From positions 1 through 64,000 of IMG/VR virus record IMGVR_UViG_3300031857_000046: a DNA stretch of 64,000 nucleotides; one strand, written 5' to 3'. The position numbers and the translations under genes are program-made. The notes beneath the pieces were generated by a model, which searched no databases, was not told where the DNA came from, and worked only from the letters and a program-made list of their open reading frames with translations. Below, in pieces: positions 1 through 64,000 of this stretch; position 1 is the first letter of the stretch, and every line of letters starts with the position of its first letter. Source of the DNA: a virus.

Positions 1-3000
1 CACCACCTTCACTCACTAAAGTTGTTCCAGCTGTTGTTTTACCGTCATGTATCGTTAAATCATCCCCAGTATTTGTTGTAAAAGTTATTTGGTATGTACC
101 AGGACCTTCTGGTAATTTAACAACATGAGTGTTACCCACAATAGGGTCTGGTGTTAATAATATGGTATTTGAATCTTTAAATGTTAATGTTTTTGCATCA
201 GCATCAAAAGGTATGTACTCATATACCATCTCACCATTAACCGTTAATGAATCAGGGGTATGCTTCTGCATTAAAACCAAATCAGTTATTTCAACATCAT
301 TCGGAAAATTCCTCATATTCCAAATTGTAAAATAATTTGTTGTAAACGTTAAATCTTTTGAGTATGTTCTCGTTGTACCGCTAAGACCACTAATACCATC
401 TAATTGTGTACCACTTATATAACCATCATAGATAAGTAAATCATCTAAACCTTCTAATGTGAATGTCACCTTATATGTACCAGGGCCATTTGGTAATGTT
501 ATCGTATCCGTATCATAACCAGCGTCTAATAAAACATAACTCTTTCTAAACTCTGGATAGGTATTAATCTGAATTGGATTAATGAATAGAGTGTTGGTAT
601 TTAATCTATATAATTTATTGTCATATGTGATAAAAGTACCATTTTTTTGCGTTTCAGTAAGTGGTATAACAAATAAATCGGATATGTAACAATCAGAACC
701 GTAGTTAAGATCATTATAAAACGATAGTGAGCTTGTACCAGCTGTTACTACTGAACTATAAGTAAGCGTAGAACCTGAGGTGTATGGTAAATTAGCCAAT
801 AACGGGCTACCGTTATTTGGACCATTATAAACAACAAGATCATCGTTGCTCGTGTATTTAAATGTAAGTAAATAATCACCTGATCCAGGTAATGTAATTT
901 GTTTACTAATTGGGTAATAATTAGGCCCCACGGTGTTATCACCTATACCAAATGATGGTACGTTACCTTTATTTACATTTCCGTAATATAACAAATCGTT
1001 ACCAAAATCTAAGCCATCTTCCCATTTATATATTTGTACATCTGAATTACAAGCATCTTCTATACCATAGTAAAAACCGAAATATTCATTAATAGTCGGA
1101 TCGTATCCAATGTAGTTTTTACCTTTAAAACCTTCAAATGTAAATGTTGAGGATTCCCCAACAATTGGTAATTTATTGGTACCAATTGGATTAAATGGGT
1201 TTGTTAAACCTTGGTTAACAGGTCTTTTTGCTAATTCCTGAAATTCAGAACCATCTGTACCTAACCAACTAACGCTATTGTTTAAACCATGTTTATAGAT
1301 AAATTTATTATCCATAAACTTAGAGTTCTGTATTTTCTTACCCGCATTTAATATTGTTGTTGCTGGTGTAAATTGTTGAACTAATTTTACCCAAGATGAG
1401 TCAAAATAACTTAAGAATTCTAAATCTTTTGTGTTTGTCATTGGTGACGAAACGGAATTTAGATAGTCGTAATATATTTTTGTTAGCGTTGGGTATGTTT
1501 TAATTGTTTTTCTGTTATCTGGCTTGATGTAATTATCAAGTGATTTTTGTAAAAACTGGTTAAAAGTTAAATCACCACCATTAATTGTTGGTACAAAAGC
1601 GAAGTTTAAATCACTATTAATATCAACAGCATTTCTATTGTAATATCTATAAACAGATAGATCAAATATCTTATCTGAAGCTAAATAAACCTCTAATTCC
1701 TTAGAGTTAATAACTAATTTAGAGTGTGGTTCATAGTATTCAGTATACCCAACAGAGTCTTCTGATAACCTTAAAACCTCTTCAGTGCTATAAACCCAAG
1801 ATTTTACGTTATCGGTATATCTATCAACCGTAAACATACTCACACCACCTCTTTTTTCAAAAGCTTGTATGTACTGTTTACCGAAATCATATGGTCCGAA
1901 ATTTTTACCGTCATTTGTTGTTGTAAACCCACTTTCTTGGTACCTAACATCATGCGGTACTGTTGGATAACCATCTTTATCAAAAGGTAATAATGTTAGT
2001 AACGTTTCATCTGAATAAGCCCCACGGTATATTTCAAAGGATTTGTCTGTGAAGTTAACTGGGTTTCTCGCAATGTATACCTTTTCATCTATTTCAAAAA
2101 TAGAATCTGGTAAACCAACTAAATTTAAAATAAACTCAATTGATTTTCTGGTTCCCTTTGATTTCCACAGATAATAAGCGTTTATAAAGATTCTTCTCCA
2201 TAGCTCAATGTCAATTTCAGCTGGAGTTAACCCAGGTTCAACATTAAGATCCTTAATGTTGAATAGGGATTCGATGATAGTGTTCTCATCCTCAACATTA
2301 TAGGTCTCAAAACCCAACATGTTACCAAAATTTTTAACCAACAAATCTGGAATGTTCTCAATTTTGTCATAAGTTAAATTTGTCATGAAGGTTATACCAT
2401 CAATGTATTTTCTTATGTTATCGAAATTCCTACCAATGAGACTAAACATTAGATTTATTTTTCTATCATCGGTGTCAAACTCCTTTAAAGAATCTGTTGT
2501 TAAAAATCTGGTAATCAGATTTGTTTTTGTTGCATCAAAATCATCCGATATCTGATTTAATTTTGTCAAATAAGCATCAAAATCTGTTGTAAAAATATCG
2601 ATGTTAGTTTCATCTAATTGTGGGAATACCAGGTGTTCTTCTGTGTTTAATCTTGCACCAGAATCTGTTACTTTTGTATACCTAATAACCGATGAATAAA
2701 CTTTTAGATCATAGTTATAATCCATCAAAAATTTACCCATGTCGGATAAACTATTTTGGAATTCATCGAATTTTTCTAACGAAGGTTTTAACCAGAATGT
2801 TGTGTTAACCGTTTGGTTATTATTAACCACACTACCAAATGGGTTACCCTGTACAACCAAATATATACCATTATCGGTATCAGTTTGTGAACTAGGTAAT
2901 GTTACATTTAATATTTTATATTCTGTGTCATTAAAATAAACAACAAAGTCGCTATAGCGTTTAGAAAAGTTCCTAACTGGATTTATATTTTCTTCGTCAG

Positions 3001-3742
3001 TAATAGTTGTACCAGTTGCTGTAAATTCAACGCCAAAAGGGTTATCAATGTTATTTAAGTTTATCTTAAATTCAGAGGTATCTTTGTTACTGTTGTAACT
3101 ATAATCTGTTACTGTTGGTGATAACAAACCCAAAACATTTAATTTGATTGATGCTGGGTATTTTTGTGATATCTCAACAATAGTATTTTTAACCGTTTCT
3201 TTTAGTGGTGAATATAAAACATAATTTTCAAGTTTTTTCTTATCAAAAAGAATGGTTACTGTTAAATTGTTTTCAATCTTAGCGTTAATAGATTCAACTA
3301 AATTAGTTGATGACTGTGTATTCCTGTTTGGGTTTAGGTTATTAATCGATTGAGCTGTGTATGATCTTGTTTCAGGACTAATATTTGCGGTTTTACCCTC
3401 AACTGGTCTTTGTGAAACACTTGTATTAATCGAAAAATTACCTAAAGTAAAGAATGGGTCACCAGAAATCTCATTATTATTGTTTGCAAATTGCAAACCA
3501 ACCGCTTTATCACCAATGTTACCCCTTCCAGATATAGCATTTGGGACACCTTGTCTTTTTACAAATCTTAGTGCCTGTTCATAGGCCAAATACGTTGCAC
3601 AGGGCACATATTTATTTTGCCCATTAATATTATATGTTCTGTATCCATTACAGCCTAGACTAGCCGAAGCTGCAAGAGCCGCTTCTGGTGTATCGTATAA
3701 ATCAGCTATTAACGGTGTGTTTGAGTAACTAAGATTAGCCAT
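1..3742 (-). CDS. Large baseplate/tail-fibre-like protein, 3' end beyond window
   Basis: Open for 1247 codons from the ATG at 3742, which overlaps the previous stop by 8 bp, and still open at base 2, so the C-terminus is missing. Around residues 470-545 there is a segment (FGNMLGF, then LWRRIFINAYYLWKSKGT, then a Leu-Val-Gly-Leu-Pro stretch) of the kind seen in P2 gpI-like and other baseplate-to-fibre proteins; this is family recollection, not a search. From about residue 945 the protein becomes a series of beta-rich modules of the pattern LPxGxGxYxxTFxxxxxDDLxxYxG, seen three times (about 945, 1080 and 1205). They look like small jelly-roll or carbohydrate-binding repeats. As the last gene of the baseplate run it is probably a wedge-to-fibre connector or adhesin. 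The exact role is inference. Confidence 0.6.
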   Translation of the reverse strand, partial: MANLSYSNTPLIADLYDTPEAALAASASLGCNGYRTYNINGQNKYVPCATYLAYEQALRFVKRQGVPNAISGRGNIGDKAVGLQFANNNNEISGDPFFTLGNFSINTSVSQRPVEGKTANISPETRSYTAQSINNLNPNRNTQSSTNLVESINAKIENNLTVTILFDKKKLENYVLYSPLKETVKNTIVEISQKYPASIKLNVLGLLSPTVTDYSYNSNKDTSEFKINLNNIDNPFGVEFTATGTTITDEENINPVRNFSKRYSDFVVYFNDTEYKILNVTLPSSQTDTDNGIYLVVQGNPFGSVVNNNQTVNTTFWLKPSLEKFDEFQNSLSDMGKFLMDYNYDLKVYSSVIRYTKVTDSGARLNTEEHLVFPQLDETNIDIFTTDFDAYLTKLNQISDDFDATKTNLITRFLTTDSLKEFDTDDRKINLMFSLIGRNFDNIRKYIDGITFMTNLTYDKIENIPDLLVKNFGNMLGFETYNVEDENTIIESLFNIKDLNVEPGLTPAEIDIELWRRIFINAYYLWKSKGTRKSIEFILNLVGLPDSIFEIDEKVYIARNPVNFTDKSFEIYRGAYSDETLLTLLPFDKDGYPTVPHDVRYQESGFTTTNDGKNFGPYDFGKQYIQAFEKRGGVSMFTVDRYTDNVKSWVYSTEEVLRLSEDSVGYTEYYEPHSKLVINSKELEVYLASDKIFDLSVYRYYNRNAVDINSDLNFAFVPTINGGDLTFNQFLQKSLDNYIKPDNRKTIKTYPTLTKIYYDYLNSVSSPMTNTKDLEFLSYFDSSWVKLVQQFTPATTILNAGKKIQNSKFMDNKFIYKHGLNNSVSWLGTDGSEFQELAKRPVNQGLTNPFNPIGTNKLPIVGESSTFTFEGFKGKNYIGYDPTINEYFGFYYGIEDACNSDVQIYKWEDGLDFGNDLLYYGNVNKGNVPSFGIGDNTVGPNYYPISKQITLPGSGDYLLTFKYTSNDDLVVYNGPNNGSPLLANLPYTSGSTLTYSSVVTAGTSSLSFYNDLNYGSDCYISDLFVIPLTETQKNGTFITYDNKLYRLNTNTLFINPIQINTYPEFRKSYVLLDAGYDTDTITLPNGPGTYKVTFTLEGLDDLLIYDGYISGTQLDGISGLSGTTRTYSKDLTFTTNYFTIWNMRNFPNDVEITDLVLMQKHTPDSLTVNGEMVYEYIPFDADAKTLTFKDSNTILLTPDPIVGNTHVVKLPEGPGTYQITFTTNTGDDLTIHDGKTTAGTTLVSEGG

Positions 3743-4631
3743 TATTTCCTACTATGTTGTTTAACCCTTTTGTTGTGTCTATATTATTTCTTCTTGTTCT
3801 AACTTCATACAATTTATTGTCTGTAGTATCTTTAATCTCATATAAATCATATTGAGCATAAATGTTACCATCAAAATCATACAAGGTATAGATACCATCT
3901 TCCATTGATTTGGTTTGATCTGAGTATAAGGCAATTGCCAAACTTTCAGCGTCATAATTAACTAATTCAACCTCAAGTATTTGTGGTGTAAAACTAGTGT
4001 TTGTGATTATAACATTTTGACCCTTGTAACCAATAAATGGTGTTGCCGTTGGTTTAAAACTTGGGGCAGCGTTTGGTGTTACTGTGCAAAACAACAGGGA
4101 TCCAACATTATTGTAAGTATATTTAATTGTTTTTACCGAGCTATTCGGTGTGTCAACTTGTACTGGTTCAACAATAAAAGATGACGTTACAATTCTATAG
4201 ATATTTGATTGTTTACTACCATTTTCATTTAAGTATTCAACCCTATACCCGTCTAAACCGTTATTAGTAAACTTACTTCTAAATTCAGTGGGTACATTTG
4301 TTGTGTTAAAAACAAGGCCCTTAATATCTGGGAATGTTGCCAATTCAGCACAATCCTCAATCTGTAATCTTATTTGAGCTGGTCTAATGTAAACGGTATA
4401 AAAACCTTTTGCATTAAAAACAGTTTTAGGTAACTCTAAATTATACATACCACCTAACACCTCAAGTGGGTTAGTTGGGTCAAGTACCTGTTTCATAACA
4501 TCGGTACCCTTTAATTTTGTAATTGTTTGGGTTTCAGTTGCATTTCTTGTTTTACTATATAAAACAATAACTTCTATATCTGAAGGGTCAACATCCGCTG
4601 GTCTTTTAACACCATATACACCAATTGCCAT
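3735..4631 (-). CDS. Baseplate-cluster protein, unrecognised (298 aa)
   Basis: I do not recognise the family. The protein starts MAIGVYGVKRPADVDPSD and looks soluble and beta-rich, with no signal peptide or membrane segment. The C-terminal third has short aromatic-rich strands (GIYTLYDFDGNIYAQYDLYE), typical of phage structural beta modules. The ATG at 4631 lies 2 bp after the upstream stop at 4634, and its own stop overlaps the start of the next large gene, so it is translated in a tight operon with the wedge proteins. A structural baseplate or fibre-attachment role is inferred from position only. Confidence 0.6.
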   Translation of the reverse strand: MAIGVYGVKRPADVDPSDIEVIVLYSKTRNATETQTITKLKGTDVMKQVLDPTNPLEVLGGMYNLELPKTVFNAKGFYTVYIRPAQIRLQIEDCAELATFPDIKGLVFNTTNVPTEFRSKFTNNGLDGYRVEYLNENGSKQSNIYRIVTSSFIVEPVQVDTPNSSVKTIKYTYNNVGSLLFCTVTPNAAPSFKPTATPFIGYKGQNVIITNTSFTPQILEVELVNYDAESLAIALYSDQTKSMEDGIYTLYDFDGNIYAQYDLYEIKDTTDNKLYEVRTRRNNIDTTKGLNNIVGNNG

Positions 4632-4633
4632 AT

Positions 4634-5422
4634 TTATTGATCTTTAAAATTATATCCTCTTGTGTTTATTTTGTAGTACCCAAATCCTGTTTTTACCAAT
4701 TCATTTAAATCTTTAACATTTTTTAGTTTTCTGATTGGTTCAAACACATTATTTGTTCCTCTGTCTATAAATACTTCAGATAAAACTTTTGGTTCATCAA
4801 CCATGTCAGAATAATAATTTAATCCTGGTTTAACCGTCTCATCCAAATTATTTCTCATATATTTAAATATAGTATTTCCAGTGGCATTATCAACATAAAA
4901 TATGGGATTTGGTGTATCTAAATACAAAACATATTCAATTCTAGCGTCAGATTCCAATAAAATCATTCCAACCACATTAGTACCACTTATTTCTATCCTT
5001 TTACCAACCCTAATATTTTCTGGTGCGGGTTTTTCTATGGTACCTTTACCGTCAACAATTTTAATAGGTTTATCGGTTCTTTCATTTTCAAATTGTTTTA
5101 AAGCCACATTTTTAGGGTAACTAAGATCCAATAAAGAAAATTTACTATCTGTAACACCTTCTATGAAATATTTTTCGGTAGAGGGTAAAAAATGATTTTT
5201 AACTTCCTCAAAAGTTGATATGTTATTTTTATTTGTAACATAATTTTTAGTCGGTTTACCTTTTGCGAATAGTTCGTTATCGGTTATTGTAGCTTCAATT
5301 TGTGCTATCCTATCGTTAGATTCATATTGATATGGTAATACAAAAGAACCATTTGGGTCAATTCTTGACTCAAGGTAAACATTAATTACTTTATCCTTAC
5401 CATTTATTAATATTGTTGCCAT
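4634..5422 (-). CDS. Baseplate-cluster protein, unrecognised (262 aa)
   Basis: Unrecognised 262-residue soluble protein starting MATILINGKDKVINVYLES. No transmembrane segment or signal peptide is visible. The start codon overlaps the stop of the 709-residue gene by one base (TAATG arrangement), implying coupled translation. Charged and polar composition with scattered beta-strand-like segments fits a virion component. It lies between the gp6/gp25 wedge genes and the adhesin-like gene, so a wedge or fibre-attachment role is plausible but is inferred only from gene order. Confidence 0.6.
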   Translation of the reverse strand: MATILINGKDKVINVYLESRIDPNGSFVLPYQYESNDRIAQIEATITDNELFAKGKPTKNYVTNKNNISTFEEVKNHFLPSTEKYFIEGVTDSKFSLLDLSYPKNVALKQFENERTDKPIKIVDGKGTIEKPAPENIRVGKRIEISGTNVVGMILLESDARIEYVLYLDTPNPIFYVDNATGNTIFKYMRNNLDETVKPGLNYYSDMVDEPKVLSEVFIDRGTNNVFEPIRKLKNVKDLNELVKTGFGYYKINTRGYNFKDQ

Positions 5423-7551
5423 TATTTTAAATCAATGTTAATTGGTATTGTTATTTTTTCTGTTACTGACCCATTTGAATTTAATTCACTGTAAACAATA
5501 ACTAATGAACCTTTAATATTCATCTCTTTTATTATCCCAGAATAGAATAATCCGTGTTGCCCAAAAACCATATCAAGTGAAATAATCATTTCTTCCTCAT
5601 ATAATAATTTTTTAGAGCTAGTTGTTGCAACTAAAGCAAAAGTTTGCTCTTTAAAAGATGGTTCTGTTACTAATTTTTGTGAAAGATTCTGTGTTGTATA
5701 TTCATTACCTGGCCCAGAAAGAGCACCGTTTGGATTAACTGACCCTTCTAATATACTCATGTTAATAAAAGACCTCTGGTAAAGATTGTTGTAAACATCT
5801 TGGTTGTGTGATAAAGATGTTTCTTGAGTCACCTCATCTGAGTAGACCTCAAAATCGTTACTAAATAAAGTTTCTAGATAATTAAAAGTCTTTTTATTAA
5901 TTGTTTTTGGTAAGACATAAGCCTCACTATATAAATCACTACCTGTTGGGAAATTCTGTATCTCATACGAAAGATTTGCAGTGGTTGTTAAATCAATACT
6001 TTGTTCGTTTGAGGTAAATTTTATGTCCTCTAAAATAATACTATTAATTAGGAAATCTGACCCCTCATTTATGTTTTTTAATTTAATAGCTTCTATCGAT
6101 CTTTTAGACCCTCTTATATTCGTTGACCCACATTTTATATCTCTTATATTTAATAAACCAATAGTTTTTACATCAATATTTGTAGCTTTTTGTAAAAGAT
6201 ACCCCTGGTAATTACCTTGTGATATATATTTTGTGGTGACTAGCATGTATCCATAATCTGGGTCATCCACCCAGTCGGTTTTTTCTTCTATTTTAACATC
6301 AACCGCCTCAGTTTCAGTAATAAACCCTTCTTTAGCTGTTAAATATTTTGTGTCAACTAAATAATAAGGCCCAATTATTTTTTCTTTAAATGGTAATATG
6401 TTTGTGTAAACCGATACTGGTTGTGTTGGTGTAACATTTGTTGGTTGCTCATTTTTAACAAAAAATTTTGACCAGTAATCATCATAAGCAAATTCATACA
6501 AATCAACTTTGTCAACTTCTATGTCAAATTTATCCGTTGTATTATTTAAGTCAAAAATTTTATATTTTTTTGATGAAAAATCTAATTCATATTTTAGGTA
6601 TAGACTTTTTTGATCGAAAGTTTCAACGTTTTGTAACCACTTCTTTTTATTGTTACTTTTTGCTGAAGGTATAAATTCTATTTTTCTACCGTTTAAAGCG
6701 TCCCAAAAATAAAATTTTGCATAAAAATCAGATTTTATGTATTTTTTTAAAAAGAAAAATGAATAACCGTCAACACCCTCAGATAAATTAAATACGGGTC
6801 TTTTTTGTGTGATTCCCTCTGTCGTAACCGATTCAATTATATTGCCAAACTCATCAAGTATGTTGTAGCTCCTAGTTTCCCTTTTCTCTTTAAAAAGATA
6901 TCTATCAGAAGCGTAGATCGGTATTGTTGTTATTCTTTTTTGTTTTTCAACTTCATAAGTGTCGTATATTTCTATGATTAAAAAAGAATTATACAAATAT
7001 GTCTTATTGTTAAAACCGTATTTTAAATCAACCCAGATATCTTTTTTATCCCAGAAGGGTAAAGCAAATGTGTTATAAAAATGTGGGTACCCTGGTTTTG
7101 CTGGGTAATTTTTTCTTAGCTCAACCATTGGGTCGACAACCACGTATGGTTTAATATCATTTATTTCACTTCTAGTTAATTCAAGAGTGTCATCAAATTG
7201 CGGTGTCATTAATCCATCTTCATTTCTAAGCTCAAATAATTCGGTTTTAATAGCAGTTTTTGATGATATTACTTTATTACTGTACTCACTAAATGGTGTC
7301 TCAATGTAACTTTTTATTTGCTCAATCTCATCGTTTAAAAGATATCGCAAAAAAAAGATATCAAATTCAATGGTATTATTGACATGTTTATATTCAATTG
7401 ATTCGAAATCAATCACATCATTAATATTATTTAATGATTCAATATTCAATGTTTTTTCAAAAACAAAGTCGGTATCAGAAGCATTGTCTTCCGAAAAAAC
7501 AAATAAATTTGTCACCAAAGATGTGTTTTGTTTAAAAGGTTTTTTTAACAT
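5422..7551 (-). CDS. Large baseplate-cluster structural protein (709 aa)
   Basis: A 709-residue protein of unknown family, starting MLKKPFKQNTSLVTNLFVFS. It is rich in Asp, Asn, Tyr, Phe and Lys and has many alternating hydrophobic segments, consistent with a beta-rich virion protein. No enzymatic motif is seen. Its ATG at 7551 lies inside the last codons of the upstream gene (7-bp overlap) and its stop overlaps the next start by one base. The chain gp25, gp6, 748 aa, 556 aa, 709 aa is uninterrupted, and in T4-like phages the large proteins after gp6 form the rest of the wedge (gp7, gp8, gp10). Assignment to any one of those is not supported by visible similarity. Confidence 0.6.
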   Translation of the reverse strand: MLKKPFKQNTSLVTNLFVFSEDNASDTDFVFEKTLNIESLNNINDVIDFESIEYKHVNNTIEFDIFFLRYLLNDEIEQIKSYIETPFSEYSNKVISSKTAIKTELFELRNEDGLMTPQFDDTLELTRSEINDIKPYVVVDPMVELRKNYPAKPGYPHFYNTFALPFWDKKDIWVDLKYGFNNKTYLYNSFLIIEIYDTYEVEKQKRITTIPIYASDRYLFKEKRETRSYNILDEFGNIIESVTTEGITQKRPVFNLSEGVDGYSFFFLKKYIKSDFYAKFYFWDALNGRKIEFIPSAKSNNKKKWLQNVETFDQKSLYLKYELDFSSKKYKIFDLNNTTDKFDIEVDKVDLYEFAYDDYWSKFFVKNEQPTNVTPTQPVSVYTNILPFKEKIIGPYYLVDTKYLTAKEGFITETEAVDVKIEEKTDWVDDPDYGYMLVTTKYISQGNYQGYLLQKATNIDVKTIGLLNIRDIKCGSTNIRGSKRSIEAIKLKNINEGSDFLINSIILEDIKFTSNEQSIDLTTTANLSYEIQNFPTGSDLYSEAYVLPKTINKKTFNYLETLFSNDFEVYSDEVTQETSLSHNQDVYNNLYQRSFINMSILEGSVNPNGALSGPGNEYTTQNLSQKLVTEPSFKEQTFALVATTSSKKLLYEEEMIISLDMVFGQHGLFYSGIIKEMNIKGSLVIVYSELNSNGSVTEKITIPINIDLK

Positions 7552-9215
7552 TTTTTATCTGTATAAGTTTTAAATGAATCATCATTAGTATCGTCATTAT
7601 TATCACCAAATAAATCGTCCGTAACATTTCTTATGTAATCCACAGTGACGTTAACCGAATCAATATTTGTTATGTCATTTACATTTAAAACGTATTTTTT
7701 GGTTTTATTTTTTTCACTTAAAACATGAAAATTTAATTTTTGGTACGCATATCTACTACCATTTAAAAACGGATAATCTATTAAATTACCTTCGTCATCA
7801 GAAAAGCCGAGATCTAATATATCTTTCCAAATAAATTTATCGTTTTTTCTACTGTAAACAGCATACGGTGGTATGAACTTATTTGAGGCTGAGTCTTCTA
7901 TATATGTTGATTTTAATCTTAATTTTATTTCATAAAATGGTTTGTACTTGAATATCACATCATTATGGAAAAAATTATGCATAATCGGTGATATTAGTGT
8001 TTCGGTTAACAATTCAGAAGAATATTCGCAAATGCCATAATCTAAAACATTATTTAAATCTGGTTTATCGGAAACTTCCGATGTTGATTTTTCGGCCACT
8101 GTTTTTATACCCTCTCCAGGGTTTGTATAATCAATTAAATAATTAAAATTTGACTCAACACTCTCAAATACTTTTTTTTGTGTTGACCCGTTTTTTATGA
8201 TACCTAAATAACATTCCGTTATTGGTTCGTTTTTGTTATCATATAAATTTGTTATATCAAGATCATCAGTAAAGTAATAGTTAATTAAACCATTATTATA
8301 TAGATTGTTTGAAAATCCACATTGATCGAGATCTTCCGATATTGAAACAATTTTTAATTGTTTAACATAGTATTCTAAAACCTCGTTATCAACAACTTTA
8401 GACATAAAAAATTTAGGGTTTATTAAATCGTATGGCGCTGGTCTCGGTTTTTTTAAAGCGTTTAAAATAGTTGTATCATCTTTTGTTTGAACGCTCCTTA
8501 TAACACCAGTATATGCGTTTTGTTGTGTTGTTGGTGTTGGTACTGCCGCAGCTATAGTATTTAAATTTGGTAAACTTTGTCTATCAACAGGTTTTGCCTC
8601 AAAAAATTTTTTGTTGTCCATAGGGAAATCTATGGTTATTTTATTACCGTCAACATTTATAACATTATAAGTTCCAGTTTCTAGTTTTGCTGTATCTTCA
8701 CTCCTAATGTAAACTGTATCACCAACTAAAAAATTATGTTCAAAATGTAATAAGAATGAAAAGTTTTTACTGGGGAATTTTATATTTGGGTATAAAACAC
8801 TTGCGGGTAAACCTTTGCTTAGGTCAATATCAAATATCTTATTTTTATTATCTGTTGATGTCGTGTATTTTATTGAATAACTTTTTTTACCTTTTAAACC
8901 ATTAAATTTAACTGGTATTGCTAAAACAACGGACCAGTTTTCTTTATTAAACAAAAAAATGTTTTTATTTACGTTTATTTTTACACTCCTATAATATACG
9001 TCTCTTGAGATAATAGGTGATATGGTTCCATAAACTTTATATTTTAAATTTTCATTTTTTTCTTTAACATATTGGTCATCTTGCGATACATTAGTAAATA
9101 AATTATATTCATTTCTAACCATAGCTGGTTGCTCTAGTATCACCCTAGATTTTAAAGTTTCGTTGGCTCCACCAAAAAACTTATTTTCACCCAATACTTC
9201 AATAATATTACTCAT
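7545..9215 (-). CDS. Large baseplate-cluster structural protein (556 aa)
   Basis: A 556-residue protein starting MSNIIEVLGENKFFGGANE, of no family I recognise. The N-terminal half contains an SH3-like or Tudor-like looking stretch around residues 155-205 (HNFLVGDTVYIRSEDTAKLE, followed by YNVINVDGNKITID). That pattern of a short beta-barrel is common in phage tail proteins, but this is an inference. The C-terminus is acidic and Asp/Asn-rich. The start overlaps the upstream stop by 8 bp and the end overlaps the next start by 7 bp, so it belongs to the wedge operon. Confidence 0.6.
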   Translation of the reverse strand: MSNIIEVLGENKFFGGANETLKSRVILEQPAMVRNEYNLFTNVSQDDQYVKEKNENLKYKVYGTISPIISRDVYYRSVKINVNKNIFLFNKENWSVVLAIPVKFNGLKGKKSYSIKYTTSTDNKNKIFDIDLSKGLPASVLYPNIKFPSKNFSFLLHFEHNFLVGDTVYIRSEDTAKLETGTYNVINVDGNKITIDFPMDNKKFFEAKPVDRQSLPNLNTIAAAVPTPTTQQNAYTGVIRSVQTKDDTTILNALKKPRPAPYDLINPKFFMSKVVDNEVLEYYVKQLKIVSISEDLDQCGFSNNLYNNGLINYYFTDDLDITNLYDNKNEPITECYLGIIKNGSTQKKVFESVESNFNYLIDYTNPGEGIKTVAEKSTSEVSDKPDLNNVLDYGICEYSSELLTETLISPIMHNFFHNDVIFKYKPFYEIKLRLKSTYIEDSASNKFIPPYAVYSRKNDKFIWKDILDLGFSDDEGNLIDYPFLNGSRYAYQKLNFHVLSEKNKTKKYVLNVNDITNIDSVNVTVDYIRNVTDDLFGDNNDDTNDDSFKTYTDKKC

Positions 9216-11454
9216 TGTTTGTAAAATAATTTTTTTCTATTGATTTTAAACCGTTAGCACCATCCCAATATCCAAAGTAGTAGTAATTACCATTGTATTT
9301 ATTTGATACATCTGGGTTAAAGGATGTTGGTTGTGCGTTACCAGTGTAAAAACCATATGATGTGTAAACTTTATTATCTATCAAATCTTTTAATTCATCT
9401 GTAATATCATATATTGATGTTTCTAATACAGGGAATTTATTTTCAAAACTTGTTGATGATATAAACGGTCCCATGGTAAGTATTGGGCTATAAGCCTGGG
9501 TAAATCTTCTATGTACCCCAGCATCGTTTGTTGTAGCCTCATTACTTTTAGCTAACTCAACAGCAAATAAACTCAAATTTAAAGGCCCATCAGAGTTGTC
9601 CCCAAAGTTATAAGTTCTACCATCACCATAAAAATTAGTACCTGTTTGATAATCTAAAAAGTCACTACTACTAAATATTTCACTAAACACTTTACCCTGA
9701 TTTAAACCAAACAAACCAGAACCAATTCCTATGTGATATTCATAATCTTTAACTTTTTCATTATATGAATTTAGCGGTGATACCCAAGTATAATTTATAA
9801 TATTTTTTGGAAATATGACCGCTGGGTCATAATTTTTATCATAATTTTCGTTAGTATAATCAATCTTTTCAAAATCAAAACCAGGTGCGACATCAAATAG
9901 ATATCTTGGTATTAACGTTGATCCTATTATTTCAATGTTATTTACATAAACAGCCTCTTCTCTACTAACAGGAAAATTCCATTCGATATCCTTGTTAGGG
10001 TTTACGGTGGGGAAATAAGTTACCTCACTACCAACATAAGATACGTTATCAGCTCTATGTTTATTATATTTAGTTTTTATTGTATAAAATTTTCTTTTTC
10101 TATTAATTAAATCATACTCAAATAAACCGTTTTTAGTACCTTCCCAACCACCCGTTAAAGGTTCACCGTCCCTAGAAGCTGGTATTCTAATACCAGGCGT
10201 TGGTGATATTTTATAACCACCCCACGGTATTCGTGTTTGGTAAGATTCGCCATTTTCATATAACTCAAATGCGTAGTAACCTTTTGTTGGTATACTATTT
10301 TCAGTATCATCTGTGGGCACCAAATCACCGAATTGAGTTAATTTATAATAGTCCATGTACATCGGTAACGATATTCTAAATATACCCGTACCCTTTTCAG
10401 CTTTAAAAGCACCAACCCTAACTCTACTACCTGGTGTTAGTTTATCATCTAATCTGTAAACAACAACCACCATGTCATCAAGCGGCCAAACCTCACATGT
10501 ATCACGATTTAAATTTTTATCAAAACCATATAACTCTATTTTCTTATCATTATAAAGTGAAAAGTTGTAGTTTTGATCTATGTAATAACCAGCGCTTGGG
10601 GTAGCTACCCAACCAAAAAATATGGCTGTTGGTGTGTATCTGTAATTAACTTTAAAATCGCATCTTGTAATACCAACATCGTGCTCAACGTCATCACCCC
10701 AAAAAGGTGAAACATTTACTTGTTTTACCTCATTAAAAATATTAGGCATCTCATTAATGTTTGTTTTAACTTCAACATTAAAAGTACCGTCATTTTGATA
10801 AATATAATTAGGTATTTTATTGACATCGGAGCTATTTGCACTAGTTGTTGATTCAGCTATTGTTTTTATGCTGGTGTACTGCGTTGTTGATTCAACTAAA
10901 TCATTAGCTGACAACTCAAAACTTTTTGTGTCAAAAAGGTCAAAGTCCATCATAATATTATGTGAACCAACTGGTACACCGAATATCATATAATCACCAG
11001 AGTCGTTAGTTATTGCTGTGTACTTATAATATTTTTCCATTATCTCAACATATTGTGGGTAATGGACAAAATCGCTGATGTTTGGTAGATTACCAACAGC
11101 TCTATGACTAGGATTTTGGTTTCTAGTTCTTGGTAATAAATTATACCTAACTCCATTAGGGAATTGATCATTAACAGTTTCAAATGGATACAATTCAGTT
11201 ATCTCTGGTCTTAACTTATCATCAGCTTCTATGGGTACAAATATAGATACCCTCGCATTTTGCAAGCCATAGCCATTGGTTGTTTGAACTCTACCAACAA
11301 TAACACCAAAATCAGATGAGGATTTTCTGTAAACATCCGTACTGGATATTTTTAAACTTAAGATTTCTAGATTATCAAAATCGTCTTCTAAGTTTACTTG
11401 AATCCTATCATTTGTTTGGCTATCATTTAAAACTATTCTAATGTTTTTTTCCAT
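9208..11454 (-). CDS. Baseplate wedge protein with carboxypeptidase-regulatory-like fold
   Basis: A 748-residue protein encoded directly after the gp6-like wedge gene (2-bp gap). Residues about 45-175 carry a split carboxypeptidase-regulatory/CnaB-like beta-sandwich: a first half with GVIVGRVQTTNGYGLQNARV and, after an insertion of roughly 80 residues, a second half with TNDSGDYMIFGVPVGSHNI. The ...G.V....G..l..A.V and T...G.Y.f..vp.G pairs are the hallmarks of this fold. The remainder is beta-rich and unrecognised. By position it would be the gp7-like wedge component, but I see no direct similarity to gp7. No signal peptide is present. Confidence 0.65.
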   Translation of the reverse strand: MEKNIRIVLNDSQTNDRIQVNLEDDFDNLEILSLKISSTDVYRKSSSDFGVIVGRVQTTNGYGLQNARVSIFVPIEADDKLRPEITELYPFETVNDQFPNGVRYNLLPRTRNQNPSHRAVGNLPNISDFVHYPQYVEIMEKYYKYTAITNDSGDYMIFGVPVGSHNIMMDFDLFDTKSFELSANDLVESTTQYTSIKTIAESTTSANSSDVNKIPNYIYQNDGTFNVEVKTNINEMPNIFNEVKQVNVSPFWGDDVEHDVGITRCDFKVNYRYTPTAIFFGWVATPSAGYYIDQNYNFSLYNDKKIELYGFDKNLNRDTCEVWPLDDMVVVVYRLDDKLTPGSRVRVGAFKAEKGTGIFRISLPMYMDYYKLTQFGDLVPTDDTENSIPTKGYYAFELYENGESYQTRIPWGGYKISPTPGIRIPASRDGEPLTGGWEGTKNGLFEYDLINRKRKFYTIKTKYNKHRADNVSYVGSEVTYFPTVNPNKDIEWNFPVSREEAVYVNNIEIIGSTLIPRYLFDVAPGFDFEKIDYTNENYDKNYDPAVIFPKNIINYTWVSPLNSYNEKVKDYEYHIGIGSGLFGLNQGKVFSEIFSSSDFLDYQTGTNFYGDGRTYNFGDNSDGPLNLSLFAVELAKSNEATTNDAGVHRRFTQAYSPILTMGPFISSTSFENKFPVLETSIYDITDELKDLIDNKVYTSYGFYTGNAQPTSFNPDVSNKYNGNYYYFGYWDGANGLKSIEKNYFTNNE

Positions 11455-11456
11455 AA

Positions 11457-13271
11457 TTAATTAATTCCTGTTGCAATAACTGGTATAACTTTTATATCAG
11501 TATCACCATTTCTAATGTTTAGCATTTGATATTCATCAACAATTATGTAATTGCCTGTTATATCTATTTCACCAGTTGCGGAATCAATTAATGATTGGCT
11601 TGTTGTGTTTGTTGAATAACCAACTCCAGTTTTATTAAATGCTTTAATATAATTAACGTTTAAAACACCATCAACTTGCGTAATCTTTTTGATCATCTCA
11701 CCAACACTGTAACTCTTACCTAATTGTTTTTTCTCATCCAAAAATTCGTTTTCAACAATTGTGGTTATATTTGATACCGCTGATATTTGTTGACCGTTTT
11801 CAACCAAAACACCAATTTCAAAACCTAAATCAATGATTTCAGCTGGTTTAACAACCACATAATCGTTTATCATTCTAAACTTGGATAAATAAGCGGCTAT
11901 GTTTTCCATCAATAAAGATGTCACCGTGTTTGATATATCACCATTAGCGTCATAAGACAAGACACCTATTTCAATTTTATTTTGTTTTTGTGTTATACTG
12001 GTTTTTGCTGGGGTACCAAATTTACTTGGCATACTTAATAGTAGGACTTTGTAGTCATTTAACGTTACAGCCCTATTTTGTGCAGCAAAATTATAACCAA
12101 TATAGTTCCTTAACTCCTCAACCGTTGGTTCGTCAGAACCCCCGACAGCTGGTGTTGTATTTGTAACCGTTATTGATGATTGTACGGTTGAATTAATTGC
12201 TGTATCTGGGCCGTTTATAGTCGATGTTAATCTGTTAATAGTTGTTATTGTACCAGGGCCAGTATTTGTTCCAACACCGCCACCAATTCTATATCTAACA
12301 AATATTGTTGTGTTAGCTATTGGTGCCATACCAAGGCTACCATTTCTTAAAAAACTTTTAAGGTCAAAAGTACCCCCATCTAGGAAATCGTCTAGAATAT
12401 CAAAAGATGAATCCGTTTGGGCACCAAAGGTTATTGTACAAAAACCTTTTGGGGTAAACTCGGTAATGTATCTTTTATCTATTTTTTGGTAAATACCTTT
12501 TGCGATACCACTTACTCTAGGTGAATTTATGTCTTCAACAAAAACACTATCTTCAGCTAATGAAGGTACTTCATACCACTTATTTGGACTACTGATAAAT
12601 TCGCTATCGGTTGGTGTCGCTGTAAAAGTCGTACCAGCTTTATGGATTACAGACTCAACAGATAAAACGTTGTTTTCTGGTAAAGTTATTTTGTAGAAAG
12701 GTATTGAGTTTACAAACGTTTGGTTATAAACTTTTGTCGTACCAGCTATAACAATACCAGTTTTTGTAATTGAGTAAGCTGTTATCTTGTTGTTAACAAA
12801 AATAGGTCTCTTTGTTCTATCAACGTTACCAGAACTATTTGTGGCTAAATTAAAATCAACATCATACACCAATTCATATGTATTTTCGCCATTTGAAACT
12901 TGTGTACCAGCTTTAATAACTGGTAAGTATCTTATATCCTCTTGATCTCCGTAAACAGGTACTTGAGCTGTAAACTCAACAACCGCAACAGCTGAAGATT
13001 TTGTGGGTAATTTAAGACCATATGTCTTAGCAATATTATATAACGATTGTCGTTCTTGTGCGTAATCTAAAACAGTTTCTTGCAACGCCCTATCGATTTG
13101 ATAGTTTAAGTTATCAGCAATAGCCGCATTTAAATCTAAGAATACTGATAGTATTGACGCATCGTTAAAGCTTTGTACAACCTCTGGGTAATACTGTTTG
13201 ATATAGTTTATTTGCTCCGTTTTTAAAGAAGCAAAATCTCTTTTACTATAATTTATTTGTCTGTTTGCCAT
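11457..13271 (-). CDS. 6: Baseplate wedge protein, gp6 / baseplate-J type
   Basis: A 604-residue protein with the architecture of T4 gp6-type (baseplate J-like) wedge subunits, which form the inner iris ring of the baseplate. The N-terminus (INYSKRDFASLKTEQINYIK, then DLNAAIADNLNYQIDRALQE) matches the family's opening, where a helical bundle precedes the beta domain. The C-terminal half contains EPTVEELRNYIGYNFAAQNR followed by LNDYKVLLLSMP, the family signature for the conserved C-terminal domain. Length is close to T4 gp6 (660 aa). It follows the gp25 gene by 1 bp, the usual 25-6 order in T4-like phages. No broken motif is seen. Confidence 0.88.
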   Translation of the reverse strand: MANRQINYSKRDFASLKTEQINYIKQYYPEVVQSFNDASILSVFLDLNAAIADNLNYQIDRALQETVLDYAQERQSLYNIAKTYGLKLPTKSSAVAVVEFTAQVPVYGDQEDIRYLPVIKAGTQVSNGENTYELVYDVDFNLATNSSGNVDRTKRPIFVNNKITAYSITKTGIVIAGTTKVYNQTFVNSIPFYKITLPENNVLSVESVIHKAGTTFTATPTDSEFISSPNKWYEVPSLAEDSVFVEDINSPRVSGIAKGIYQKIDKRYITEFTPKGFCTITFGAQTDSSFDILDDFLDGGTFDLKSFLRNGSLGMAPIANTTIFVRYRIGGGVGTNTGPGTITTINRLTSTINGPDTAINSTVQSSITVTNTTPAVGGSDEPTVEELRNYIGYNFAAQNRAVTLNDYKVLLLSMPSKFGTPAKTSITQKQNKIEIGVLSYDANGDISNTVTSLLMENIAAYLSKFRMINDYVVVKPAEIIDLGFEIGVLVENGQQISAVSNITTIVENEFLDEKKQLGKSYSVGEMIKKITQVDGVLNVNYIKAFNKTGVGYSTNTTSQSLIDSATGEIDITGNYIIVDEYQMLNIRNGDTDIKVIPVIATGIN

Positions 13272-13272
13272 T

Positions 13273-13689
13273 TTATACTGTTATTGATAATTTATCGCTC
13301 GTTGAGAATGTTTTGGAGCTTATTGTGTAATCTAAGTTTATTCTGATTTGGTGTTCCTTTTCGGTATCATTTAAAAATTCAGGCTCATTCCCAACATTTG
13401 TAATGTTAATTGCATTTAATTTTAAATTTGGTATGTATTTTTCAACCGCATCCTGAATCTCATTTTCTATTTTACCTAATGTTGTTTCATCAAGCGGTTC
13501 AAAGATATATTGATACAAGTTAGTCCCAAAGTCTGGTAAGTAATACCTAGATCCCTTTCTTGTTAAAAGAAGGTGTATTAACATTGATTTCACCTCAGCT
13601 TCTGGTATTGTCGTTAAACCAACATAATCACCGCTACTTGATTCCGTAAAAGGGAAATCAATACCAAATGTTTGTTTTTTAATTGCCAT
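13273..13689 (-). CDS. 25: Baseplate wedge protein gp25 (lysozyme-like fold family)
   Basis: A 138-residue protein matching the gp25/W family of baseplate wedge proteins (T4 gp25 is 132 aa). Visible marks are the PF...GD.....I.EAEVKSMLIHLLLTRKGSR opening (split here as AEVKSMLIHLLLTRKGSR), the conserved acidic/aromatic segment YYLPDFGTNLYQYIFEPLD, and a C-terminal beta strand region with IRINLDYTISS. In T4 this protein joins gp6 and gp53 to start wedge assembly and contacts the sheath. It is the first gene of the left-hand wedge operon, preceded by a (G)ATATTTAT late-type element about 13 bp upstream and by the NrdA terminator. Confidence 0.92.
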   Translation of the reverse strand: MAIKKQTFGIDFPFTESSSGDYVGLTTIPEAEVKSMLIHLLLTRKGSRYYLPDFGTNLYQYIFEPLDETTLGKIENEIQDAVEKYIPNLKLNAINITNVGNEPEFLNDTEKEHQIRINLDYTISSKTFSTSDKLSITV

Positions 13690-13701
13690 ATTCTTTTATA
13701 A

Positions 13702-13710
13702 ATAAATATC
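13702..13710 (-). promoter_or_regulatory. Putative late promoter element upstream of gp25
   Basis: Coding-strand sequence CGATATTTAT lies about 13 bp before the gp25 ATG. The same 9-mer occurs before several other virion genes in the window. It differs from the host-type TAnnTTTG box and is therefore a candidate phage-specific late promoter. Confidence 0.5.
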
Positions 13711-13732
13711 GTAATAATTTATTTTTTGTAAA

Positions 13733-13764
13733 TAAAAAAAAATCCCGCCAATGTGACGGGATTT
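13733..13764 (-). terminator. Rho-independent terminator after nrdA
   Basis: On the minus strand an 8-bp perfect stem AAATCCCG / CGGGATTT (13757-13764 with 13740-13747) with a 9-nt loop is followed by a run of U residues. It sits about 20 bp beyond the NrdA stop codon and separates the nucleotide-metabolism unit from the gp25 operon. Confidence 0.85.
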
Positions 13765-13784
13765 CAATAATATCGCTGTTTTAC

Positions 13785-16199
13785 TTATGCGCTACACCCA
13801 AAACAATCAAATTGGCTGTTTTCTGGTTTTACCGTTTCCTGAACTTGTATTGGTTCTGGTTTAGGTGCGATTGCAGCGGTTGGTGTCTCACTGTTACTGA
13901 TACTGATTGCTAAGTGTTTTGCACCAGTTGAGATAGCTTTTGTTCTAACATAGTAACAAAGTGATTTAAGACCACGTTTCCAAGCCCAGAAGTGACTAGA
14001 TGACAATTTCTGAACGGTTGGTGCCTGGAAATAAACGTTCATAGATTGTGATTGGTCAATAAATGGTGCTCTATCAGCGGCCATATCAATCAATTCTTTC
14101 TGTGAAACTTCCCAAATTGTTCTATATTTTTGGATTAAGTGCTCAATTCTCTTAATTTTCTTCTCATAATGCTTATCAGTTGGGTCCAAAAATTTGTTAA
14201 AATTAATATTTTGGATCGACCCTTCGTTCATAATAATCTCATTTTTAAAAGCTTCTGACCAAATACCCAAATCTTCAAAATCCTCAATCAAATATTTGTT
14301 AGCGATTAAGAACTCACCACCTACAACTCTTCTATTGAATAGATTAGATGGGATAACTTCTGTCATTTCATATGAACCTGTTATTTTAGCGGAAGAGGCC
14401 ACTGGCATTTGTGCGGTAAATAGGCTATTGCAAATACCATGTTCTTTAACCAATTCTTTTAATGAATCCCAATCCCACATTAAGTCAGATGGATCAACAC
14501 CCCACATATCAAATTGATAAATACCTTTTGACATTGGGGAACCTTTGAAGTGTTTGTAAGGTTTGTATTCACCAGTTTTACACAATTCATTACTTTCGCT
14601 GATAGCAGCAAAATAAATCGTTTCAAAAATTCTTTTGTTAAGTGTTTTAGCCTCTTCAGACGTGAACACATAGTCCATTAAAAAGAATACATCAGCAAGT
14701 CCTTGAACACCAATAGCAATTGCTCTTTGTTCCAAACCGCCTTTTTTACCCTTTTCAGTTGAATATGAGTTAATGTCAACTACTTTATTCAGAGCCCTAA
14801 CAATCTTTCTAACCTCAAAGTAAAGTTGGTCAAAATCAAATGTTTTGTTTTTAACGTAATTTTTAACAACCACAGATGATAATGTACAGATAGCTGTTGT
14901 CTTTTCATCTGTAAACTGATAAATTTCGTTACAAAGATTTGATTGTTTGATAACCCCAATATTTTGGTGGTTTGTTTTTTTATTGGCATTGTCTTTTGAA
15001 CAAAGATATGGTACCCCAGTTTCAACCTGTGACTCAATAACTTTAATCCAGATTTCCTGGGCCTTTACTTTCTTACCTAAGCCCATTTCTACAGCTTTAT
15101 TGTAGTTGGCTTCATACTCATCCCCAAAACACTCTTGGAGTGGCTTAATACCGTTCTTAACGATGTCATTAGGGCAGAATAAATACCAATCACCATCTTC
15201 TTCAACCGCTCTCATGAAATTATCTGGAATCCATAACGCTGTGAATAAATCTCTTGCTCTTAATTCTTCAGCACCAGTGTTCTTTTTAATTTCAAGCAGG
15301 TCAAAAATATCTTTGTGCCATGGCTCAATATAGATTGCTGCACTTCCTGGTCTACGCCCTTGTTGGTTAAAGAAACGAAGTGATTCGTTTACAATCTTAA
15401 GGTATTTTAATAACCCACCAGCAAAACCACCAGATGTTTTAATTCTACTCTCTTTACTACGGATATTTGACATACATAGTCCAATACCAGCTGCGTCAGC
15501 AGAATAAACAGAGATGTCTCTTAAACTATCTAAAAGACCGTTTCTAGAGTCATCGTTATTGTAGTGTAACACACATGACGCTAATTGTGGTATTTTGGTA
15601 CCAGAATTAATCATAATAGGTGTTGCTGGTGAAATGTATTGGTTAGACAATGCCTCGTAATACTCAACAGCCTCTTCAAATGATTTGGTAACCCATAAAG
15701 CCACACGCATATACATGTGTTGGGGTCTCTCAATTTGTTTACCTTGAGATGTTTTTGTTAAGTACATTTCATGTAAAGATCTCCAGGCAAAATAGTCAAA
15801 TTGGAAATCTCTATCATGATTAATAACGGCATCTACGTTATCAACACCATAATCCTCAATCATTTTTATCAATTCATCATTGATGATGCTATCTTCAGCT
15901 AATAATTTCATTGTTTCGCTAAAGCTAGGGTTTGTCTCTTTGTGATAAGAAGAGATGGCAATATTGGCGGCTAATTTACTGTAATCATAATGACTACCAG
16001 TATATGAAGCAGCTATTTCAGCCAACAACTTATCAATCTCTTTTGTTGTTACAACCCCCTCATTTGGTAATGAAGTGATTACTTTTATAAAAATTTCGTC
16101 TGAGCTAACTTTTAACCCTTTAGCCGCTTTTTTAATTCTAGTTAAAATCTTTGACGGGTTAAATGAGGTTTGCTCATCATTACGTTTTTGTATGATCAT
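13785..16199 (-). CDS. nrdA: Ribonucleotide reductase class Ia, large subunit NrdA
   Basis: An 804-residue R1 subunit that reduces ribonucleoside diphosphates to deoxyribonucleotides with NrdB. Residues 1-95 form an ATP-cone (MIIQKRNDEQTSFNPSKILT start, AAN.A.SSYHK end), so overall activity regulation by ATP/dATP is probably kept. The catalytic set is visible: C209 (QLASCVLHY), N421/C423/E425 in NLCNEI, and C438 in ICTLSS. The C-terminus ends in CFGCSA, the redox-active cysteine pair that is re-reduced by thioredoxin or glutaredoxin. The gene lies 27 bp downstream of nrdB and ends at a strong terminator. It looks intact, with no intron or intein. Confidence 0.95.
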   Translation of the reverse strand: MIIQKRNDEQTSFNPSKILTRIKKAAKGLKVSSDEIFIKVITSLPNEGVVTTKEIDKLLAEIAASYTGSHYDYSKLAANIAISSYHKETNPSFSETMKLLAEDSIINDELIKMIEDYGVDNVDAVINHDRDFQFDYFAWRSLHEMYLTKTSQGKQIERPQHMYMRVALWVTKSFEEAVEYYEALSNQYISPATPIMINSGTKIPQLASCVLHYNNDDSRNGLLDSLRDISVYSADAAGIGLCMSNIRSKESRIKTSGGFAGGLLKYLKIVNESLRFFNQQGRRPGSAAIYIEPWHKDIFDLLEIKKNTGAEELRARDLFTALWIPDNFMRAVEEDGDWYLFCPNDIVKNGIKPLQECFGDEYEANYNKAVEMGLGKKVKAQEIWIKVIESQVETGVPYLCSKDNANKKTNHQNIGVIKQSNLCNEIYQFTDEKTTAICTLSSVVVKNYVKNKTFDFDQLYFEVRKIVRALNKVVDINSYSTEKGKKGGLEQRAIAIGVQGLADVFFLMDYVFTSEEAKTLNKRIFETIYFAAISESNELCKTGEYKPYKHFKGSPMSKGIYQFDMWGVDPSDLMWDWDSLKELVKEHGICNSLFTAQMPVASSAKITGSYEMTEVIPSNLFNRRVVGGEFLIANKYLIEDFEDLGIWSEAFKNEIIMNEGSIQNINFNKFLDPTDKHYEKKIKRIEHLIQKYRTIWEVSQKELIDMAADRAPFIDQSQSMNVYFQAPTVQKLSSSHFWAWKRGLKSLCYYVRTKAISTGAKHLAISISNSETPTAAIAPKPEPIQVQETVKPENSQFDCFGCSA

Positions 16200-16226
16200 T
16201 TTATTTTTTTATTTGTTTAGTTTAAT

Positions 16227-17177
16227 TTAAAAATCGTCAGTAAAGCTAAGTTTCTCGTTAAGTTTAGCTTTCTGATACTCTACGGTTCTTGATTCAAAAA
16301 AGTTCCCTTTTGTCTCCACGGCAATTTGTTCCATGAATTTAAAAGGTTGTTCAACATTAAATTCTTTTTTGCACCCAAATTTAGTCAACAAACCATCTGT
16401 GACAAACTCTAAATATTGTTTCATTAGATTTGAGTTCATACCAATAAGTGACACTGGTAATGACTCTGTGATAAATTCTTTTTCGATATCCAAAGCAGAT
16501 AATAAAATCTCTCTGATTCTAGATTCTGAAGGTTTATTCTCAACGTGGTTGTTGATTAAATGAATTGCGAAATCACAATGCAAGTTTTCATCTTTAAAGA
16601 TAAGTGTGTTTGCGTTGCATAACCCCTGCATCAAACCTCTGGATTTTAACCAAAAGATTGAACAGAATGATCCTGAGAAGAAAATACCCTCTACAGCAGC
16701 AAACGCAACTAGTCTTTCTTGAAAAGAAGCGTTTTCAATCCAATCCAAAGCCCATTTAGCTTTTCTTTGTACGGCTGGTAAATGTTCCAATGCCCTGAAA
16801 CTTTCTAGTTTTTCTTGTGCGTTTGATATGTAGGTATCAATCAACAAAGAATACATAAGGCTGTGGATGTTTTCCATTGCTATTTGCATGCCATAAAAAA
16901 ACTTGGCTTCTGGATATTGGACTTCCTTTAAAAAATTCTCGGCAAGGTTTTCATTAACAATACCGTCCGATGAAGCAAAGAACGATAAAATGTTTTTAAT
17001 GAAATACTTCTCGTTATCCGTTAGATTTTGCCAATCCCTGATATCGTTAGATAAATCGACTTCTTCGGCTGTCCAAAACGCAGCCTGGTGTTGTTTGTAA
17101 AACTCCCAAATGTCGTTGTGTTCGATGGGGAAAATAACAAATCTGTTTGGATTTTCCTGTAAAATTTTTTCTTGCAT
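16227..17177 (-). CDS. nrdB: Ribonucleotide reductase class Ia, small subunit NrdB
   Basis: A 316-residue R2 subunit that houses the di-iron/tyrosyl radical cofactor. I start it at the ATG at 17177 ([19 protein letters not shown]); an upstream in-frame ATG at 17231 would add 18 residues unlike the family and would overlap the promoter region. Iron ligands and radical residue are visible: an AEEVDL acidic ligand near residue 40, VNENL near 75, and the cluster E102..H105...Y109 in ENIHSLMYS, where Y109 corresponds to the radical tyrosine. A second [11 protein letters not shown] motif supplies further E and H ligands. It is followed by nrdA with a 27-bp gap. Confidence 0.93.
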
Positions 17178-17209
17178 AATTCTTATTAATCTTAATTTTT
17201 CTTGTTTAA

Positions 17210-17228
17210 ATAAATATGGGCAAAGATA
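17210..17228 (-). promoter_or_regulatory. Putative promoter of the nrdB-nrdA unit
   Basis: The minus strand carries TATCTTTG (17228-17221), a match to the Bacteroidota -7 box TAnnTTTG, about 44 bp before the NrdB ATG. It is followed at once by CATATTTAT, resembling the late-type element. No convincing -33 TTG is placed correctly, so this is tentative. Confidence 0.35.
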
Positions 17229-17234
17229 CAATTA

Positions 17235-18647
17235 TTACCCTAAATCTTCACTAATTTCTGTTGTTTCTTCTTTATCTTTTTTTAACCCTTCAAGATATTT
17301 CCTTCTACTTTCAATACTTTGCTGTTGTTTTTGGGTCTCAAAACCTTTTTCAGTTAGCATATCATTTGTGTCAATTAAAATCCTTGAATTGTCAAATAAG
17401 CAATCTTTAAATATCATACCATCATCACCCATACGGTTTTTAAGGATTGATATTGTTGCCACCTTTTGATCTTTTTGTTCAAGAGTCTTACCTATACTCA
17501 TGATAAAGTGAGCGATTTGTGCCTTTTTAAGGTTACCACCCATATTTTCAGTCTTAACCACCTCAACACTTGTAGAACTTCTATTACCCTGTGTTGCGGT
17601 CCAACCAGCAACATTCATCTCATCTACCATACTTTCAAACGCACGCATGATTTTACCTTCATTTGACCATTCTTCTGAATTTGAAAACTCTTTCTCCATA
17701 GAAAGACAGTCAATGTAGTCTAAGACAAGCATGTCCACTTTAGTACCCTTAGAATTGATTTTTTTGATGATGTTTTTAATTTTATTAATTGTAACACCAT
17801 CGGCTGGTAATTTTTGTAAGTACAGATTATTTTTGTGTTGGTCTTTAATAATTTTAATTTTACTTTGTATTAAAGATTTATTATCTGATAACTCACTAAG
17901 GGGTATACCAGTTAAAGCTGAAAAGTGTTTTCTCTGTACAGCTTCTTCTTTATCCTCAAAAAATATTTGTAATACGGTTTTTCCGTTAAGGAATGCGCTA
18001 CTAGCGACTTTTGTTAGGAATGTTGTTTTACCAACACCAAGTGGTGCGATAACTAGACCAACTTCACCTTTTGACAAACCACCTTTTGTGCAGTCATCAA
18101 TACCCTGAATACCTGTTGGCATTGGGTCTCTATAATCTTCAGATAATACTTTATCTATGTTATCGAATAATAAGATAGGATCTTGTTCTTCCTTAAAAGT
18201 AATAGCATCCTTAATCTTTTTTTCGATCTCATCATAGTCCGAAATAACACCACGATCTAATTTCGTTTTTATTTCATTTACAGCACTACGTATAGATTGT
18301 AATTTACAGAATTTTTTAGCGTTATTCTGTGTGTTTAGGTTACCAACTTTACAATCCTCTATATCGTTGATGGTATCATCTAATTGCGTTCTAAAAGCTT
18401 CGTGCTCAACAGGAATCTCATTTTTAACCTCAAGTCTTAACGATGGGAAATTTAATAATACATCGTGTTTTTCATGGTATTTTTTAATTATGTGAGCAAT
18501 TTTCTGAAAAGCTTCAGATGGAAAATATTTGGGTTCAATAATGTCAATTATCGATTCACCAAATTTATGGTCTGTAATTATTTCATTGATTAATTGTAAT
18601 TGAAAGTCTTTGCCTAAATCTTCAAAGCTGCTTATTATGTTAGCCAT
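17235..18647 (-). CDS. 41: Replicative DNA helicase, DnaB/gp41 type
   Basis: A 470-residue RecA-fold hexameric helicase of the DnaB/T4 gp41 type, expected to unwind DNA ahead of the polymerase and to load the primase. The N-terminal 150 residues are helical, as in gp41. Walker A is APLGVGKTT (about 201-209), followed by an Asp/Glu-rich element in LQIFFEDKEE. Walker B is VDMLVLDYID. A later ATQGNRSS segment matches the DnaB motif carrying the Gln sensor. Length is equal to T4 gp41 (475 aa). It sits between an unknown 151-residue gene and nrdB in the replication cassette. No insertion or intein is seen. Confidence 0.88.
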   Translation of the reverse strand: MANIISSFEDLGKDFQLQLINEIITDHKFGESIIDIIEPKYFPSEAFQKIAHIIKKYHEKHDVLLNFPSLRLEVKNEIPVEHEAFRTQLDDTINDIEDCKVGNLNTQNNAKKFCKLQSIRSAVNEIKTKLDRGVISDYDEIEKKIKDAITFKEEQDPILLFDNIDKVLSEDYRDPMPTGIQGIDDCTKGGLSKGEVGLVIAPLGVGKTTFLTKVASSAFLNGKTVLQIFFEDKEEAVQRKHFSALTGIPLSELSDNKSLIQSKIKIIKDQHKNNLYLQKLPADGVTINKIKNIIKKINSKGTKVDMLVLDYIDCLSMEKEFSNSEEWSNEGKIMRAFESMVDEMNVAGWTATQGNRSSTSVEVVKTENMGGNLKKAQIAHFIMSIGKTLEQKDQKVATISILKNRMGDDGMIFKDCLFDNSRILIDTNDMLTEKGFETQKQQQSIESRRKYLEGLKKDKEETTEISEDLG

Positions 18648-18659
18648 TTAATTTTATTT

Positions 18660-19115
18660 TTATTGTACTTGTAAACTGTATCCAAGGTATTCTGTTTCTA
18701 ACTCTTTTGTTGGAGTGCATAAGCATTTTTGAATGCGTGTGATTAACTCATAGATGTGCTGACGAATGTCTACAGTGTATCTAACTTTTACTGGGTAGAT
18801 TGTAGCATCCCACTCTCTGTAAGCAATTACATTACCATCATGTTTAACCACGATTTTCATCATATCTTTCGAACCGTTTTGTTCGTAATCTGGTGTTTCC
18901 AAAAAATGGCGTTGGTGCTCAGTAATGAAGTCTAATGCTCTGTCTTTTAAAACACTTTGGATCAGTTCAACATTCTCATCAATTGCGTATTTAAAATTCA
19001 TTGAGTTTATCGCTTTGTTATTAAAACCGATAATGTTAAAGAATCTTTGTACAATAATGTTGTCGTTCAGATAAAGTGTAAATTCAAATTTACGTTGTTC
19101 TTTTTTTTCTTCCAT
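18660..19115 (-). CDS. Unknown protein in replication cassette (151 aa)
   Basis: I do not recognise this protein. I choose the ATG at 19115 (MEEKKEQRKFEFTLYLND) because it begins 1 bp after the exonuclease stop; an in-frame ATG at 19142 would add nine residues inside that gene. The product is soluble, has several basic/aromatic patches, and contains a conserved-looking run NDNIIVQRFFNIIGFNN. It is flanked by a 5'-3' exonuclease and the DnaB-like helicase, the place where T4-like phages keep small replication accessory factors such as helicase loaders. A role in replication is therefore possible, but this is inference from position. Confidence 0.6.
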   Translation of the reverse strand: MEEKKEQRKFEFTLYLNDNIIVQRFFNIIGFNNKAINSMNFKYAIDENVELIQSVLKDRALDFITEHQRHFLETPDYEQNGSKDMMKIVVKHDGNVIAYREWDATIYPVKVRYTVDIRQHIYELITRIQKCLCTPTKELETEYLGYSLQVQ

Positions 19116-19116
19116 G

Positions 19117-20169
19117 TTATTTGTTTTTTGTGTTGTATGCATTTTCTTCCTTTTTTATAATAGTAATAAAACTTGACCAGAAAACAAAGAAAGCGTCATC
19201 ATTTTTTGGTAAAAAATTTAATAATTGGTCCTCTTTCATCATTTCCATGATTTTTTTGATACCGCCACGACCTTCAGGTGATAAAGTTTCGTTTACCATT
19301 TCACTTATAGCTTCCTTTAACTCTTCAGTAACGTGCGGTTCTTTTAGGTTGATTATTTTATTCATTACCGAAAAATAATCTGTCCCGTATGTTCCCCATT
19401 TGGTTTCACCGTTAATGATCGTGTTTAATGTTTTATCATTCGGTTTTTCAATTAATAGTTCTTTTGTTCTATCAATAACCCAATCCTGGTTAACAGTTTG
19501 TTTTTTTATTTCTGGGAAATATTTTAATACCTTTTGCTCACCAATATTTTGCAAACCAGATATGTTATCACTCGTATCCCCAGCAATCATTTTGATAATA
19601 CCAACATTTGAATAGTGGTAGTCAAAATAACTGTCAAAGTTATCGATGTTAACCATAACCTTAGCGTTTTTTATTGTTAAACAAACCTTTGTGTTTTCAT
19701 CAAGAAGTTGTAGTAAGTCACGATCGTTAGTATAAACAATTTTATTCTCGTTCGGGGAATTCATTGAATAGTATGCTATACCATCATCAGCTTCGCAACC
19801 ATCAATTTCAACTTGTCTAATTGATAATTCTTCCAGGTATTGTTTGATTCGGATTCTTTGTCGATCCAAATCGTGTTTTTCATCAATTGTTACCTTATTG
19901 TCACGGTTTTGTTTGTAGTATGGATAGTAACCTTGTCTATATTCTTTAGAACCCTTACCTTCCCAGAATACAACAACCTTTGTAACTGCGTAATCTTGAT
20001 AAAACCTTTTAATGGTGTTAATAAAGTGGAATATGGTACCAACGCTTCCCTCTTTTCCTTGGAGCTGCTTGGTACCATGAAATCCCTGTTTTAGTAGATA
20101 TTCACCGTCTATAAGCAATGAGTTAATGGTTGTGTTAACTCTATGTCTTATTGGTTTATTAATCTTCAT
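19117..20169 (-). CDS. rnh: 5'-3' exonuclease / RNase H (T4 Rnh-like FEN family)
   Basis: A 350-residue flap-endonuclease family protein; T4 RNase H (305 aa) removes RNA primers from lagging strands. Metal-binding acidic residues appear in order: LLIDGEYLL (about 20), VVFWEGKGS with the following RQGYYPYYKQNR arch region, CEADDGIAYYS (about 125), VYTNDRDLLQLL, and the H3TH segment MIAGDTSDNISGLQNIGEQK, whose D-T-S-D-N is the family hallmark. It overlaps the UvsX-like gene by 11 bp and is followed by a gene of unknown function at 1 bp. Together they form a recombination and primer-processing group. The family level is clear; equivalence to T4 Rnh is by context. Confidence 0.85.
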   Translation of the reverse strand: MKINKPIRHRVNTTINSLLIDGEYLLKQGFHGTKQLQGKEGSVGTIFHFINTIKRFYQDYAVTKVVVFWEGKGSKEYRQGYYPYYKQNRDNKVTIDEKHDLDRQRIRIKQYLEELSIRQVEIDGCEADDGIAYYSMNSPNENKIVYTNDRDLLQLLDENTKVCLTIKNAKVMVNIDNFDSYFDYHYSNVGIIKMIAGDTSDNISGLQNIGEQKVLKYFPEIKKQTVNQDWVIDRTKELLIEKPNDKTLNTIINGETKWGTYGTDYFSVMNKIINLKEPHVTEELKEAISEMVNETLSPEGRGGIKKIMEMMKEDQLLNFLPKNDDAFFVFWSSFITIIKKEENAYNTKNK

Positions 20170-21172
20170 CAGAATATGAGATTTTTTGGTTAACCTCGTA
20201 TTCCTCTAACTCAAAGTTAGCATCATCTAACTTACTAGCCCAATACTCAAAAGTATCTTTTTTGTAAGCATCTAAAGCTGCTTTATCACGTTTATCATCT
20301 GTAATAAATCCGTGTGGTGTTACAATAAGTTTTGAGTCAGCGTAACCAAGACCATTAATGTGGTTTTTGTCTACAGTAACTTTAGTTCTTGTTGCAAAGT
20401 TGATTTTTCTACCTTTGCTTGTTGCATCAATTTTGTTGATACCACCGTCAGCTTCGTTACCAAAACGGAAAACTAATGTAGCTGCTTGGTAGATAGCTTC
20501 ACCACCCTTTGGTTTCATCTTAGGTTGGCCCATTGGTGAATCTGGGAGTCTAACCCATGGTAAGTTACACACAACCAAACCGTTTAGGTATGGTGATGTT
20601 TCTTTACGGCTGTTGTTGATTCTTTGGTTAATGCCCATATTAATCTTTTCAGCCAATACACCTGCGGTATGTTGTTTACCACCTTTACCTTCCCATGTCA
20701 TCTTACATGGTACTGAACCAACTGAATCCCAGAAGAAACAAACATCATAAGGTAAATCACCTTTTGCTTGCATATCCAAAACTTCATTGATGTAATCGGT
20801 AACTTGTTCGATGAAATTAAAATCATCACGGTAAAGGAAGAATCCATCCCACTCACCAGTTTCTTCATTTCTTGAGCAGTCCAACCCCATGAGTTGGCAA
20901 TGTTCAAAACTCCATTTTTTCTCGGTTACCAAATAAACTGGTAAGATACCCTTTTTCTGCGCATCAACTGATGCCGCAATTAATGCACTTGTTTTACCTG
21001 TGTTGGTATGACCAAGTAACATGTTAATGTGACCCATACACGGACCTGGAACCCCAGATGCCTCTAAAAAGGCTTCACCACAATTCAGAAATAAATCTGC
21101 TTTGTATTTTGTTGTCGTACTCATTTTCTTTTTGAGATCATCAAAAGAAAATTCTTTTTTCTTTACTGCCAT
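20159..21172 (-). CDS. uvsX: RecA-like recombinase, UvsX type
   Basis: A 337-residue strand-exchange ATPase of the RecA/UvsX family, close in length to T4 UvsX (391 aa). Walker A is GHTNTGKT at about residues 54-61 and Walker B is CFFWDSVGS at about 147. The region LVVCNLPWVRLPDSPMGQPK with the following KPKGGEAIYQAA matches the loop-2 neighbourhood of phage recombinases. The C-terminus is acidic (YEVNQKISYSDED), as in RecA-type proteins where it modulates filament formation. It lies directly after gp32, with which UvsX competes and cooperates on single-stranded DNA. The upstream two-tier hairpin suggests reduced read-through from gp32. Confidence 0.88.
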   Translation of the reverse strand: MAVKKKEFSFDDLKKKMSTTTKYKADLFLNCGEAFLEASGVPGPCMGHINMLLGHTNTGKTSALIAASVDAQKKGILPVYLVTEKKWSFEHCQLMGLDCSRNEETGEWDGFFLYRDDFNFIEQVTDYINEVLDMQAKGDLPYDVCFFWDSVGSVPCKMTWEGKGGKQHTAGVLAEKINMGINQRINNSRKETSPYLNGLVVCNLPWVRLPDSPMGQPKMKPKGGEAIYQAATLVFRFGNEADGGINKIDATSKGRKINFATRTKVTVDKNHINGLGYADSKLIVTPHGFITDDKRDKAALDAYKKDTFEYWASKLDDANFELEEYEVNQKISYSDED

Positions 21173-21189
21173 GGAATATTTAATATTTT

Positions 21190-21244
21190 AAAAAAAAGCA
21201 TGGACACATACTTGGACATAATGTCCGAGTTAATATCCATGCTT
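21190..21244 (-). terminator. Two-tier terminator/attenuator between gp32 and uvsX
   Basis: On the minus strand a 9-bp outer stem AAGCATGGA / TCCATGCTT (21236-21244 with 21196-21204) encloses a second hairpin around GGACAT/ATGTCC and is followed by a run of U residues. It lies just after the gp32 stop and before the UvsX start, so it may terminate most gp32 transcripts and lower expression of the downstream replication genes. Confidence 0.85.
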
Positions 21245-21256
21245 AAGCTTTATTTT

Positions 21257-22213
21257 TTAGAATGGTAAATCGTCAATCTTTAGTTGAGCGTTTGGTACCT
21301 CTTCAGTCGCTGACCCTTCCGTCATAGACGAATCATCATCAGCATCTTCTTCAGACATAGCAACTGGTGCTGGTGTCTCGTATTTAGTTTTAGGGGCTGG
21401 TGTTGCGGTTCCAGTGTATGTGCTTACACCATCCTCAACTTTGGCGATAAAACATTTTTGTTCGGCATCCCAAATTGGTTCGCTACCTTCAGCAACGATG
21501 TTTAAATATTCAATAGATTTTTTCTTGAAGACATCAGTCCACGCCATTGGATCGCTTAACCACTCAACTGATTGGTTTTCGTCCTCAGACAATTTAGACT
21601 CTCTATCAGGGATGATAGATGCAACTTTAGTAAAACCAACTTTGCTATCTTTTGATTTATCTCTAATCATAGAGATTGTAAGATCGAAACCTTCAAATGG
21701 GTTCCAGAATGCACCGTATTTTTTAACAAGTGGTGCAATTTTGTCCATGATACCTGAACCGTCTTGTACTGCTGGAAATCTCCAGAATTTTACACCTTCA
21801 TGTTCTTTACCACGTTCGATAACACGAACAATGAAGAACTGGCGTGATTTGTAATTGATGGCCAATTTCTTGTCTTCTTTGTCTGCACTCTTCATTAAGA
21901 ATTTGTACATCTCATTCAACGGAGAATCTTCACCATCTTGTGATGGGTCATAAAGTTTTGTCCATCTTTTACCAATTTTTAGGTTGTGGAAATAACCAAC
22001 TTTGTACCATTTAGTTGGGTCATCTTGGTTAGGAAGAATCCTAACTGATTTTTCACCACTTTGTGCACCTTCATCAAGTGCAATTGTGAAATACTTTGTT
22101 AAGTCGACAGAACTAGATTGGGTAGTCTGTGTTGTTTTCGACTTTGCTTTTTCGTAGTCGGCCAGAGTGTCTGTTGCGGCCTTGGACCAATCGATTTTCT
22201 TGTAGTCAATCAT
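21257..22213 (-). CDS. 32: Single-stranded DNA-binding protein, gp32-like
   Basis: A 318-residue protein of the T4 gp32 type (301 aa), coating single-stranded DNA during replication and recombination. The N-terminal segment begins with a basic KIDWSKAATDTLADYEKAKS run, the core has WYKVGYFHNLKIGKRWTKLY and NYKSRQFFIVRVIE, and the last 50 residues are strongly acidic (SEEDADDDSSMTEGS). The core lacks the Cys/His zinc ligands of T4 gp32: the only cysteine is near residue 259. The C-terminus ends IDDLPF, resembling the DDDIPF partner-docking tip of bacterial SSB. Own host-type promoter upstream, strong terminator downstream, and head of the replication cassette. Confidence 0.8.
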   Translation of the reverse strand: MIDYKKIDWSKAATDTLADYEKAKSKTTQTTQSSSVDLTKYFTIALDEGAQSGEKSVRILPNQDDPTKWYKVGYFHNLKIGKRWTKLYDPSQDGEDSPLNEMYKFLMKSADKEDKKLAINYKSRQFFIVRVIERGKEHEGVKFWRFPAVQDGSGIMDKIAPLVKKYGAFWNPFEGFDLTISMIRDKSKDSKVGFTKVASIIPDRESKLSEDENQSVEWLSDPMAWTDVFKKKSIEYLNIVAEGSEPIWDAEQKCFIAKVEDGVSTYTGTATPAPKTKYETPAPVAMSEEDADDDSSMTEGSATEEVPNAQLKIDDLPF

Positions 22214-22234
22214 AATTATATAAATTTTATGCTA

Positions 22235-22265
22235 CAAAAGTAAGAACAAAAACCACAAAAAACAA
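22235..22265 (-). promoter_or_regulatory. Bacteroidota-type promoter for gp32
   Basis: On the minus strand TTG (22265-22263) is separated by 20 bp from TACTTTTG (22242-22235), matching the host pattern TTG / 19-20 bp / TAnnTTTG. It lies 22 bp upstream of the gp32 ATG. This suggests early transcription by unmodified host RNA polymerase. Confidence 0.65.
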
Positions 22266-22291
22266 GTTTCTGGGGAAATATTTTTAAAAAT

Positions 22292-22597
22292 TTAGAAAAT
22301 CGACTTGTACTTCTTAACCCCAAATACCAATAAACCTCTGTAAACGCTTGTTGTTTCGTTTTGACTAGCGTTAACAGCTGTAACCTCTATAGATTGTATT
22401 GGCATTTCTAACATGCCCATCATTGAGAACGTTATGTCTTCAACACCGTTAATGGTTGTAACTACGGTATCATTTGTATTACCCAATGTTATAAAACCGT
22501 AATACTCTATTGTATAATCAGTTTCATTTACAAAACCAATTGCTGGGTCACCAACAGTTAATTTTTGCGTAATTAATTCTTGTTGTATATGTCTCAT
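22292..22597 (-). CDS. Small unknown protein (101 aa)
   Basis: Unrecognised 101-residue protein starting MRHIQQELITQKLTVGDPA. The body alternates short hydrophobic strands (YTIEYYGFITLG, then IQSIEVTAVNA), consistent with a small beta-sandwich virion protein. Its ATG lies 2 bp after the stop of the 249-residue gene, so it is the last member of the hub operon. The gp32 promoter follows immediately. No motif allows a function to be named. Confidence 0.55.
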   Translation of the reverse strand: MRHIQQELITQKLTVGDPAIGFVNETDYTIEYYGFITLGNTNDTVVTTINGVEDITFSMMGMLEMPIQSIEVTAVNASQNETTSVYRGLLVFGVKKYKSIF

Positions 22598-22599
22598 TA

Positions 22600-23349
22600 T
22601 TAATAATTGCTTACAGGTTTTTCGTTATTATTTGCGTTGTAAAAACTATTTCTAATGTCAGTTTCGTTGTAGTTATTCATAAGACTGTCCATCATAGATA
22701 GTTTGTCTGGTCTATTTTCAAGATCAGTTTGTGTTTTTGGTGCGTTTCCACCCATATACTCATCTTGAGTAACACTAAAAGGGTAAGAATCTTTAGCCAA
22801 AGCTTTTCTTCTTTCCTCTTCGGTTGGCGGTCTCATCAATTCAACTTGTTTTGTTAAAGCATTCATTTGTTGAATAACTGAGTCCATTTTTTGTAAACCT
22901 TGCTCAACACCATTAACTTTAGCAATGATGGATTCGATTTTGTTACCAGCATCCGCAATTTTTTGGATAATGTTGTCTGTTTTACCAGACAAATCTTTAC
23001 TAGTATTAACTAAATCAGTAACATCAATTTCGGTATCACCCTCAACTGGAGCCTCTGGAGCCACCTCTGGGGTAGCTGTGGTATCAACACCAGGATCTGC
23101 ACCTAATTCAGCATCTGGAACGGCAGTATCCACACCAGGATCTGTAGCAGGTGCCTCAGCACCTAATTCAGCATCTGGAACGGCAGTATCCACACCAGGA
23201 TCTTCGGCTGGAACTTCTTCAGCTGGGGCATCTTCCTCAGCTTCATAAAACTTATAATGATGACCCTCACCCAATTTTTCTTGGTAGGCCATAATACTAT
23301 TAAATCTTTTTACCTCTTCGGATAATACTTTATCTAATTTTTTGTTCAT
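22600..23349 (-). CDS. Acidic repeat protein, probable virion component (249 aa)
   Basis: A 249-residue protein with three parts: a helical N-terminus (MNKKLDKVLSEEVKRFNSIM), a Pro/Ala/Glu/Asp-rich linker at about residues 35-105 with copies of DPGVDTAVPDAELGA, and a helical coiled-coil-like segment at about 110-170 (LVNTSKDLSGKTDNIIQKIA, VEQGLQKMDSVIQQMNALTK). The linker repeat is also an exact 45-bp DNA repeat. It overlaps the preceding 75-residue gene by 4 bp and follows the hub gene. A flexible-linker structural or assembly protein is inferred. I cannot assign a family. Confidence 0.55.
   Translation of the reverse strand: MNKKLDKVLSEEVKRFNSIMAYQEKLGEGHHYKFYEAEEDAPAEEVPAEDPGVDTAVPDAELGAEAPATDPGVDTAVPDAELGADPGVDTTATPEVAPEAPVEGDTEIDVTDLVNTSKDLSGKTDNIIQKIADAGNKIESIIAKVNGVEQGLQKMDSVIQQMNALTKQVELMRPPTEEERRKALAKDSYPFSVTQDEYMGGNAPKTQTDLENRPDKLSMMDSLMNNYNETDIRNSFYNANNNEKPVSNY
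23099..23203 (-). repeat. Exact 45-bp direct repeat within the acidic repeat protein
   Basis: Bases 23099-23143 are identical to 23159-23203, with a 60-bp period, and a degenerate partial third copy lies just left of them. It encodes the DPGVDTAVPDAELGA linker unit and probably arose by slippage or unequal recombination. Confidence 0.9.
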
Positions 23350-23573
23350 CTTAAATATGTTTTACGACTGTGACTTATTGGTGATTCTTCTCTTAGTAAT
23401 TCTCTACCATCTTCCATCATTAATTTCTTTTCAATCAATGTTCTTTCAATTAAACCGTCTTTTGTTTTTACATAACAAACCCCAGTTTTTATATCACAAA
23501 CTTCTTCACCGATTTGTGCTTCTTCAATTTTTTTACCCAAAAATTGGTCTAATTTACTATTAAAATTGCTCAT
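23346..23573 (-). CDS. Small unknown protein (75 aa)
   Basis: A 75-residue protein starting MSNFNSKLDQFLGKKIEEAQ. It contains a short beta hairpin with two cysteines (EEVCDIKTGVCYVKTKDGL), then a charged helix ending in Arg/Glu residues. I do not recognise it. It is preceded by a (G)ATATTTAT late-type element about 16 bp upstream and overlaps the following 249-residue gene by 4 bp, an arrangement typical of real small phage genes. Confidence 0.55.
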   Translation of the reverse strand: MSNFNSKLDQFLGKKIEEAQIGEEVCDIKTGVCYVKTKDGLIERTLIEKKLMMEDGRELLREESPISHSRKTYLR

Positions 23574-23588
23574 ACGCTTTTATTTACT

Positions 23589-23597
23589 ATAAATATC
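23589..23597 (-). promoter_or_regulatory. Putative late promoter element
   Basis: Coding-strand GATATTTAT, identical to the 9-mer at the gp25, 252-aa, tube and sheath genes, ends 16 bp upstream of the ATG of the 75-residue gene. It follows the hub gene stop by about 50 bp. Confidence 0.5.
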
Positions 23598-23650
23598 TGG
23601 TATTTCAATAAAAGTTGTTATTATAACAAACTTATTCAAATTACCTTATT

Positions 23651-26600
23651 TTACCATTTTAAATTGTCACTGGAAGTGTTCATTCGTTTAAAATAATCAA
23701 CAGCGAATGTGCTTCTACCCGCTGGTAAAATACCCCTGTCTTTTATATGGTATTTATCCCAACCAACATTACAACCGTAACAAACTTCAACCTTCCACGC
23801 AAAAATGTATGCGGCAACATAAGCCTGTAACTCATCACTTGATAAACCAGTTACATTACTACCAGCAACAGATAAATCATACTTTATTGTTGGTATTTCG
23901 GTTTTAAGCTGTGCACGGAAATTATCAGTATTTCTTTTCCAACCACCTTCAAGTAAATAATTTAATTGGGCTGTTACTGTAGATCCGACTGTATCAAAAG
24001 TTTTATTATTCCACTGTATTAATCCAACGTTGTTTTTACCGTTAATAACATCAGCCCCACTTTCAATAAGTGGGTTAAATGTACCACCAGTTTCTTTATG
24101 TATGTTACCTAAAGCAGCGGCTACCTCAATTTTACTCCAACCCCTATCTTTTAAATAATTTTTAATTTCAACTTTATTCGCCTCTGTTTCAGCGCTACCA
24201 ATTGTTTTCTTATCTGGTGAACTACCACCAAACACCAAATATGGTTTTGGATCTATTGCTGTTAACCCAAAATAACTACTATAATCGGTCGCAATACCAG
24301 TACGTACCTCAAAATGTAAATGCGGACCAGTACCAATACCTTCTTTACCGCTTTTTGCTATGACATCCCCAGCTTTTACGTTTGCACCTTGTGTTGTTTT
24401 TGGTTCAGAAATATGACCGTATAGTGTTGATATGTTATGCTCCCTATGTGCGATTATGACTAATTTACCAAAACCGCTTGATTCTTTATCCCCAGCAAAC
24501 ACAACATTACCATTTAGAACTGAGTAAACTGTTGTTCCAACCGCAGCATCTAAGTCAATACCCTGGTGAAATTCAGATGCCCCTGTTGCTGGTGCTGTTC
24601 TATTACCAAAACCAGAGGTAGGTACTATTTTCGCCAAAGGATCAACCCAACTACTTATTTTTCGTTTAGTACCATCAACAAATCTTTTAGCTGGTGGTAC
24701 GTAAATTTGATCTGAAGTAATATCTTTATCTAAAACCGTCCAATCTTGTGGCGCTTCTTTTGTACCTCTTACCGAAGAATTAATATAACTTTTAATGGTT
24801 CTATCTTTAGCTTCTGTACTTTTTAATTGGTCTTCCGTTGATATCGCAATGAAACTAACATACGATTTACCATCACTAATTGCGCCTAAAACATCTGCTT
24901 GATAAGTGGTTTCATCTGTTCCCCTACCAGCTGGTAAATAAGGGTCACTATATGACGCATTATAAATAAATTCACCAGACAAAGGACTTGTTTGGCCACT
25001 TACAGTACCAAATCCAAGTACAACAGGTGGTTTTTTATCAACATTGGCAAAGAAATTGTTACTATTCAAAATAGGGCTATTACCAGAGGTAACACCAATT
25101 ACTGACCTATTATACTTTAATCTAGCATCTTCGTGTATTTTTGGTATAAATGGTGCTTTTCCGTATCTAAGTACAACAAAATATTTTTCACCAACTTTAC
25201 CATTTGTTATTTTAGATGTATCAAAAGGTAATAAAACAATATCATTACCTGCATTATATGCGTTTGTTATCCTAGTTTTATCGTTTTGTGTTAAATTGGT
25301 ATTTAACCACGCTTTGTAATCAGGTATTACTTGAATTAACTTATATCTAGAGATACCATTAACAATTTTTGTTGGGTAACCATCAGGTGTTGTGTATGGT
25401 GTATAGACATCAACAAAAATTATATCACCATTTTCAACGTATAATTTTGGGTTAACGTTTATACTCCATATAGATGACAGACCACCCGAATTTGGTTGAA
25501 TTTGGACTGTTGAAAATGTTTCTTCTATACTACCATTATGGTTACCATCTGGGAACATTGACCCAGTTGTTTTAAACACAATGTTTGTTAGATTGTAAGT
25601 TGAAAACCCTTGTAGTTCTTGGAAATTATTTTTAACCTTACCCGAGACCCAATATGAAGCACCAAGGAAATCATTTTTACTCTGTTCAGAATAATTACTA
25701 GGTATTTCAATATCTTTAGGGAACGTTACTTTTGGTAACGTTGCGTCATCCCCAACAATACCATCGGTTTGACTTGTTATTAAAGTTGTTTTAACACCTT
25801 TTAATGGCTGGTCTTGTGCTAAATATGTGGCTACTTCAGCTAATGGTTTTTGGCTAAATTCAAGTAATATTTGTTCATACTCGTTACCAGAAGTTGGGTA
25901 TGTTTTGAGTAAATTTGATATGGATCTACCAATACCAAGTTTAACAAACATATCATAAACAACAATGTCCGCAAAATATTTAACAGCTTCCGCTGGTTCT
26001 TGACTACCAGCAAGTAATGATGCGTTGTTATATAAATAAGCTATTAAAGCTTTTATAAGTAATTTATTATTTTGATCGCCATTTGTCATTAAATTAAGAT
26101 ATGACGCTGCAATCCATTGTCCACTATAGTTAACATATTTACCACCACTTTCAGCTTGTGAAAATAGGGCGAAACCATTATCAGTGCCACCCGCTACAGA
26201 TGCTCTATTATTATAAGCATAAACCTGACCATCTGTGTCTACTGGAACTCTGTTGTTAGGGTCAACATAACCACTAGCTTCAGCATTTATTTCAGCGGTT
26301 CTAAGTAACTGTGCCAATATTGACGTGTTTGCTGTTGGTTTTTTTGATATTGGTTGTCTAACACCTTTAAAAGTTGTTGTCATGGTGTTTGCTGTTATCT
26401 TATGGCTCACATTTGTTATCCAATATGTACCATAAAATAAAGGTACGTTTTTAACATAAAAATATGTTAAAGGTTGTATACCAGCATTTCCTAAACTTGT
26501 AACTGTACAAGAATAAGATCTGTTTTCCATTGCCGTAAATAATTTACCACTTGATAATTGAGCAACGTTTTCAGGTGACGCTAAGTTAACCTGGGTAAAT

Positions 26601-29600
26601 ATACTCTCTTCTGTGTTAGCAAATTCATCCGTTGACAGTTGGATGTTTTGGAACATGTTTTGATTTTTATTACCAAAATCAACAATAAATGAAGAGACAT
26701 TTGAATTTAAAATATCATTTGGTATACCCTCATCTAGTATTATACCTTGATTATCCGTACCCAATTGTGATGTTTCTATGTCCAAACAAAATGTATTACT
26801 TAAATCAAATTCAGATAAATTGTTTTTCTTTTGCTTGTTACCAGCTGATACATTAGATGTCAAAGAACCTAACTGAAATATAAAAGCTGGATTTGAATCG
26901 AACATCTCAAGATTATTAAACACGCCAAACATATCATGAGCAACCTCAAATGGGTCCTGGCTTTCAGCGATAGCACCATTTAAATTAACATAAGATGTTA
27001 ATGGTAATAACAAGAATTCGTGATCGCTTGCTAAGGTTGATAAAACAGACCACATTGATTTTGATCTTAATGTGTTATCAACTTGCGTAACATTTTTTAA
27101 GTCATCCGCAATAACTTTTTTAAGCGCATCAATATTGGCCAACACTTTACTACCATAAGGGTTATTCCCCCTATCAATAACCATTGCGTAATCATAAAGA
27201 TCTTTTAATTTACCTTCAGTAACATCTGGTGTAATTCTTTTGTCCACGCAATTCTCATAATCAGTATCATCGGTTTCAACATTAAAGTTAAAAAATAATG
27301 GGTGGTTTAGTATATCATTTACACTAATTTGAGCTAAATCTTTACTCGTCTTTTTAATTAGTCTTTGGTCGTTTAAATCTATTTCATTAAATGAAACACT
27401 TCTATCGTATAAAGTTTTTATCCTATAATACGTACCAGTTCTAAGTTCAATTTGTGATTTGGTTAACTCTTCATTATACTCATCAACATTTTTTGAATCC
27501 GCTAATTTATCCAAACCATCAATTTTTGTTTTTGACAATTCAGAGAATTTTTTTAGACCAGTATTAAAAGCTTCTATTTGTTTTGTTAAAATATTTTTGT
27601 TGGTATATTCGATAAACTCTTTAAGTTTTTCAACAGCTTTAATTTCATCAAAAGTGTTATAAAAATATTTTACCTCACCAACCTTTGTTAAAACACCATT
27701 TACTATTTTTTCTGTTACAACATATTGATTAAGGGTCCAATCGTAAATTTTGTTAGTCGCACCCTCAGCTGAAGGAAATATTGTTGCGTTATTAAAACTA
27801 GAGTCATAACCAAACATCGTACTATTTATACGGTTGCGATATAATAAATCTTGTTGGCTGAATATATCACCTATATAATTTTTTATATACGGCATTAACA
27901 GTTTTAAATTACCCTCTGTTATTTCAATGTTTAGGGTGATAAAAAATACTCTTACTAATTCTGGTAATAAAGTTTTTGACACAGTTGGTTCAACACCACC
28001 TATATAATAAAGACCCAAATATTTTGTAATTAATTCGTTATAATTACCTGGTATTGTTTTAATGTCATAAGGACTAACTGGTTGATCACCAAATAATAGT
28101 GTTCTAAATAACAATCTATAATCGACCTTACTAATAATACTGTCCGCTGTTCTTGTCTCACTAGCGTACATTATAATCGGATTAAATATATTAGAATTTA
28201 ACCTAAGACCTTCTGGGTTTTCACCAGTGTTATCAACATATAAAGATCCCGTTGTTGTATAGTTGTTAATTGTTATTTTAGAGTTCATAAACTCGTCAAT
28301 AACAATTTTAGCTTTATTTTCTTGCCCAATTGTTAGTGCGTAGTTTAATATTTTAGATATATCATTTTTAGAAGCAAACTCAATAAAATAACCAGAGTAA
28401 CCACATAAAAGAGCTGATATCTCTTCCCTTGTATAAGCCCTATCCAAAGTTAAAGTTTCTGGTAAATTTGAATAACCAAATATATTAGTGTGTTTAATTA
28501 ATGATTGAAAATTAAAAGTATCAAAAGCTTGGGTAAAATAATTCTTTGTATTTGTATCAGCAAAATTTTTAAATAAAGCTCTAAAATCTTCTAATTTATC
28601 AAAACCAAAAATATCTACAATGCCATCTAAAGATTCTGTGTAAGTTTCTTGATATAGACTGGTGTCTGTTTGGTATTTTGAATAATCACGAATACTAAGA
28701 TCCTCATTTAATGGATCACCCCATTCATATAATTGCTTCACATTATCCCCATAACCATATTGTAATGTTTCAAAATAATCAATAACTTTAATATCTTTTA
28801 AATGTTGACCCTTTTGTGACCTATAAACGTTTGTGTTTGGGAAAATACTTCTAGTTTGATCAAACCAAAATAATTTAGATGTATTATAAACAAGACTCTT
28901 ATTATTAAAATTTAATTCTTTAATTGCGGATGGATCGGTTGTGTTCCCAATAATATATAAATCATCATACCTATCAAGATTTGACGTTACCATTGGGTTT
29001 GTTATATTTAATGTGGTTAGACCGTCATTGTAAACAATTTGATTATATTTTGGTAAAAAGAAGTTGTCGTTGTCCGATATTGAGTTTGGTATTGTGCGCT
29101 TTTGTGAGTATTTAAGTGCTGATGTTAAAGCTTTTTGATCTAAAAATTCTGAATAAATTGTATTAATTGAAACATTATTAGGGAGATAATCATAAAAAGT
29201 TTTATAATTAAAATTTAAAACACCCAATAAATCATTATTTATATCATCGTAGTTAGTAAATGAAGATATCGTTAGACCAGTTACATATGGATCAACTAAA
29301 TCGTTTGACCCAATAATGGTTGACACATTATTTGTTTTATGGTAGGTATAATTTTTATTTGAAAATAATTCTTTAACACCTATCTCACCACCGCAACTTG
29401 GGTAAACGACATATGTACCTTGTTTATCCAATGATGATAATTTAGAACTTTTTTCTGTGTTAAATTCTTTTGACCATATCGATAATAATAAAAGACCAAT
29501 TTGTTCATGTTGTTTTTCAGTTGTTGCTGTTAATATATTTGATAAAAAATCTGTTAATTGCAAAAAAACATTTGTTCCATGAGCAATAACTGGCATGAAG

Positions 29601-30892
29601 GAATTTGGGTCAACATCATATAATGATAACACCCTAAGAGTTTTATTAGGTCTTCTAGAATCTTTTTCAGCACCATCTGGGTGAAAAAGTAAATGTATTA
29701 ATAAGGCGGCAAAATCTGATAAAACTACGTTACCATTTTTTGCGTTTAAATTATTAACAGTACATAAGTCTTTTATTAATGTAAAAAAATAATCTGTTGT
29801 AATATAACCGCCAAGATAATTAGCTTTAATTTTTGACAGCATTAAAAAAAACTCCGTTTTTTTGGGTGATTTTGAAAATACAAAATTAGTGTCAAACGTA
29901 ATTGTTTTTGTTAATGTATCTAAAGCAGCTTTTATCCCATTAAGATCGTGTTGGATTGTGGTTCCATAACTATTGTATGAAGCTAAGAAATTAATTTGTG
30001 TATCATTGTATGTTTTAAATGTTTTTAGATTACCTTTAAAATTACCGATAATATGGTATGGTATACCGTTATCATTTAAATTAGTACCCTCATCTGTTTG
30101 TCCATCAAGACCTTCATTAAAGAAAAAATATGACATCGCATTCATATAATTATTTAATACACCGTACCCACTAAAAGGTATGTGTGATGCGATATTATTA
30201 TTTAAAGATATATAGGTATTAAGATTATAATCGTAATATTTTTCTCTATAATTTTTACTTATATTAGTTTTACTGAAAGAATCGCTACCATTACTAACCG
30301 AATCATCAATATGTCTTGGTGTGATTGGTTTAACAAAAGGTGCTGTTGCTAATATAAGATTTTTATCGTCATACACATACGAACCATAATGTTTATTTTT
30401 TATGATCGGGTCATCAAATAAATCATAACCGTTTTTTGCTTTTAAACCATTTATTAAATCAAGATCGATTTTAGTGTCTTTTTCATAATCATTATAGTAA
30501 TAAAAATCATACATACCACCAATATATAATATTGTGTGTATCGGTAGTTCAACTAAACCTTGTGTTGTTTTAAACGCTGTTGATAAAAATTTAAGATCTA
30601 ATGGCCCACCCACGTTAGATGGGCAAGAAATATGTCTTAAAAACATTTGGCTGCTTTTAAAAAATTTACCTGTATTAATTTCTTTTACGATATTTTGTGC
30701 AAAAATAGCGTGGTTATTAGGTGTATTAAAACCTAAAGTACTACCATCTGCATCATCTCTTTCTTTTTTAAGTGTATCAAAAGTTCCATCAATAGTTTCC
30801 CCTGTAACACTACTCATCATAGCGTTTATATCAATATCAGTGTTTAACAGATATCTTTTATCTAAAAAATCTTTATTGTTATAAAATGCCAT
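23651..30892 (-). CDS. Giant tail-hub protein with M23 peptidase and tail lysozyme domains
   Basis: A 2413-residue protein that probably forms the central tail hub or spike and opens the cell wall during injection. Around residues 1440-1520 a segment with YVKNVPLFYGTYWITNVSHK followed by MTTTFKGVRQP resembles hub proteins of the gp27/late-control type. At about 2088-2222 there is an M23 endopeptidase: HQGIDLD (H2109, D2113), LYGH (about H2160) and HLHFE (H2191, H2193) give the zinc-site residues. At about 2236-2413 a phage tail lysozyme-like domain follows, with the candidate catalytic Glu in GNIHKETGG (about E2267) and NNVGLIQWNN. T4 instead uses a separate gp5 lysozyme. The ATG lies 3 bp after the 979-residue gene. 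Confidence 0.85.
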   Translation of the reverse strand: MAFYNNKDFLDKRYLLNTDIDINAMMSSVTGETIDGTFDTLKKERDDADGSTLGFNTPNNHAIFAQNIVKEINTGKFFKSSQMFLRHISCPSNVGGPLDLKFLSTAFKTTQGLVELPIHTILYIGGMYDFYYYNDYEKDTKIDLDLINGLKAKNGYDLFDDPIIKNKHYGSYVYDDKNLILATAPFVKPITPRHIDDSVSNGSDSFSKTNISKNYREKYYDYNLNTYISLNNNIASHIPFSGYGVLNNYMNAMSYFFFNEGLDGQTDEGTNLNDNGIPYHIIGNFKGNLKTFKTYNDTQINFLASYNSYGTTIQHDLNGIKAALDTLTKTITFDTNFVFSKSPKKTEFFLMLSKIKANYLGGYITTDYFFTLIKDLCTVNNLNAKNGNVVLSDFAALLIHLLFHPDGAEKDSRRPNKTLRVLSLYDVDPNSFMPVIAHGTNVFLQLTDFLSNILTATTEKQHEQIGLLLLSIWSKEFNTEKSSKLSSLDKQGTYVVYPSCGGEIGVKELFSNKNYTYHKTNNVSTIIGSNDLVDPYVTGLTISSFTNYDDINNDLLGVLNFNYKTFYDYLPNNVSINTIYSEFLDQKALTSALKYSQKRTIPNSISDNDNFFLPKYNQIVYNDGLTTLNITNPMVTSNLDRYDDLYIIGNTTDPSAIKELNFNNKSLVYNTSKLFWFDQTRSIFPNTNVYRSQKGQHLKDIKVIDYFETLQYGYGDNVKQLYEWGDPLNEDLSIRDYSKYQTDTSLYQETYTESLDGIVDIFGFDKLEDFRALFKNFADTNTKNYFTQAFDTFNFQSLIKHTNIFGYSNLPETLTLDRAYTREEISALLCGYSGYFIEFASKNDISKILNYALTIGQENKAKIVIDEFMNSKITINNYTTTGSLYVDNTGENPEGLRLNSNIFNPIIMYASETRTADSIISKVDYRLLFRTLLFGDQPVSPYDIKTIPGNYNELITKYLGLYYIGGVEPTVSKTLLPELVRVFFITLNIEITEGNLKLLMPYIKNYIGDIFSQQDLLYRNRINSTMFGYDSSFNNATIFPSAEGATNKIYDWTLNQYVVTEKIVNGVLTKVGEVKYFYNTFDEIKAVEKLKEFIEYTNKNILTKQIEAFNTGLKKFSELSKTKIDGLDKLADSKNVDEYNEELTKSQIELRTGTYYRIKTLYDRSVSFNEIDLNDQRLIKKTSKDLAQISVNDILNHPLFFNFNVETDDTDYENCVDKRITPDVTEGKLKDLYDYAMVIDRGNNPYGSKVLANIDALKKVIADDLKNVTQVDNTLRSKSMWSVLSTLASDHEFLLLPLTSYVNLNGAIAESQDPFEVAHDMFGVFNNLEMFDSNPAFIFQLGSLTSNVSAGNKQKKNNLSEFDLSNTFCLDIETSQLGTDNQGIILDEGIPNDILNSNVSSFIVDFGNKNQNMFQNIQLSTDEFANTEESIFTQVNLASPENVAQLSSGKLFTAMENRSYSCTVTSLGNAGIQPLTYFYVKNVPLFYGTYWITNVSHKITANTMTTTFKGVRQPISKKPTANTSILAQLLRTAEINAEASGYVDPNNRVPVDTDGQVYAYNNRASVAGGTDNGFALFSQAESGGKYVNYSGQWIAASYLNLMTNGDQNNKLLIKALIAYLYNNASLLAGSQEPAEAVKYFADIVVYDMFVKLGIGRSISNLLKTYPTSGNEYEQILLEFSQKPLAEVATYLAQDQPLKGVKTTLITSQTDGIVGDDATLPKVTFPKDIEIPSNYSEQSKNDFLGASYWVSGKVKNNFQELQGFSTYNLTNIVFKTTGSMFPDGNHNGSIEETFSTVQIQPNSGGLSSIWSINVNPKLYVENGDIIFVDVYTPYTTPDGYPTKIVNGISRYKLIQVIPDYKAWLNTNLTQNDKTRITNAYNAGNDIVLLPFDTSKITNGKVGEKYFVVLRYGKAPFIPKIHEDARLKYNRSVIGVTSGNSPILNSNNFFANVDKKPPVVLGFGTVSGQTSPLSGEFIYNASYSDPYLPAGRGTDETTYQADVLGAISDGKSYVSFIAISTEDQLKSTEAKDRTIKSYINSSVRGTKEAPQDWTVLDKDITSDQIYVPPAKRFVDGTKRKISSWVDPLAKIVPTSGFGNRTAPATGASEFHQGIDLDAAVGTTVYSVLNGNVVFAGDKESSGFGKLVIIAHREHNISTLYGHISEPKTTQGANVKAGDVIAKSGKEGIGTGPHLHFEVRTGIATDYSSYFGLTAIDPKPYLVFGGSSPDKKTIGSAETEANKVEIKNYLKDRGWSKIEVAAALGNIHKETGGTFNPLIESGADVINGKNNVGLIQWNNKTFDTVGSTVTAQLNYLLEGGWKRNTDNFRAQLKTEIPTIKYDLSVAGSNVTGLSSDELQAYVAAYIFAWKVEVCYGCNVGWDKYHIKDRGILPAGRSTFAVDYFKRMNTSSDNLKW

Positions 30893-30895
30893 ATT

Positions 30896-33835
30896 TTATA
30901 TTATTATTTTACTATATTTAGTCTGAGTTTTAATTTTATTTTCTGGCATAAGCTGTTTATTAAACACCTCAGTTTTAGCCGATATTGCAAGTGCGTTTGA
31001 ATTTTCATTATTAGCCGCAACTTTATTGTCAATTTTAAAATCTATCGGATAGTCCGTTAAATTAATACCATAAGTATTATTGTGCAAACCATTGCTATTT
31101 TTTGTTGTTGGTGTGTAATTTGCCCTAATTTCAGTTGGTAAATTAAACATTGTTGGGTCATTTCCCTCAATTTGATCATGGGTATCTAAACCATTAAAAA
31201 ACACAGCGTGTAGTCTATCTGGCTTGTTTGGGTTTTTTCTACTCTTATACTCTAAAGGATCATAATTATACAACGATTTAAATATCTCTAAATTAGTTGC
31301 ACTATTGATATAACCTTCTATTTTTTCTTTATTAGAATTAATGTCGGCTATTGTGTATTGTACATCCATTAATTTATTCATTTCAACAATGATGTTGTTA
31401 ATGTTGTTAACCAAACCAATAGAATTATTCGCACTACCAGCCATTGTTCTGGCAAAAGCATCATAATGTGTTTCTGTTGTACCAGCAGTTGGGGTAATTT
31501 TATTTTTTATGTTATTAAAAAAAACACTAACACTTGTTTTATCCGCATTTCTAATTGAATCATCCAGCATTAAAAATTCATGGTTTGTGATCATGTCAAC
31601 CAATTTTGTGTTTATTTTTTCGGTTGACCCGAACGAAAAACCACAATATAACATTAGTTTGTCAACAAACTCATAAATTGTTTCGATTGGTGTTTGTTGT
31701 GTATCGTAATGGTCAAGGTTGTTTATAACCAATAAAGATGATATTAAACCGTTTATCTGATTACTTACTTTAATAGCCGTTTTGTTTCTTATGTTTTCGT
31801 TATATATTTGAGACTCGCTACTAGATGTGTCGATTTGCTTATCACCAATAGCAGTCATTCTCTCTAAAGCACGAAAAATTTCTTCGGTAAACTGAACCTC
31901 AAACCAATCTTTTGTCTTACTATTCCCTGGATACGTTTTTTTAAAAACATATGTATTACTAGCAGTGTCCAATTCTTTTTGAAAATAATTCGGAAACGGG
32001 TAAAATTTTTGTATGTCTGGGTTATTAATGTCTATTTCATATTCACCAAAAAGTGATTGTATTTTCTGTCTACTGTTACTATCAGCAATTTGTCTAAATG
32101 AGTTTAAAGCTGATAAATTTAACAACGTTAAAAATACTTGCATATTATTCATTAATATTCGAATAACATTGTCGATATTTGGTACAAACCCTATCTTTTC
32201 TTGTAATTGAAAGAATAGTTCATCTTCGGTAATTGACTCAACCTTTTCAAAGAAAAGAATTAAGTTGGTTGTTATGATTTTATGTACCTCTCTAAAAAAT
32301 TTATCGCTGAAGTATACCTCTCTAAGGTCATCAATGTTTGTTGATGAAACATCGTTAAACAGTATTAAATCATCATTAAAAATAGTTTTTATATTATTAG
32401 TATCTATTTTTTGTATATATGAAACCTCATTTTTAAAACCAGCTGCTGCTGTTAGTTTTAATTTAATTTCATTAATGATACTTTGTTTTAAACTAATATT
32501 AGCGCCAGCGGTTGTTGTATAGTCATCCCCAGAAAATAAATCAATTTTTGTGGAAACTGTATCAGCGTAATCCCTTATTAAACGATACGGGTCAATTTTA
32601 TTTTGACCAGTTTCGTTGATCATTGTTTCATTCTTTAAATTAACCAAACTACCAGTATTTAACCTAGTTATTAAATCATCGTTAAGATAATAATCATTTA
32701 CTGACCTTTTATTTTGTCTTAATAACTTTTGCCAAAGTGGTAATTGTTGTTTTAAAGACTCATTAAACTTATCTTCTAATATTGAATACGTCTCTAAAGC
32801 AACAGATCTATCATTATTAATTTTTTTAAGCTCGTCATTATAAGCTAATTCGTTTTTACCCAGAACATTACTAGTTCTAATCATATCTAATATAGATGGG
32901 TATTTTGCAAAAAAATGTTTTCTAAACTCATTTTTACTTTTTTCGTCTGGGCCGTCTATGACTAGCTTACCATCAACCTTTTTAGTGGTTACACCGTATA
33001 AAGCTTCATATTTTTTGTTTTGTTTTTCGTATAAACCCTGTAATAATCTTTTACCTAGATAATCGTTGCTACCCGCATCACCTATTCTATACATGTATGG
33101 TGCTAAATATGCATACACCATCAAGAAGTTGTTATATATTGAAAAGGTTCTTGATAAGAATTCAGCTCTGATTATGTAATTACCTGTGGATGAGTCAAAC
33201 GTTGTTGACGTTTTTGTCATGGATAGTGGGTATTCAATACCCTTACCATAATAACCCTTTATTGTTAAACTAAATAACGGGTATGGAAACCTATAAAAAA
33301 TGTTATATGGGTTTGTTGGGTCATTTCCTCTCTCAAGCAACGTCCTACCCTGTACATCAACAAATTCTATCTTTATGATAGGTGTCATTGATGCGTTATG
33401 TGATATATCGATATTTGTTATACCAAATGTTTCTGGGTCAAAAAAGTTTTCCTGATCACTGTTAGTGGTAAAAAAATCACTCCAGTCTGTTGTAAAAACA
33501 CCTTTATTTCTTTTTTTATCAAAGTTTATGGTACCATCATTGTTTTTTGTGGCTTCTTTTAGTGGGTTCATAAAATTAACCCCTATTTGACCTATCGTTA
33601 CAACGTTAAAACTAGCATCATCTTGTATAATAGCACTATCTGGATTTAAACGGGCGGTAAGATTTGCATACATAACAAGATCTTCCTGTTTAACATACCT
33701 AGGTATTATATCATTTTCGCTATTAATAACTTTATTAGGGTCAACAACAAAAACGCCATTTTTTATGGCGCTATTTGCTTCAACCGACCTTCTACCAAAA
33801 CTAGATAGTATCTTTTCATCATATTTATTATCCAT
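30896..33835 (-). CDS. Large baseplate/hub-associated protein (979 aa)
   Basis: A 979-residue protein I cannot name. Residues about 140-240 form a beta-rich domain (PIIKIEFVDVQGRTLL, PYPLFSLTIKGYYGKGIEYP, NYIIRAEFLSRTFSIYNNF) of a style I associate with baseplate proteins of large T4-like phages. The centre is helical and charged, and the C-terminal part has long helices (about 620-840). No signal peptide or enzymatic motif is visible. It overlaps the gp53-like gene by 8 bp and is followed after 3 bp by the hub gene, so all are co-translated. A role in the hub-wedge junction is inferred from order. Confidence 0.65.
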   Translation of the reverse strand: MDNKYDEKILSSFGRRSVEANSAIKNGVFVVDPNKVINSENDIIPRYVKQEDLVMYANLTARLNPDSAIIQDDASFNVVTIGQIGVNFMNPLKEATKNNDGTINFDKKRNKGVFTTDWSDFFTTNSDQENFFDPETFGITNIDISHNASMTPIIKIEFVDVQGRTLLERGNDPTNPYNIFYRFPYPLFSLTIKGYYGKGIEYPLSMTKTSTTFDSSTGNYIIRAEFLSRTFSIYNNFLMVYAYLAPYMYRIGDAGSNDYLGKRLLQGLYEKQNKKYEALYGVTTKKVDGKLVIDGPDEKSKNEFRKHFFAKYPSILDMIRTSNVLGKNELAYNDELKKINNDRSVALETYSILEDKFNESLKQQLPLWQKLLRQNKRSVNDYYLNDDLITRLNTGSLVNLKNETMINETGQNKIDPYRLIRDYADTVSTKIDLFSGDDYTTTAGANISLKQSIINEIKLKLTAAAGFKNEVSYIQKIDTNNIKTIFNDDLILFNDVSSTNIDDLREVYFSDKFFREVHKIITTNLILFFEKVESITEDELFFQLQEKIGFVPNIDNVIRILMNNMQVFLTLLNLSALNSFRQIADSNSRQKIQSLFGEYEIDINNPDIQKFYPFPNYFQKELDTASNTYVFKKTYPGNSKTKDWFEVQFTEEIFRALERMTAIGDKQIDTSSSESQIYNENIRNKTAIKVSNQINGLISSLLVINNLDHYDTQQTPIETIYEFVDKLMLYCGFSFGSTEKINTKLVDMITNHEFLMLDDSIRNADKTSVSVFFNNIKNKITPTAGTTETHYDAFARTMAGSANNSIGLVNNINNIIVEMNKLMDVQYTIADINSNKEKIEGYINSATNLEIFKSLYNYDPLEYKSRKNPNKPDRLHAVFFNGLDTHDQIEGNDPTMFNLPTEIRANYTPTTKNSNGLHNNTYGINLTDYPIDFKIDNKVAANNENSNALAISAKTEVFNKQLMPENKIKTQTKYSKIII

Positions 33836-34148
33836 AATACGCTACCCTGTTTTTTAATTTAGTCTCATACTCTCTTAATGTATCCTGTAATGGATATGGT
33901 ACCCTAAGTGTGGTATTATCAGGTATTTCCCATTCACTAGACGCTACATCTGGATTGGCCATTAAAATCAACCAACCGTAATATGGTACGGAATAATATT
34001 GCTGACTGATTTTATCCAACCTACTTTTACCTGTATTATATACGGTAAATAAATCGGTCGTTTTTTCAGTTAACTTAATAAACGGTGCGGATATGTGTTT
34101 TGAGTCACTATCCAATGTTTTGTATCTGTTAAAGTATCTAAGTGCCAT
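33828..34148 (-). CDS. 53: Baseplate wedge protein, gp53-like (LysM-like fold)
   Basis: A 106-residue protein resembling the gp53 family of baseplate wedge subunits, which contain a LysM-like fold. Visible marks are the segment SRLDKISQQYYSVPYYGWLI followed by LMANPD and a C-terminal LRVPYPLQDTL. The YYG..WLIL.AN pattern is that of gp53/LysM-like proteins. T4 gp53 is longer (196 aa); this corresponds to its conserved core. In T4 it joins gp6 and gp25 in the wedge. Here it sits in the hub operon, 20 kb from gp25 and gp6. Confidence 0.6.
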   Translation of the reverse strand: MALRYFNRYKTLDSDSKHISAPFIKLTEKTTDLFTVYNTGKSRLDKISQQYYSVPYYGWLILMANPDVASSEWEIPDNTTLRVPYPLQDTLREYETKLKNRVAYYG

Positions 34149-34156
34149 ATTAATAA

Positions 34157-37100
34157 TTAATTAGAGAGCTCTGGGTAAAGTTCTGGGTAAAGTATTGATA
34201 ATTGTGTTTGATCATTTTGTTTTATAGACTCAGCCTCATTTGTCGTACATAAGTTAATAATAGGATCATTCTTGTATTTTGTAAAGAGTTTTAGGTTTTT
34301 AACAATAACAGGATCTGGTTTACTTGTTTCTCTAAATGTTACTAAATAATCCTCTACACCACCTTTAAACAATTTAGCACGCATTTCTGATATACCCAAT
34401 ACTTTGTTTTGATTGTCAACACCAAAAACATTTTTATTTATGTTTTTAATCGTATTGTCGTTTATATTTGACATATAACTCAGAACATCACCTAGATCAG
34501 CATCGTATTTTTTAACAAAACTCTCAATAAGTTTAAAGGTATCCTCAATTGATTTTTTTATCTTTTTCTTTTGAGCCTCTACATACGCTTCACTTCTTTT
34601 TGGGTCGTTTTTAATACTAGCTGGTGGGTTAATACCAGTTTTTTCTATTTTAGCCATGATAGCCTCAATATGTGTTGGTTTATTTATGTATAAGTTATAT
34701 AAAAACTCAATGAATAAAACCTCATGCATTGCTGACATTTTTACAGTTTCACCGTATGTTATACCAGTTGTTACACCAGTTGTTATACCACTTGTGGAAC
34801 CACTAAAACCATTTAATTTAATTTTTTGTTGGTCTGGTAATGAATTAACATACTCTTCTGTTATGGTATAATCATAAGCCATTAAAGTGTTAAGATTTTT
34901 TAATTGCGTATTTAATGTTGTGCCAGTTATATTAGGGTTGTTATCATTAAATAGGTAATAATTTATATCCTTTATAAAACTATTTTGTGAATTTGTTTTT
35001 TTGTTTACACCGTAATAGAACAAAATATTAGAAACTGTATCACCTGTTGTTGAACCAGTTGGGTTTAATGTTACACCAGTCAAATTATTAACTTGTAAAT
35101 CAAATCCATAAGACGGTGTATAAGCTAAATCAATATCATTGTTTTTGCTCTCAAACTGGTCAGATAACATAACCTCTAAAGTCTTATTACTAAAATCTAA
35201 AACTTCATAGTTTATTTTTTCAAACGTATATCTCATTTGATAAACACCATCGTTATACACGTTATTAGCTGTATTTGATATACTACCATCATTTGCTCTT
35301 GTAACTAAAGAGTATGAAGTTGTTTCTAGTGATCTGGCACTATCTGTCGTACCATATTCATATGGGTTAAATGAAAAATTTTCACTTGTTATAGGACCAG
35401 TTACTGGTGGTGTTACCTGCCCAAACTTAAAGGTGTTTGTGGCAGTTGTTCCGTTAGAATCTAGTATATTATTTGTTGGTAAGAAGTTATCAAAATCGTA
35501 TTGGTTTGGTAAATCATTAAGTGTTGTGTAACCAAACACTTTTTTGATGTACTCCATGTTTCTATTGTACTCTTTTATTATATCATCAGATGCGCCATTA
35601 TCTATGTTATTTTTCATTTGTTTAAAGAAATACAAACCATTACCTAATGAAGCATACTGATTTATCGTGAAACCAGTCGTTGGTGATAGAGAATTTGCGT
35701 CATTAATAATATTGTACACATCCGATAAACTAATTAAATTACCACCGTCTATTGATAATTTTTTGTACTCATCATAAGGGTTATAACCAAACATAGTACT
35801 ACCAGTTACTGGCGTTTTTAATTTTTTACCATTAGGTATTACTTCATATAATTTAGCCCTACCTTCTGAATACGTGGCATCATATCCGTACAATGGTAAT
35901 GATAAACCAGCTAATACAACTGACATTTTGGCCACCGAATCATTTAAAGCGTTTATAGTTGTCTCATCATCCGCATCTTTTATAGACATGAATTTTGTAT
36001 ACTCAACATCAAAATAAGACGTAAAATCTTTAATGTGCTGTGTGTCTAAGTTTTTATAAAAAGATTTAAATGTTTTAAGAGTGTCATCAGGGCTAAACCA
36101 AAAAGCTAAAGTGTTTGTAGCGATTTTAGTTCTAAATTCGTCTTTAAATGAACTTATGATATCTCTATATATTTTTATACCGTTAGTGTCTCTAAAGAAA
36201 ATACCACCTGTTTCAGATATACCATTAAAATTATTAGTATACCCATTTGTAAAACTACCTTGGAAATATTTACTACTTCTACCATTGTTAGTGGCACCAG
36301 TTAATGCTGTAAAATTGTAAGGTAAACCTTTACCGTCACCAATTTTAAACATGTATTCTTGTGGGTGTAAATTAAGTTTTAACGCCTCAAATTCCTCTGG
36401 TTTGTTATTATTCTTAGTTAAGAAAAACGGGTGTTGTCTAAACACGTCACCAAGTTCAAAATATCTTTTTTCTTCAGCAACGGTATTAAATATTTCTGAG
36501 TACGTTAACCCGCTAAGGCTTACGCTAGGGATTGTAGTACCAGAGATATTATTAATTATTTCACCTATAGTTGTACCACTAACAGATAGAGGTTTTTTAT
36601 AGTTTTTATTCTTTAATACATTATCAATAACTTTATATTTGGCCGTTGGTGTGTTATTTAAACTTTCTTTTTTACCAACTAAACCACCAAAAGCTGTTAT
36701 GTATTCACCAAAAGTTGTATACAATGAATCAAATAAATCATAATATTGTACATCATATCTTTGTATGTAATACCTACCATATTCTTGTCTAAATGCAAAC
36801 TCACCAAAATTAGAGTGATCTATTGCTGTCCAAGTTGTTGTATCTGTTGGTAACGTTTTTGTATATACACCATTAACAATAGGGTACTGGCTAGCTTTTC
36901 TAACATAATATTGGCCTTGGTATATAACGCAAGTTTCCGCCTTGTATTCTTTGGTTGGGTCAAATGTTGTTGCTCCAGTTAAATAATGATAGTAAGTACC
37001 ACCAGCTAATTTTGGTAGTAATCTTTCGCTAACAACCCCAATTGTACCATAAGGTATTGGTAAATTTTCGGTTGAGGGTGTTATTAACTCAGCCGCTGCA

Positions 37101-40100
37101 ACTATTGGTATTAAATCCAATGAATTTTCAGCAAAGAAATCTTGTTCTAGATTTATTAGATCTCTTTCTCTTCTATCTGTGTTAGCAAAAGTTCTTTCAT
37201 CATACACATCAGTGTTGGCGTAATAGTTAAATGTTAATGCATTTTGTAATTGATCAACATATCTTCTTAAACCTTGCCCACCAATATATTTAAACGACAT
37301 GTTGACTTTCGCTAACATTGGTTGTACACCAATACCTTCTGGGTTTAAATCCCATAATAAAGGATCATAACTAATATTTAAACTATTAACTATGATTTTT
37401 GTGTGGTAAAAATCACCAATTCTTAAAACAGAAACTGGTGGTCTACCAAATGCCGTATTTTTAGCGTCACAACCTGGAACACCAATATCCTTTGTGATTG
37501 TATCACCAGGTCTCATACATTGCTGTAAAAAGGTTAATCTTGCATTTAAACCCTCGGGTGTCATTGCATGAAAAGCTGGACTAAAATATTTTAATTTTTG
37601 TTTTAAACTATCAAAAATAATAGGTGATTCCTCTGATAAATAATCGAAATAATCACACTCAGTTAATAGTTTATTAAGTATTCTTTGCGCTATTTCTCTT
37701 TTTGTTACGTTTGTTGTTGGTACCTCTTCTTCACGATACAATGGTGGCGTTTCAGCTGGTGGTTCTTTTCTTTCTAAAGGTATTTCTTTTGGAATCAAAG
37801 TTGCGTTAATTTCAACCCTTCTAGCAAAAGACGCTATAGGTGATAAATTACCACAAACAATATCAGCCTCTCTTCTGGAAACTTGTTGGAAAGGTGCCGT
37901 ATTAACAGCTATACATGTACCAATAAGTTGACTATTTATCGGTGAAGTAATTCCAGCTGGTACCGATGGTATAAAATTATTTTTTACTTTATCAAACTCA
38001 TCATAAGTTTTAACCATATAATAAGTTTTGTTGTCACCATAACTTATTGGAAAATATTCTATACCAGCAGATGTTTTTAGTGGTCTACCGAATAAAGTTG
38101 TATACTCATTTGGTTCTGGGTTTGTCTGAAATAAATCATCAAGTGTTTGACCTCTTGAGACAATATCAAAACTGATTTCTTGTTTAGAATTAATATCACC
38201 CCTTAAGATAACAATTTTTTTAGATTTTTCTAAGTCACCGTGTAGTTTATTAACATCCGCTTCAGTTAATATAGGTTCACCATTTATTGTATAACATTTA
38301 ACGTCATCATCAGACATGACATCAAGTATTAACCATTTTGTAACCGAAACAAATCTTCTTGATGCTAATTTATCATTATATCTTTGTAATTCCGCTAAGT
38401 TTTGACCAGGAGCTGATGGTGATGCGTGTGCAACCATACTAAATCTTAAGTTATAGTCTTTAGTGCTTGCATAATTTTTCGCTGAATAAGCTTTTGCAAT
38501 GTTTAAATACTGTTCCTCATAACCATAAGATTTTCCAGGATAAGTTTTTCTATCCGTAGTAAAAAAGTGTTGGTGTTCTTTTGCCGCATTTGTACCTATT
38601 GTGTAATCGTATCTAATCCAAGCCAATCTTTCTGATGGGTCTAAGTTAGAACCACCGCCAACAGCAACTTCTTTAAACTCAGAGTTTTGATCGAGTTTTT
38701 GTCCTCTAGCTAAATTTTGATAGATATCATAATAATCAGAATATTTGTCAACGACAAAATTCGCTTGATTTTTATACGAATTTTTTTGTATAGGGATGTC
38801 ATTCTCAAAAAATAAGTTAAATTGTGTTATCTTTTGGGTTTCTAATTTCGGGGTTTCTATCGTAATACCTTCTTGTTTAAAGCTACCTGATGATTCAACT
38901 TTGGTTCTTATTTTTTCATTTGGTAATCTAATATCCAAATCAGATATAACCTTTTTAAAATACTCAATATCACTATCACTAAACACACCCCATATTCTAG
39001 CTAATTCAAAAATATCGTAATCTAAACAACCTGCCCAGAAAGCTGCTAATAATTCATCAACTTCACCATCTGTTAATTGAGCAAATTCTTTATCTACTAA
39101 TAAGTTCATTATTGTTGGGTGATCGACAACTATATCCCATGACAATGTGCCAGATCTTTCTGTGTTGTTGTAGGTATAAATTGGTTCTGGTCTACCTAAA
39201 AATTGGTGTGTTGTCCAGTTTGTTGTTGTATCATCTGTGAATCTAATATTGTATGGCGGGAACCACATTATTCTACCACCATTAGCACCCTTTTCACAAG
39301 GTGGTAATTCATTAAATTGAGATGAATCTCTCCAAGCTAAATTCTCAATGGAGAACATATATTTTCTGGCCCTTTTCTCACCAAAAGCCTCAACAACAGC
39401 GTCTCCAAGACCATCACCTAACCTACCGTAACCTTCGTTAACGTTAAGCGCTGATGGGTGTATATTTAAGTTTCCGTATCTATCCAATACAGAATTTCTT
39501 TCTTTTCTATTTAACTCTTTCCATCTAATAAGATCCGTTATCTTTGAAAATGGTTTTGCTTTTGTCCAGGCTCTACAAAGAGTAACCTCATTGTACATTC
39601 TTTCGTCATCTCTTTTACCAGCTGTATCTAAACCAGGTACTAAATAAGTGTACCCGATAACCTCATCTTTTTTATTTTTTCTTGGTGTTTTAAACGGTGT
39701 AATAACCCCAGAGCTTTTTGGGGAAAAATGATAACCATCGGTAAATTTAGTTTTAGTTTGGTCAATAGATCTTATTGCACGATTACTTGTACCAGATTTC
39801 AATAATTGTTGTGTAACCCCCATTATTGAGCAATCTCTAAATCTACCAGTTGAGGTTGGGTCATTTGGATCCCCGCCCATTGTTCTGGATAATATATCAT
39901 CGTCAAGTTTACCTAAAGAATCCCATTTAAGTACACCATTTTTACCGTCTTCTATTGTCCAACGTTGTTCATCAGTGCTACCTCTCCAAATAAATGATGT
40001 TTGTATTGATCCGTATTTAGAAACATTTTCAACACCTGGTTCTACATAATAATCAGGAACACCATCGTTTATTCTAATAGACCTTGTTAATTCACTATTA

Positions 40101-42922
40101 CTCTTAACTTGTAAACCGTTATTATCTTGTAATAAATTAAATATGCTAACATTTTTACCTGTTGTTATATAAGGTTTAAAAACAACGTCCTCAGTACCTT
40201 TTTGTGCTTTAGTTGTTCTTTCAAATATTCTTCTATCAGTAGCACCCATTTTACTTGTATAATCTGGGGAATATTTGTTATTACCTAAATTTGAAAATAG
40301 AAAAAATCTTTGTGATCTACCTGTTTCATCTAATCTATCAATAACCCTATTATCAAGTTTATTTTCAATATTTGAATCACCGAAACAAGATGGTCTTAAA
40401 ACAATTGAGTCATCGGTAAAAAAAGCAGATGTTAAACCACCCAAACCACCAATGTCCGAAATAAAACTCGCTAATTTACCCAATCCACCTTTAAATGTTG
40501 TAATATCGGCATTACCCCTTTCAAGAATTGATGATGGGTCTTTAATAAATTCAATAACTTTAAGTGGATTTGTTAACATGTCATCGATGGTTGTTAAACC
40601 AGCAACTTCTTGTGCACTTTTTGCTAATAATCTTGTGTTTAAATGAAACTTTAATTCTAAAGCCGCTATTTGTGCTAATAAAGTGTCATTCTTTAAAGTT
40701 GGTTCTGTTAGTAAGTTTGCAATATCCAAATCAGCGCCCAATAAAGCGCTTAACGGTGTTGATGCCGTTGGCACGTTTAAGAAATCACCCATTCTTATTT
40801 CTGTTGGATCGGCATTACTTAGCTTGTCTTCAGTAAGATATGGATTTTGTGGTGTGTTTGGGGCTTGATTTAGTAATAAATTTTGTAAAATTTCATATAC
40901 AACAACGTTTTCCGCACCATATTTATTGGTTGTTATGTTAGTTGTGTAGTTTGGTGTTAAACCAGATAATTGAGCTTGGTTTGGTACAATAAAATCGTTT
41001 ATAATTGTTTGTGAACCAACTGGTACAATACCTGGATTAGCCAATGTAAACGCATCGGTTGGATCTGTTGGATCCTTAACCATGTTTTTGTTGAACAAGC
41101 TAATCATTATTGGTCCAGCTAACGTAACAACATCACCAGGGTTAACATTTGAAAATGTGCTTATTTGTGCTAAGGTACCTCTACCAGCCAAATATTGTGC
41201 AGCGATTGAAGCACTTGGTGATAAAGCTGTTAAACCAGCAGAAACATCCGCTGGCGTATTTAACGTCATTGATAAGTTCAATGTTCTTGGCGCAAGTGCG
41301 TCTGTTAATACATTACCAGGGTTAACAACATTAAAGTTATTGATTGTTGTATCTAAACCTCTACCACCCAAATACTGTGTTGCTATTAAAGCTGATGGTG
41401 TTAAATCAAAAATACCAGTGGTGATATCAGCTGGCGTGCTTAAATTCATTGCAAGATCCAAAGTTCTTGGTGCAAGTGAATCAGTAACAACATTACCAGG
41501 GTTTACGTTTATAAAGTCATTGATAACACTGTCCAAACCTCTACCAGCCAAATACTGAGCGGCCAAAGCACCACTTAATGATGTAAGACCAGCTGTAATA
41601 TCTGTAGGTGTATTGAGTGTATGTGAAAAGTTTAAGTTTCTTGGTATCACTGAATCAGTAACAACATTACCAGGATTTACGTTAGGTGATGTTGTAATTG
41701 CAACAAATGTACCTTTACCTGAAAGATATTGCGCAGCATAAGCACCACTTAAATTTGTCAACCCAGCCGTAATGTCGACTGGTGTATTTAATGTTTGTGC
41801 AAAGTTTTGTGTCCTTGGTGTAATAGCCTCACTTAATACATCGCCAGGATTTACGTTAGGTGATGTTGTGATTGCAACAAATGTACCTTTACCTGAAAGA
41901 TATTGTGCAGCTAAAGTAGAGTTGGGCGACAAATCATTTACACCTGCGGTAATATCCGTTGGTGTATTTAATGTTTGTGCAAAGTTTTGTGTTCTTGGTG
42001 TGATAGCATCTGATAAAACATCACCAGGGTTAACAACATTAAATGTGTTGATAACACTAAATGTTCCAAGTCCAGCCAAGTATTGAGCCGCATAAGCAGC
42101 GTTAGGTGTTAAATCATTTACGCCAGCGGTAATGTCCGTTGGGGTACCAATATTCATAGCAAGATCTAAAGCTCTTGGTACGATGGCATCTGTTAATACA
42201 TCCCCAGGGTTTATATTAGCAAATGTATTGATTACAGTAAAAGCGCCTTTACCTGAAAGGTATTGGGCAGCGTAAGCCGCATTAGGTGTTAAATCATTTA
42301 CACCAGCTGTAATATCCGTTGGTGTGTTCAAAGTCATGGCAAAATCCAAATTTCTTGGTGCCACGGCATCTGTTAACACATCACCTGGGTTTACGTTTAC
42401 AAAATCATTTACAACGGTAAATGAACCTCTACCTGAAAGGTATTGAGCGGCAAACGCAGCGTTAGGTGTTAAGTCATTTACACCAGCAGTAATATCTGTA
42501 GGTGTGTTTAATGTGTGTGATAAATCTAAAGTTCTTGGTGCAACAGCTTCTGTTAATACATCACCAGGGTTTAAGTTAGCAAAATCGTTTATAACTGTTA
42601 ATTGACCCTTACTATTAACTAAAGCGGCAACATAAGCGCCACTCGCTGTCGTATCTAATAAACCAGCATTAATATCAACTGGTGTATTTAATGTTTTATT
42701 AAGATTAGCTATTCTTGCTGGTATGCCGTCTGTATCAACATTACCAGGGTTTTGTACATTATAAAAATGTATAGCAGCGTCTTGTCCTAACGAACTTAAA
42801 TAAGCGTTAACTGTTACCGAATTAGTTAGATTAACTAAACCAGTTACAACATCAGGTGGTGCTTGTAAATTTAAATTAAGGATCACGTTTCTAAACTGTC
42901 CCGATATACTATTTAAGCTCAT
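34157..42922 (-). CDS. Giant baseplate protein with ten 60-residue repeats and OmpA-like segment (2921 aa)
   Basis: A 2921-residue virion protein. Residues about 19-612 are ten tandem copies of a 58-60 residue unit (pattern LNTPTDITAGVNDLTPNAAY, then AAQYLSGKG, then NPGDVLTDAI.PR). Residues about 1160-1270 contain RIMWFPPYNIRFTDDTTTNW and GRPEPIYTYNNTERSGTLSW, of a type I recall in baseplate or tube-cap proteins of related phages. Residues about 1480-1535 (YNLRFSMVAHASPSAP, then LQRYNDKLASRRFVSVTKWL) resemble the OmpA C-terminal peptidoglycan-binding fold. The C-terminal 1300 residues are unrecognised. It follows the tape-measure genes and carries its own late-type element only 6 bp before the ATG, hinting at leaderless or very short-leader translation. 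Confidence 0.7.
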   Translation of the reverse strand: MSLNSISGQFRNVILNLNLQAPPDVVTGLVNLTNSVTVNAYLSSLGQDAAIHFYNVQNPGNVDTDGIPARIANLNKTLNTPVDINAGLLDTTASGAYVAALVNSKGQLTVINDFANLNPGDVLTEAVAPRTLDLSHTLNTPTDITAGVNDLTPNAAFAAQYLSGRGSFTVVNDFVNVNPGDVLTDAVAPRNLDFAMTLNTPTDITAGVNDLTPNAAYAAQYLSGKGAFTVINTFANINPGDVLTDAIVPRALDLAMNIGTPTDITAGVNDLTPNAAYAAQYLAGLGTFSVINTFNVVNPGDVLSDAITPRTQNFAQTLNTPTDITAGVNDLSPNSTLAAQYLSGKGTFVAITTSPNVNPGDVLSEAITPRTQNFAQTLNTPVDITAGLTNLSGAYAAQYLSGKGTFVAITTSPNVNPGNVVTDSVIPRNLNFSHTLNTPTDITAGLTSLSGALAAQYLAGRGLDSVINDFINVNPGNVVTDSLAPRTLDLAMNLSTPADITTGIFDLTPSALIATQYLGGRGLDTTINNFNVVNPGNVLTDALAPRTLNLSMTLNTPADVSAGLTALSPSASIAAQYLAGRGTLAQISTFSNVNPGDVVTLAGPIMISLFNKNMVKDPTDPTDAFTLANPGIVPVGSQTIINDFIVPNQAQLSGLTPNYTTNITTNKYGAENVVVYEILQNLLLNQAPNTPQNPYLTEDKLSNADPTEIRMGDFLNVPTASTPLSALLGADLDIANLLTEPTLKNDTLLAQIAALELKFHLNTRLLAKSAQEVAGLTTIDDMLTNPLKVIEFIKDPSSILERGNADITTFKGGLGKLASFISDIGGLGGLTSAFFTDDSIVLRPSCFGDSNIENKLDNRVIDRLDETGRSQRFFLFSNLGNNKYSPDYTSKMGATDRRIFERTTKAQKGTEDVVFKPYITTGKNVSIFNLLQDNNGLQVKSNSELTRSIRINDGVPDYYVEPGVENVSKYGSIQTSFIWRGSTDEQRWTIEDGKNGVLKWDSLGKLDDDILSRTMGGDPNDPTSTGRFRDCSIMGVTQQLLKSGTSNRAIRSIDQTKTKFTDGYHFSPKSSGVITPFKTPRKNKKDEVIGYTYLVPGLDTAGKRDDERMYNEVTLCRAWTKAKPFSKITDLIRWKELNRKERNSVLDRYGNLNIHPSALNVNEGYGRLGDGLGDAVVEAFGEKRARKYMFSIENLAWRDSSQFNELPPCEKGANGGRIMWFPPYNIRFTDDTTTNWTTHQFLGRPEPIYTYNNTERSGTLSWDIVVDHPTIMNLLVDKEFAQLTDGEVDELLAAFWAGCLDYDIFELARIWGVFSDSDIEYFKKVISDLDIRLPNEKIRTKVESSGSFKQEGITIETPKLETQKITQFNLFFENDIPIQKNSYKNQANFVVDKYSDYYDIYQNLARGQKLDQNSEFKEVAVGGGSNLDPSERLAWIRYDYTIGTNAAKEHQHFFTTDRKTYPGKSYGYEEQYLNIAKAYSAKNYASTKDYNLRFSMVAHASPSAPGQNLAELQRYNDKLASRRFVSVTKWLILDVMSDDDVKCYTINGEPILTEADVNKLHGDLEKSKKIVILRGDINSKQEISFDIVSRGQTLDDLFQTNPEPNEYTTLFGRPLKTSAGIEYFPISYGDNKTYYMVKTYDEFDKVKNNFIPSVPAGITSPINSQLIGTCIAVNTAPFQQVSRREADIVCGNLSPIASFARRVEINATLIPKEIPLERKEPPAETPPLYREEEVPTTNVTKREIAQRILNKLLTECDYFDYLSEESPIIFDSLKQKLKYFSPAFHAMTPEGLNARLTFLQQCMRPGDTITKDIGVPGCDAKNTAFGRPPVSVLRIGDFYHTKIIVNSLNISYDPLLWDLNPEGIGVQPMLAKVNMSFKYIGGQGLRRYVDQLQNALTFNYYANTDVYDERTFANTDRRERDLINLEQDFFAENSLDLIPIVAAAELITPSTENLPIPYGTIGVVSERLLPKLAGGTYYHYLTGATTFDPTKEYKAETCVIYQGQYYVRKASQYPIVNGVYTKTLPTDTTTWTAIDHSNFGEFAFRQEYGRYYIQRYDVQYYDLFDSLYTTFGEYITAFGGLVGKKESLNNTPTAKYKVIDNVLKNKNYKKPLSVSGTTIGEIINNISGTTIPSVSLSGLTYSEIFNTVAEEKRYFELGDVFRQHPFFLTKNNNKPEEFEALKLNLHPQEYMFKIGDGKGLPYNFTALTGATNNGRSSKYFQGSFTNGYTNNFNGISETGGIFFRDTNGIKIYRDIISSFKDEFRTKIATNTLAFWFSPDDTLKTFKSFYKNLDTQHIKDFTSYFDVEYTKFMSIKDADDETTINALNDSVAKMSVVLAGLSLPLYGYDATYSEGRAKLYEVIPNGKKLKTPVTGSTMFGYNPYDEYKKLSIDGGNLISLSDVYNIINDANSLSPTTGFTINQYASLGNGLYFFKQMKNNIDNGASDDIIKEYNRNMEYIKKVFGYTTLNDLPNQYDFDNFLPTNNILDSNGTTATNTFKFGQVTPPVTGPITSENFSFNPYEYGTTDSARSLETTSYSLVTRANDGSISNTANNVYNDGVYQMRYTFEKINYEVLDFSNKTLEVMLSDQFESKNNDIDLAYTPSYGFDLQVNNLTGVTLNPTGSTTGDTVSNILFYYGVNKKTNSQNSFIKDINYYLFNDNNPNITGTTLNTQLKNLNTLMAYDYTITEEYVNSLPDQQKIKLNGFSGSTSGITTGVTTGITYGETVKMSAMHEVLFIEFLYNLYINKPTHIEAIMAKIEKTGINPPASIKNDPKRSEAYVEAQKKKIKKSIEDTFKLIESFVKKYDADLGDVLSYMSNINDNTIKNINKNVFGVDNQNKVLGISEMRAKLFKGGVEDYLVTFRETSKPDPVIVKNLKLFTKYKNDPIINLCTTNEAESIKQNDQTQLSILYPELYPELSN
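41086..42868 (-). repeat. Ten tandem ~180-bp repeats coding the N-terminal repeats of the giant protein
   Basis: The units are in frame and diverged at the DNA level, with most copies keeping TPTDITAG, AAQYL and NPGDV codons. Two copies lack two residues in the DLTPN region. Copies four to six share the closest sequence, indicating recent duplication. Confidence 0.85.
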
Positions 42923-42927
42923 ATATT

Positions 42928-42936
42928 ATAAATATT
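42928..42936 (-). promoter_or_regulatory. Putative late promoter element
   Basis: Coding-strand AATATTTAT lies 6 bp before the ATG of the giant repeat protein. If it acts as a -10 element, transcription would start at or almost at the initiation codon. Confidence 0.45.
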
Positions 42937-42960
42937 ATTCAAATTGTTTTTTATTAAGAA

Positions 42961-45720
42961 TTATATCGGTGAAATACCAAAATCAACAATATAATTTGCG
43001 GTACCACCATCATTTTGTGACATAGTTCTTTTTATCCATTCACCCATCATAACAGGATCTGAATCATAAAACTCTTTAGCGTTTATTTTTTGTACCCCGC
43101 TTTTAGTTTTTGCTTCAATCTCTCCATTCACAACAACTGTAATTGTTTGTTCACTAGAGTTAGTAGCGTTTGAATACTTATTGGCGTTTAATTCTGAAAT
43201 TAACGCCATTGCTGATCCAGCATTTCCAGATAATATTTTACCGTTTGATAAAGCCAAAGCATCTTGCACTTGTGACATTTCAGCACCCATTGATTCAGGT
43301 ACAGCATCGAGACCAGCTAATTCTAAGAATTTTCTATCCGTATAACCACCACCTTTTAAAGCTTCAGTTGTTAAAGCTTGTTTATATTCATTACCACCAG
43401 TAAAAGCGTCAGCAAAATCAGCACCGCTTCTTCTAAATCTTGCACCAGACGTTTGATAAAAATCTTGTGCAACACTTTCCATACCCATGGCTGAAGTAAC
43501 TAATCCACCAGCGCCATCAAGAACACCCATAATACCATTACCTAGTCCACCAAAAAAATCACCAAAAAAAGAAGAATCTTCATCTTCCTTTCTAAAGTTT
43601 TTTACGATTTCTGTTAAAGCACCTTTATTATCAATACCAATATTTTCTGTTATTTTTCTTGTTTTTTCATCACCCATTTCCATTTTAATACCAGCTTTCC
43701 ATAAAGATTCACCAACGTATGGCACCTCTTTCATAGATTTAAGTATTTCACCAAAAATAACTTTTACGTATGGCATAACACCATCTAAAACAAAACGTAT
43801 AACTTTATCGAATATGGTACCTATTTTATCAAAAAAGCTTTTGTTTTTATCACCCATAATAGCTCTTATGTCTGTAATAAAACCCTTAAAACCAGCTAAA
43901 AACATATCCATACCAGTTCTAAATTTACCACCTGGGCTAAATAAGTCCCTCATAAGCGGTATTAATGTTGCGGCTATTTCTTTACCTAAGGTTTCAATTT
44001 CATTTAATAACCCACTATCAGCTAAAAGCTTATTTAATTCCGTAAATAAAGGTGTTAAACCAATTGCGAATCTTTCTAATATATTATTAAATCTGTCCTG
44101 TAAGGTTAATCTTTGTTTTGCAGCTTCGTCATTAGCGGTTCTTTGTGCTAATATTTGTTTTAATTGATCTTGGCTTGTTATGTTACTAACTAATTGGCTA
44201 ACACCGTTAGCCATTTTAATTTCATATTGACCTTTATCGTTGACTGTCATTAAATTAGCCAATGCCTGTTGGTCGTCATCGCTAAAACCGATTAAAGAAC
44301 CTGTAGTTTTTGTTAAGTTATTTAATTTGTCAGCTGTTTTAGCTTGCTCTATACCAGCATTAACAATATCATCATAATTTTGTCCAAGTGCTTCAGCGGT
44401 CTCTCTTAATATTTGACGTTGCGCTGGTGGTATTATAAAATCACCATTTTTGTTTTTAATAGCTAAACTTTTTGCTGAAGTTATTAATTTTTCGGCCATA
44501 CCGTCCGCATTGTTCATCGAATCGTACATTAATTGGAACGGGTCACCAAACATTTGTGCAAACTCACCACCAAGAACTTGTATCTTAGCCGCAGCTTCTA
44601 CGGCCTTTTCTGGGCTAAAAAAAGCATCTTTAAATGATTTAATTGATTCGGCTAAGTTAAATCTTAATGATTCGGCTTTAGCGGCTAGTTTTGTTAAACC
44701 CTCAACGCTTCTACCAAAACCAGACCCTGTTAAAGCTTTAACAACATCTGTTGTTGTTTGTAATAATTTTGTTTGATTAATATTAAATCTAGCAGCTTCA
44801 TTTCTACCTTTTTGGGCAACTTTAAGTGTTGTACCTAATGAATATCCAACATTATCAAATTCAGCAACCATTTTGGTTATACCCTCAACAGCTAATCCAG
44901 TACTATTACCAAGATTAACAATATCAGTAATTTCTTTAGTACTAAAAATTCTGTTTTTACCAGTTGCTTCACTAAAGCCTTTTATGATCTTGCCAACGTC
45001 TTCTATTTTACCACCATACTCGAGTATTTCGTTGTATATTGTCGGCATTGCATCTAATAACTGGTAATACTCTTTACTCGTCATACCAATATCAGCGGAT
45101 AAGGCACCTACGACTTTTTGCATTTCCAAAAACAATTTCCAAGCTCTTTCTATTGGGAAGATGATTTTAAAAATTGCTTTACCAATATCCCAAGCAACAC
45201 CCAAAATACTACCAAACAAACTAAATAAACCACCAAATATGTTAGTTAATGTACCACCAACTTTACCAAATAAATCAAATGCTTTACCCAAACCACTTAC
45301 GGAACCTTTAGCTGTTTGATAATTTACTTCTTGTATTTCTTTTTCAAGTTCCTTTTGTTCTTTTTTCTTTTTAACTAATTTAGCCGCTTCTTTATTACCC
45401 CTTTTTTCAAGTTCGTTAGCAACTTTACCCAGATTAACAATTTCATCTTCGGTTTTTTTAAGATTTTTCTTAGCTTTTTTAAGGTTATCAGCATCTTCAG
45501 CCATTTCCTTGGCAAATCTTTTTAAATTACCCCATATTGATTGTGTTTTTAAATCCCACTCTCTACCAGCAGCCTTTTTAGCATTTATGGCATCATACAT
45601 AGACAACATCTTATTGATGTGGTCCTCTTCTTGTTGTTGGCTTATAATACCCTTTTTTCTGGCATCTGTTAACTTGTTTAAAGCCCCGTCCAAATTGTTA
45701 AAAAAATCCGCTTGCGCCAT
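42961..45720 (-). CDS. Tape-measure-like protein, second paralogue (919 aa)
   Basis: A 919-residue tail-length or injection protein. Order: charged coiled coil at about 60-145 (FAKEMAEDADNLKKAKKNLK), glycine-rich hydrophobic segment at about 150-190 (LTNIFGGLFSLFGSILGVAW), then a long helical core shared with the upstream gene. Shared positions include FLEMQKVVG, MPTIYNEILEYGGKIEDVG, the YSLGTTLK region and FKDAFFSPEKAVEAAAKIQV. Coiled coil plus membrane-like segment plus long helical body is typical of tape measures. It has its own late-type element 30 bp upstream. Duplication of the gene is unusual for a T4-like phage, where gp29 is single. Confidence 0.7.
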   Translation of the reverse strand: MAQADFFNNLDGALNKLTDARKKGIISQQQEEDHINKMLSMYDAINAKKAAGREWDLKTQSIWGNLKRFAKEMAEDADNLKKAKKNLKKTEDEIVNLGKVANELEKRGNKEAAKLVKKKKEQKELEKEIQEVNYQTAKGSVSGLGKAFDLFGKVGGTLTNIFGGLFSLFGSILGVAWDIGKAIFKIIFPIERAWKLFLEMQKVVGALSADIGMTSKEYYQLLDAMPTIYNEILEYGGKIEDVGKIIKGFSEATGKNRIFSTKEITDIVNLGNSTGLAVEGITKMVAEFDNVGYSLGTTLKVAQKGRNEAARFNINQTKLLQTTTDVVKALTGSGFGRSVEGLTKLAAKAESLRFNLAESIKSFKDAFFSPEKAVEAAAKIQVLGGEFAQMFGDPFQLMYDSMNNADGMAEKLITSAKSLAIKNKNGDFIIPPAQRQILRETAEALGQNYDDIVNAGIEQAKTADKLNNLTKTTGSLIGFSDDDQQALANLMTVNDKGQYEIKMANGVSQLVSNITSQDQLKQILAQRTANDEAAKQRLTLQDRFNNILERFAIGLTPLFTELNKLLADSGLLNEIETLGKEIAATLIPLMRDLFSPGGKFRTGMDMFLAGFKGFITDIRAIMGDKNKSFFDKIGTIFDKVIRFVLDGVMPYVKVIFGEILKSMKEVPYVGESLWKAGIKMEMGDEKTRKITENIGIDNKGALTEIVKNFRKEDEDSSFFGDFFGGLGNGIMGVLDGAGGLVTSAMGMESVAQDFYQTSGARFRRSGADFADAFTGGNEYKQALTTEALKGGGYTDRKFLELAGLDAVPESMGAEMSQVQDALALSNGKILSGNAGSAMALISELNANKYSNATNSSEQTITVVVNGEIEAKTKSGVQKINAKEFYDSDPVMMGEWIKRTMSQNDGGTANYIVDFGISPI

Positions 45721-45749
45721 ATATTAAATTTAATGATTATTGCTTAACT

Positions 45750-45758
45750 ATAAATATT
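45750..45758 (-). promoter_or_regulatory. Putative late promoter element
   Basis: Coding-strand AATATTTAT in the 53-bp gap between the two tape-measure-like genes, about 30 bp before the ATG of the second. It suggests the second copy can be transcribed independently of the first. Confidence 0.5.
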
Positions 45759-45773
45759 AAACATTCTGTTTTA

Positions 45774-48347
45774 TTATGAATTGTAGACCATTTGATTTAT
45801 TATTTGTTTAGATACAATATTCGTTGCATCTTTAACACCATTATTATCCAAATCATGTTTTGTTAAATCTATTGTACCAGTTAAATTTAATTTAACAACT
45901 GGTTTTTTTACTGAAGCAATTTGATTAGCTTTTTCGTCAAAAAATAAAATAGCGTCATCTTTTCTACCTTGTAATAATTGACCATTTGCAAAAACAACAG
46001 GCCTTGTTGGATCAAATAAGGTTACACCAAATTGACTTTCTTTTTTAAAGGGTATATTTACGTTTGATGAATTTTGACCATAATTCATAAAACTAGGTGT
46101 GGGTATCATCGTATTCGGTTCATTTTTTTTAACACCTTTATTGGCATCCTCAATTTTTGTTTTTAAGTCTGTTAATTTACCTAAATCAATTTTATCTTCA
46201 ATATCATCGGTAGAATCGTTATATTGTATAATATCGTTAATTAAGCCAGGTAAAGCTTCTTTCGCTAAAAAACTGTCTTGGCCACCAGATAAAACACCCT
46301 TTTCTTTCATTTTTAATCCATAACTTCTCATTGAGTCGGATTCAAAAAAGCTACCAAGACCTTCTATAATTGTACCCGATGCGTATTGAAAATATGGGAC
46401 AATGTCACTAACAAAAAAGCCTAAAATTAGCGCACCAGATTCACCAATTTTTTGACCGATGTCTTTTTTAGGGTCTTTAAAAATATTAAATATTTTACCA
46501 AATAAATCCGTTAAAATTGTTAAACCGTGCATAATAGTTTCACGAAAAGAACCAGAGCTAGAAAATATACCATGTATAAATTCAATCATACCAGTTGATA
46601 TGTCTTTGACCAAACTATCAAGATCACCAATTGTATTATGGTTATTAAAAAGATTATTTAATTCAACAAAAAATTGTGAAAATCCGATTGAGAATCTATC
46701 GAGTACAATTGATAATCTTTCCGCCAATGTTTTTCTAAGTAACGCAGACTGTTCGTTTTTTCTCTCTTGATTTAAAATACCATATATTTCTGAGGTGCTT
46801 GGGGTTTCAGATAAATTTTGTATAACCCCATTTGATAACCTTATACTATAAGATCCATCTTCATTCATTGTCATTAGGTTTGTCAATAAATCTTTTTGGT
46901 CATCATTTAAACCAAATGTCGCTACACCTCTTTTTCTTAAAGCTTCTATTTTATCCTCATATTTAGCATCCTCAATCGCTGCGTTAAATAATTCGTCAGC
47001 ATCTTGGTTCATTGCCGTTGCAAACTCCCTAATTAATTCACGATCAGCTGGTGATATTTGAAATCCGTTTTTACCTTTAAAAGCCTTACCTTTAACAACT
47101 TCCATTAAATCAGCTGTTAACTGTAAAGGGTCTTCAATACTTTTAGCCATCAACATCATTGGGTCGCTAAAATAAAAAGCAAATTTACCGCCAAGTAATC
47201 TGGCTGTTGCAGCCGCCTCAATTGCTGTTTCTGGATCAGTAAAAGCGTCTTTAAACGCCCCTACACTTTTTTTAACATCAATTCTAGCTTTTTGGGTTTT
47301 GATAATTAGTTTGGTCATACCTTCTAAACCCTTCTCAATACCAAAACCAGTTAATTCAACAACCAATTCACCAGCTTTCTTAAGAATCGTTGTTTGGTTT
47401 TGAGAAACCGACATTGATTTGTTTCTAACAAAATCGGTGAATTTTAATGTTCTGTCTAAAGAATATCCAAGGTTTTCAAAATTACCTATAAGTTCACCAG
47501 CAGCATCAACACCAAGCCCTGTACCTAAACCTAGCTCAATTATTGATTTAAATTCAGTACCACTAAAAACTCTATTCCTGTTTGTTAATCTATTATAGGC
47601 ATCGTAAGCCTCACCAACTTGCTCAATGGTACCACCAACATCTAAAACTTCGTTCATTATTGTTGGCATCTGATCTAAAAAATTTTTAGATTCACTTGCA
47701 ATTAAGCCAGAGTCAGCCGCAACACGACCAACCAATCTTTGCATTTCTAAAAATTTTTCATAAACCGCAGCAACCCCAAATTCAAAATCAAGTAAATTTT
47801 TTGCAAAAGAAAAAGCAACTTTTACGATACTTAAAGCTACTCTAAATAAAGCTTTTAAAGCACTCCACGCTAATTTAGCAACAAGCATTATTATTACCAC
47901 ATATGGGTTACCACCTTTGGCGCTTGATTGAACAGAATCAGCAACGTCATCCATTGCATCTTTAATATTTTTTTCAATTTCAAGTTGTACCCTTTTTTTA
48001 AATAGCTCTTGGCTTAATTGCGTTTTATTATCTTTTATCGCCTCGTTTTCTTTTTCTTTAAAAAGGTTTATTTGATCTTGAAGAAATATTAAATTTTCCT
48101 TTCTTTTTTGTCTTTCTTTATATAGTTTATGTTTTTCAGCTTGGATTCTTTTAAAATAAGCGTATAAACCCTCATTCTTAGAATCCCATCTATACATTTC
48201 TTTTTTCTGGGCAATAGCATCGTTATACGCATCAATTACATCTTGTACGTACCCCTCAATCATTTGTTGTGAATCGGTTGAAGCTGCTGTGTTAACTTGC
48301 AACTTTTTAACCATTTCATCTATCGCTGATGCTATATCCCCTTGCAT
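45774..48347 (-). CDS. Tape-measure-like protein, first paralogue (857 aa)
   Basis: An 857-residue protein paralogous to the next gene. It starts MQGDIASAIDEMVKKLQV. A Lys/Glu-rich coiled coil spans about 70-140 (KERQKRKENLIFLQDQINLF), followed by a hydrophobic segment at about 150-180 (YVVIIMLVAKLAWSALKALF) and the common core, with FLEMQRLVGRVAADSGL, MPTIMNEVLDVGGTIEQVG, GYSLDRTLKFTDF and FKDAFTDPETAIEAAA. The C-terminal 150 residues diverge and contain a beta-rich end. It begins 2 bp after the 252-residue gene. It is likely a tape measure or inner tail component; which of the two sets tail length cannot be told from sequence. Confidence 0.7.
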   Translation of the reverse strand: MQGDIASAIDEMVKKLQVNTAASTDSQQMIEGYVQDVIDAYNDAIAQKKEMYRWDSKNEGLYAYFKRIQAEKHKLYKERQKRKENLIFLQDQINLFKEKENEAIKDNKTQLSQELFKKRVQLEIEKNIKDAMDDVADSVQSSAKGGNPYVVIIMLVAKLAWSALKALFRVALSIVKVAFSFAKNLLDFEFGVAAVYEKFLEMQRLVGRVAADSGLIASESKNFLDQMPTIMNEVLDVGGTIEQVGEAYDAYNRLTNRNRVFSGTEFKSIIELGLGTGLGVDAAGELIGNFENLGYSLDRTLKFTDFVRNKSMSVSQNQTTILKKAGELVVELTGFGIEKGLEGMTKLIIKTQKARIDVKKSVGAFKDAFTDPETAIEAAATARLLGGKFAFYFSDPMMLMAKSIEDPLQLTADLMEVVKGKAFKGKNGFQISPADRELIREFATAMNQDADELFNAAIEDAKYEDKIEALRKRGVATFGLNDDQKDLLTNLMTMNEDGSYSIRLSNGVIQNLSETPSTSEIYGILNQERKNEQSALLRKTLAERLSIVLDRFSIGFSQFFVELNNLFNNHNTIGDLDSLVKDISTGMIEFIHGIFSSSGSFRETIMHGLTILTDLFGKIFNIFKDPKKDIGQKIGESGALILGFFVSDIVPYFQYASGTIIEGLGSFFESDSMRSYGLKMKEKGVLSGGQDSFLAKEALPGLINDIIQYNDSTDDIEDKIDLGKLTDLKTKIEDANKGVKKNEPNTMIPTPSFMNYGQNSSNVNIPFKKESQFGVTLFDPTRPVVFANGQLLQGRKDDAILFFDEKANQIASVKKPVVKLNLTGTIDLTKHDLDNNGVKDATNIVSKQIINQMVYNS

Positions 48348-48349
48348 TA

Positions 48350-49108
48350 TTAATAAGTAACAATTATCTGGCCACCACTTTTTCTAATATTTCTTATTTT
48401 TTTTGGTAGCGCTTTATTAACAAAATCCAAATTACTTCTATCATTAAAATAGGCTATAATTTTGTCTATTGTTGACGGTAATATATTATTGATCTCTACT
48501 TTCCTCGTAACTTTTTGTTTATTTGTGTGTATAACAATCGTGTTATTTAAAGTATGTACTCTAATATCATCTGGGTTATTTGGGTCCACATTTATTTTTA
48601 CTTGTGTTTTTGTAAAATCATCCGATAAAAGCGCTCTTAAATTTTTATTATTTAAGTGTATTAAATTTTTATCATACTTAAGTTTAACGTCCTGATATTT
48701 CTTTTTATCAACAAAATATGCTATTGTAATAATAATTGCCGCTAAATCCTCACCATCACCCAAAACACTTTTATCATACATTAATGTGTACGAGCTAATA
48801 TTTCTATAGTGTTTACCAGCAATTTTTAATAAGTGGTCTTCGGCTTTATCTAAATAAGCATCAGCCCTATTAGCGCTAACTTGCGCTTGAACATTTGCTT
48901 TTATGTCAGGTCCACCAACATTTGGGTCATTTTGTGAATCTTCTTCAGATTTTGCTATAAACTCTTGGAAGCTTAAAGGTTTTACATTAGTCATATCTTC
49001 GTTTGGTAAATCCTTAAACTTAACTTTACTACTCCAAGGCCAACTTATCTCACTAAGATTCTCAACTATCTTTTCTAATTGAGCTTCTGTTATAACATAT
49101 TTTTTCAT
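48350..49108 (-). CDS. Unknown tail-cluster protein with ITExQL N-terminus (252 aa)
   Basis: Unrecognised 252-residue protein beginning MKKYVITEAQLEKIVENLSE, an amphipathic N-terminal motif (xITExQLxxIxExL) that I recall at the start of several virion genes of uncultured T4-like phages. The middle has a helical stretch around residues 75-130 and a hydrophobic strand LAAIIITIAYFVD. The C-terminus is basic (KKIRNIRKSGGQIIVTY). A terminator and a (G)ATATTTAT element lie upstream, and it is followed at 2 bp by the first tape-measure-like gene, so it may be a tail assembly factor or partner of the tape measures. Confidence 0.55.
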   Translation of the reverse strand: MKKYVITEAQLEKIVENLSEISWPWSSKVKFKDLPNEDMTNVKPLSFQEFIAKSEEDSQNDPNVGGPDIKANVQAQVSANRADAYLDKAEDHLLKIAGKHYRNISSYTLMYDKSVLGDGEDLAAIIITIAYFVDKKKYQDVKLKYDKNLIHLNNKNLRALLSDDFTKTQVKINVDPNNPDDIRVHTLNNTIVIHTNKQKVTRKVEINNILPSTIDKIIAYFNDRSNLDFVNKALPKKIRNIRKSGGQIIVTY

Positions 49109-49122
49109 AAACGTATTTTAAT

Positions 49123-49131
49123 ATAAATATC
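49123..49131 (-). promoter_or_regulatory. Putative late promoter element
   Basis: Coding-strand GATATTTAT lies 14 bp before the ATG of the 252-residue gene, just after the chaperone terminator. It is identical to the 9-mer at gp25, tube and sheath. Confidence 0.5.
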
Positions 49132-49143
49132 GAATAAAACAAA

Positions 49144-49166
49144 AAACCCACCTTGATAGTGGGTTT
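49144..49166 (-). terminator. Terminator after the tail chaperone
   Basis: Minus-strand stem AAACCCAC / GTGGGTTT (8 bp, 7-nt loop; 49159-49166 with 49144-49151) followed by U residues, just beyond the stop at 49170. Confidence 0.85.
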
Positions 49167-49169
49167 TAT

Positions 49170-49418
49170 TTATCTTCTTCCAGCTTTCGCTTTATTCATC
49201 TCTCTTTCTCTTGCTTCTTTTATTTTTTCGTTTTCTTCCATCAAGATATCAATAAATTTCCTTCTCTCAAAAACTGGCATAACCATTACGTCTGAATAAG
49301 TAAAATTAGCATGCTTAACCAATATGTACGATTCGTACATCATTTGGTTTCTATACTCATACGTAAGGCCAAAGAAATTTGGCTGTAATAGGAAGTTCAC
49401 CAAAAAAAAACTCTCCAC
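49170..49418 (-). CDS. Frameshifted C-terminal extension of the tail-assembly chaperone
   Basis: An open frame that overlaps the end of the gp26/51-like gene by 62 bp in the +1 (equivalently -2) frame and lacks a good start: the first codon is GTG at 49418 and the first ATG pair is at 49343/49340. The downstream part (MMYESYILVKHANF, then VMPVFERRKFIDIL) looks like the C-terminal end of one-piece chaperone or hub-assembly proteins of this family. Skipping one base at the GTA-TGA junction (T49359) would fuse 62 residues to the 252-residue product. Independent translation from 49343 (57 aa) is the alternative. Confidence 0.6.
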   Translation of the reverse strand: MESFFLVNFLLQPNFFGLTYEYRNQMMYESYILVKHANFTYSDVMVMPVFERRKFIDILMEENEKIKEAREREMNKAKAGRR

Positions 49419-50115
49419 TTGGAGCTTCTACATTAATGGTCAAATCAAGACCTGGTTCGTTATCTGATAAGTGCTTCCTAAATTCAGCAGAATCCATTGG
49501 TGACATAGTGTCAATGAACTGGGCAATTGCAGCCTTTTCTCTAATACCATCAACTTCAGTGATTTGACTTTGTAATCTAAGTGTCATCAATTGGCTAATA
49601 GCGTTTGAACCCATCTTTTTGGTTCTTGCCTGATCCTCTTTAACCAATTTATCATCCTCATCAGATGTCAAATATCTAAACTTAACTGTTTTCTTACACT
49701 TTGGTAGTGTAAATGAACATTCACCGTTTTCATCTGGTTGTAAACTATTTTCTTTTGTTGGTAATTGACTAATATCAATATCCTCGATAAATTTTTCCCC
49801 TGTTTTAGGGTCTGTTAATTCCACTGGGTAAATTTCACCATAACCTGTGGCTCTCAAAAAGAAGATAATAGCGTTTCTATCACCTGGTAATAATTGTCCA
49901 GCTTTGATATCTTTATCTAAAATCTTTTTTTCCAATAAAATATCTAACACCTTACCACTTTGCAATAAGTTTGGTGATGTCAAAATGTTTTCATCAGCAG
50001 CGGTCATATACGCAACCTTAATGGTGTCTTTTTTATTTTTGTAAAATTTACCACCTGAAGGTAAACCAATTACGTCATGTGCTGGTTCAAAGTAAACTTG
50101 TTGTCCGTTATCCAT
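49357..50115 (-). CDS. Tail-assembly chaperone / baseplate hub assembly protein, gp26/gp51-like
   Basis: A 252-residue protein of the T4 baseplate-hub assembly (gp26/gp51) family. It contains the N-terminal GLPSGGKFY element, a helical middle, and the C-terminal signature FRKHLSDNEPGLDLTINVEA followed by GELPITAKFLWP, which resembles the family's ELPLTA.FFWP end. It lies between the tube gene and the tape-measure genes, the position of tail chaperones. The frame stops right after WPYV, whereas related proteins as I recall them continue, and the missing continuation is found in the overlapping frame. A run of nine U residues (49402-49410 on the plus strand) lies 40 bases before the stop. Confidence 0.75.
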   Translation of the reverse strand: MDNGQQVYFEPAHDVIGLPSGGKFYKNKKDTIKVAYMTAADENILTSPNLLQSGKVLDILLEKKILDKDIKAGQLLPGDRNAIIFFLRATGYGEIYPVELTDPKTGEKFIEDIDISQLPTKENSLQPDENGECSFTLPKCKKTVKFRYLTSDEDDKLVKEDQARTKKMGSNAISQLMTLRLQSQITEVDGIREKAAIAQFIDTMSPMDSAEFRKHLSDNEPGLDLTINVEAPSGEFFFGELPITAKFLWPYV

Positions 50116-50231
50116 ATTTCTTATTTATTTAAATTAATTATAGTACATTATTAAATAGTGTAAACGGTATTTTTTTCAAAATTTACCCTTTACTCGTTTT
50201 TTGACGGTACTTATTATAATAATACGCACAT

Positions 50232-50633
50232 ATGACCAAAAAGAAAAGAAAAATTGGAAAATTATTTAAAAAAATGGGTGGTACCTCAAATCTTGAAGTA
50301 TCTTTTGCTGAAATACTTACAAGTTTAGGTGTTAAATTTGAACAACATTTTGTCTTTAAGAAGAGAGAATTTGATTTTTTATTAACCGAACACAACATTT
50401 TAGTTGAAACTCATGGTTGTTTTTTTCATTGTTGTAAAAAACACAATCCAGAGCCAAAATACGCCTTTCAAAGAAGAAACTTAAAGAATGATCAGTATAA
50501 GGTTAAAATCGTCAAATTTGACCTAACATACACCTTGTTGGTCATTTGGGAACATGAGTTGGATAAAGAGAAGGTGCTAACCGAAAGAATTAACACTTTT
50601 ATTGAAAAGCACAGCAAATTGCTTAATGGATAA
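50232..50633 (+). CDS. Vsr-like endonuclease, probable homing/mobile nuclease
   Basis: A 133-residue nuclease of the very-short-patch-repair (Vsr) fold. The catalytic block is plain: D48 in KKREFDFLL, then THGCFFH with T60, H61 and H66 corresponding to the Vsr THGCFWH, and a C-terminal LLVIWEHEL strand like the Vsr VWECEL end. It is somewhat shorter than E. coli Vsr (156 aa). It stands alone on the plus strand between minus-strand tube and chaperone genes. Free-standing Vsr-fold enzymes in phages are often homing endonucleases, so spread into neighbouring phages is the likely role; mismatch repair is less likely. Upstream GTACTTATTATAA resembles the late-type element. Confidence 0.8.
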   Translation: MTKKKRKIGKLFKKMGGTSNLEVSFAEILTSLGVKFEQHFVFKKREFDFLLTEHNILVETHGCFFHCCKKHNPEPKYAFQRRNLKNDQYKVKIVKFDLTYTLLVIWEHELDKEKVLTERINTFIEKHSKLLNG

Positions 50634-50660
50634 AAAAAAAGGGGTCGCATAGCGTCCCCT
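50632..50660 (-). terminator. Terminator after tail tube gene
   Basis: Hairpin AGGGG-T-CGC-ATA-GCG-T-CCCCT (50640-50660). On the minus strand it is followed by nine U residues. It lies between the convergent ends of the tube gene and the Vsr-like gene and may also stop the latter. Confidence 0.9.
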
Positions 50661-50684
50661 CTTTGTAAAATGTAATTGCAAATC

Positions 50685-51173
50685 TTAGTAAACCAATATA
50701 CAACGGTCCATTCTTAATGTTGCGGTGATATCTGCGATTTCGTCATCGCTGTATTCTAACGATCCAAAGTCAACGTTGGTCATAAATGTACCTTGAAGGA
50801 TCCATTTTTCCACAACAACACCTGTTGGATCAAGCATTTCTAATTCAATATCTTTTTTATAACCAGCAGCGTAACCCATTCTACCTGTTACAGATTCAGC
50901 GTGTAGACGAACCCATTCCATTAATGCTTGAGCAGCTGAAGGACCAATAGGGTCTTTAAACGTAACGTCAATAGCATCCCAAGTAAATCTACCAGCAACC
51001 CAAGTAGATGTATTTAAGAAAGGAATCTCAACTTCGTTTATTGCAATTTTTGGTCTTGACGTAGAGATTACAAACCACTCGTTAATTCCAAGTGAGCTTG
51101 GGAATCTTAAAATAAACCTGTTCTTTCTTTTTGGTTCGTAAGGAACAGGCATTTTCATTAATAAGTTAGCCAT
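50685..51173 (-). CDS. 19: Tail tube protein gp19
   Basis: A 162-residue protein equal in length to T4 gp19 (163 aa), whose hexamers stack to make the inner tail tube. The opening MANLLMKMPVPYEPKRKNRF with the following ILRFP strand, the central WDAIDVTFKDPIGPSAAQAL and the C-terminal VDFGSLEYSDDEIADITATL are the family pattern. It has its own late-type element about 38 bp upstream of the ATG and a strong terminator, in keeping with the very high copy number of the tube protein. The sheath gene is just upstream, the canonical 18-19 order. Confidence 0.92.
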   Translation of the reverse strand: MANLLMKMPVPYEPKRKNRFILRFPSSLGINEWFVISTSRPKIAINEVEIPFLNTSTWVAGRFTWDAIDVTFKDPIGPSAAQALMEWVRLHAESVTGRMGYAAGYKKDIELEMLDPTGVVVEKWILQGTFMTNVDFGSLEYSDDEIADITATLRMDRCILVY

Positions 51174-51210
51174 ATTTTTTCTTTATTTAATTTTGTTTTA
51201 TTGTTTATTA

Positions 51211-51219
51211 ATAAATATC
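51211..51219 (-). promoter_or_regulatory. Putative late promoter of the tail tube gene
   Basis: Coding-strand GATATTTAT, 38 bp upstream of the tube ATG, followed by an A-rich leader. Confidence 0.55.
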
Positions 51220-51266
51220 TTTGTTTTTGCTTTTGTACACCTTTTTAAAAAAATATTTCAAAATAC

Positions 51267-51297
51267 TTGACTTTTGCCTGTTTTTATCTTATTTTTG
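51267..51297 (+). promoter_or_regulatory. Bacteroidota-type promoter facing right
   Basis: TTG at 51267-51269, 20-bp spacer, then TATTTTTG at 51290-51297, a full match to the TTG / TAnnTTTG host pattern. It points away from the tube gene and against the sheath gene, with no plus-strand ORF downstream. Confidence 0.6.
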
Positions 51298-51303
51298 TTA
51301 AGG

Positions 51304-51475
51304 GTCTTAACCAAAGTACTCTATTCTTATAGTACTATAATATAATACTTATTATATTCTATTCTATATATGTACTATATATTATTTTTTCTTTGTTACT
51401 TTCTTTTTTACCGTTAGCGGAAAACCACCTGTGGTAAAAAAATATGGGGGTACTATTAAGGCACCCCCAGTTTTA
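51304..51475 (+). ncRNA. Candidate small RNA, possibly antisense to the sheath 3' end
   Basis: Predicted only from the promoter at 51267-51297 and from the structured downstream sequence: an AGTAC/GTACT-bounded AT stem, a TTTTTTACC/GGTAAAAAA hairpin, and the TGGGGGT/ACCCCCA hairpin followed by a weak U-tract on this strand. The length is inferred. Confidence 0.3.
51436..51469 (-). terminator. Terminator after tail sheath gene
   Basis: Stem TGGGGGT / ACCCCCA (51445-51451 with 51463-51469) with an 11-nt loop and, on the minus strand, seven U residues, ending the sheath transcript. Confidence 0.88.
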
Positions 51476-54400
51476 TTATATGTTATCGAATGATACGTTT
51501 TGTGGAGTTACTGTAAATTCAAGTTCAATGAATTCCAAAGTAGGTGTTGGTTTGATAAAGATTTTACCTTTTAAAGTATTTCTATCGTTATCTTCAACGT
51601 CCATTGCAACGCTAACTCTAAAGTCTGTTAAACCTCTTTCTTTTCTGATGTTATCCAAGATTGGGTTAACCAAAGACAAGAATTGATTTCTAACTGTGGT
51701 ATCATTTGGATCGAATAATAATCTCTTAGATACACTCATGATCAATCTTCTCGCTTGTAACAACAATCTTCTGATGTTCAATCTATCAAGAGCACTTGAT
51801 TTAACCTGCAAGTTTCTGTTACCCCAGATAACAACCCCAACGTCTGAATAAGTCGCTAATGGGTTAATTCTACCTGGATATAAAATATCTCTTGCTTCTT
51901 GGTCAAGAACTATACGAGCTCTATTACATTTAACTAAACCTCTATTGTAACCAGCAGTTGCAAACCAAGGGAACGCTACGTTATCTGTATAAGCCATATT
52001 TCTTACTACCTCAGCAGTAGGTGGGATATACAAGTTTGCGTTATTGTCTGTATCTGTGATTTGTATCCAAGGATAGTAAACCGCAGTGTAGTTAGAATCG
52101 ATGTCAGTGTTTTCTAATTCATCAACGATATCTTCAGCAAAATACCAGTTTTCAGTATCTGATGGGTTGTTGTTGTTTAACAACTTGATATCAGGTAATG
52201 TTGGTAAATAAATCGCATCCAATCTCTTTTCTTCAACAACTTCAATAGCGTCTCTAACCAAATCAGTGTTGTTTAACACGTCAATACCAGGAGTTGCCAA
52301 GATGTTGATAGCGGTTTCTTCTGGGTTTTGGAATGTTCTGATACCGTACATTGTTGCATAGTAGTCAGAAGTACCGAATAACTCAGCGTACTCAACATTT
52401 GTAAATGTATCGAATGTACCAGCTACGAAACCAGTTCTACCGATTTTGTACTCATCTGTGTTTGTTCTGTTAACTCTATAAGCATCCCAACCATCAAAAC
52501 CACCAGCAAATAAAGCTGTGAATTTTCTTGTTCTCATGTTATTATAAGGGTGAGTTGTTGTTCCGTCAACCACAATTGGGTCAACAAATGAAGCAACACC
52601 AACCGCAAAAACTTGTTCTCCAGTAACAGAGTCAACAATGGTACTAGCATTGATATCCATGTGGAAACCTTTTGTTTTTGTTGTATAATCATCACCAGTA
52701 TTGTAGGCGTTGTCACCTAAGATACTAATTTTACCTTTAAACAATAATAGGTCTTTATCAAATCCAAATTGGCTTGAGAAACCTAAATAGTTTTTAGTTA
52801 CTCTATCACCACTAGAAACTGTAGCATTAGCAAATGGTGGGTTGTAAATTGTGTCACCAGGTGCATAATATTTCAATTTGTAAGGCATTTCAGGAACAGC
52901 TGTTGCTGTGTAACCACTAGCACTATTTGTTCTAAATTCGTAACCTTCAAAACCAGCTGGTACACCATCAGTTGGTGCGTTTACAGCCATTTCAAGAACA
53001 ACATAAGCGCTCTTTAATGGGTATTTGTTATCAATTGTACCTATTTTTCTACCAACGAAATTGTCTAATGACTCATCCATCGTACAATCAACAAATTTTT
53101 CAATTATTGATACAGCTCTATCTGTGTCGCTAAATGATCTGATGTAGATATCAAAAGTTTTCTTAGATAAATCAACATTAGCGATTGAAGCTTTGATTTC
53201 AGTGTTAGCACTTGTACCGTCAGAAATTGAAATTAATCTGAATAATCTTTGTGGTAAACCACCTCTTAACTCAGATACAAAGAAAGGTGTTACTGGTGAT
53301 TGATATTGGAATCTATAGTGATCCCAGTTATTAACAGATGTTAATTCACTGTATAAACCTTTAATTTTACCACTTAACCAACCAAATTTCAGAGAGTTAT
53401 CATAAACTTCCTCAACATAGATTTGAGAATCTTTGTCAGATGGTGTAGTACCGATTACTTTTTTGATATAGTTAGATTTTGTGCTATCTAAAGAAACTGT
53501 ATAAGAGAATGTACCGCCAGTTGGGTTTGCTGTTGTACCAGTTAAATCAAAAGCTAAATATGGGTCGTTAACAACACCTGTTGGAGCGACCATATCTAAT
53601 GAATTAACTTTATAACCTAACACATCTGAAGTGTAAGTACCTCTACTTCTAACGGTTGCAACGTTTTTGTTGTGACCTTCAGCGAAAGGATCAGCTGTTA
53701 ACGTAACAGTGAACAATTCTAATTTACCGTTAAGTGTGTGAGCACCAGCACCTGTAAATGTATGGCAATATAAAGCAAATGATGGTCCACTGTATGTCTC
53801 GGTAGCGGTATTGTACGCTAACTCATTATTTAAAATATAAGCGTCTCTATCACTTGTTGGAACTGTGAACGGTAATTCATATGCGTCAATATAAACTGGG
53901 GTTATACCATGTGTAGCCGCATCAACCGTTAAATCAGTATCCATATCGTCAGTCAAAAGACCCCAATATAAAGCGTTTCCGTTATAGAAATCAGCATTAA
54001 TGTAACTACCAACAGTTGTAAAGAATTGGTTAAACACGGTGTCAAAGTCAGTTGTAGCAACACCAGTTAAGTTAGCGATATAATCAATAAGATCGGTGTT
54101 ACCAGAGTTACCAGTAACATAAAAACTATTGTTATTCGTGTCAACTTTAAAATTAATGGTTGTTTGTGTAATACCAGTGTGTGATAATGTTGATTCATCA
54201 CATGCACCTAATGTTTTAATAACCCAAGCCATACCAGCATCATAGCCAGATAATCCTAAAAGTCTTGTAACATACAATTGGTTTGATTGTGTTAAATACT
54301 GTTTTGCTATGTATGGTAATTCATACTTAACAATTTGTGTATTTTTAAATTTTTCTGGATTAGTACCACCAAAAGTAGTCTTAAATTCATCAAAATTTCT

Positions 54401-54541
54401 GATGAATATTGGTTGGAACGCTGGACCCTTTAAGGTTTCACCCACTACACCTAATGTTGTAACACCAACTGTCTCAGTTGTGAATGTTAAATCTTTTTCG
54501 GTTGTGTAGACACCTGGAGATGCATAAACTTTGTTTGCCAT
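51476..54541 (-). CDS. 18: Contractile tail sheath protein gp18
   Basis: A 1021-residue tail sheath subunit. The N-terminus (MANKVYASPGVYTTEKDL, then LGVVGETLKGPAFQPIFI) is the sheath family opening, whose strand donates to neighbouring subunits. The C-terminus (PLATYSDVGVVIWGNRNLQV, LDRLNIRRLLLQARRLIMS, and a final beta hairpin) is the conserved contractile core. T4 gp18 has 659 residues; the extra about 360 residues lie in the middle and look like additional surface domains. Own late-type element about 39 bp upstream and terminator downstream fit high expression. It is followed by the tube gene. Confidence 0.93.
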   Translation of the reverse strand: MANKVYASPGVYTTEKDLTFTTETVGVTTLGVVGETLKGPAFQPIFIRNFDEFKTTFGGTNPEKFKNTQIVKYELPYIAKQYLTQSNQLYVTRLLGLSGYDAGMAWVIKTLGACDESTLSHTGITQTTINFKVDTNNNSFYVTGNSGNTDLIDYIANLTGVATTDFDTVFNQFFTTVGSYINADFYNGNALYWGLLTDDMDTDLTVDAATHGITPVYIDAYELPFTVPTSDRDAYILNNELAYNTATETYSGPSFALYCHTFTGAGAHTLNGKLELFTVTLTADPFAEGHNKNVATVRSRGTYTSDVLGYKVNSLDMVAPTGVVNDPYLAFDLTGTTANPTGGTFSYTVSLDSTKSNYIKKVIGTTPSDKDSQIYVEEVYDNSLKFGWLSGKIKGLYSELTSVNNWDHYRFQYQSPVTPFFVSELRGGLPQRLFRLISISDGTSANTEIKASIANVDLSKKTFDIYIRSFSDTDRAVSIIEKFVDCTMDESLDNFVGRKIGTIDNKYPLKSAYVVLEMAVNAPTDGVPAGFEGYEFRTNSASGYTATAVPEMPYKLKYYAPGDTIYNPPFANATVSSGDRVTKNYLGFSSQFGFDKDLLLFKGKISILGDNAYNTGDDYTTKTKGFHMDINASTIVDSVTGEQVFAVGVASFVDPIVVDGTTTHPYNNMRTRKFTALFAGGFDGWDAYRVNRTNTDEYKIGRTGFVAGTFDTFTNVEYAELFGTSDYYATMYGIRTFQNPEETAINILATPGIDVLNNTDLVRDAIEVVEEKRLDAIYLPTLPDIKLLNNNNPSDTENWYFAEDIVDELENTDIDSNYTAVYYPWIQITDTDNNANLYIPPTAEVVRNMAYTDNVAFPWFATAGYNRGLVKCNRARIVLDQEARDILYPGRINPLATYSDVGVVIWGNRNLQVKSSALDRLNIRRLLLQARRLIMSVSKRLLFDPNDTTVRNQFLSLVNPILDNIRKERGLTDFRVSVAMDVEDNDRNTLKGKIFIKPTPTLEFIELEFTVTPQNVSFDNI

Positions 54542-54644
54542 ATTTAGTTAATTTTATTTATTTAATTTTATCTTATTCATAAATATCAGATTTTTTACCA
54601 AAAAACCAGAATACCTCTTCATTTTTAAAATTCTTTATTTATTT
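54542..54644. promoter_or_regulatory. Sheath leader with late promoter element
   Basis: The 103-bp gap contains coding-strand GATATTTAT (54588-54580) about 39 bp before the sheath ATG, followed by an A/T-only leader without a Shine-Dalgarno sequence. No terminator is evident for the upstream gp15-like gene, so read-through is likely. Confidence 0.5.
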
Positions 54645-55412
54645 TTAAGTATTTTCCGTTATTGTAAAAGTTCTACTAATCGCTGGTGTTACAATATAAT
54701 CATCGGGATCTGATATAAACCCTTGTAGGTTAAAATTGTATAACTGTACGTAAAACCTTTTATTATTAAGGTCAGTAACTTGACTTTCATCTGAAGAGTC
54801 TTCTAACACAATTGGTATATAGTGTCCGTTAACTACAGTATATGCCTGCCTGCTTTGAAAATTTTTTAAAACAGTGGCGTTAAATTTGTTTAGTTCTTGC
54901 TGTCTATAAGCAAAAATTCTAACATCATAGGTAATATCAACTGGAATTGGTTGAGGTATTTTATAAACATCAACCCCCATTTTATTACCATCCCAAGTAG
55001 GTACTTCCGCATATGTATAATGTCTACCAGTTGGTATATTATAAATCAAAGAAGGGTTTGTGCCGTATTTCGTATCTGGGTTTCTAACAATATTAACAAA
55101 AGGTATTTTTAAATTTTTATACTCATCTGAAAATTTCCATGTTTGTGAAAATTCGTTCCATTTTTGAATACCCATCATAAACACAGGGACTTTTTCACCA
55201 TCAATTGAAATTGCCAATTGATTAGTTACAAAATCTTTAAAACCCCTATCCAAATCAATATGCATAACACCTTTTGGTAGGTAGGTATCGTTGTTGATGA
55301 TCATATCTTTCATATTTTCAGCAGCACCGCTTTGCATTGAGTAAGGATACTCGATGTTAGCACGTTGTTGTGTTAGATTGATCTTCTTTTTAAATGAACC
55401 TGGTAAAGCCAT
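54645..55412 (-). CDS. 15: Tail terminator / sheath-stabilising protein, gp15-like
   Basis: A 255-residue protein similar in length and pattern to T4 gp15 (272 aa), which caps the tail tube and sheath and joins the tail to the neck. The central TGRHYTYAEVPTWDGN, the strand PIPVDITYDVRIFAYRQQEL with the following helix, and the C-terminal NKRFYVQLYNFNLQGFI segment parallel the gp15 region in which I.YELSIFTRY.. is followed by a beta domain. It lies directly upstream of the sheath gene as in T4 (15, 16, 17, 18), with terminase genes absent here. The assignment is family-level inference. Confidence 0.55.
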   Translation of the reverse strand: MALPGSFKKKINLTQQRANIEYPYSMQSGAAENMKDMIINNDTYLPKGVMHIDLDRGFKDFVTNQLAISIDGEKVPVFMMGIQKWNEFSQTWKFSDEYKNLKIPFVNIVRNPDTKYGTNPSLIYNIPTGRHYTYAEVPTWDGNKMGVDVYKIPQPIPVDITYDVRIFAYRQQELNKFNATVLKNFQSRQAYTVVNGHYIPIVLEDSSDESQVTDLNNKRFYVQLYNFNLQGFISDPDDYIVTPAISRTFTITENT

Positions 55413-55414
55413 AA

Positions 55415-55936
55415 TTATACCCCTTTAAATACGTTAGGATCAACGTTTGTACATTTTATTCTTCTAAAATAACCAGAATAACCAAATTGAGTACTTGGGT
55501 TATCCGTATTTACAGTATCGTCATCAAACACAGTAAAATATTTAAAATTATTTTGTCTGTCAGAATAACCGATAATATCACCGTAACTTATCTCAGCATT
55601 TTTTTCGTCAAGTTGTTTTTGTAAAACAGTAAACTCAAGATTACCATAGTCTTGGTACCTTAAATTTCCGTTTGGTGAGTATGATTTATTTTCACCGTTT
55701 TCAAGGCTAAGTATAACTTTTAATTCAACTGGTGATAAAAATCTAATATCGTTTACATTACTTTCACCGTAAACGTCATCCATTTGGGTGTTAACTCTGT
55801 CAACTCTAAATAAAACAACAGTAAAGTTCATGTCCCCCTCGATTAGTTCTGTTGCCATATCAAGCTCAAGTTGAAAATCCTCTTCATCGTAAAACCTATT
55901 CAACCTTGTATTTGGTATTCTAGTTTTTCTTTCCAT
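55415..55936 (-). CDS. Head-tail connector / neck protein, possibly gp14-like
   Basis: A 173-residue protein when started at the ATG at 55936 (MERKTRIPNTRLNRFY). An ATG four codons earlier (55948) directly abuts a (A)GTATTTAT late-type element, so transcription would begin inside those codons, which favours the internal start. The body has RVNTQMDDVYGES and an ISYGDIIGYSDRQNNFKYFT strand resembling the GDLIYF....FEI pattern of T4 gp14. Its place directly before the gp15-like gene also fits gp14. Similarity is weak, so other connector roles remain possible. Confidence 0.5.
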   Translation of the reverse strand: MERKTRIPNTRLNRFYDEEDFQLELDMATELIEGDMNFTVVLFRVDRVNTQMDDVYGESNVNDIRFLSPVELKVILSLENGENKSYSPNGNLRYQDYGNLEFTVLQKQLDEKNAEISYGDIIGYSDRQNNFKYFTVFDDDTVNTDNPSTQFGYSGYFRRIKCTNVDPNVFKGV

Positions 55937-55948
55937 TGTTCTTTTCAT

Positions 55949-56036
55949 ATAAATACTTTGATTTATTAATGAATTGACTTTGTCAGAAAAATTTATTATT
56001 ATTAGATAATAATAAATTAAAGGAAAAGGAACGTAA
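55949..56036. promoter_or_regulatory. Divergent promoter region with perfect 13-bp palindrome
   Basis: The gap between the minus-strand connector gene and the plus-strand helicase. It contains a late-type element facing left (55949-55957), the inverted repeat AATTTATTATTAT/ATAATAATAAATT (55990-56002 with 56006-56018, TAG loop) and, for the helicase, a purine-rich AAAGGAAAAGGA at 56019-56030 placed as a ribosome-binding site, unusual in this window. Confidence 0.55.
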
Positions 56037-57815
56037 ATGCAGTTACCGATAGAAAAGAGAGCGCTGGATATATTAAAAACATATAAAGGGTCAAATGACT
56101 ACATATTGGGTATACAAAAGACCTACTTTACGAGTAAAAGTTTTATACCAACAAAAAACCAAAGTGATTACATTATTAAAAACGGTAATGTTGATCCAGT
56201 TGTTGTTAACAAATTATTCGACATTAGTAAATCTTGTAGACCTTTTATTGCTGAGCAATTAAAACTAGATTTTATACCAGACAAAATATTCATAAACAAA
56301 TTACTTAGCAGAAAGGAGAACTTTTTACACATTTATGGTTGTTTTGAAGAGGGTTGTGATCAATACTACACCTTCTATATTTCAAAGGAATGTGTTAAAG
56401 TTAGCAGACCTGAACCAGAAATTGACCCAACAAAATATGAAAGGGACCCAAAACCGCACCAAATAACAGCGATTAAAAAATTATTGACAAACGATAAATT
56501 TATCTTGGCCGATGAAATGGGCCTTGGTAAAACCACGTCAGCTATTATTGCGGCTATGGAAGGTCAATTCAAAAAAATATTGGTTGTTTGTCCAGCATCA
56601 CTTAAACTTAACTGGAAAATTGAGATTTCAAACTATGATTCTCCAGATAATATCAGTGTTGTTGACGGAAGTAATCTTACTGTAAAAAAATGGACAATTG
56701 TAAACTACGACATTCTTAAGAATTTTCACCATTTACCTAGACGTGGTGTTAAAACAGCTGATCTACCTATTTCACCGATTGACTATCATAAATTTGATTT
56801 AGTTATTGCTGATGAAGCTCATTATCTTAAAAACGCTGCATCAAATAGAACCAAAATATTTAATGATTTTGCCATGAAAATACCAGTAAGATGGTTATTG
56901 ACAGGTACTCCGATCACAAATAAACCAATCGATTTCTATAATCTTTTATATTTGTGTGAATCACCTGTTGCCTCTAACTGGGTTGGTTATGTTAAAAGAT
57001 ATTGTGCTGGTAGACAATTTAACCGAAAAGGTACCAAACAAAAGTATTGGGTTTGTTCAGGATCATCAAACCTAGAAGAGTTGAAAGATTTTTCAGCCGA
57101 TGTAATTTTAAGAAGAACTAAGAACGATTCTATTGATTTACCACAAAAGACGATCAAACCTGTTTATTTACCACTAGAATTCTCAACTAGCTATAACGCC
57201 TATATTGATGAGTATGAAGCTTGGATTGAGGAAATGGAAGCTGCTGGTGAAAAACCAACAATTACCGATCACTTAACAAAATTGATCAAAGTTAGGCAGT
57301 TATTATCTTACGATAAGATTGCACACACAATTGAAATGGCGGAAGAAATGTTGGAGAATGGTCAGAAAGTAATTATATTTAGTTGTTTTACAAACACAAT
57401 CAAAGAGTTACAAGCTCATTTTGGTAAAAAAGCTGTGACAATTGATGGGTCGGTTTCAAAAGAAAAAAGACAACAAGCTGTTGATGCATTTCAAAATGAT
57501 GATAAAATAACTGTTTTCTTGGGTAATATTGTAGCCGCTGGGGTTGGTTTAACTTTAACTGAAAGTAGCGTTGTAATATTCAATGATTTGGATTGGACAC
57601 CAGCTAATCACATGCAAGCTGAGGATAGAGCACATAGAATTGGCCAACAAAACCAGGTTCATATTATTTACCCATTATTTGCCGACACCTTAGATATGAT
57701 TATGTATAAGGCGCTCCAAAGTAAAATGAAGATTATTAGTACGATTATGGGTGATAACCCATCTGAAGAGGAAATATCAGTTGGTAAAGAGGTTATTATG
57801 CACCTTAGACGTTAA
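56037..57815 (+). CDS. SNF2-family DNA helicase/translocase
   Basis: A 592-residue superfamily 2 ATPase of the SNF2/SMARCAL1-like type. Motif I is ADEMGLGKTTSA (about 157-168), motif Ia is LVVCPASLKLNW, motif II is IADEAHYLKN (about 257-266), motif III is WLLTGTPITNKP, and the C-terminal lobe ends with the SNF2 signature AEDRAHRIGQ (about 530). It probably acts on branched DNA or displaces proteins during replication and repair, a niche filled in T4 by UvsW, which is a different SF2 branch. The N-terminal 140 residues are unrecognised. The gene stands alone on the plus strand with a palindrome and purine-rich ribosome-binding site upstream, and its end overlaps the convergent gene by 4 bp. 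Confidence 0.88.
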   Translation: MQLPIEKRALDILKTYKGSNDYILGIQKTYFTSKSFIPTKNQSDYIIKNGNVDPVVVNKLFDISKSCRPFIAEQLKLDFIPDKIFINKLLSRKENFLHIYGCFEEGCDQYYTFYISKECVKVSRPEPEIDPTKYERDPKPHQITAIKKLLTNDKFILADEMGLGKTTSAIIAAMEGQFKKILVVCPASLKLNWKIEISNYDSPDNISVVDGSNLTVKKWTIVNYDILKNFHHLPRRGVKTADLPISPIDYHKFDLVIADEAHYLKNAASNRTKIFNDFAMKIPVRWLLTGTPITNKPIDFYNLLYLCESPVASNWVGYVKRYCAGRQFNRKGTKQKYWVCSGSSNLEELKDFSADVILRRTKNDSIDLPQKTIKPVYLPLEFSTSYNAYIDEYEAWIEEMEAAGEKPTITDHLTKLIKVRQLLSYDKIAHTIEMAEEMLENGQKVIIFSCFTNTIKELQAHFGKKAVTIDGSVSKEKRQQAVDAFQNDDKITVFLGNIVAAGVGLTLTESSVVIFNDLDWTPANHMQAEDRAHRIGQQNQVHIIYPLFADTLDMIMYKALQSKMKIISTIMGDNPSEEEISVGKEVIMHLRR

Positions 57816-58987
57816 TGTTGTAGCAAATAGCTCCCTTTAACATCTTTTCTCTGAGCACCAACATCACTATCACCAGTTGGTAATACAATCACATTGTATT
57901 TAAGTGGTTCTCCTTGCGTTGTTGGTAGTTCATCTGTGTATACGATTGATTCGTAAGGTACGTTGTATTTAACACTTATACGGTTCTTTAAACTTTCTTT
58001 AGCCGCATCATCAATAAATGTCGCTTTACCTTTTTCATCTTTAACATAATGAGGACCCTCTTTTTTGAAAATATCTTTAAATAATTCTTTTGGTACTATT
58101 TTAGAAATTTTAGCTGTTTCTGTATCGACTTTAGCTGTTTCTTTCTTATTTGCATCATCCGAAAAATTCATAACAAAGTTTGGATCAGCAATATTAGCGA
58201 TATCCCCCATTTTTGTATACGCATAAGACTCAACGTTGTAACCAGCTTCAAGTAATTGATTTGTTACACTAATTGCTATATCATAGTATCTTTTAGCAAA
58301 AAAATCACCCGCATCGTTCCATCTCAAGATTAATTTAATATCAACCTTATCTTTTTTTGATTGTCTTTTAAGACTATAAGCTAAAGGGTCTAATTCATCC
58401 ATTATTATGTTTTCATAAGTTTCTGGATCGTTTAATAGTAAATTAAGTCTTTGTGTATATTTTAGGTTTTTACCATCGTTCATAATGTAGAAACCTTTTC
58501 TAGCGTAGCAATCAATCGCACAAGATCCAGCCCCAGGACAAGTATTTATTGTGTAGAATTTACCTTGGTCCTTATCGTAAAGAATACTTCTTAACGCTGG
58601 TATACCAGTATTAACAGTATATTGTAAACCACCCCTATCACTTTTTTCCATTTTAGGGTTTCTATCAAATATTTGTTTTGGTAATGCCGTAATTTGTTTA
58701 ATAAAATGGTCGATATCTATTTCACCCTCGTTATCAGTTGGTATATTACCACCACTAATAATAGGTTCATTTGCACTTATCTTACCCCTATCTTTTGACG
58801 GTTTACCTAATCTATCTAGTTGCGAATTTAACATACTAACAACAGATTCTGGGGATAAACAACTCTTTTTAACATCACTAAAATCCTTTTCCCAGTCAAC
58901 CTCAGATATATTTGTAGACTCATTTAAACGAAAACTAAATAATTCTTTTGTTCTGAGTATTGCGTTATTAAATTTGTTATTGGTCAT
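57812..58987 (-). CDS. Gp88-like protein with CxxxxxCxxxC motif
   Basis: A 391-residue protein with the start placed at the ATG at 58987 (MTNNKFNNAILRTKELFSF). The longer frame from 59077 would add 30 hydrophobic residues across the divergent promoter and is rejected. Residues 150-161 read CPGAGSCAIDCY with C150, C156 and C160, followed later by RWNDAGDF. This combination recalls the phage Gp88 family and more loosely radical-SAM-like iron-sulphur proteins. The function is not known to me. The N-terminal FRLNE motif is like the leader motifs on other genes here. It is the only minus-strand gene between the SNF2 helicase and the neck gene. Confidence 0.55.
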   Translation of the reverse strand: MTNNKFNNAILRTKELFSFRLNESTNISEVDWEKDFSDVKKSCLSPESVVSMLNSQLDRLGKPSKDRGKISANEPIISGGNIPTDNEGEIDIDHFIKQITALPKQIFDRNPKMEKSDRGGLQYTVNTGIPALRSILYDKDQGKFYTINTCPGAGSCAIDCYARKGFYIMNDGKNLKYTQRLNLLLNDPETYENIIMDELDPLAYSLKRQSKKDKVDIKLILRWNDAGDFFAKRYYDIAISVTNQLLEAGYNVESYAYTKMGDIANIADPNFVMNFSDDANKKETAKVDTETAKISKIVPKELFKDIFKKEGPHYVKDEKGKATFIDDAAKESLKNRISVKYNVPYESIVYTDELPTTQGEPLKYNVIVLPTGDSDVGAQRKDVKGSYLLQH

Positions 58988-59006
58988 AATATTCCCGTAT
59001 TTAAAA

Positions 59007-59024
59007 GTATTTATTATAAATATT
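59007..59024. promoter_or_regulatory. Overlapping divergent late-type promoter elements
   Basis: The string GTATTTATTATAAATATT contains GTATTTAT reading right, toward the gp13-like gene, and AATATTTAT reading left, toward the Gp88-like gene. The ATGs lie at 59031 (plus) and 58987 (minus). Confidence 0.5.
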
Positions 59025-59030
59025 AGGAAC

Positions 59031-60122
59031 ATGAGAATAAATCCAACCGAAAAGCAAAAAATATACAAACAAGCCAAACATAGGCTTGGGGCTCCTATTA
59101 GGAAGATTCAATTAGAAGATGAACAAATGGACTCACTTCTTGAAATCGCTACAGAAGATTATGTTGAGTTTATTAATAATTGGTTGATTGAACACCAATG
59201 GCCGAGTTTGATTGGTTTAAGCGTTAGCGAAGCTGATTTAACCAGGGCTTTTATTTATAGAACTTTTGATTTAGTCACACAATACACATACTCCTACTCA
59301 AAAATTGTTGGTTTGGGTGCTGGTGAGGGTGGTTATGTTCTTAAAAAAGATTACGTTGAGTTAGTTAAGGGTCAACAAATATATGAGATTCCAGCAAATA
59401 GAGAGATAAATGAAGTGTTATGGTTTACACCAGCTTCATTGGATCAATCTGTAATCGACCCATTCTTAGGTGTTTGGAACAATCAATTCGGTGCCGAATA
59501 TATGGGTTTGGGTAGTTATTACATTTTACCAGCTTTTGACATTTTAATGAGAACAACGGATAGAAACCTTAAAAATAGGATGATTCGTTCTGAGTTAATA
59601 TATAAGATCACAAATGCGCCTGATGGCAAAAAATATCTTCATTTAATGAATACGCCAGGTGGTAAATTTGACTTTAGGGGTTCAATGCTAGATCAAGGTA
59701 AATGTTGGTATTGGTATTATGATATTAACCCATTAATTAAAGATGATTGTTTGGCAAAAAACAAAGATATCATTAAATCACCAGCTGATGTTCCTCTGGA
59801 TGATATATCATTTGATGACCTAAATGATCCAGCTAAAGTTTGGATTAGAAGATATTTTATTGCTTTGTGTAAAGAAACTTTGGGTAGAGTAAGAGGTACT
59901 TTTGGTGGTAAAATACCAGTTCCAGACGCAAATATGGAAATTGAATACCAGTCACTTTTATCAGAAGGTAAGGATGAAATGGTTACACTTAAAAAAGAAT
60001 TAGAGGACAGAATGTTCAAATTAAACCCATTGGAAATTCTTAAAAGAATGTCTACTGAGGCTGAAGAAATTAACAAAGCTCTTAAATACAGAGCGTTCCA
60101 AAAACCAATTAAGATTATATAA
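59031..60122 (+). CDS. 13: Neck protein, gp13-like
   Basis: A 363-residue protein like T4 gp13 (309 aa), which closes the portal after packaging and joins head to tail. I use the ATG at 59031 (MRINPTEKQKIYKQAKHRLG), which follows the late-type element; the frame is open upstream. Family marks are HRLGAPIRKIQLEDEQMDSL at the N-terminus, the QIYEIPANREINEVLWFTP strand pair, and a C-terminal CKETLGRVRGTFGGKIPVPD with the EGKDEM..LKKEL helix, as in gp13. Here it is separated from the gp14/gp15-like genes by two unrelated genes and faces the other way. Confidence 0.65.
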   Translation: MRINPTEKQKIYKQAKHRLGAPIRKIQLEDEQMDSLLEIATEDYVEFINNWLIEHQWPSLIGLSVSEADLTRAFIYRTFDLVTQYTYSYSKIVGLGAGEGGYVLKKDYVELVKGQQIYEIPANREINEVLWFTPASLDQSVIDPFLGVWNNQFGAEYMGLGSYYILPAFDILMRTTDRNLKNRMIRSELIYKITNAPDGKKYLHLMNTPGGKFDFRGSMLDQGKCWYWYYDINPLIKDDCLAKNKDIIKSPADVPLDDISFDDLNDPAKVWIRRYFIALCKETLGRVRGTFGGKIPVPDANMEIEYQSLLSEGKDEMVTLKKELEDRMFKLNPLEILKRMSTEAEEINKALKYRAFQKPIKII

Positions 60123-61777
60123 TGTTTTATACAGCCCTAGATAATAGTGATTATTTTGATTTAATTGTCACAAAAGATTGTCGTGATTTTTATCGTGATT
60201 ATAACGAATGTAATTTAATAAATATTAATATTACTGAAAATCTATGCTCAATACCTGGGAGTATTCAAACAGAAGAAGTTGAATTAAAAAACATAACGTT
60301 AACAGGTTATGATAATTTTTTTATACCCAACGGAGAGATATCAAATATCAATAATTTCACGGGTGACACAATAGGATACACTGTGAATGAAAATATTGTT
60401 GTTGACGTTAATAAAGATTTAACATATGTTATTGAAACTGGTGATACTTTTTGTTTTCATGAAATATCTGGTTATAGCGGAAATTACTGTTATGAGATTG
60501 ATCACCTAAATGTTGACAATGGTATATACTATAATAAATTAAATGGCGGTTTTTACCAGGGATTCTACAAAATTTTTGGTGAAAATGTTGAGTGGTTCCC
60601 AGCTAGAGCAAAAATGGGTTGGACCGTTGATATGGTTGTCCATTTCCCAATGGATGTACCAGGTAGTTCAGGGTCATCTGGTAGTTCAGGGTCTTCTGGA
60701 TCATCTGGCAGTTCTGGTTCTTTTGGGTCTTCTGGATCATCAGGTAGTTCTGGGTCATCTGGTAGTTCAGGGTCTTCTGGATCATCTGGTAATTGCGTAA
60801 CTCTAAATAAAGTATATCCAAATAATAGCGGTTTTATTTTTTATCTGGGGACAAGAGCTGAAAATAAATTTGCTGATAAAACTGATATTGAAATTCAAAG
60901 ATTTGAGGATAATTACGACATAGTACCTCTAAACACAACAAATTTATTTACCTATAATAACCTAATAACATTAAATGGTTTAACGAATTATATTGGTTAT
61001 TTTAATTATTATAATGGTTTAATGTATACTGGTAGAAATTATACAGTAGACTCACAACCTTTACAATACCACCAAGAATATAGTGATCTCACGTATAATG
61101 CGTTTGGTATAAGAGTCACCAATGATGGTAGAATCGGTTACAGAACAATATACCCAACTGATATATGTTATACAGGCGTAACCCAAGAAGTTAGTGGTAT
61201 AACAAACAACTCGTTTATTATGGACCCAATTGATGACTGTGTTAATTATACAAGATCACTAATTGTTACAAAATATTTTACAATAGAGGAGTGTTATACA
61301 AAAAACCCTGTTATTGATGTAACGGAAAATAAATTCTTGAATATAACTGGTGTATTTGAAAGAGATTTTTCTTATGGGAATAACTGTCAGTTAAAATATG
61401 GTGATTATAAAAAAGGTACCTTCTCAATATACCTTAATGGGTTCTTAGTTTTTAGGAATAGGAATTTTGTTGAGGTGATACCACATGAATTAGATATTGA
61501 TTCGAAATACCAGGAAGGTGTCCCCTTTAATATTTCATTTGGTGGTGGGACCCAAAGCTTAATCGACCCTGTGGTATTTGATGAAAACAAAGTACTTGGT
61601 ACTGTTTTAGAAAGATTTTTTGCTGGAACATTCCTAGGTGGTGTTAAATCAATTAAAATGTATTGTGTACCATTGTACACTGTTGAGGTTAAAAAAGAAT
61701 TTAGAAATATTGCGGGTATATATAATTTGCCGATAATAAAGGGTGGTAGACAGATATTTATAAAAAATTTATTCTAA
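60122..61777 (+). CDS. Collagen-like, lectin-like fibre protein (551 aa)
   Basis: A 551-residue structural protein in three parts. Residues 1-178 are a unique N-terminus rich in aromatic residues. Residues about 180-222 are 13 consecutive Gly-Ser-Ser triplets with one Gly-Ser-Phe, an uninterrupted Gly-X-Y pattern. The C-terminal about 330 residues are beta-rich and end in FSIYLNGFLVFRNRNFVEVI, then GVPFNISFGGGTQSL and FAGTFLGGVKSIKMY, which resembles the concanavalin/LamG-like domains of phage adhesins. It overlaps the gp13-like stop by 1 bp and the next start by 1 bp, so it is in one transcript. A neck whisker or side fibre is inferred. Confidence 0.65.
   Translation: MFYTALDNSDYFDLIVTKDCRDFYRDYNECNLININITENLCSIPGSIQTEEVELKNITLTGYDNFFIPNGEISNINNFTGDTIGYTVNENIVVDVNKDLTYVIETGDTFCFHEISGYSGNYCYEIDHLNVDNGIYYNKLNGGFYQGFYKIFGENVEWFPARAKMGWTVDMVVHFPMDVPGSSGSSGSSGSSGSSGSSGSFGSSGSSGSSGSSGSSGSSGSSGNCVTLNKVYPNNSGFIFYLGTRAENKFADKTDIEIQRFEDNYDIVPLNTTNLFTYNNLITLNGLTNYIGYFNYYNGLMYTGRNYTVDSQPLQYHQEYSDLTYNAFGIRVTNDGRIGYRTIYPTDICYTGVTQEVSGITNNSFIMDPIDDCVNYTRSLIVTKYFTIEECYTKNPVIDVTENKFLNITGVFERDFSYGNNCQLKYGDYKKGTFSIYLNGFLVFRNRNFVEVIPHELDIDSKYQEGVPFNISFGGGTQSLIDPVVFDENKVLGTVLERFFAGTFLGGVKSIKMYCVPLYTVEVKKEFRNIAGIYNLPIIKGGRQIFIKNLF
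60661..60792 (+). repeat. Gly-Ser-Ser codon repeats (collagen-like tract)
   Basis: A tandem 9-bp repeat with synonymous changes between TCA, TCT and AGT serine codons. It encodes GSS triplets with one TTT (Phe) interruption. Confidence 0.9.
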
Positions 61778-62178
61778 TGATATTCAGTATAAGACAAAAT
61801 GCAACATTACCTATCTTAAAAATGAAAGTTTTTAGAGATGGACGCAACGATTTTAGACGCTTTGAGGAGTTGATTGAAAATTGTGTGGCCACATTTGCCA
61901 TGAAAGATGAAAAAACTGGTATATATAAAGTTGCTAATAAAGCTGCAAATGTTGTACTTGAAAATCCTTGTGATGAAAATGGTTACAAACATTATATCAT
62001 AACATACCAGTTTACAAAAGATGACACGGACAAACCTGGGGTTTTTCTTGGTGAGTTTAAATTAACGTTATTCGATCTTGCCAACCCAACAGAAGTCTAT
62101 GGCGAACTAATAGCCCCTATTCAAGAGGAACTATACATACACATCTTAGATTCATTCGTAAAAACAGATATTATTTAA
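61777..62178 (+). CDS. Small structural protein, fibre-cluster (133 aa)
   Basis: A 133-residue protein starting MIFSIRQNATLPILKMKVFR. It overlaps the fibre gene by one base. The pattern IRQNATLPILKMKVF.DG, then FKLTLFDLANP, recalls short beta-sandwich domains at the N-terminus of phage upper-baseplate or fibre proteins. This is weak evidence. It may join the preceding fibre to the neck or baseplate. No enzymatic residues are visible. Confidence 0.5.
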   Translation: MIFSIRQNATLPILKMKVFRDGRNDFRRFEELIENCVATFAMKDEKTGIYKVANKAANVVLENPCDENGYKHYIITYQFTKDDTDKPGVFLGEFKLTLFDLANPTEVYGELIAPIQEELYIHILDSFVKTDII

Positions 62179-62183
62179 GTTTT

Positions 62184-62214
62184 TTTGTTTTTTTAGATTT
62201 TATACTTATATTTG
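62184..62214 (+). promoter_or_regulatory. Bacteroidota-type promoter for DNA polymerase
   Basis: TTTG at 62184-62187, 19-bp spacer, then TATATTTG at 62207-62214, a full match to the host pattern. The expected start near 62221 leaves a leader of about ten bases before the ATG at 62231. Confidence 0.7.
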
Positions 62215-62230
62215 TGCCAAAATAATGATT

Positions 62231-64000
62231 ATGGCCGAATACAAGATTTCCCTTGAAGAGATAGAAAAGTTTTTAAATGGGCACGATGATGAGAAATACA
62301 TCGTGAATGTTGAGTACGATGCCGAAACTAATCTGATCCATAAAGTTAAACAAGATCCAGAAAGGGGTAATTATATTGAAACCGAACCATTACTCGCTTT
62401 CATGTGGATTAAAAACCTTAATAAAATTAAGGAACTAACCAATTTTTACGGTAATAGTGATGCCAAAATTAAGTCCGCTAGACAAAGATTTGGTATTGAA
62501 ATCAAAGCTTTAGGTGGTGACCACCCAAAGTTAATTGACGGTTATAGGTATTTGGTTACATGTAATCAGGGTCACAAAAGAATGTTAGATTTTTTTAGAG
62601 AGGGTGGTATTTTTGTTTACGACAAAAGACATGATATTAACACTCATTTCTTAATGATATCACCTGTCGAGCAGTATTTTATACATACTGGTAAGCGTTT
62701 GTTTAAGGGATTTGAAGAATACGATGAGATTCACAAATTTATATTTGACTTAGAGACAACAGGGTTAGACCCAGCCATCAATCGTATTTTCTTGATTGGT
62801 ATCTACACCAATTTAGGCGTTAGAGAAATCATACCCGTTGAAGATGATGATGAATCTGAAAGACAAGCCATTACAAAATTCTTTGAGAAAATTAATGAGA
62901 TTAAACCAACCATCATTGCTGGTTATAATAGTGCAAACTTTGACTGGCCATTCTTCTTTAAAAGATGTGAAATTCTTGGTTTAAATATTCAGGATATCGC
63001 AATTACCTTAAAAGTTGGTGAATTAATCAACAACAAAGATAGTATTTTAAAGCTGGGTAACGAGGTTGAGGACTACACCCAAACTAATATGTTTGGTTAT
63101 AGCGTTATCGATATCATACACTCAGCTAGACGTGCACAAGCAATTGATTCAAGCATGAAATCGGTTGGTTTGAAATATGTTTGTAAGTATAACAAGATTG
63201 CAAAAAAGAATCGTGTTTATATTGTTGGTGATAAAATTGGTAACACATGGTACTCAAAAGATAAATTTTATTTTGATGATAGAACAGGTGCCTACTCTAA
63301 AACAAAACCAGCTTTGGAGTTCATGGATTACATTCGTAGAGAAGATGTTCAGGCTAACCCAGATAAAGTGTTTGTTTTTGGTGATAATATTTTAAGACAA
63401 GGACTTGGCGGTCAGGCAAAAGAAATGCGTGGAGAACCGAATGTCATTGGTATCGTAACCAAGCACACCCCAGAATCAACACCAGAATCTTATTTCAATG
63501 ATAAGGATTTTGAAATACTTAAAAAACACATAGATTCCGATATTAATCAAATAATCGAAAAGATTAAAGAAGGTAAGACAATCGTTTTCCCTAAAATGGG
63601 TATCGGTACAGGTTTGGCTCAGTTAGATATGAGAGCCCCAAAAACATTCAAGTATCTAAAGGGTTTATTAAGTGCGTTACGTGATTACATTAATACTTTT
63701 CAAGAAGTTGATGGTAGATATATCGTTGAGCGTTACTTGATTGATGACTTATGGGAAACTATGGAAGTGGACGATGTTTATAACCAGTCATCGTTCTTGT
63801 TAGCTAAATTAGTACCAACAACATATCAAAGGGTTTCTACCATGGGTACAGCTGGTCTATGGAAATTATTGATGATGACGTATTCATTTGAAAATGATTT
63901 GGCAATACCAGTATCGGATGTTAAAAGAGATTACACAGGTGGTTTATCAAGATTATTTAAAGTTGGTTATTCAACCACTTTAAGAAAGATGGACTACAAC
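62231..64000 (+). CDS. 43: Family B DNA polymerase (gp43-like) with inserted macro-like domain, 5' part
   Basis: The first 590 codons of the replicative polymerase; the polymerase domain lies beyond the window. The 3'-5' exonuclease motifs are present: Exo I FDLETTGLD (D173, E175), Exo II NSANFDWPFF (D238) and Exo III YLIDDLWE (Y502, D506). Between Exo II and Exo III are about 268 residues against about 105 in T4 gp43. The surplus includes residues about 378-488, FVFGDNILRQGLGGQAKEMR...PNVIGIVTKH...FND...VFPKMGIGTGLAQLDM, which matches free-standing DUF7831-type phage proteins as I recall them and has a macro-domain look. The reading frame is continuous through the insert. A host-type promoter precedes the gene. 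Confidence 0.85.
   Translation, partial: MAEYKISLEEIEKFLNGHDDEKYIVNVEYDAETNLIHKVKQDPERGNYIETEPLLAFMWIKNLNKIKELTNFYGNSDAKIKSARQRFGIEIKALGGDHPKLIDGYRYLVTCNQGHKRMLDFFREGGIFVYDKRHDINTHFLMISPVEQYFIHTGKRLFKGFEEYDEIHKFIFDLETTGLDPAINRIFLIGIYTNLGVREIIPVEDDDESERQAITKFFEKINEIKPTIIAGYNSANFDWPFFFKRCEILGLNIQDIAITLKVGELINNKDSILKLGNEVEDYTQTNMFGYSVIDIIHSARRAQAIDSSMKSVGLKYVCKYNKIAKKNRVYIVGDKIGNTWYSKDKFYFDDRTGAYSKTKPALEFMDYIRREDVQANPDKVFVFGDNILRQGLGGQAKEMRGEPNVIGIVTKHTPESTPESYFNDKDFEILKKHIDSDINQIIEKIKEGKTIVFPKMGIGTGLAQLDMRAPKTFKYLKGLLSALRDYINTFQEVDGRYIVERYLIDDLWETMEVDDVYNQSSFLLAKLVPTTYQRVSTMGTAGLWKLLMMTYSFENDLAIPVSDVKRDYTGGLSRLFKVGYSTTLRKMDYN

Follow-up and report, generated by a model that had tools for sequence, protein, structure and literature searches.

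The DNA polymerase gene at the end of the window, the whole 64,000-nucleotide stretch analyzed here (positions 1 to 64,000 of the IMG/VR virus record IMGVR_UViG_3300031857_000046), encodes a family B enzyme whose exonuclease domain is interrupted, between the Exo II and Exo III motifs, by a DUF7831 domain acquired a single time in one phage lineage. The reading that we prefer, at a probability of roughly 40%, is that this domain forms an ADP-ribose-processing module of TARG1/DarG kinship which would operate at the replication fork, most probably on DarT-type adducts of the template.

The polymerase frame opens with the ATG at 62231 on the plus strand (another in-frame ATG lies upstream, at 62225), runs on to the end of the window (62231..64000, codons 1–590) and reaches its stop at 65329 of the virus record, which measures 111,137 bases (L002 232–3330), yielding a product of 1032 amino acids. 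A core alignment was built from 91 unique cores taken from frames of at least 850 residues, in which G337 and Y502 are invariant. Within it, the exonuclease residues of Exo I (D173 and E175; 62747..62755), Exo II (D238; 62942..62944) and Exo III (D506 of Y502...D506; 63734..63748), all encoded on the plus strand, were conserved in 91 of 91 sequences, as were the polymerase carboxylates D588, D706 and D708 of motifs A and C. Pfam located DNA_pol_B_exo1 at residues 208–316 of the window polymerase, DNA_pol_B was matched (E = 1.1e-9) on the full-length protein of L004, which is identical over the window part, and PHROGs assigned the window polymerase to a DNA polymerase family. The whole-polymerase structure prediction, proposed in an earlier sequence-only reading of this DNA, returned a family B fold with a mean pLDDT of 84.6 and 273 PDB matches at E ≤ 0.001 (Z up to 26.2), the matched folds being those of the KOD, 9N and RB69 polymerases. 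Reading frame, Pfam and fold show here that the product is a complete family B DNA polymerase with Exo I–III and the polymerase motifs intact, which bears out the open frame from 62231 and the intact exonuclease motifs described in that reading.

PHROGs matches were also obtained for five of the nine other window proteins scanned, namely a tail sheath, a baseplate wedge protein, both ribonucleotide reductase subunits and a DnaB-type helicase, a gene content that indicates a contractile-tailed phage with its own replication genes. In a collection of 50,697 phage records, 116 matched the window part of the polymerase at the protein level, none with one place covering at least 80%, and none matched it at the DNA level; within that collection, the insert-bearing lineage appears to be uncultured.

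The inserted domain was recognized by Pfam as DUF7831 (PF25176) at residues 363–477 (63317..63661, plus strand), scoring 151.4 bits where the cut-off is 27 (E = 1.2e-44), with a match spanning profile positions 2–116 of 118, and by PHROGs as PHROG 2072 (E = 5e-17), a family of unknown function; the region is likewise covered by an AlphaFold2 model of 63293–63700. The DUF7831-type domain that the sequence-only reading had placed inside the exonuclease domain was thereby recovered by the Pfam scan suggested for it. According to an alignment with five of the 18 relatives without the insert, the whole insert extends over residues ~358–488 (63302..63694, plus strand) with approximate edges, so that the interval first proposed, 63363–63695, does lie on the insert, although it begins some 46–61 bases late. 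The edges are approximate because the last helix of the insert may stand in for a short helix of the empty site.

The spacing between G337 and Y502 was exactly 164 residues in all 25 insert-bearing cores, five of which are overlapping fetches of contigs already included (leaving about 20 distinct viruses), versus 46–59 residues in the 66 cores without the insert, 59 of which have 48 or 49. Similarly, Exo II and Exo III lie 268–269 residues apart with the insert versus 150–180 in the 66 relatives without it. The span of ~268 residues first reported was accurate, whereas the ~105 residues of T4 with which it had been compared were the wrong baseline; the right one here is ~150, and hence the net insert is ~115 residues. 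An IMG/VR scan with the window part of the polymerase retrieved 43 loci, of which 25 have the domain (62–100% identity; L022 among them is cut by the contig end) and 18 do not (42–46% identity, matching nearly the whole query). The same architecture was added by L060, from the best 80 of at least 421 loci in a polymerase-profile scan, and by L148 and L149, from the best 80 of 150 in a domain-profile scan. This search for further family B polymerases with the insert, also suggested beforehand, brought to light at least 28 insert-bearing contigs besides the window's own, of which two, L003 and L004, show no difference from the window within the query region. Among the records of 15 relatives, which are possibly fragments, PF25176 was found in five, always inside a polymerase-sized frame; the ten records without the insert held no PF25176 gene that could replace it, and matches to PF01661 (macro) and PF08719 (NADAR) were absent from all 15. 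Since the ten insert-less records also have no DUF7831, macro or NADAR match, the function of the insert appears not to be essential to this polymerase type, although absences from possibly fragmentary records carry little weight.

In a tree of the polymerase cores (889 columns, with the insert left out), the 25 insert tips split from the 66 others with a support of 1.0. Likewise, a tree built from 103 unique DUF7831 domains united the 19 unique polymerase domains in one clade, with a support of 0.961. Because the insert-bearers constitute one clade in both trees, the domain was acquired once, and these trees show that single acquisition here.

The AlphaFold2 model of the domain, built with 74 sequences, has a mean pLDDT of 94.6 and a pTM of 0.88, and comprises four predicted strands of at least three residues with helices between them, where the macro domain sheet has six strands in the order 1-5-6-2-4-3 (PMC9503650). 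When the model was compared with the PDB using VIA-align, seven of the first eight matches were macrodomains, four of these being TARG1 entries. The best match was TARG1 with ADP-ribose (2l8r; 108 residues, 3.6 Å) at Z 7.2, a best Z of 7–8 being, by the program's own caution, typical even of models that have no clear match. The other scores were 6.8 for BT1257 (2fg1), 5.8 for CHIKV nsP3, 5.3 for IBV Nsp3, and 5.6, 5.3 and 5.2 for the TARG1 entries 4j5s, 4j5r and 4j5q; DarG of M. tuberculosis (5m3i), at 5.0, stood level with unrelated methyltransferases at 5.0–5.3. A Foldseek search of the domain model against the PDB gave no match at E ≤ 0.001, and the DUF7831 profile matched only Twinfilin (E = 0.91) among the sequences of solved structures. 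PF01661 (Macro) was not matched by the window protein and is missing from the 16 families to which one or more of 74 DUF7831 domains gave a match. A direct comparison of DUF7831 with a profile of 13 DarG-type macrodomains scored 16.6, which is not significant, as the best shuffle reached 18.8 and the reversed profile 21.4.

A relationship in two steps was found through a set of proteins with the pattern FGSN...YAIPTKD...IGCGLAGY, which we take to be that of an unnamed phage family (the FGSN family). This family was gathered by DNA pattern, 73 of the 80 loci listed fitting the filter, 68 of them unique and 40 aligned, and no Pfam match was detected in the three sequences scanned. The comparison of DUF7831 with the FGSN family scored 44.4 (probability 92.5%, E = 4.9e-7; best of 30 column shuffles 23.1) and that of the FGSN family with DarG-type macrodomains 54.3 (probability 95.7%, E = 9.4e-9; best of 30 shuffles 19.5), these E-values being those of pairwise comparisons and not of a database search; both links also exceeded the reversed profiles. 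The alignments pair FGDN/FGSN with the macrodomain Asn, GGQA/GAGAA with GxG, and TK with TKD and the FPTK of DarG, in addition to the second glycine loop. Against solved structures, the FGSN profile gave no significant match, the best being a glyoxalase-type protein (E = 0.15), followed in the next rows by BT1257, TARG1 entries and one other (E = 0.22–0.36). Together, the fold comparison and the two-step profile link support, indirectly and in the absence of a direct profile match, the macro-like nature that the sequence-only reading had suggested, and point to kinship with the ALC1-like (TARG1/DarG) class. Given that PF01661 gave no match and that only four strands were predicted, the domain is not filed here as a canonical macro domain.

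The putative pocket motifs occur in the order known from that class, all on the plus strand. FGDN (63377..63388) closes the second strand, and its Asn, found without exception in the 19 unique polymerase inserts, can be aligned through the FGSN family with an Asn conserved among DarG-type macrodomains. In the GLGGQA loop (63401..63418), G37 and G39 (A5 numbering) were conserved in all 19 inserts and G40 in 13; its GLG follows the second strand of the model (25–32) and corresponds to the macro GxG motif. PKMGIGTGLAQL (63590..63625), with P100, G105 and L111 in all 19, corresponds to the phosphate-binding loop of macrodomains, which reads P-LGCGNGGL in the DarG type. Conservation across the 19 inserts extends to N32, both GxG glycines, R46, N50, T56, P100, G105, L111 and P116. 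Between the two glycine loops lies TK (63458..63463), whose lysine, K411, aligns with the catalytic lysines of DarG (K80) and TARG1 (K84) (PMC9411070, PMC8501950). This position is Lys in 18 of the 19 polymerase inserts and Arg in L018, and it is Lys in 76 of 84 other DUF7831 domains and Leu in the remaining eight. The position of the TARG1 Asp (D125) is occupied by Ala or Ser in all 19 inserts, so that the catalytic Asp is absent. DarG likewise lacks the Lys/Asp dyad of TARG1 and keeps the Lys alone (PMC9411070), a pattern that the aligned polymerase inserts appear to share. A catalytic lysine is not universal in the ALC1-like class, as SCO6735 is described with Gln at this position (PMC9411070).

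In one lineage of large contractile-tailed phages, then, a DUF7831 domain that is predicted to fold independently entered the replicative family B polymerase once and in frame, at a loop that separates Exo II from Exo III, and its length has stayed fixed since. We propose that the inserted domain would bind ADP-ribose and cleave ADP-ribosyl linkages and, being part of the polymerase, would act at the replication fork, where its location in the exonuclease domain would bring the lysine-bearing module to an ADP-ribosylated single-stranded template. The likeliest substrate would be template DNA ADP-ribosylated in the manner of DarT-type defences, and a polymerase equipped with its own de-ADP-ribosylase could copy DNA that otherwise blocks replication. 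DarTG defence is described as the ADP-ribosylation of phage DNA, and mutations that escape it map to phage DNA polymerases (PMC11348598, PMC11481870, PMC10684548). The more specific proposal, in which the replicase itself undoes a DarT-type defence through an in-built DNA de-ADP-ribosylase and a virion RNA polymerase does the same for first transcription, we hold tentatively, as somewhat less probable than the general reading.

The distribution of DUF7831 outside this clade bears on both the preferred reading and its closest competitor. DUF7831 genes were found in 98 phage records, chiefly of Caulobacter and Rhizobium phages (among the 60 listed, 59 are annotated "hypothetical protein" and one is unannotated), at 29 loci in bacterial contigs, and in predicted proteins of Tupanvirus, Hyperionvirus and Yasminevirus. 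Among the large DUF7831 proteins scanned outside the insert clade, polymerase domains were detected only in L154, whose polypeptide combines virion RNA polymerase domains (PHROG 2206, E = 3.9e-105) with DUF7831 at 1330–1443, and in none of L155, L165, L185, L190, L197 and L211; the L154 arrangement fits a role of DUF7831 beside template-reading enzymes. In phages phiCbK and CcrColossus the DUF7831 gene comes after RIIA and RIIB genes; its counterpart in Kikimora comes after a gene annotated rIIB. Other annotated neighborhoods consist mainly of hypothetical genes, and a poly(A) polymerase or tRNA nucleotidyltransferase together with a metallophosphatase was observed near DUF7831 in two neighborhoods.

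The same survey yields the evidence for a second possibility, doubtful although the nearest to our own, that the ligand or substrate of the domain is a soluble ADP-ribose derivative formed in the course of host defence (cyclic ADP-ribose, ADP-ribose-1''-phosphate or ADP-ribose), the polymerase being either a sensor that would tune synthesis or proofreading or the mere carrier of a passenger on an abundant protein. In both L158 and L169, NAMPT and NMN-adenylyltransferase/Nudix genes occur no more than two ORFs from a stand-alone DUF7831 gene. An NMN-adenylyltransferase/Nudix gene lies equally close in L153, and in phage Cp1R7A-A1 the pair of NAMPT and NMN-adenylyltransferase/Nudix genes is located seven and eight genes from DUF7831. 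Additionally, a cpYpsA SLOG domain shares the L175 polypeptide with DUF7831, and L215 and L218, from Acidobacteria-type contigs, join DUF488 to DUF7831, L218 with a sub-threshold YpsA match as well. The NAD-salvage neighbors fit the view, argued in PMC9503650, that soluble ADP-ribose derivatives are the main targets of phage macro domains, a view that is the strongest counter-argument to a role on template DNA. The suggestion of the sequence-only reading that the module may regulate or protect the polymerase, or sense an NAD-derived signal, is consistent with these neighbors and with the DarTG escape published for phage polymerases. The neighbor scan covered 104 of the 215 ORFs listed around 58 loci, and with crude ORF calls and no background model its evidence is supportive only; furthermore, NadV is reported in 22–33% of large phages (PMC9503650), which makes such neighbors modest evidence. 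A soluble ligand also provides no reason for the fusion to a polymerase, and the nearest folds, of TARG1/DarG type, work on DNA or protein adducts.

Less probable still is that the insert has lost its original activity and has been retained in the polymerase as a structural element or protein contact, one that adds stability or docks a replisome partner. Its fixed length is in keeping with such a role, and so are the altered pockets of six of the 19 unique inserts (L050, L018, L019, L012, L014 and L016), in which G30, G40, A42 and L108 are changed and one of which, L018, is also the insert with Arg for the catalytic-position Lys. L050 derives from the same contig as L011. For several pairs, moreover, the protein identity of the insert drops more quickly than that of the exonuclease or polymerase regions, as between L004 and L010 (0.594 against 0.883 and 0.894). 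On the other hand, GDN, GxGGQA and TK were all kept in 13 of the 19 inserts, and even with the altered group included N32, GxG, R46, N50, T56, P100, G105, L111 and P116 are invariant, while the lysine is replaced in a single insert of the 19. We considered plain motif decay for the inserts with changed glycines and set it aside, since the Asn, GxG and Lys mostly remain, and these pockets are better called altered than dead. The insert is under purifying selection, altered forms included, which we count in favor of the preferred reading: dN/dS ranged from 0.035 to 0.47 across 17 chosen pairs (dS above 1 in 11 of the 17). Pairwise values among L011, L018 and L019 were 0.079–0.086, and L011–L012 gave 0.47. 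The attachment of the altered-pocket groups differs between the two trees, with key-node supports of 0.43 (core) and 0.175 (domain). With its pocket altered, the insert could have a structural role in some members of the clade.

It appears improbable that the domain is a protein de-ADP-ribosylase, clearing the polymerase or its partners of ADP-ribose that host or phage transferases attach: TARG1 and SCO6735 are reported to act also on protein Glu/Asp-ADP-ribose (PMC9411070), but the protein chemistry proposed for TARG1 uses a Lys/Asp pair (PMC9411070), and the inserts have Ala or Ser at the Asp. Finally, ordinary exonuclease sequence, a chimeric assembly, and an intein or homing insertion can be dismissed, as the segment has a DUF7831 match at E = 1.2e-44 and a clean empty site in relatives (which disposes of the first objection that the sequence-only reading had raised against itself), stands at the same place in at least 28 other contigs, the same architecture recurring in 25 of 43 retrieved loci and in L060, L148 and L149 (which disposes of its second, an assembly error), and, on the full-length L004 protein, is accompanied by Pfam matches to polymerase, exonuclease or RNase H families only, with no intein or homing-endonuclease family among them.

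If the more specific proposal, that of an in-built DNA de-ADP-ribosylase, is true, these enzymes would form a class of replicases that erase a defence modification by themselves. An ADP-ribose-type domain in the proofreading module would tie replication to NAD/ADP-ribose phage defence within one polypeptide. DUF7831, a family without assigned function in phages, bacteria and giant viruses, would gain a predicted chemistry and a candidate catalytic lysine. The passage of the replicase over ADP-ribosylated DNA becomes testable with purified protein, for which the empty-site relatives provide natural controls and the altered-pocket inserts natural variants. In open-licence PMC papers, DUF7831 was not mentioned, and no polymerase with an inserted macro-like domain was found described in titles or abstract openings; the polymerase family and the DUF are thus each known, and it is their combination that was not found described in that literature, in agreement with the sequence-only reading, which knew of no such polymerase.

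Among known systems, the T4/RB69 gp43-type and archaeal family B polymerases share the motifs and the fold of the window's enzyme (RB69 gp43, Z 22.6; 9oat, Z 26.2). The insert-less relatives have no domain between G337 and Y502, where the insert clade has its ~115 extra residues of DUF7831. The stand-alone DUF7831 proteins of Caulobacter, Rhizobium, Ruegeria and other phages and of giant viruses belong to the same Pfam family and exhibit the same motif set, those of phages with 40–51% identity among the 60 matches listed, and they differ in being separate genes outside any polymerase. TARG1, DarG and SCO6735, as a group, show a predicted but not decisive resemblance to the insert in fold, and are like it in the N-GxG-TK-glycine-loop order and, by alignment, in the lysine at the catalytic position (TARG1 and DarG), whereas the insert has four predicted strands, no direct profile match and a GxG-to-TK stretch of 18 positions in DUF7831 against 47 in the TARG1/DarG type (A5, A6). 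AdfA/AdfB and the DarTG-escape polymerase mutants are also phage answers to DNA ADP-ribosylation (PMC11481870, PMC11348598). The escape mutations sit, like the insert, in the polymerase, and the mutants are proposed to bypass adducts, with no inserted macro-like domain; nor is AdfB such a domain, being a small protein whose proposed mode of action is binding of the toxin. Phage SLOG/DUF4326 domains are set apart from DUF7831 by their description, with no replicative-polymerase insertion described in the excerpts of PMC9503650 and PMC7824862; even so, DUF4326 is reported fused to replication components (PMC7824862), and these fusions place an NAD/ADP-ribose-linked domain on a replication or nuclease enzyme, as is observed here.

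The DUF7831 domain was also detected within large proteins beyond the family B DNA polymerase of the window. In one collected contig (L154, positions 2-8332), a giant polypeptide combines domains of the N4-type virion RNA polymerase with DUF7831, and a second locus (L157) matched the DUF7831 profile with a score equal to that of L154 among the best 80 of 150 matches and is a candidate for this arrangement. Long open frames bearing DUF7831 near their start were found in four Acidobacteria-type contigs (L215, L217, L218, and L220). Domain scans of L215 and L218 placed DUF488 in these same frames, with an additional sub-threshold match to YpsA SLOG in L218, and frames of this type are predicted to encode large multi-domain proteins.

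In Caulobacter and Brevundimonas phages (L134, L259, and L265), an RIIB or rIIB gene immediately precedes the stand-alone DUF7831 gene, and this position suggests an early, host-conflict setting for the latter.

Among the other genes of the window, the tail sheath gene (51476-54541, minus strand; 1021 aa) matched PHROG 23, whose 496 positions are stretched over residues 5-1018 in the alignment, as would be expected if the sheath carried a large insertion. An ORF with a long SGSSGSSG repeat run (60122-61777, plus strand) is located just upstream of the polymerase region, and two giant ORFs of 2413 aa (23651-30892) and 2921 aa (34157-42922) occupy the minus strand.

A bacterial genome carrying a DUF7831-like gene (L243) also encodes a 512-aa protein that starts with a DarG-type macrodomain (L245, 400-1938, minus strand); beyond this domain, the protein gives the impression of a likeness to mobile-element multi-domain proteins. 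Common stand-alone phage proteins with the pattern FGSN...G-GAA...YAIPTKD...IGCGLAGY, of which one scan of viral contigs (L266-L345) retained at least 68 unique sequences, look like an unannotated macro-type family, because none of the three sequences scanned had any Pfam match, yet their profile matched that of the DarG-type macrodomains (E 9.4e-9).
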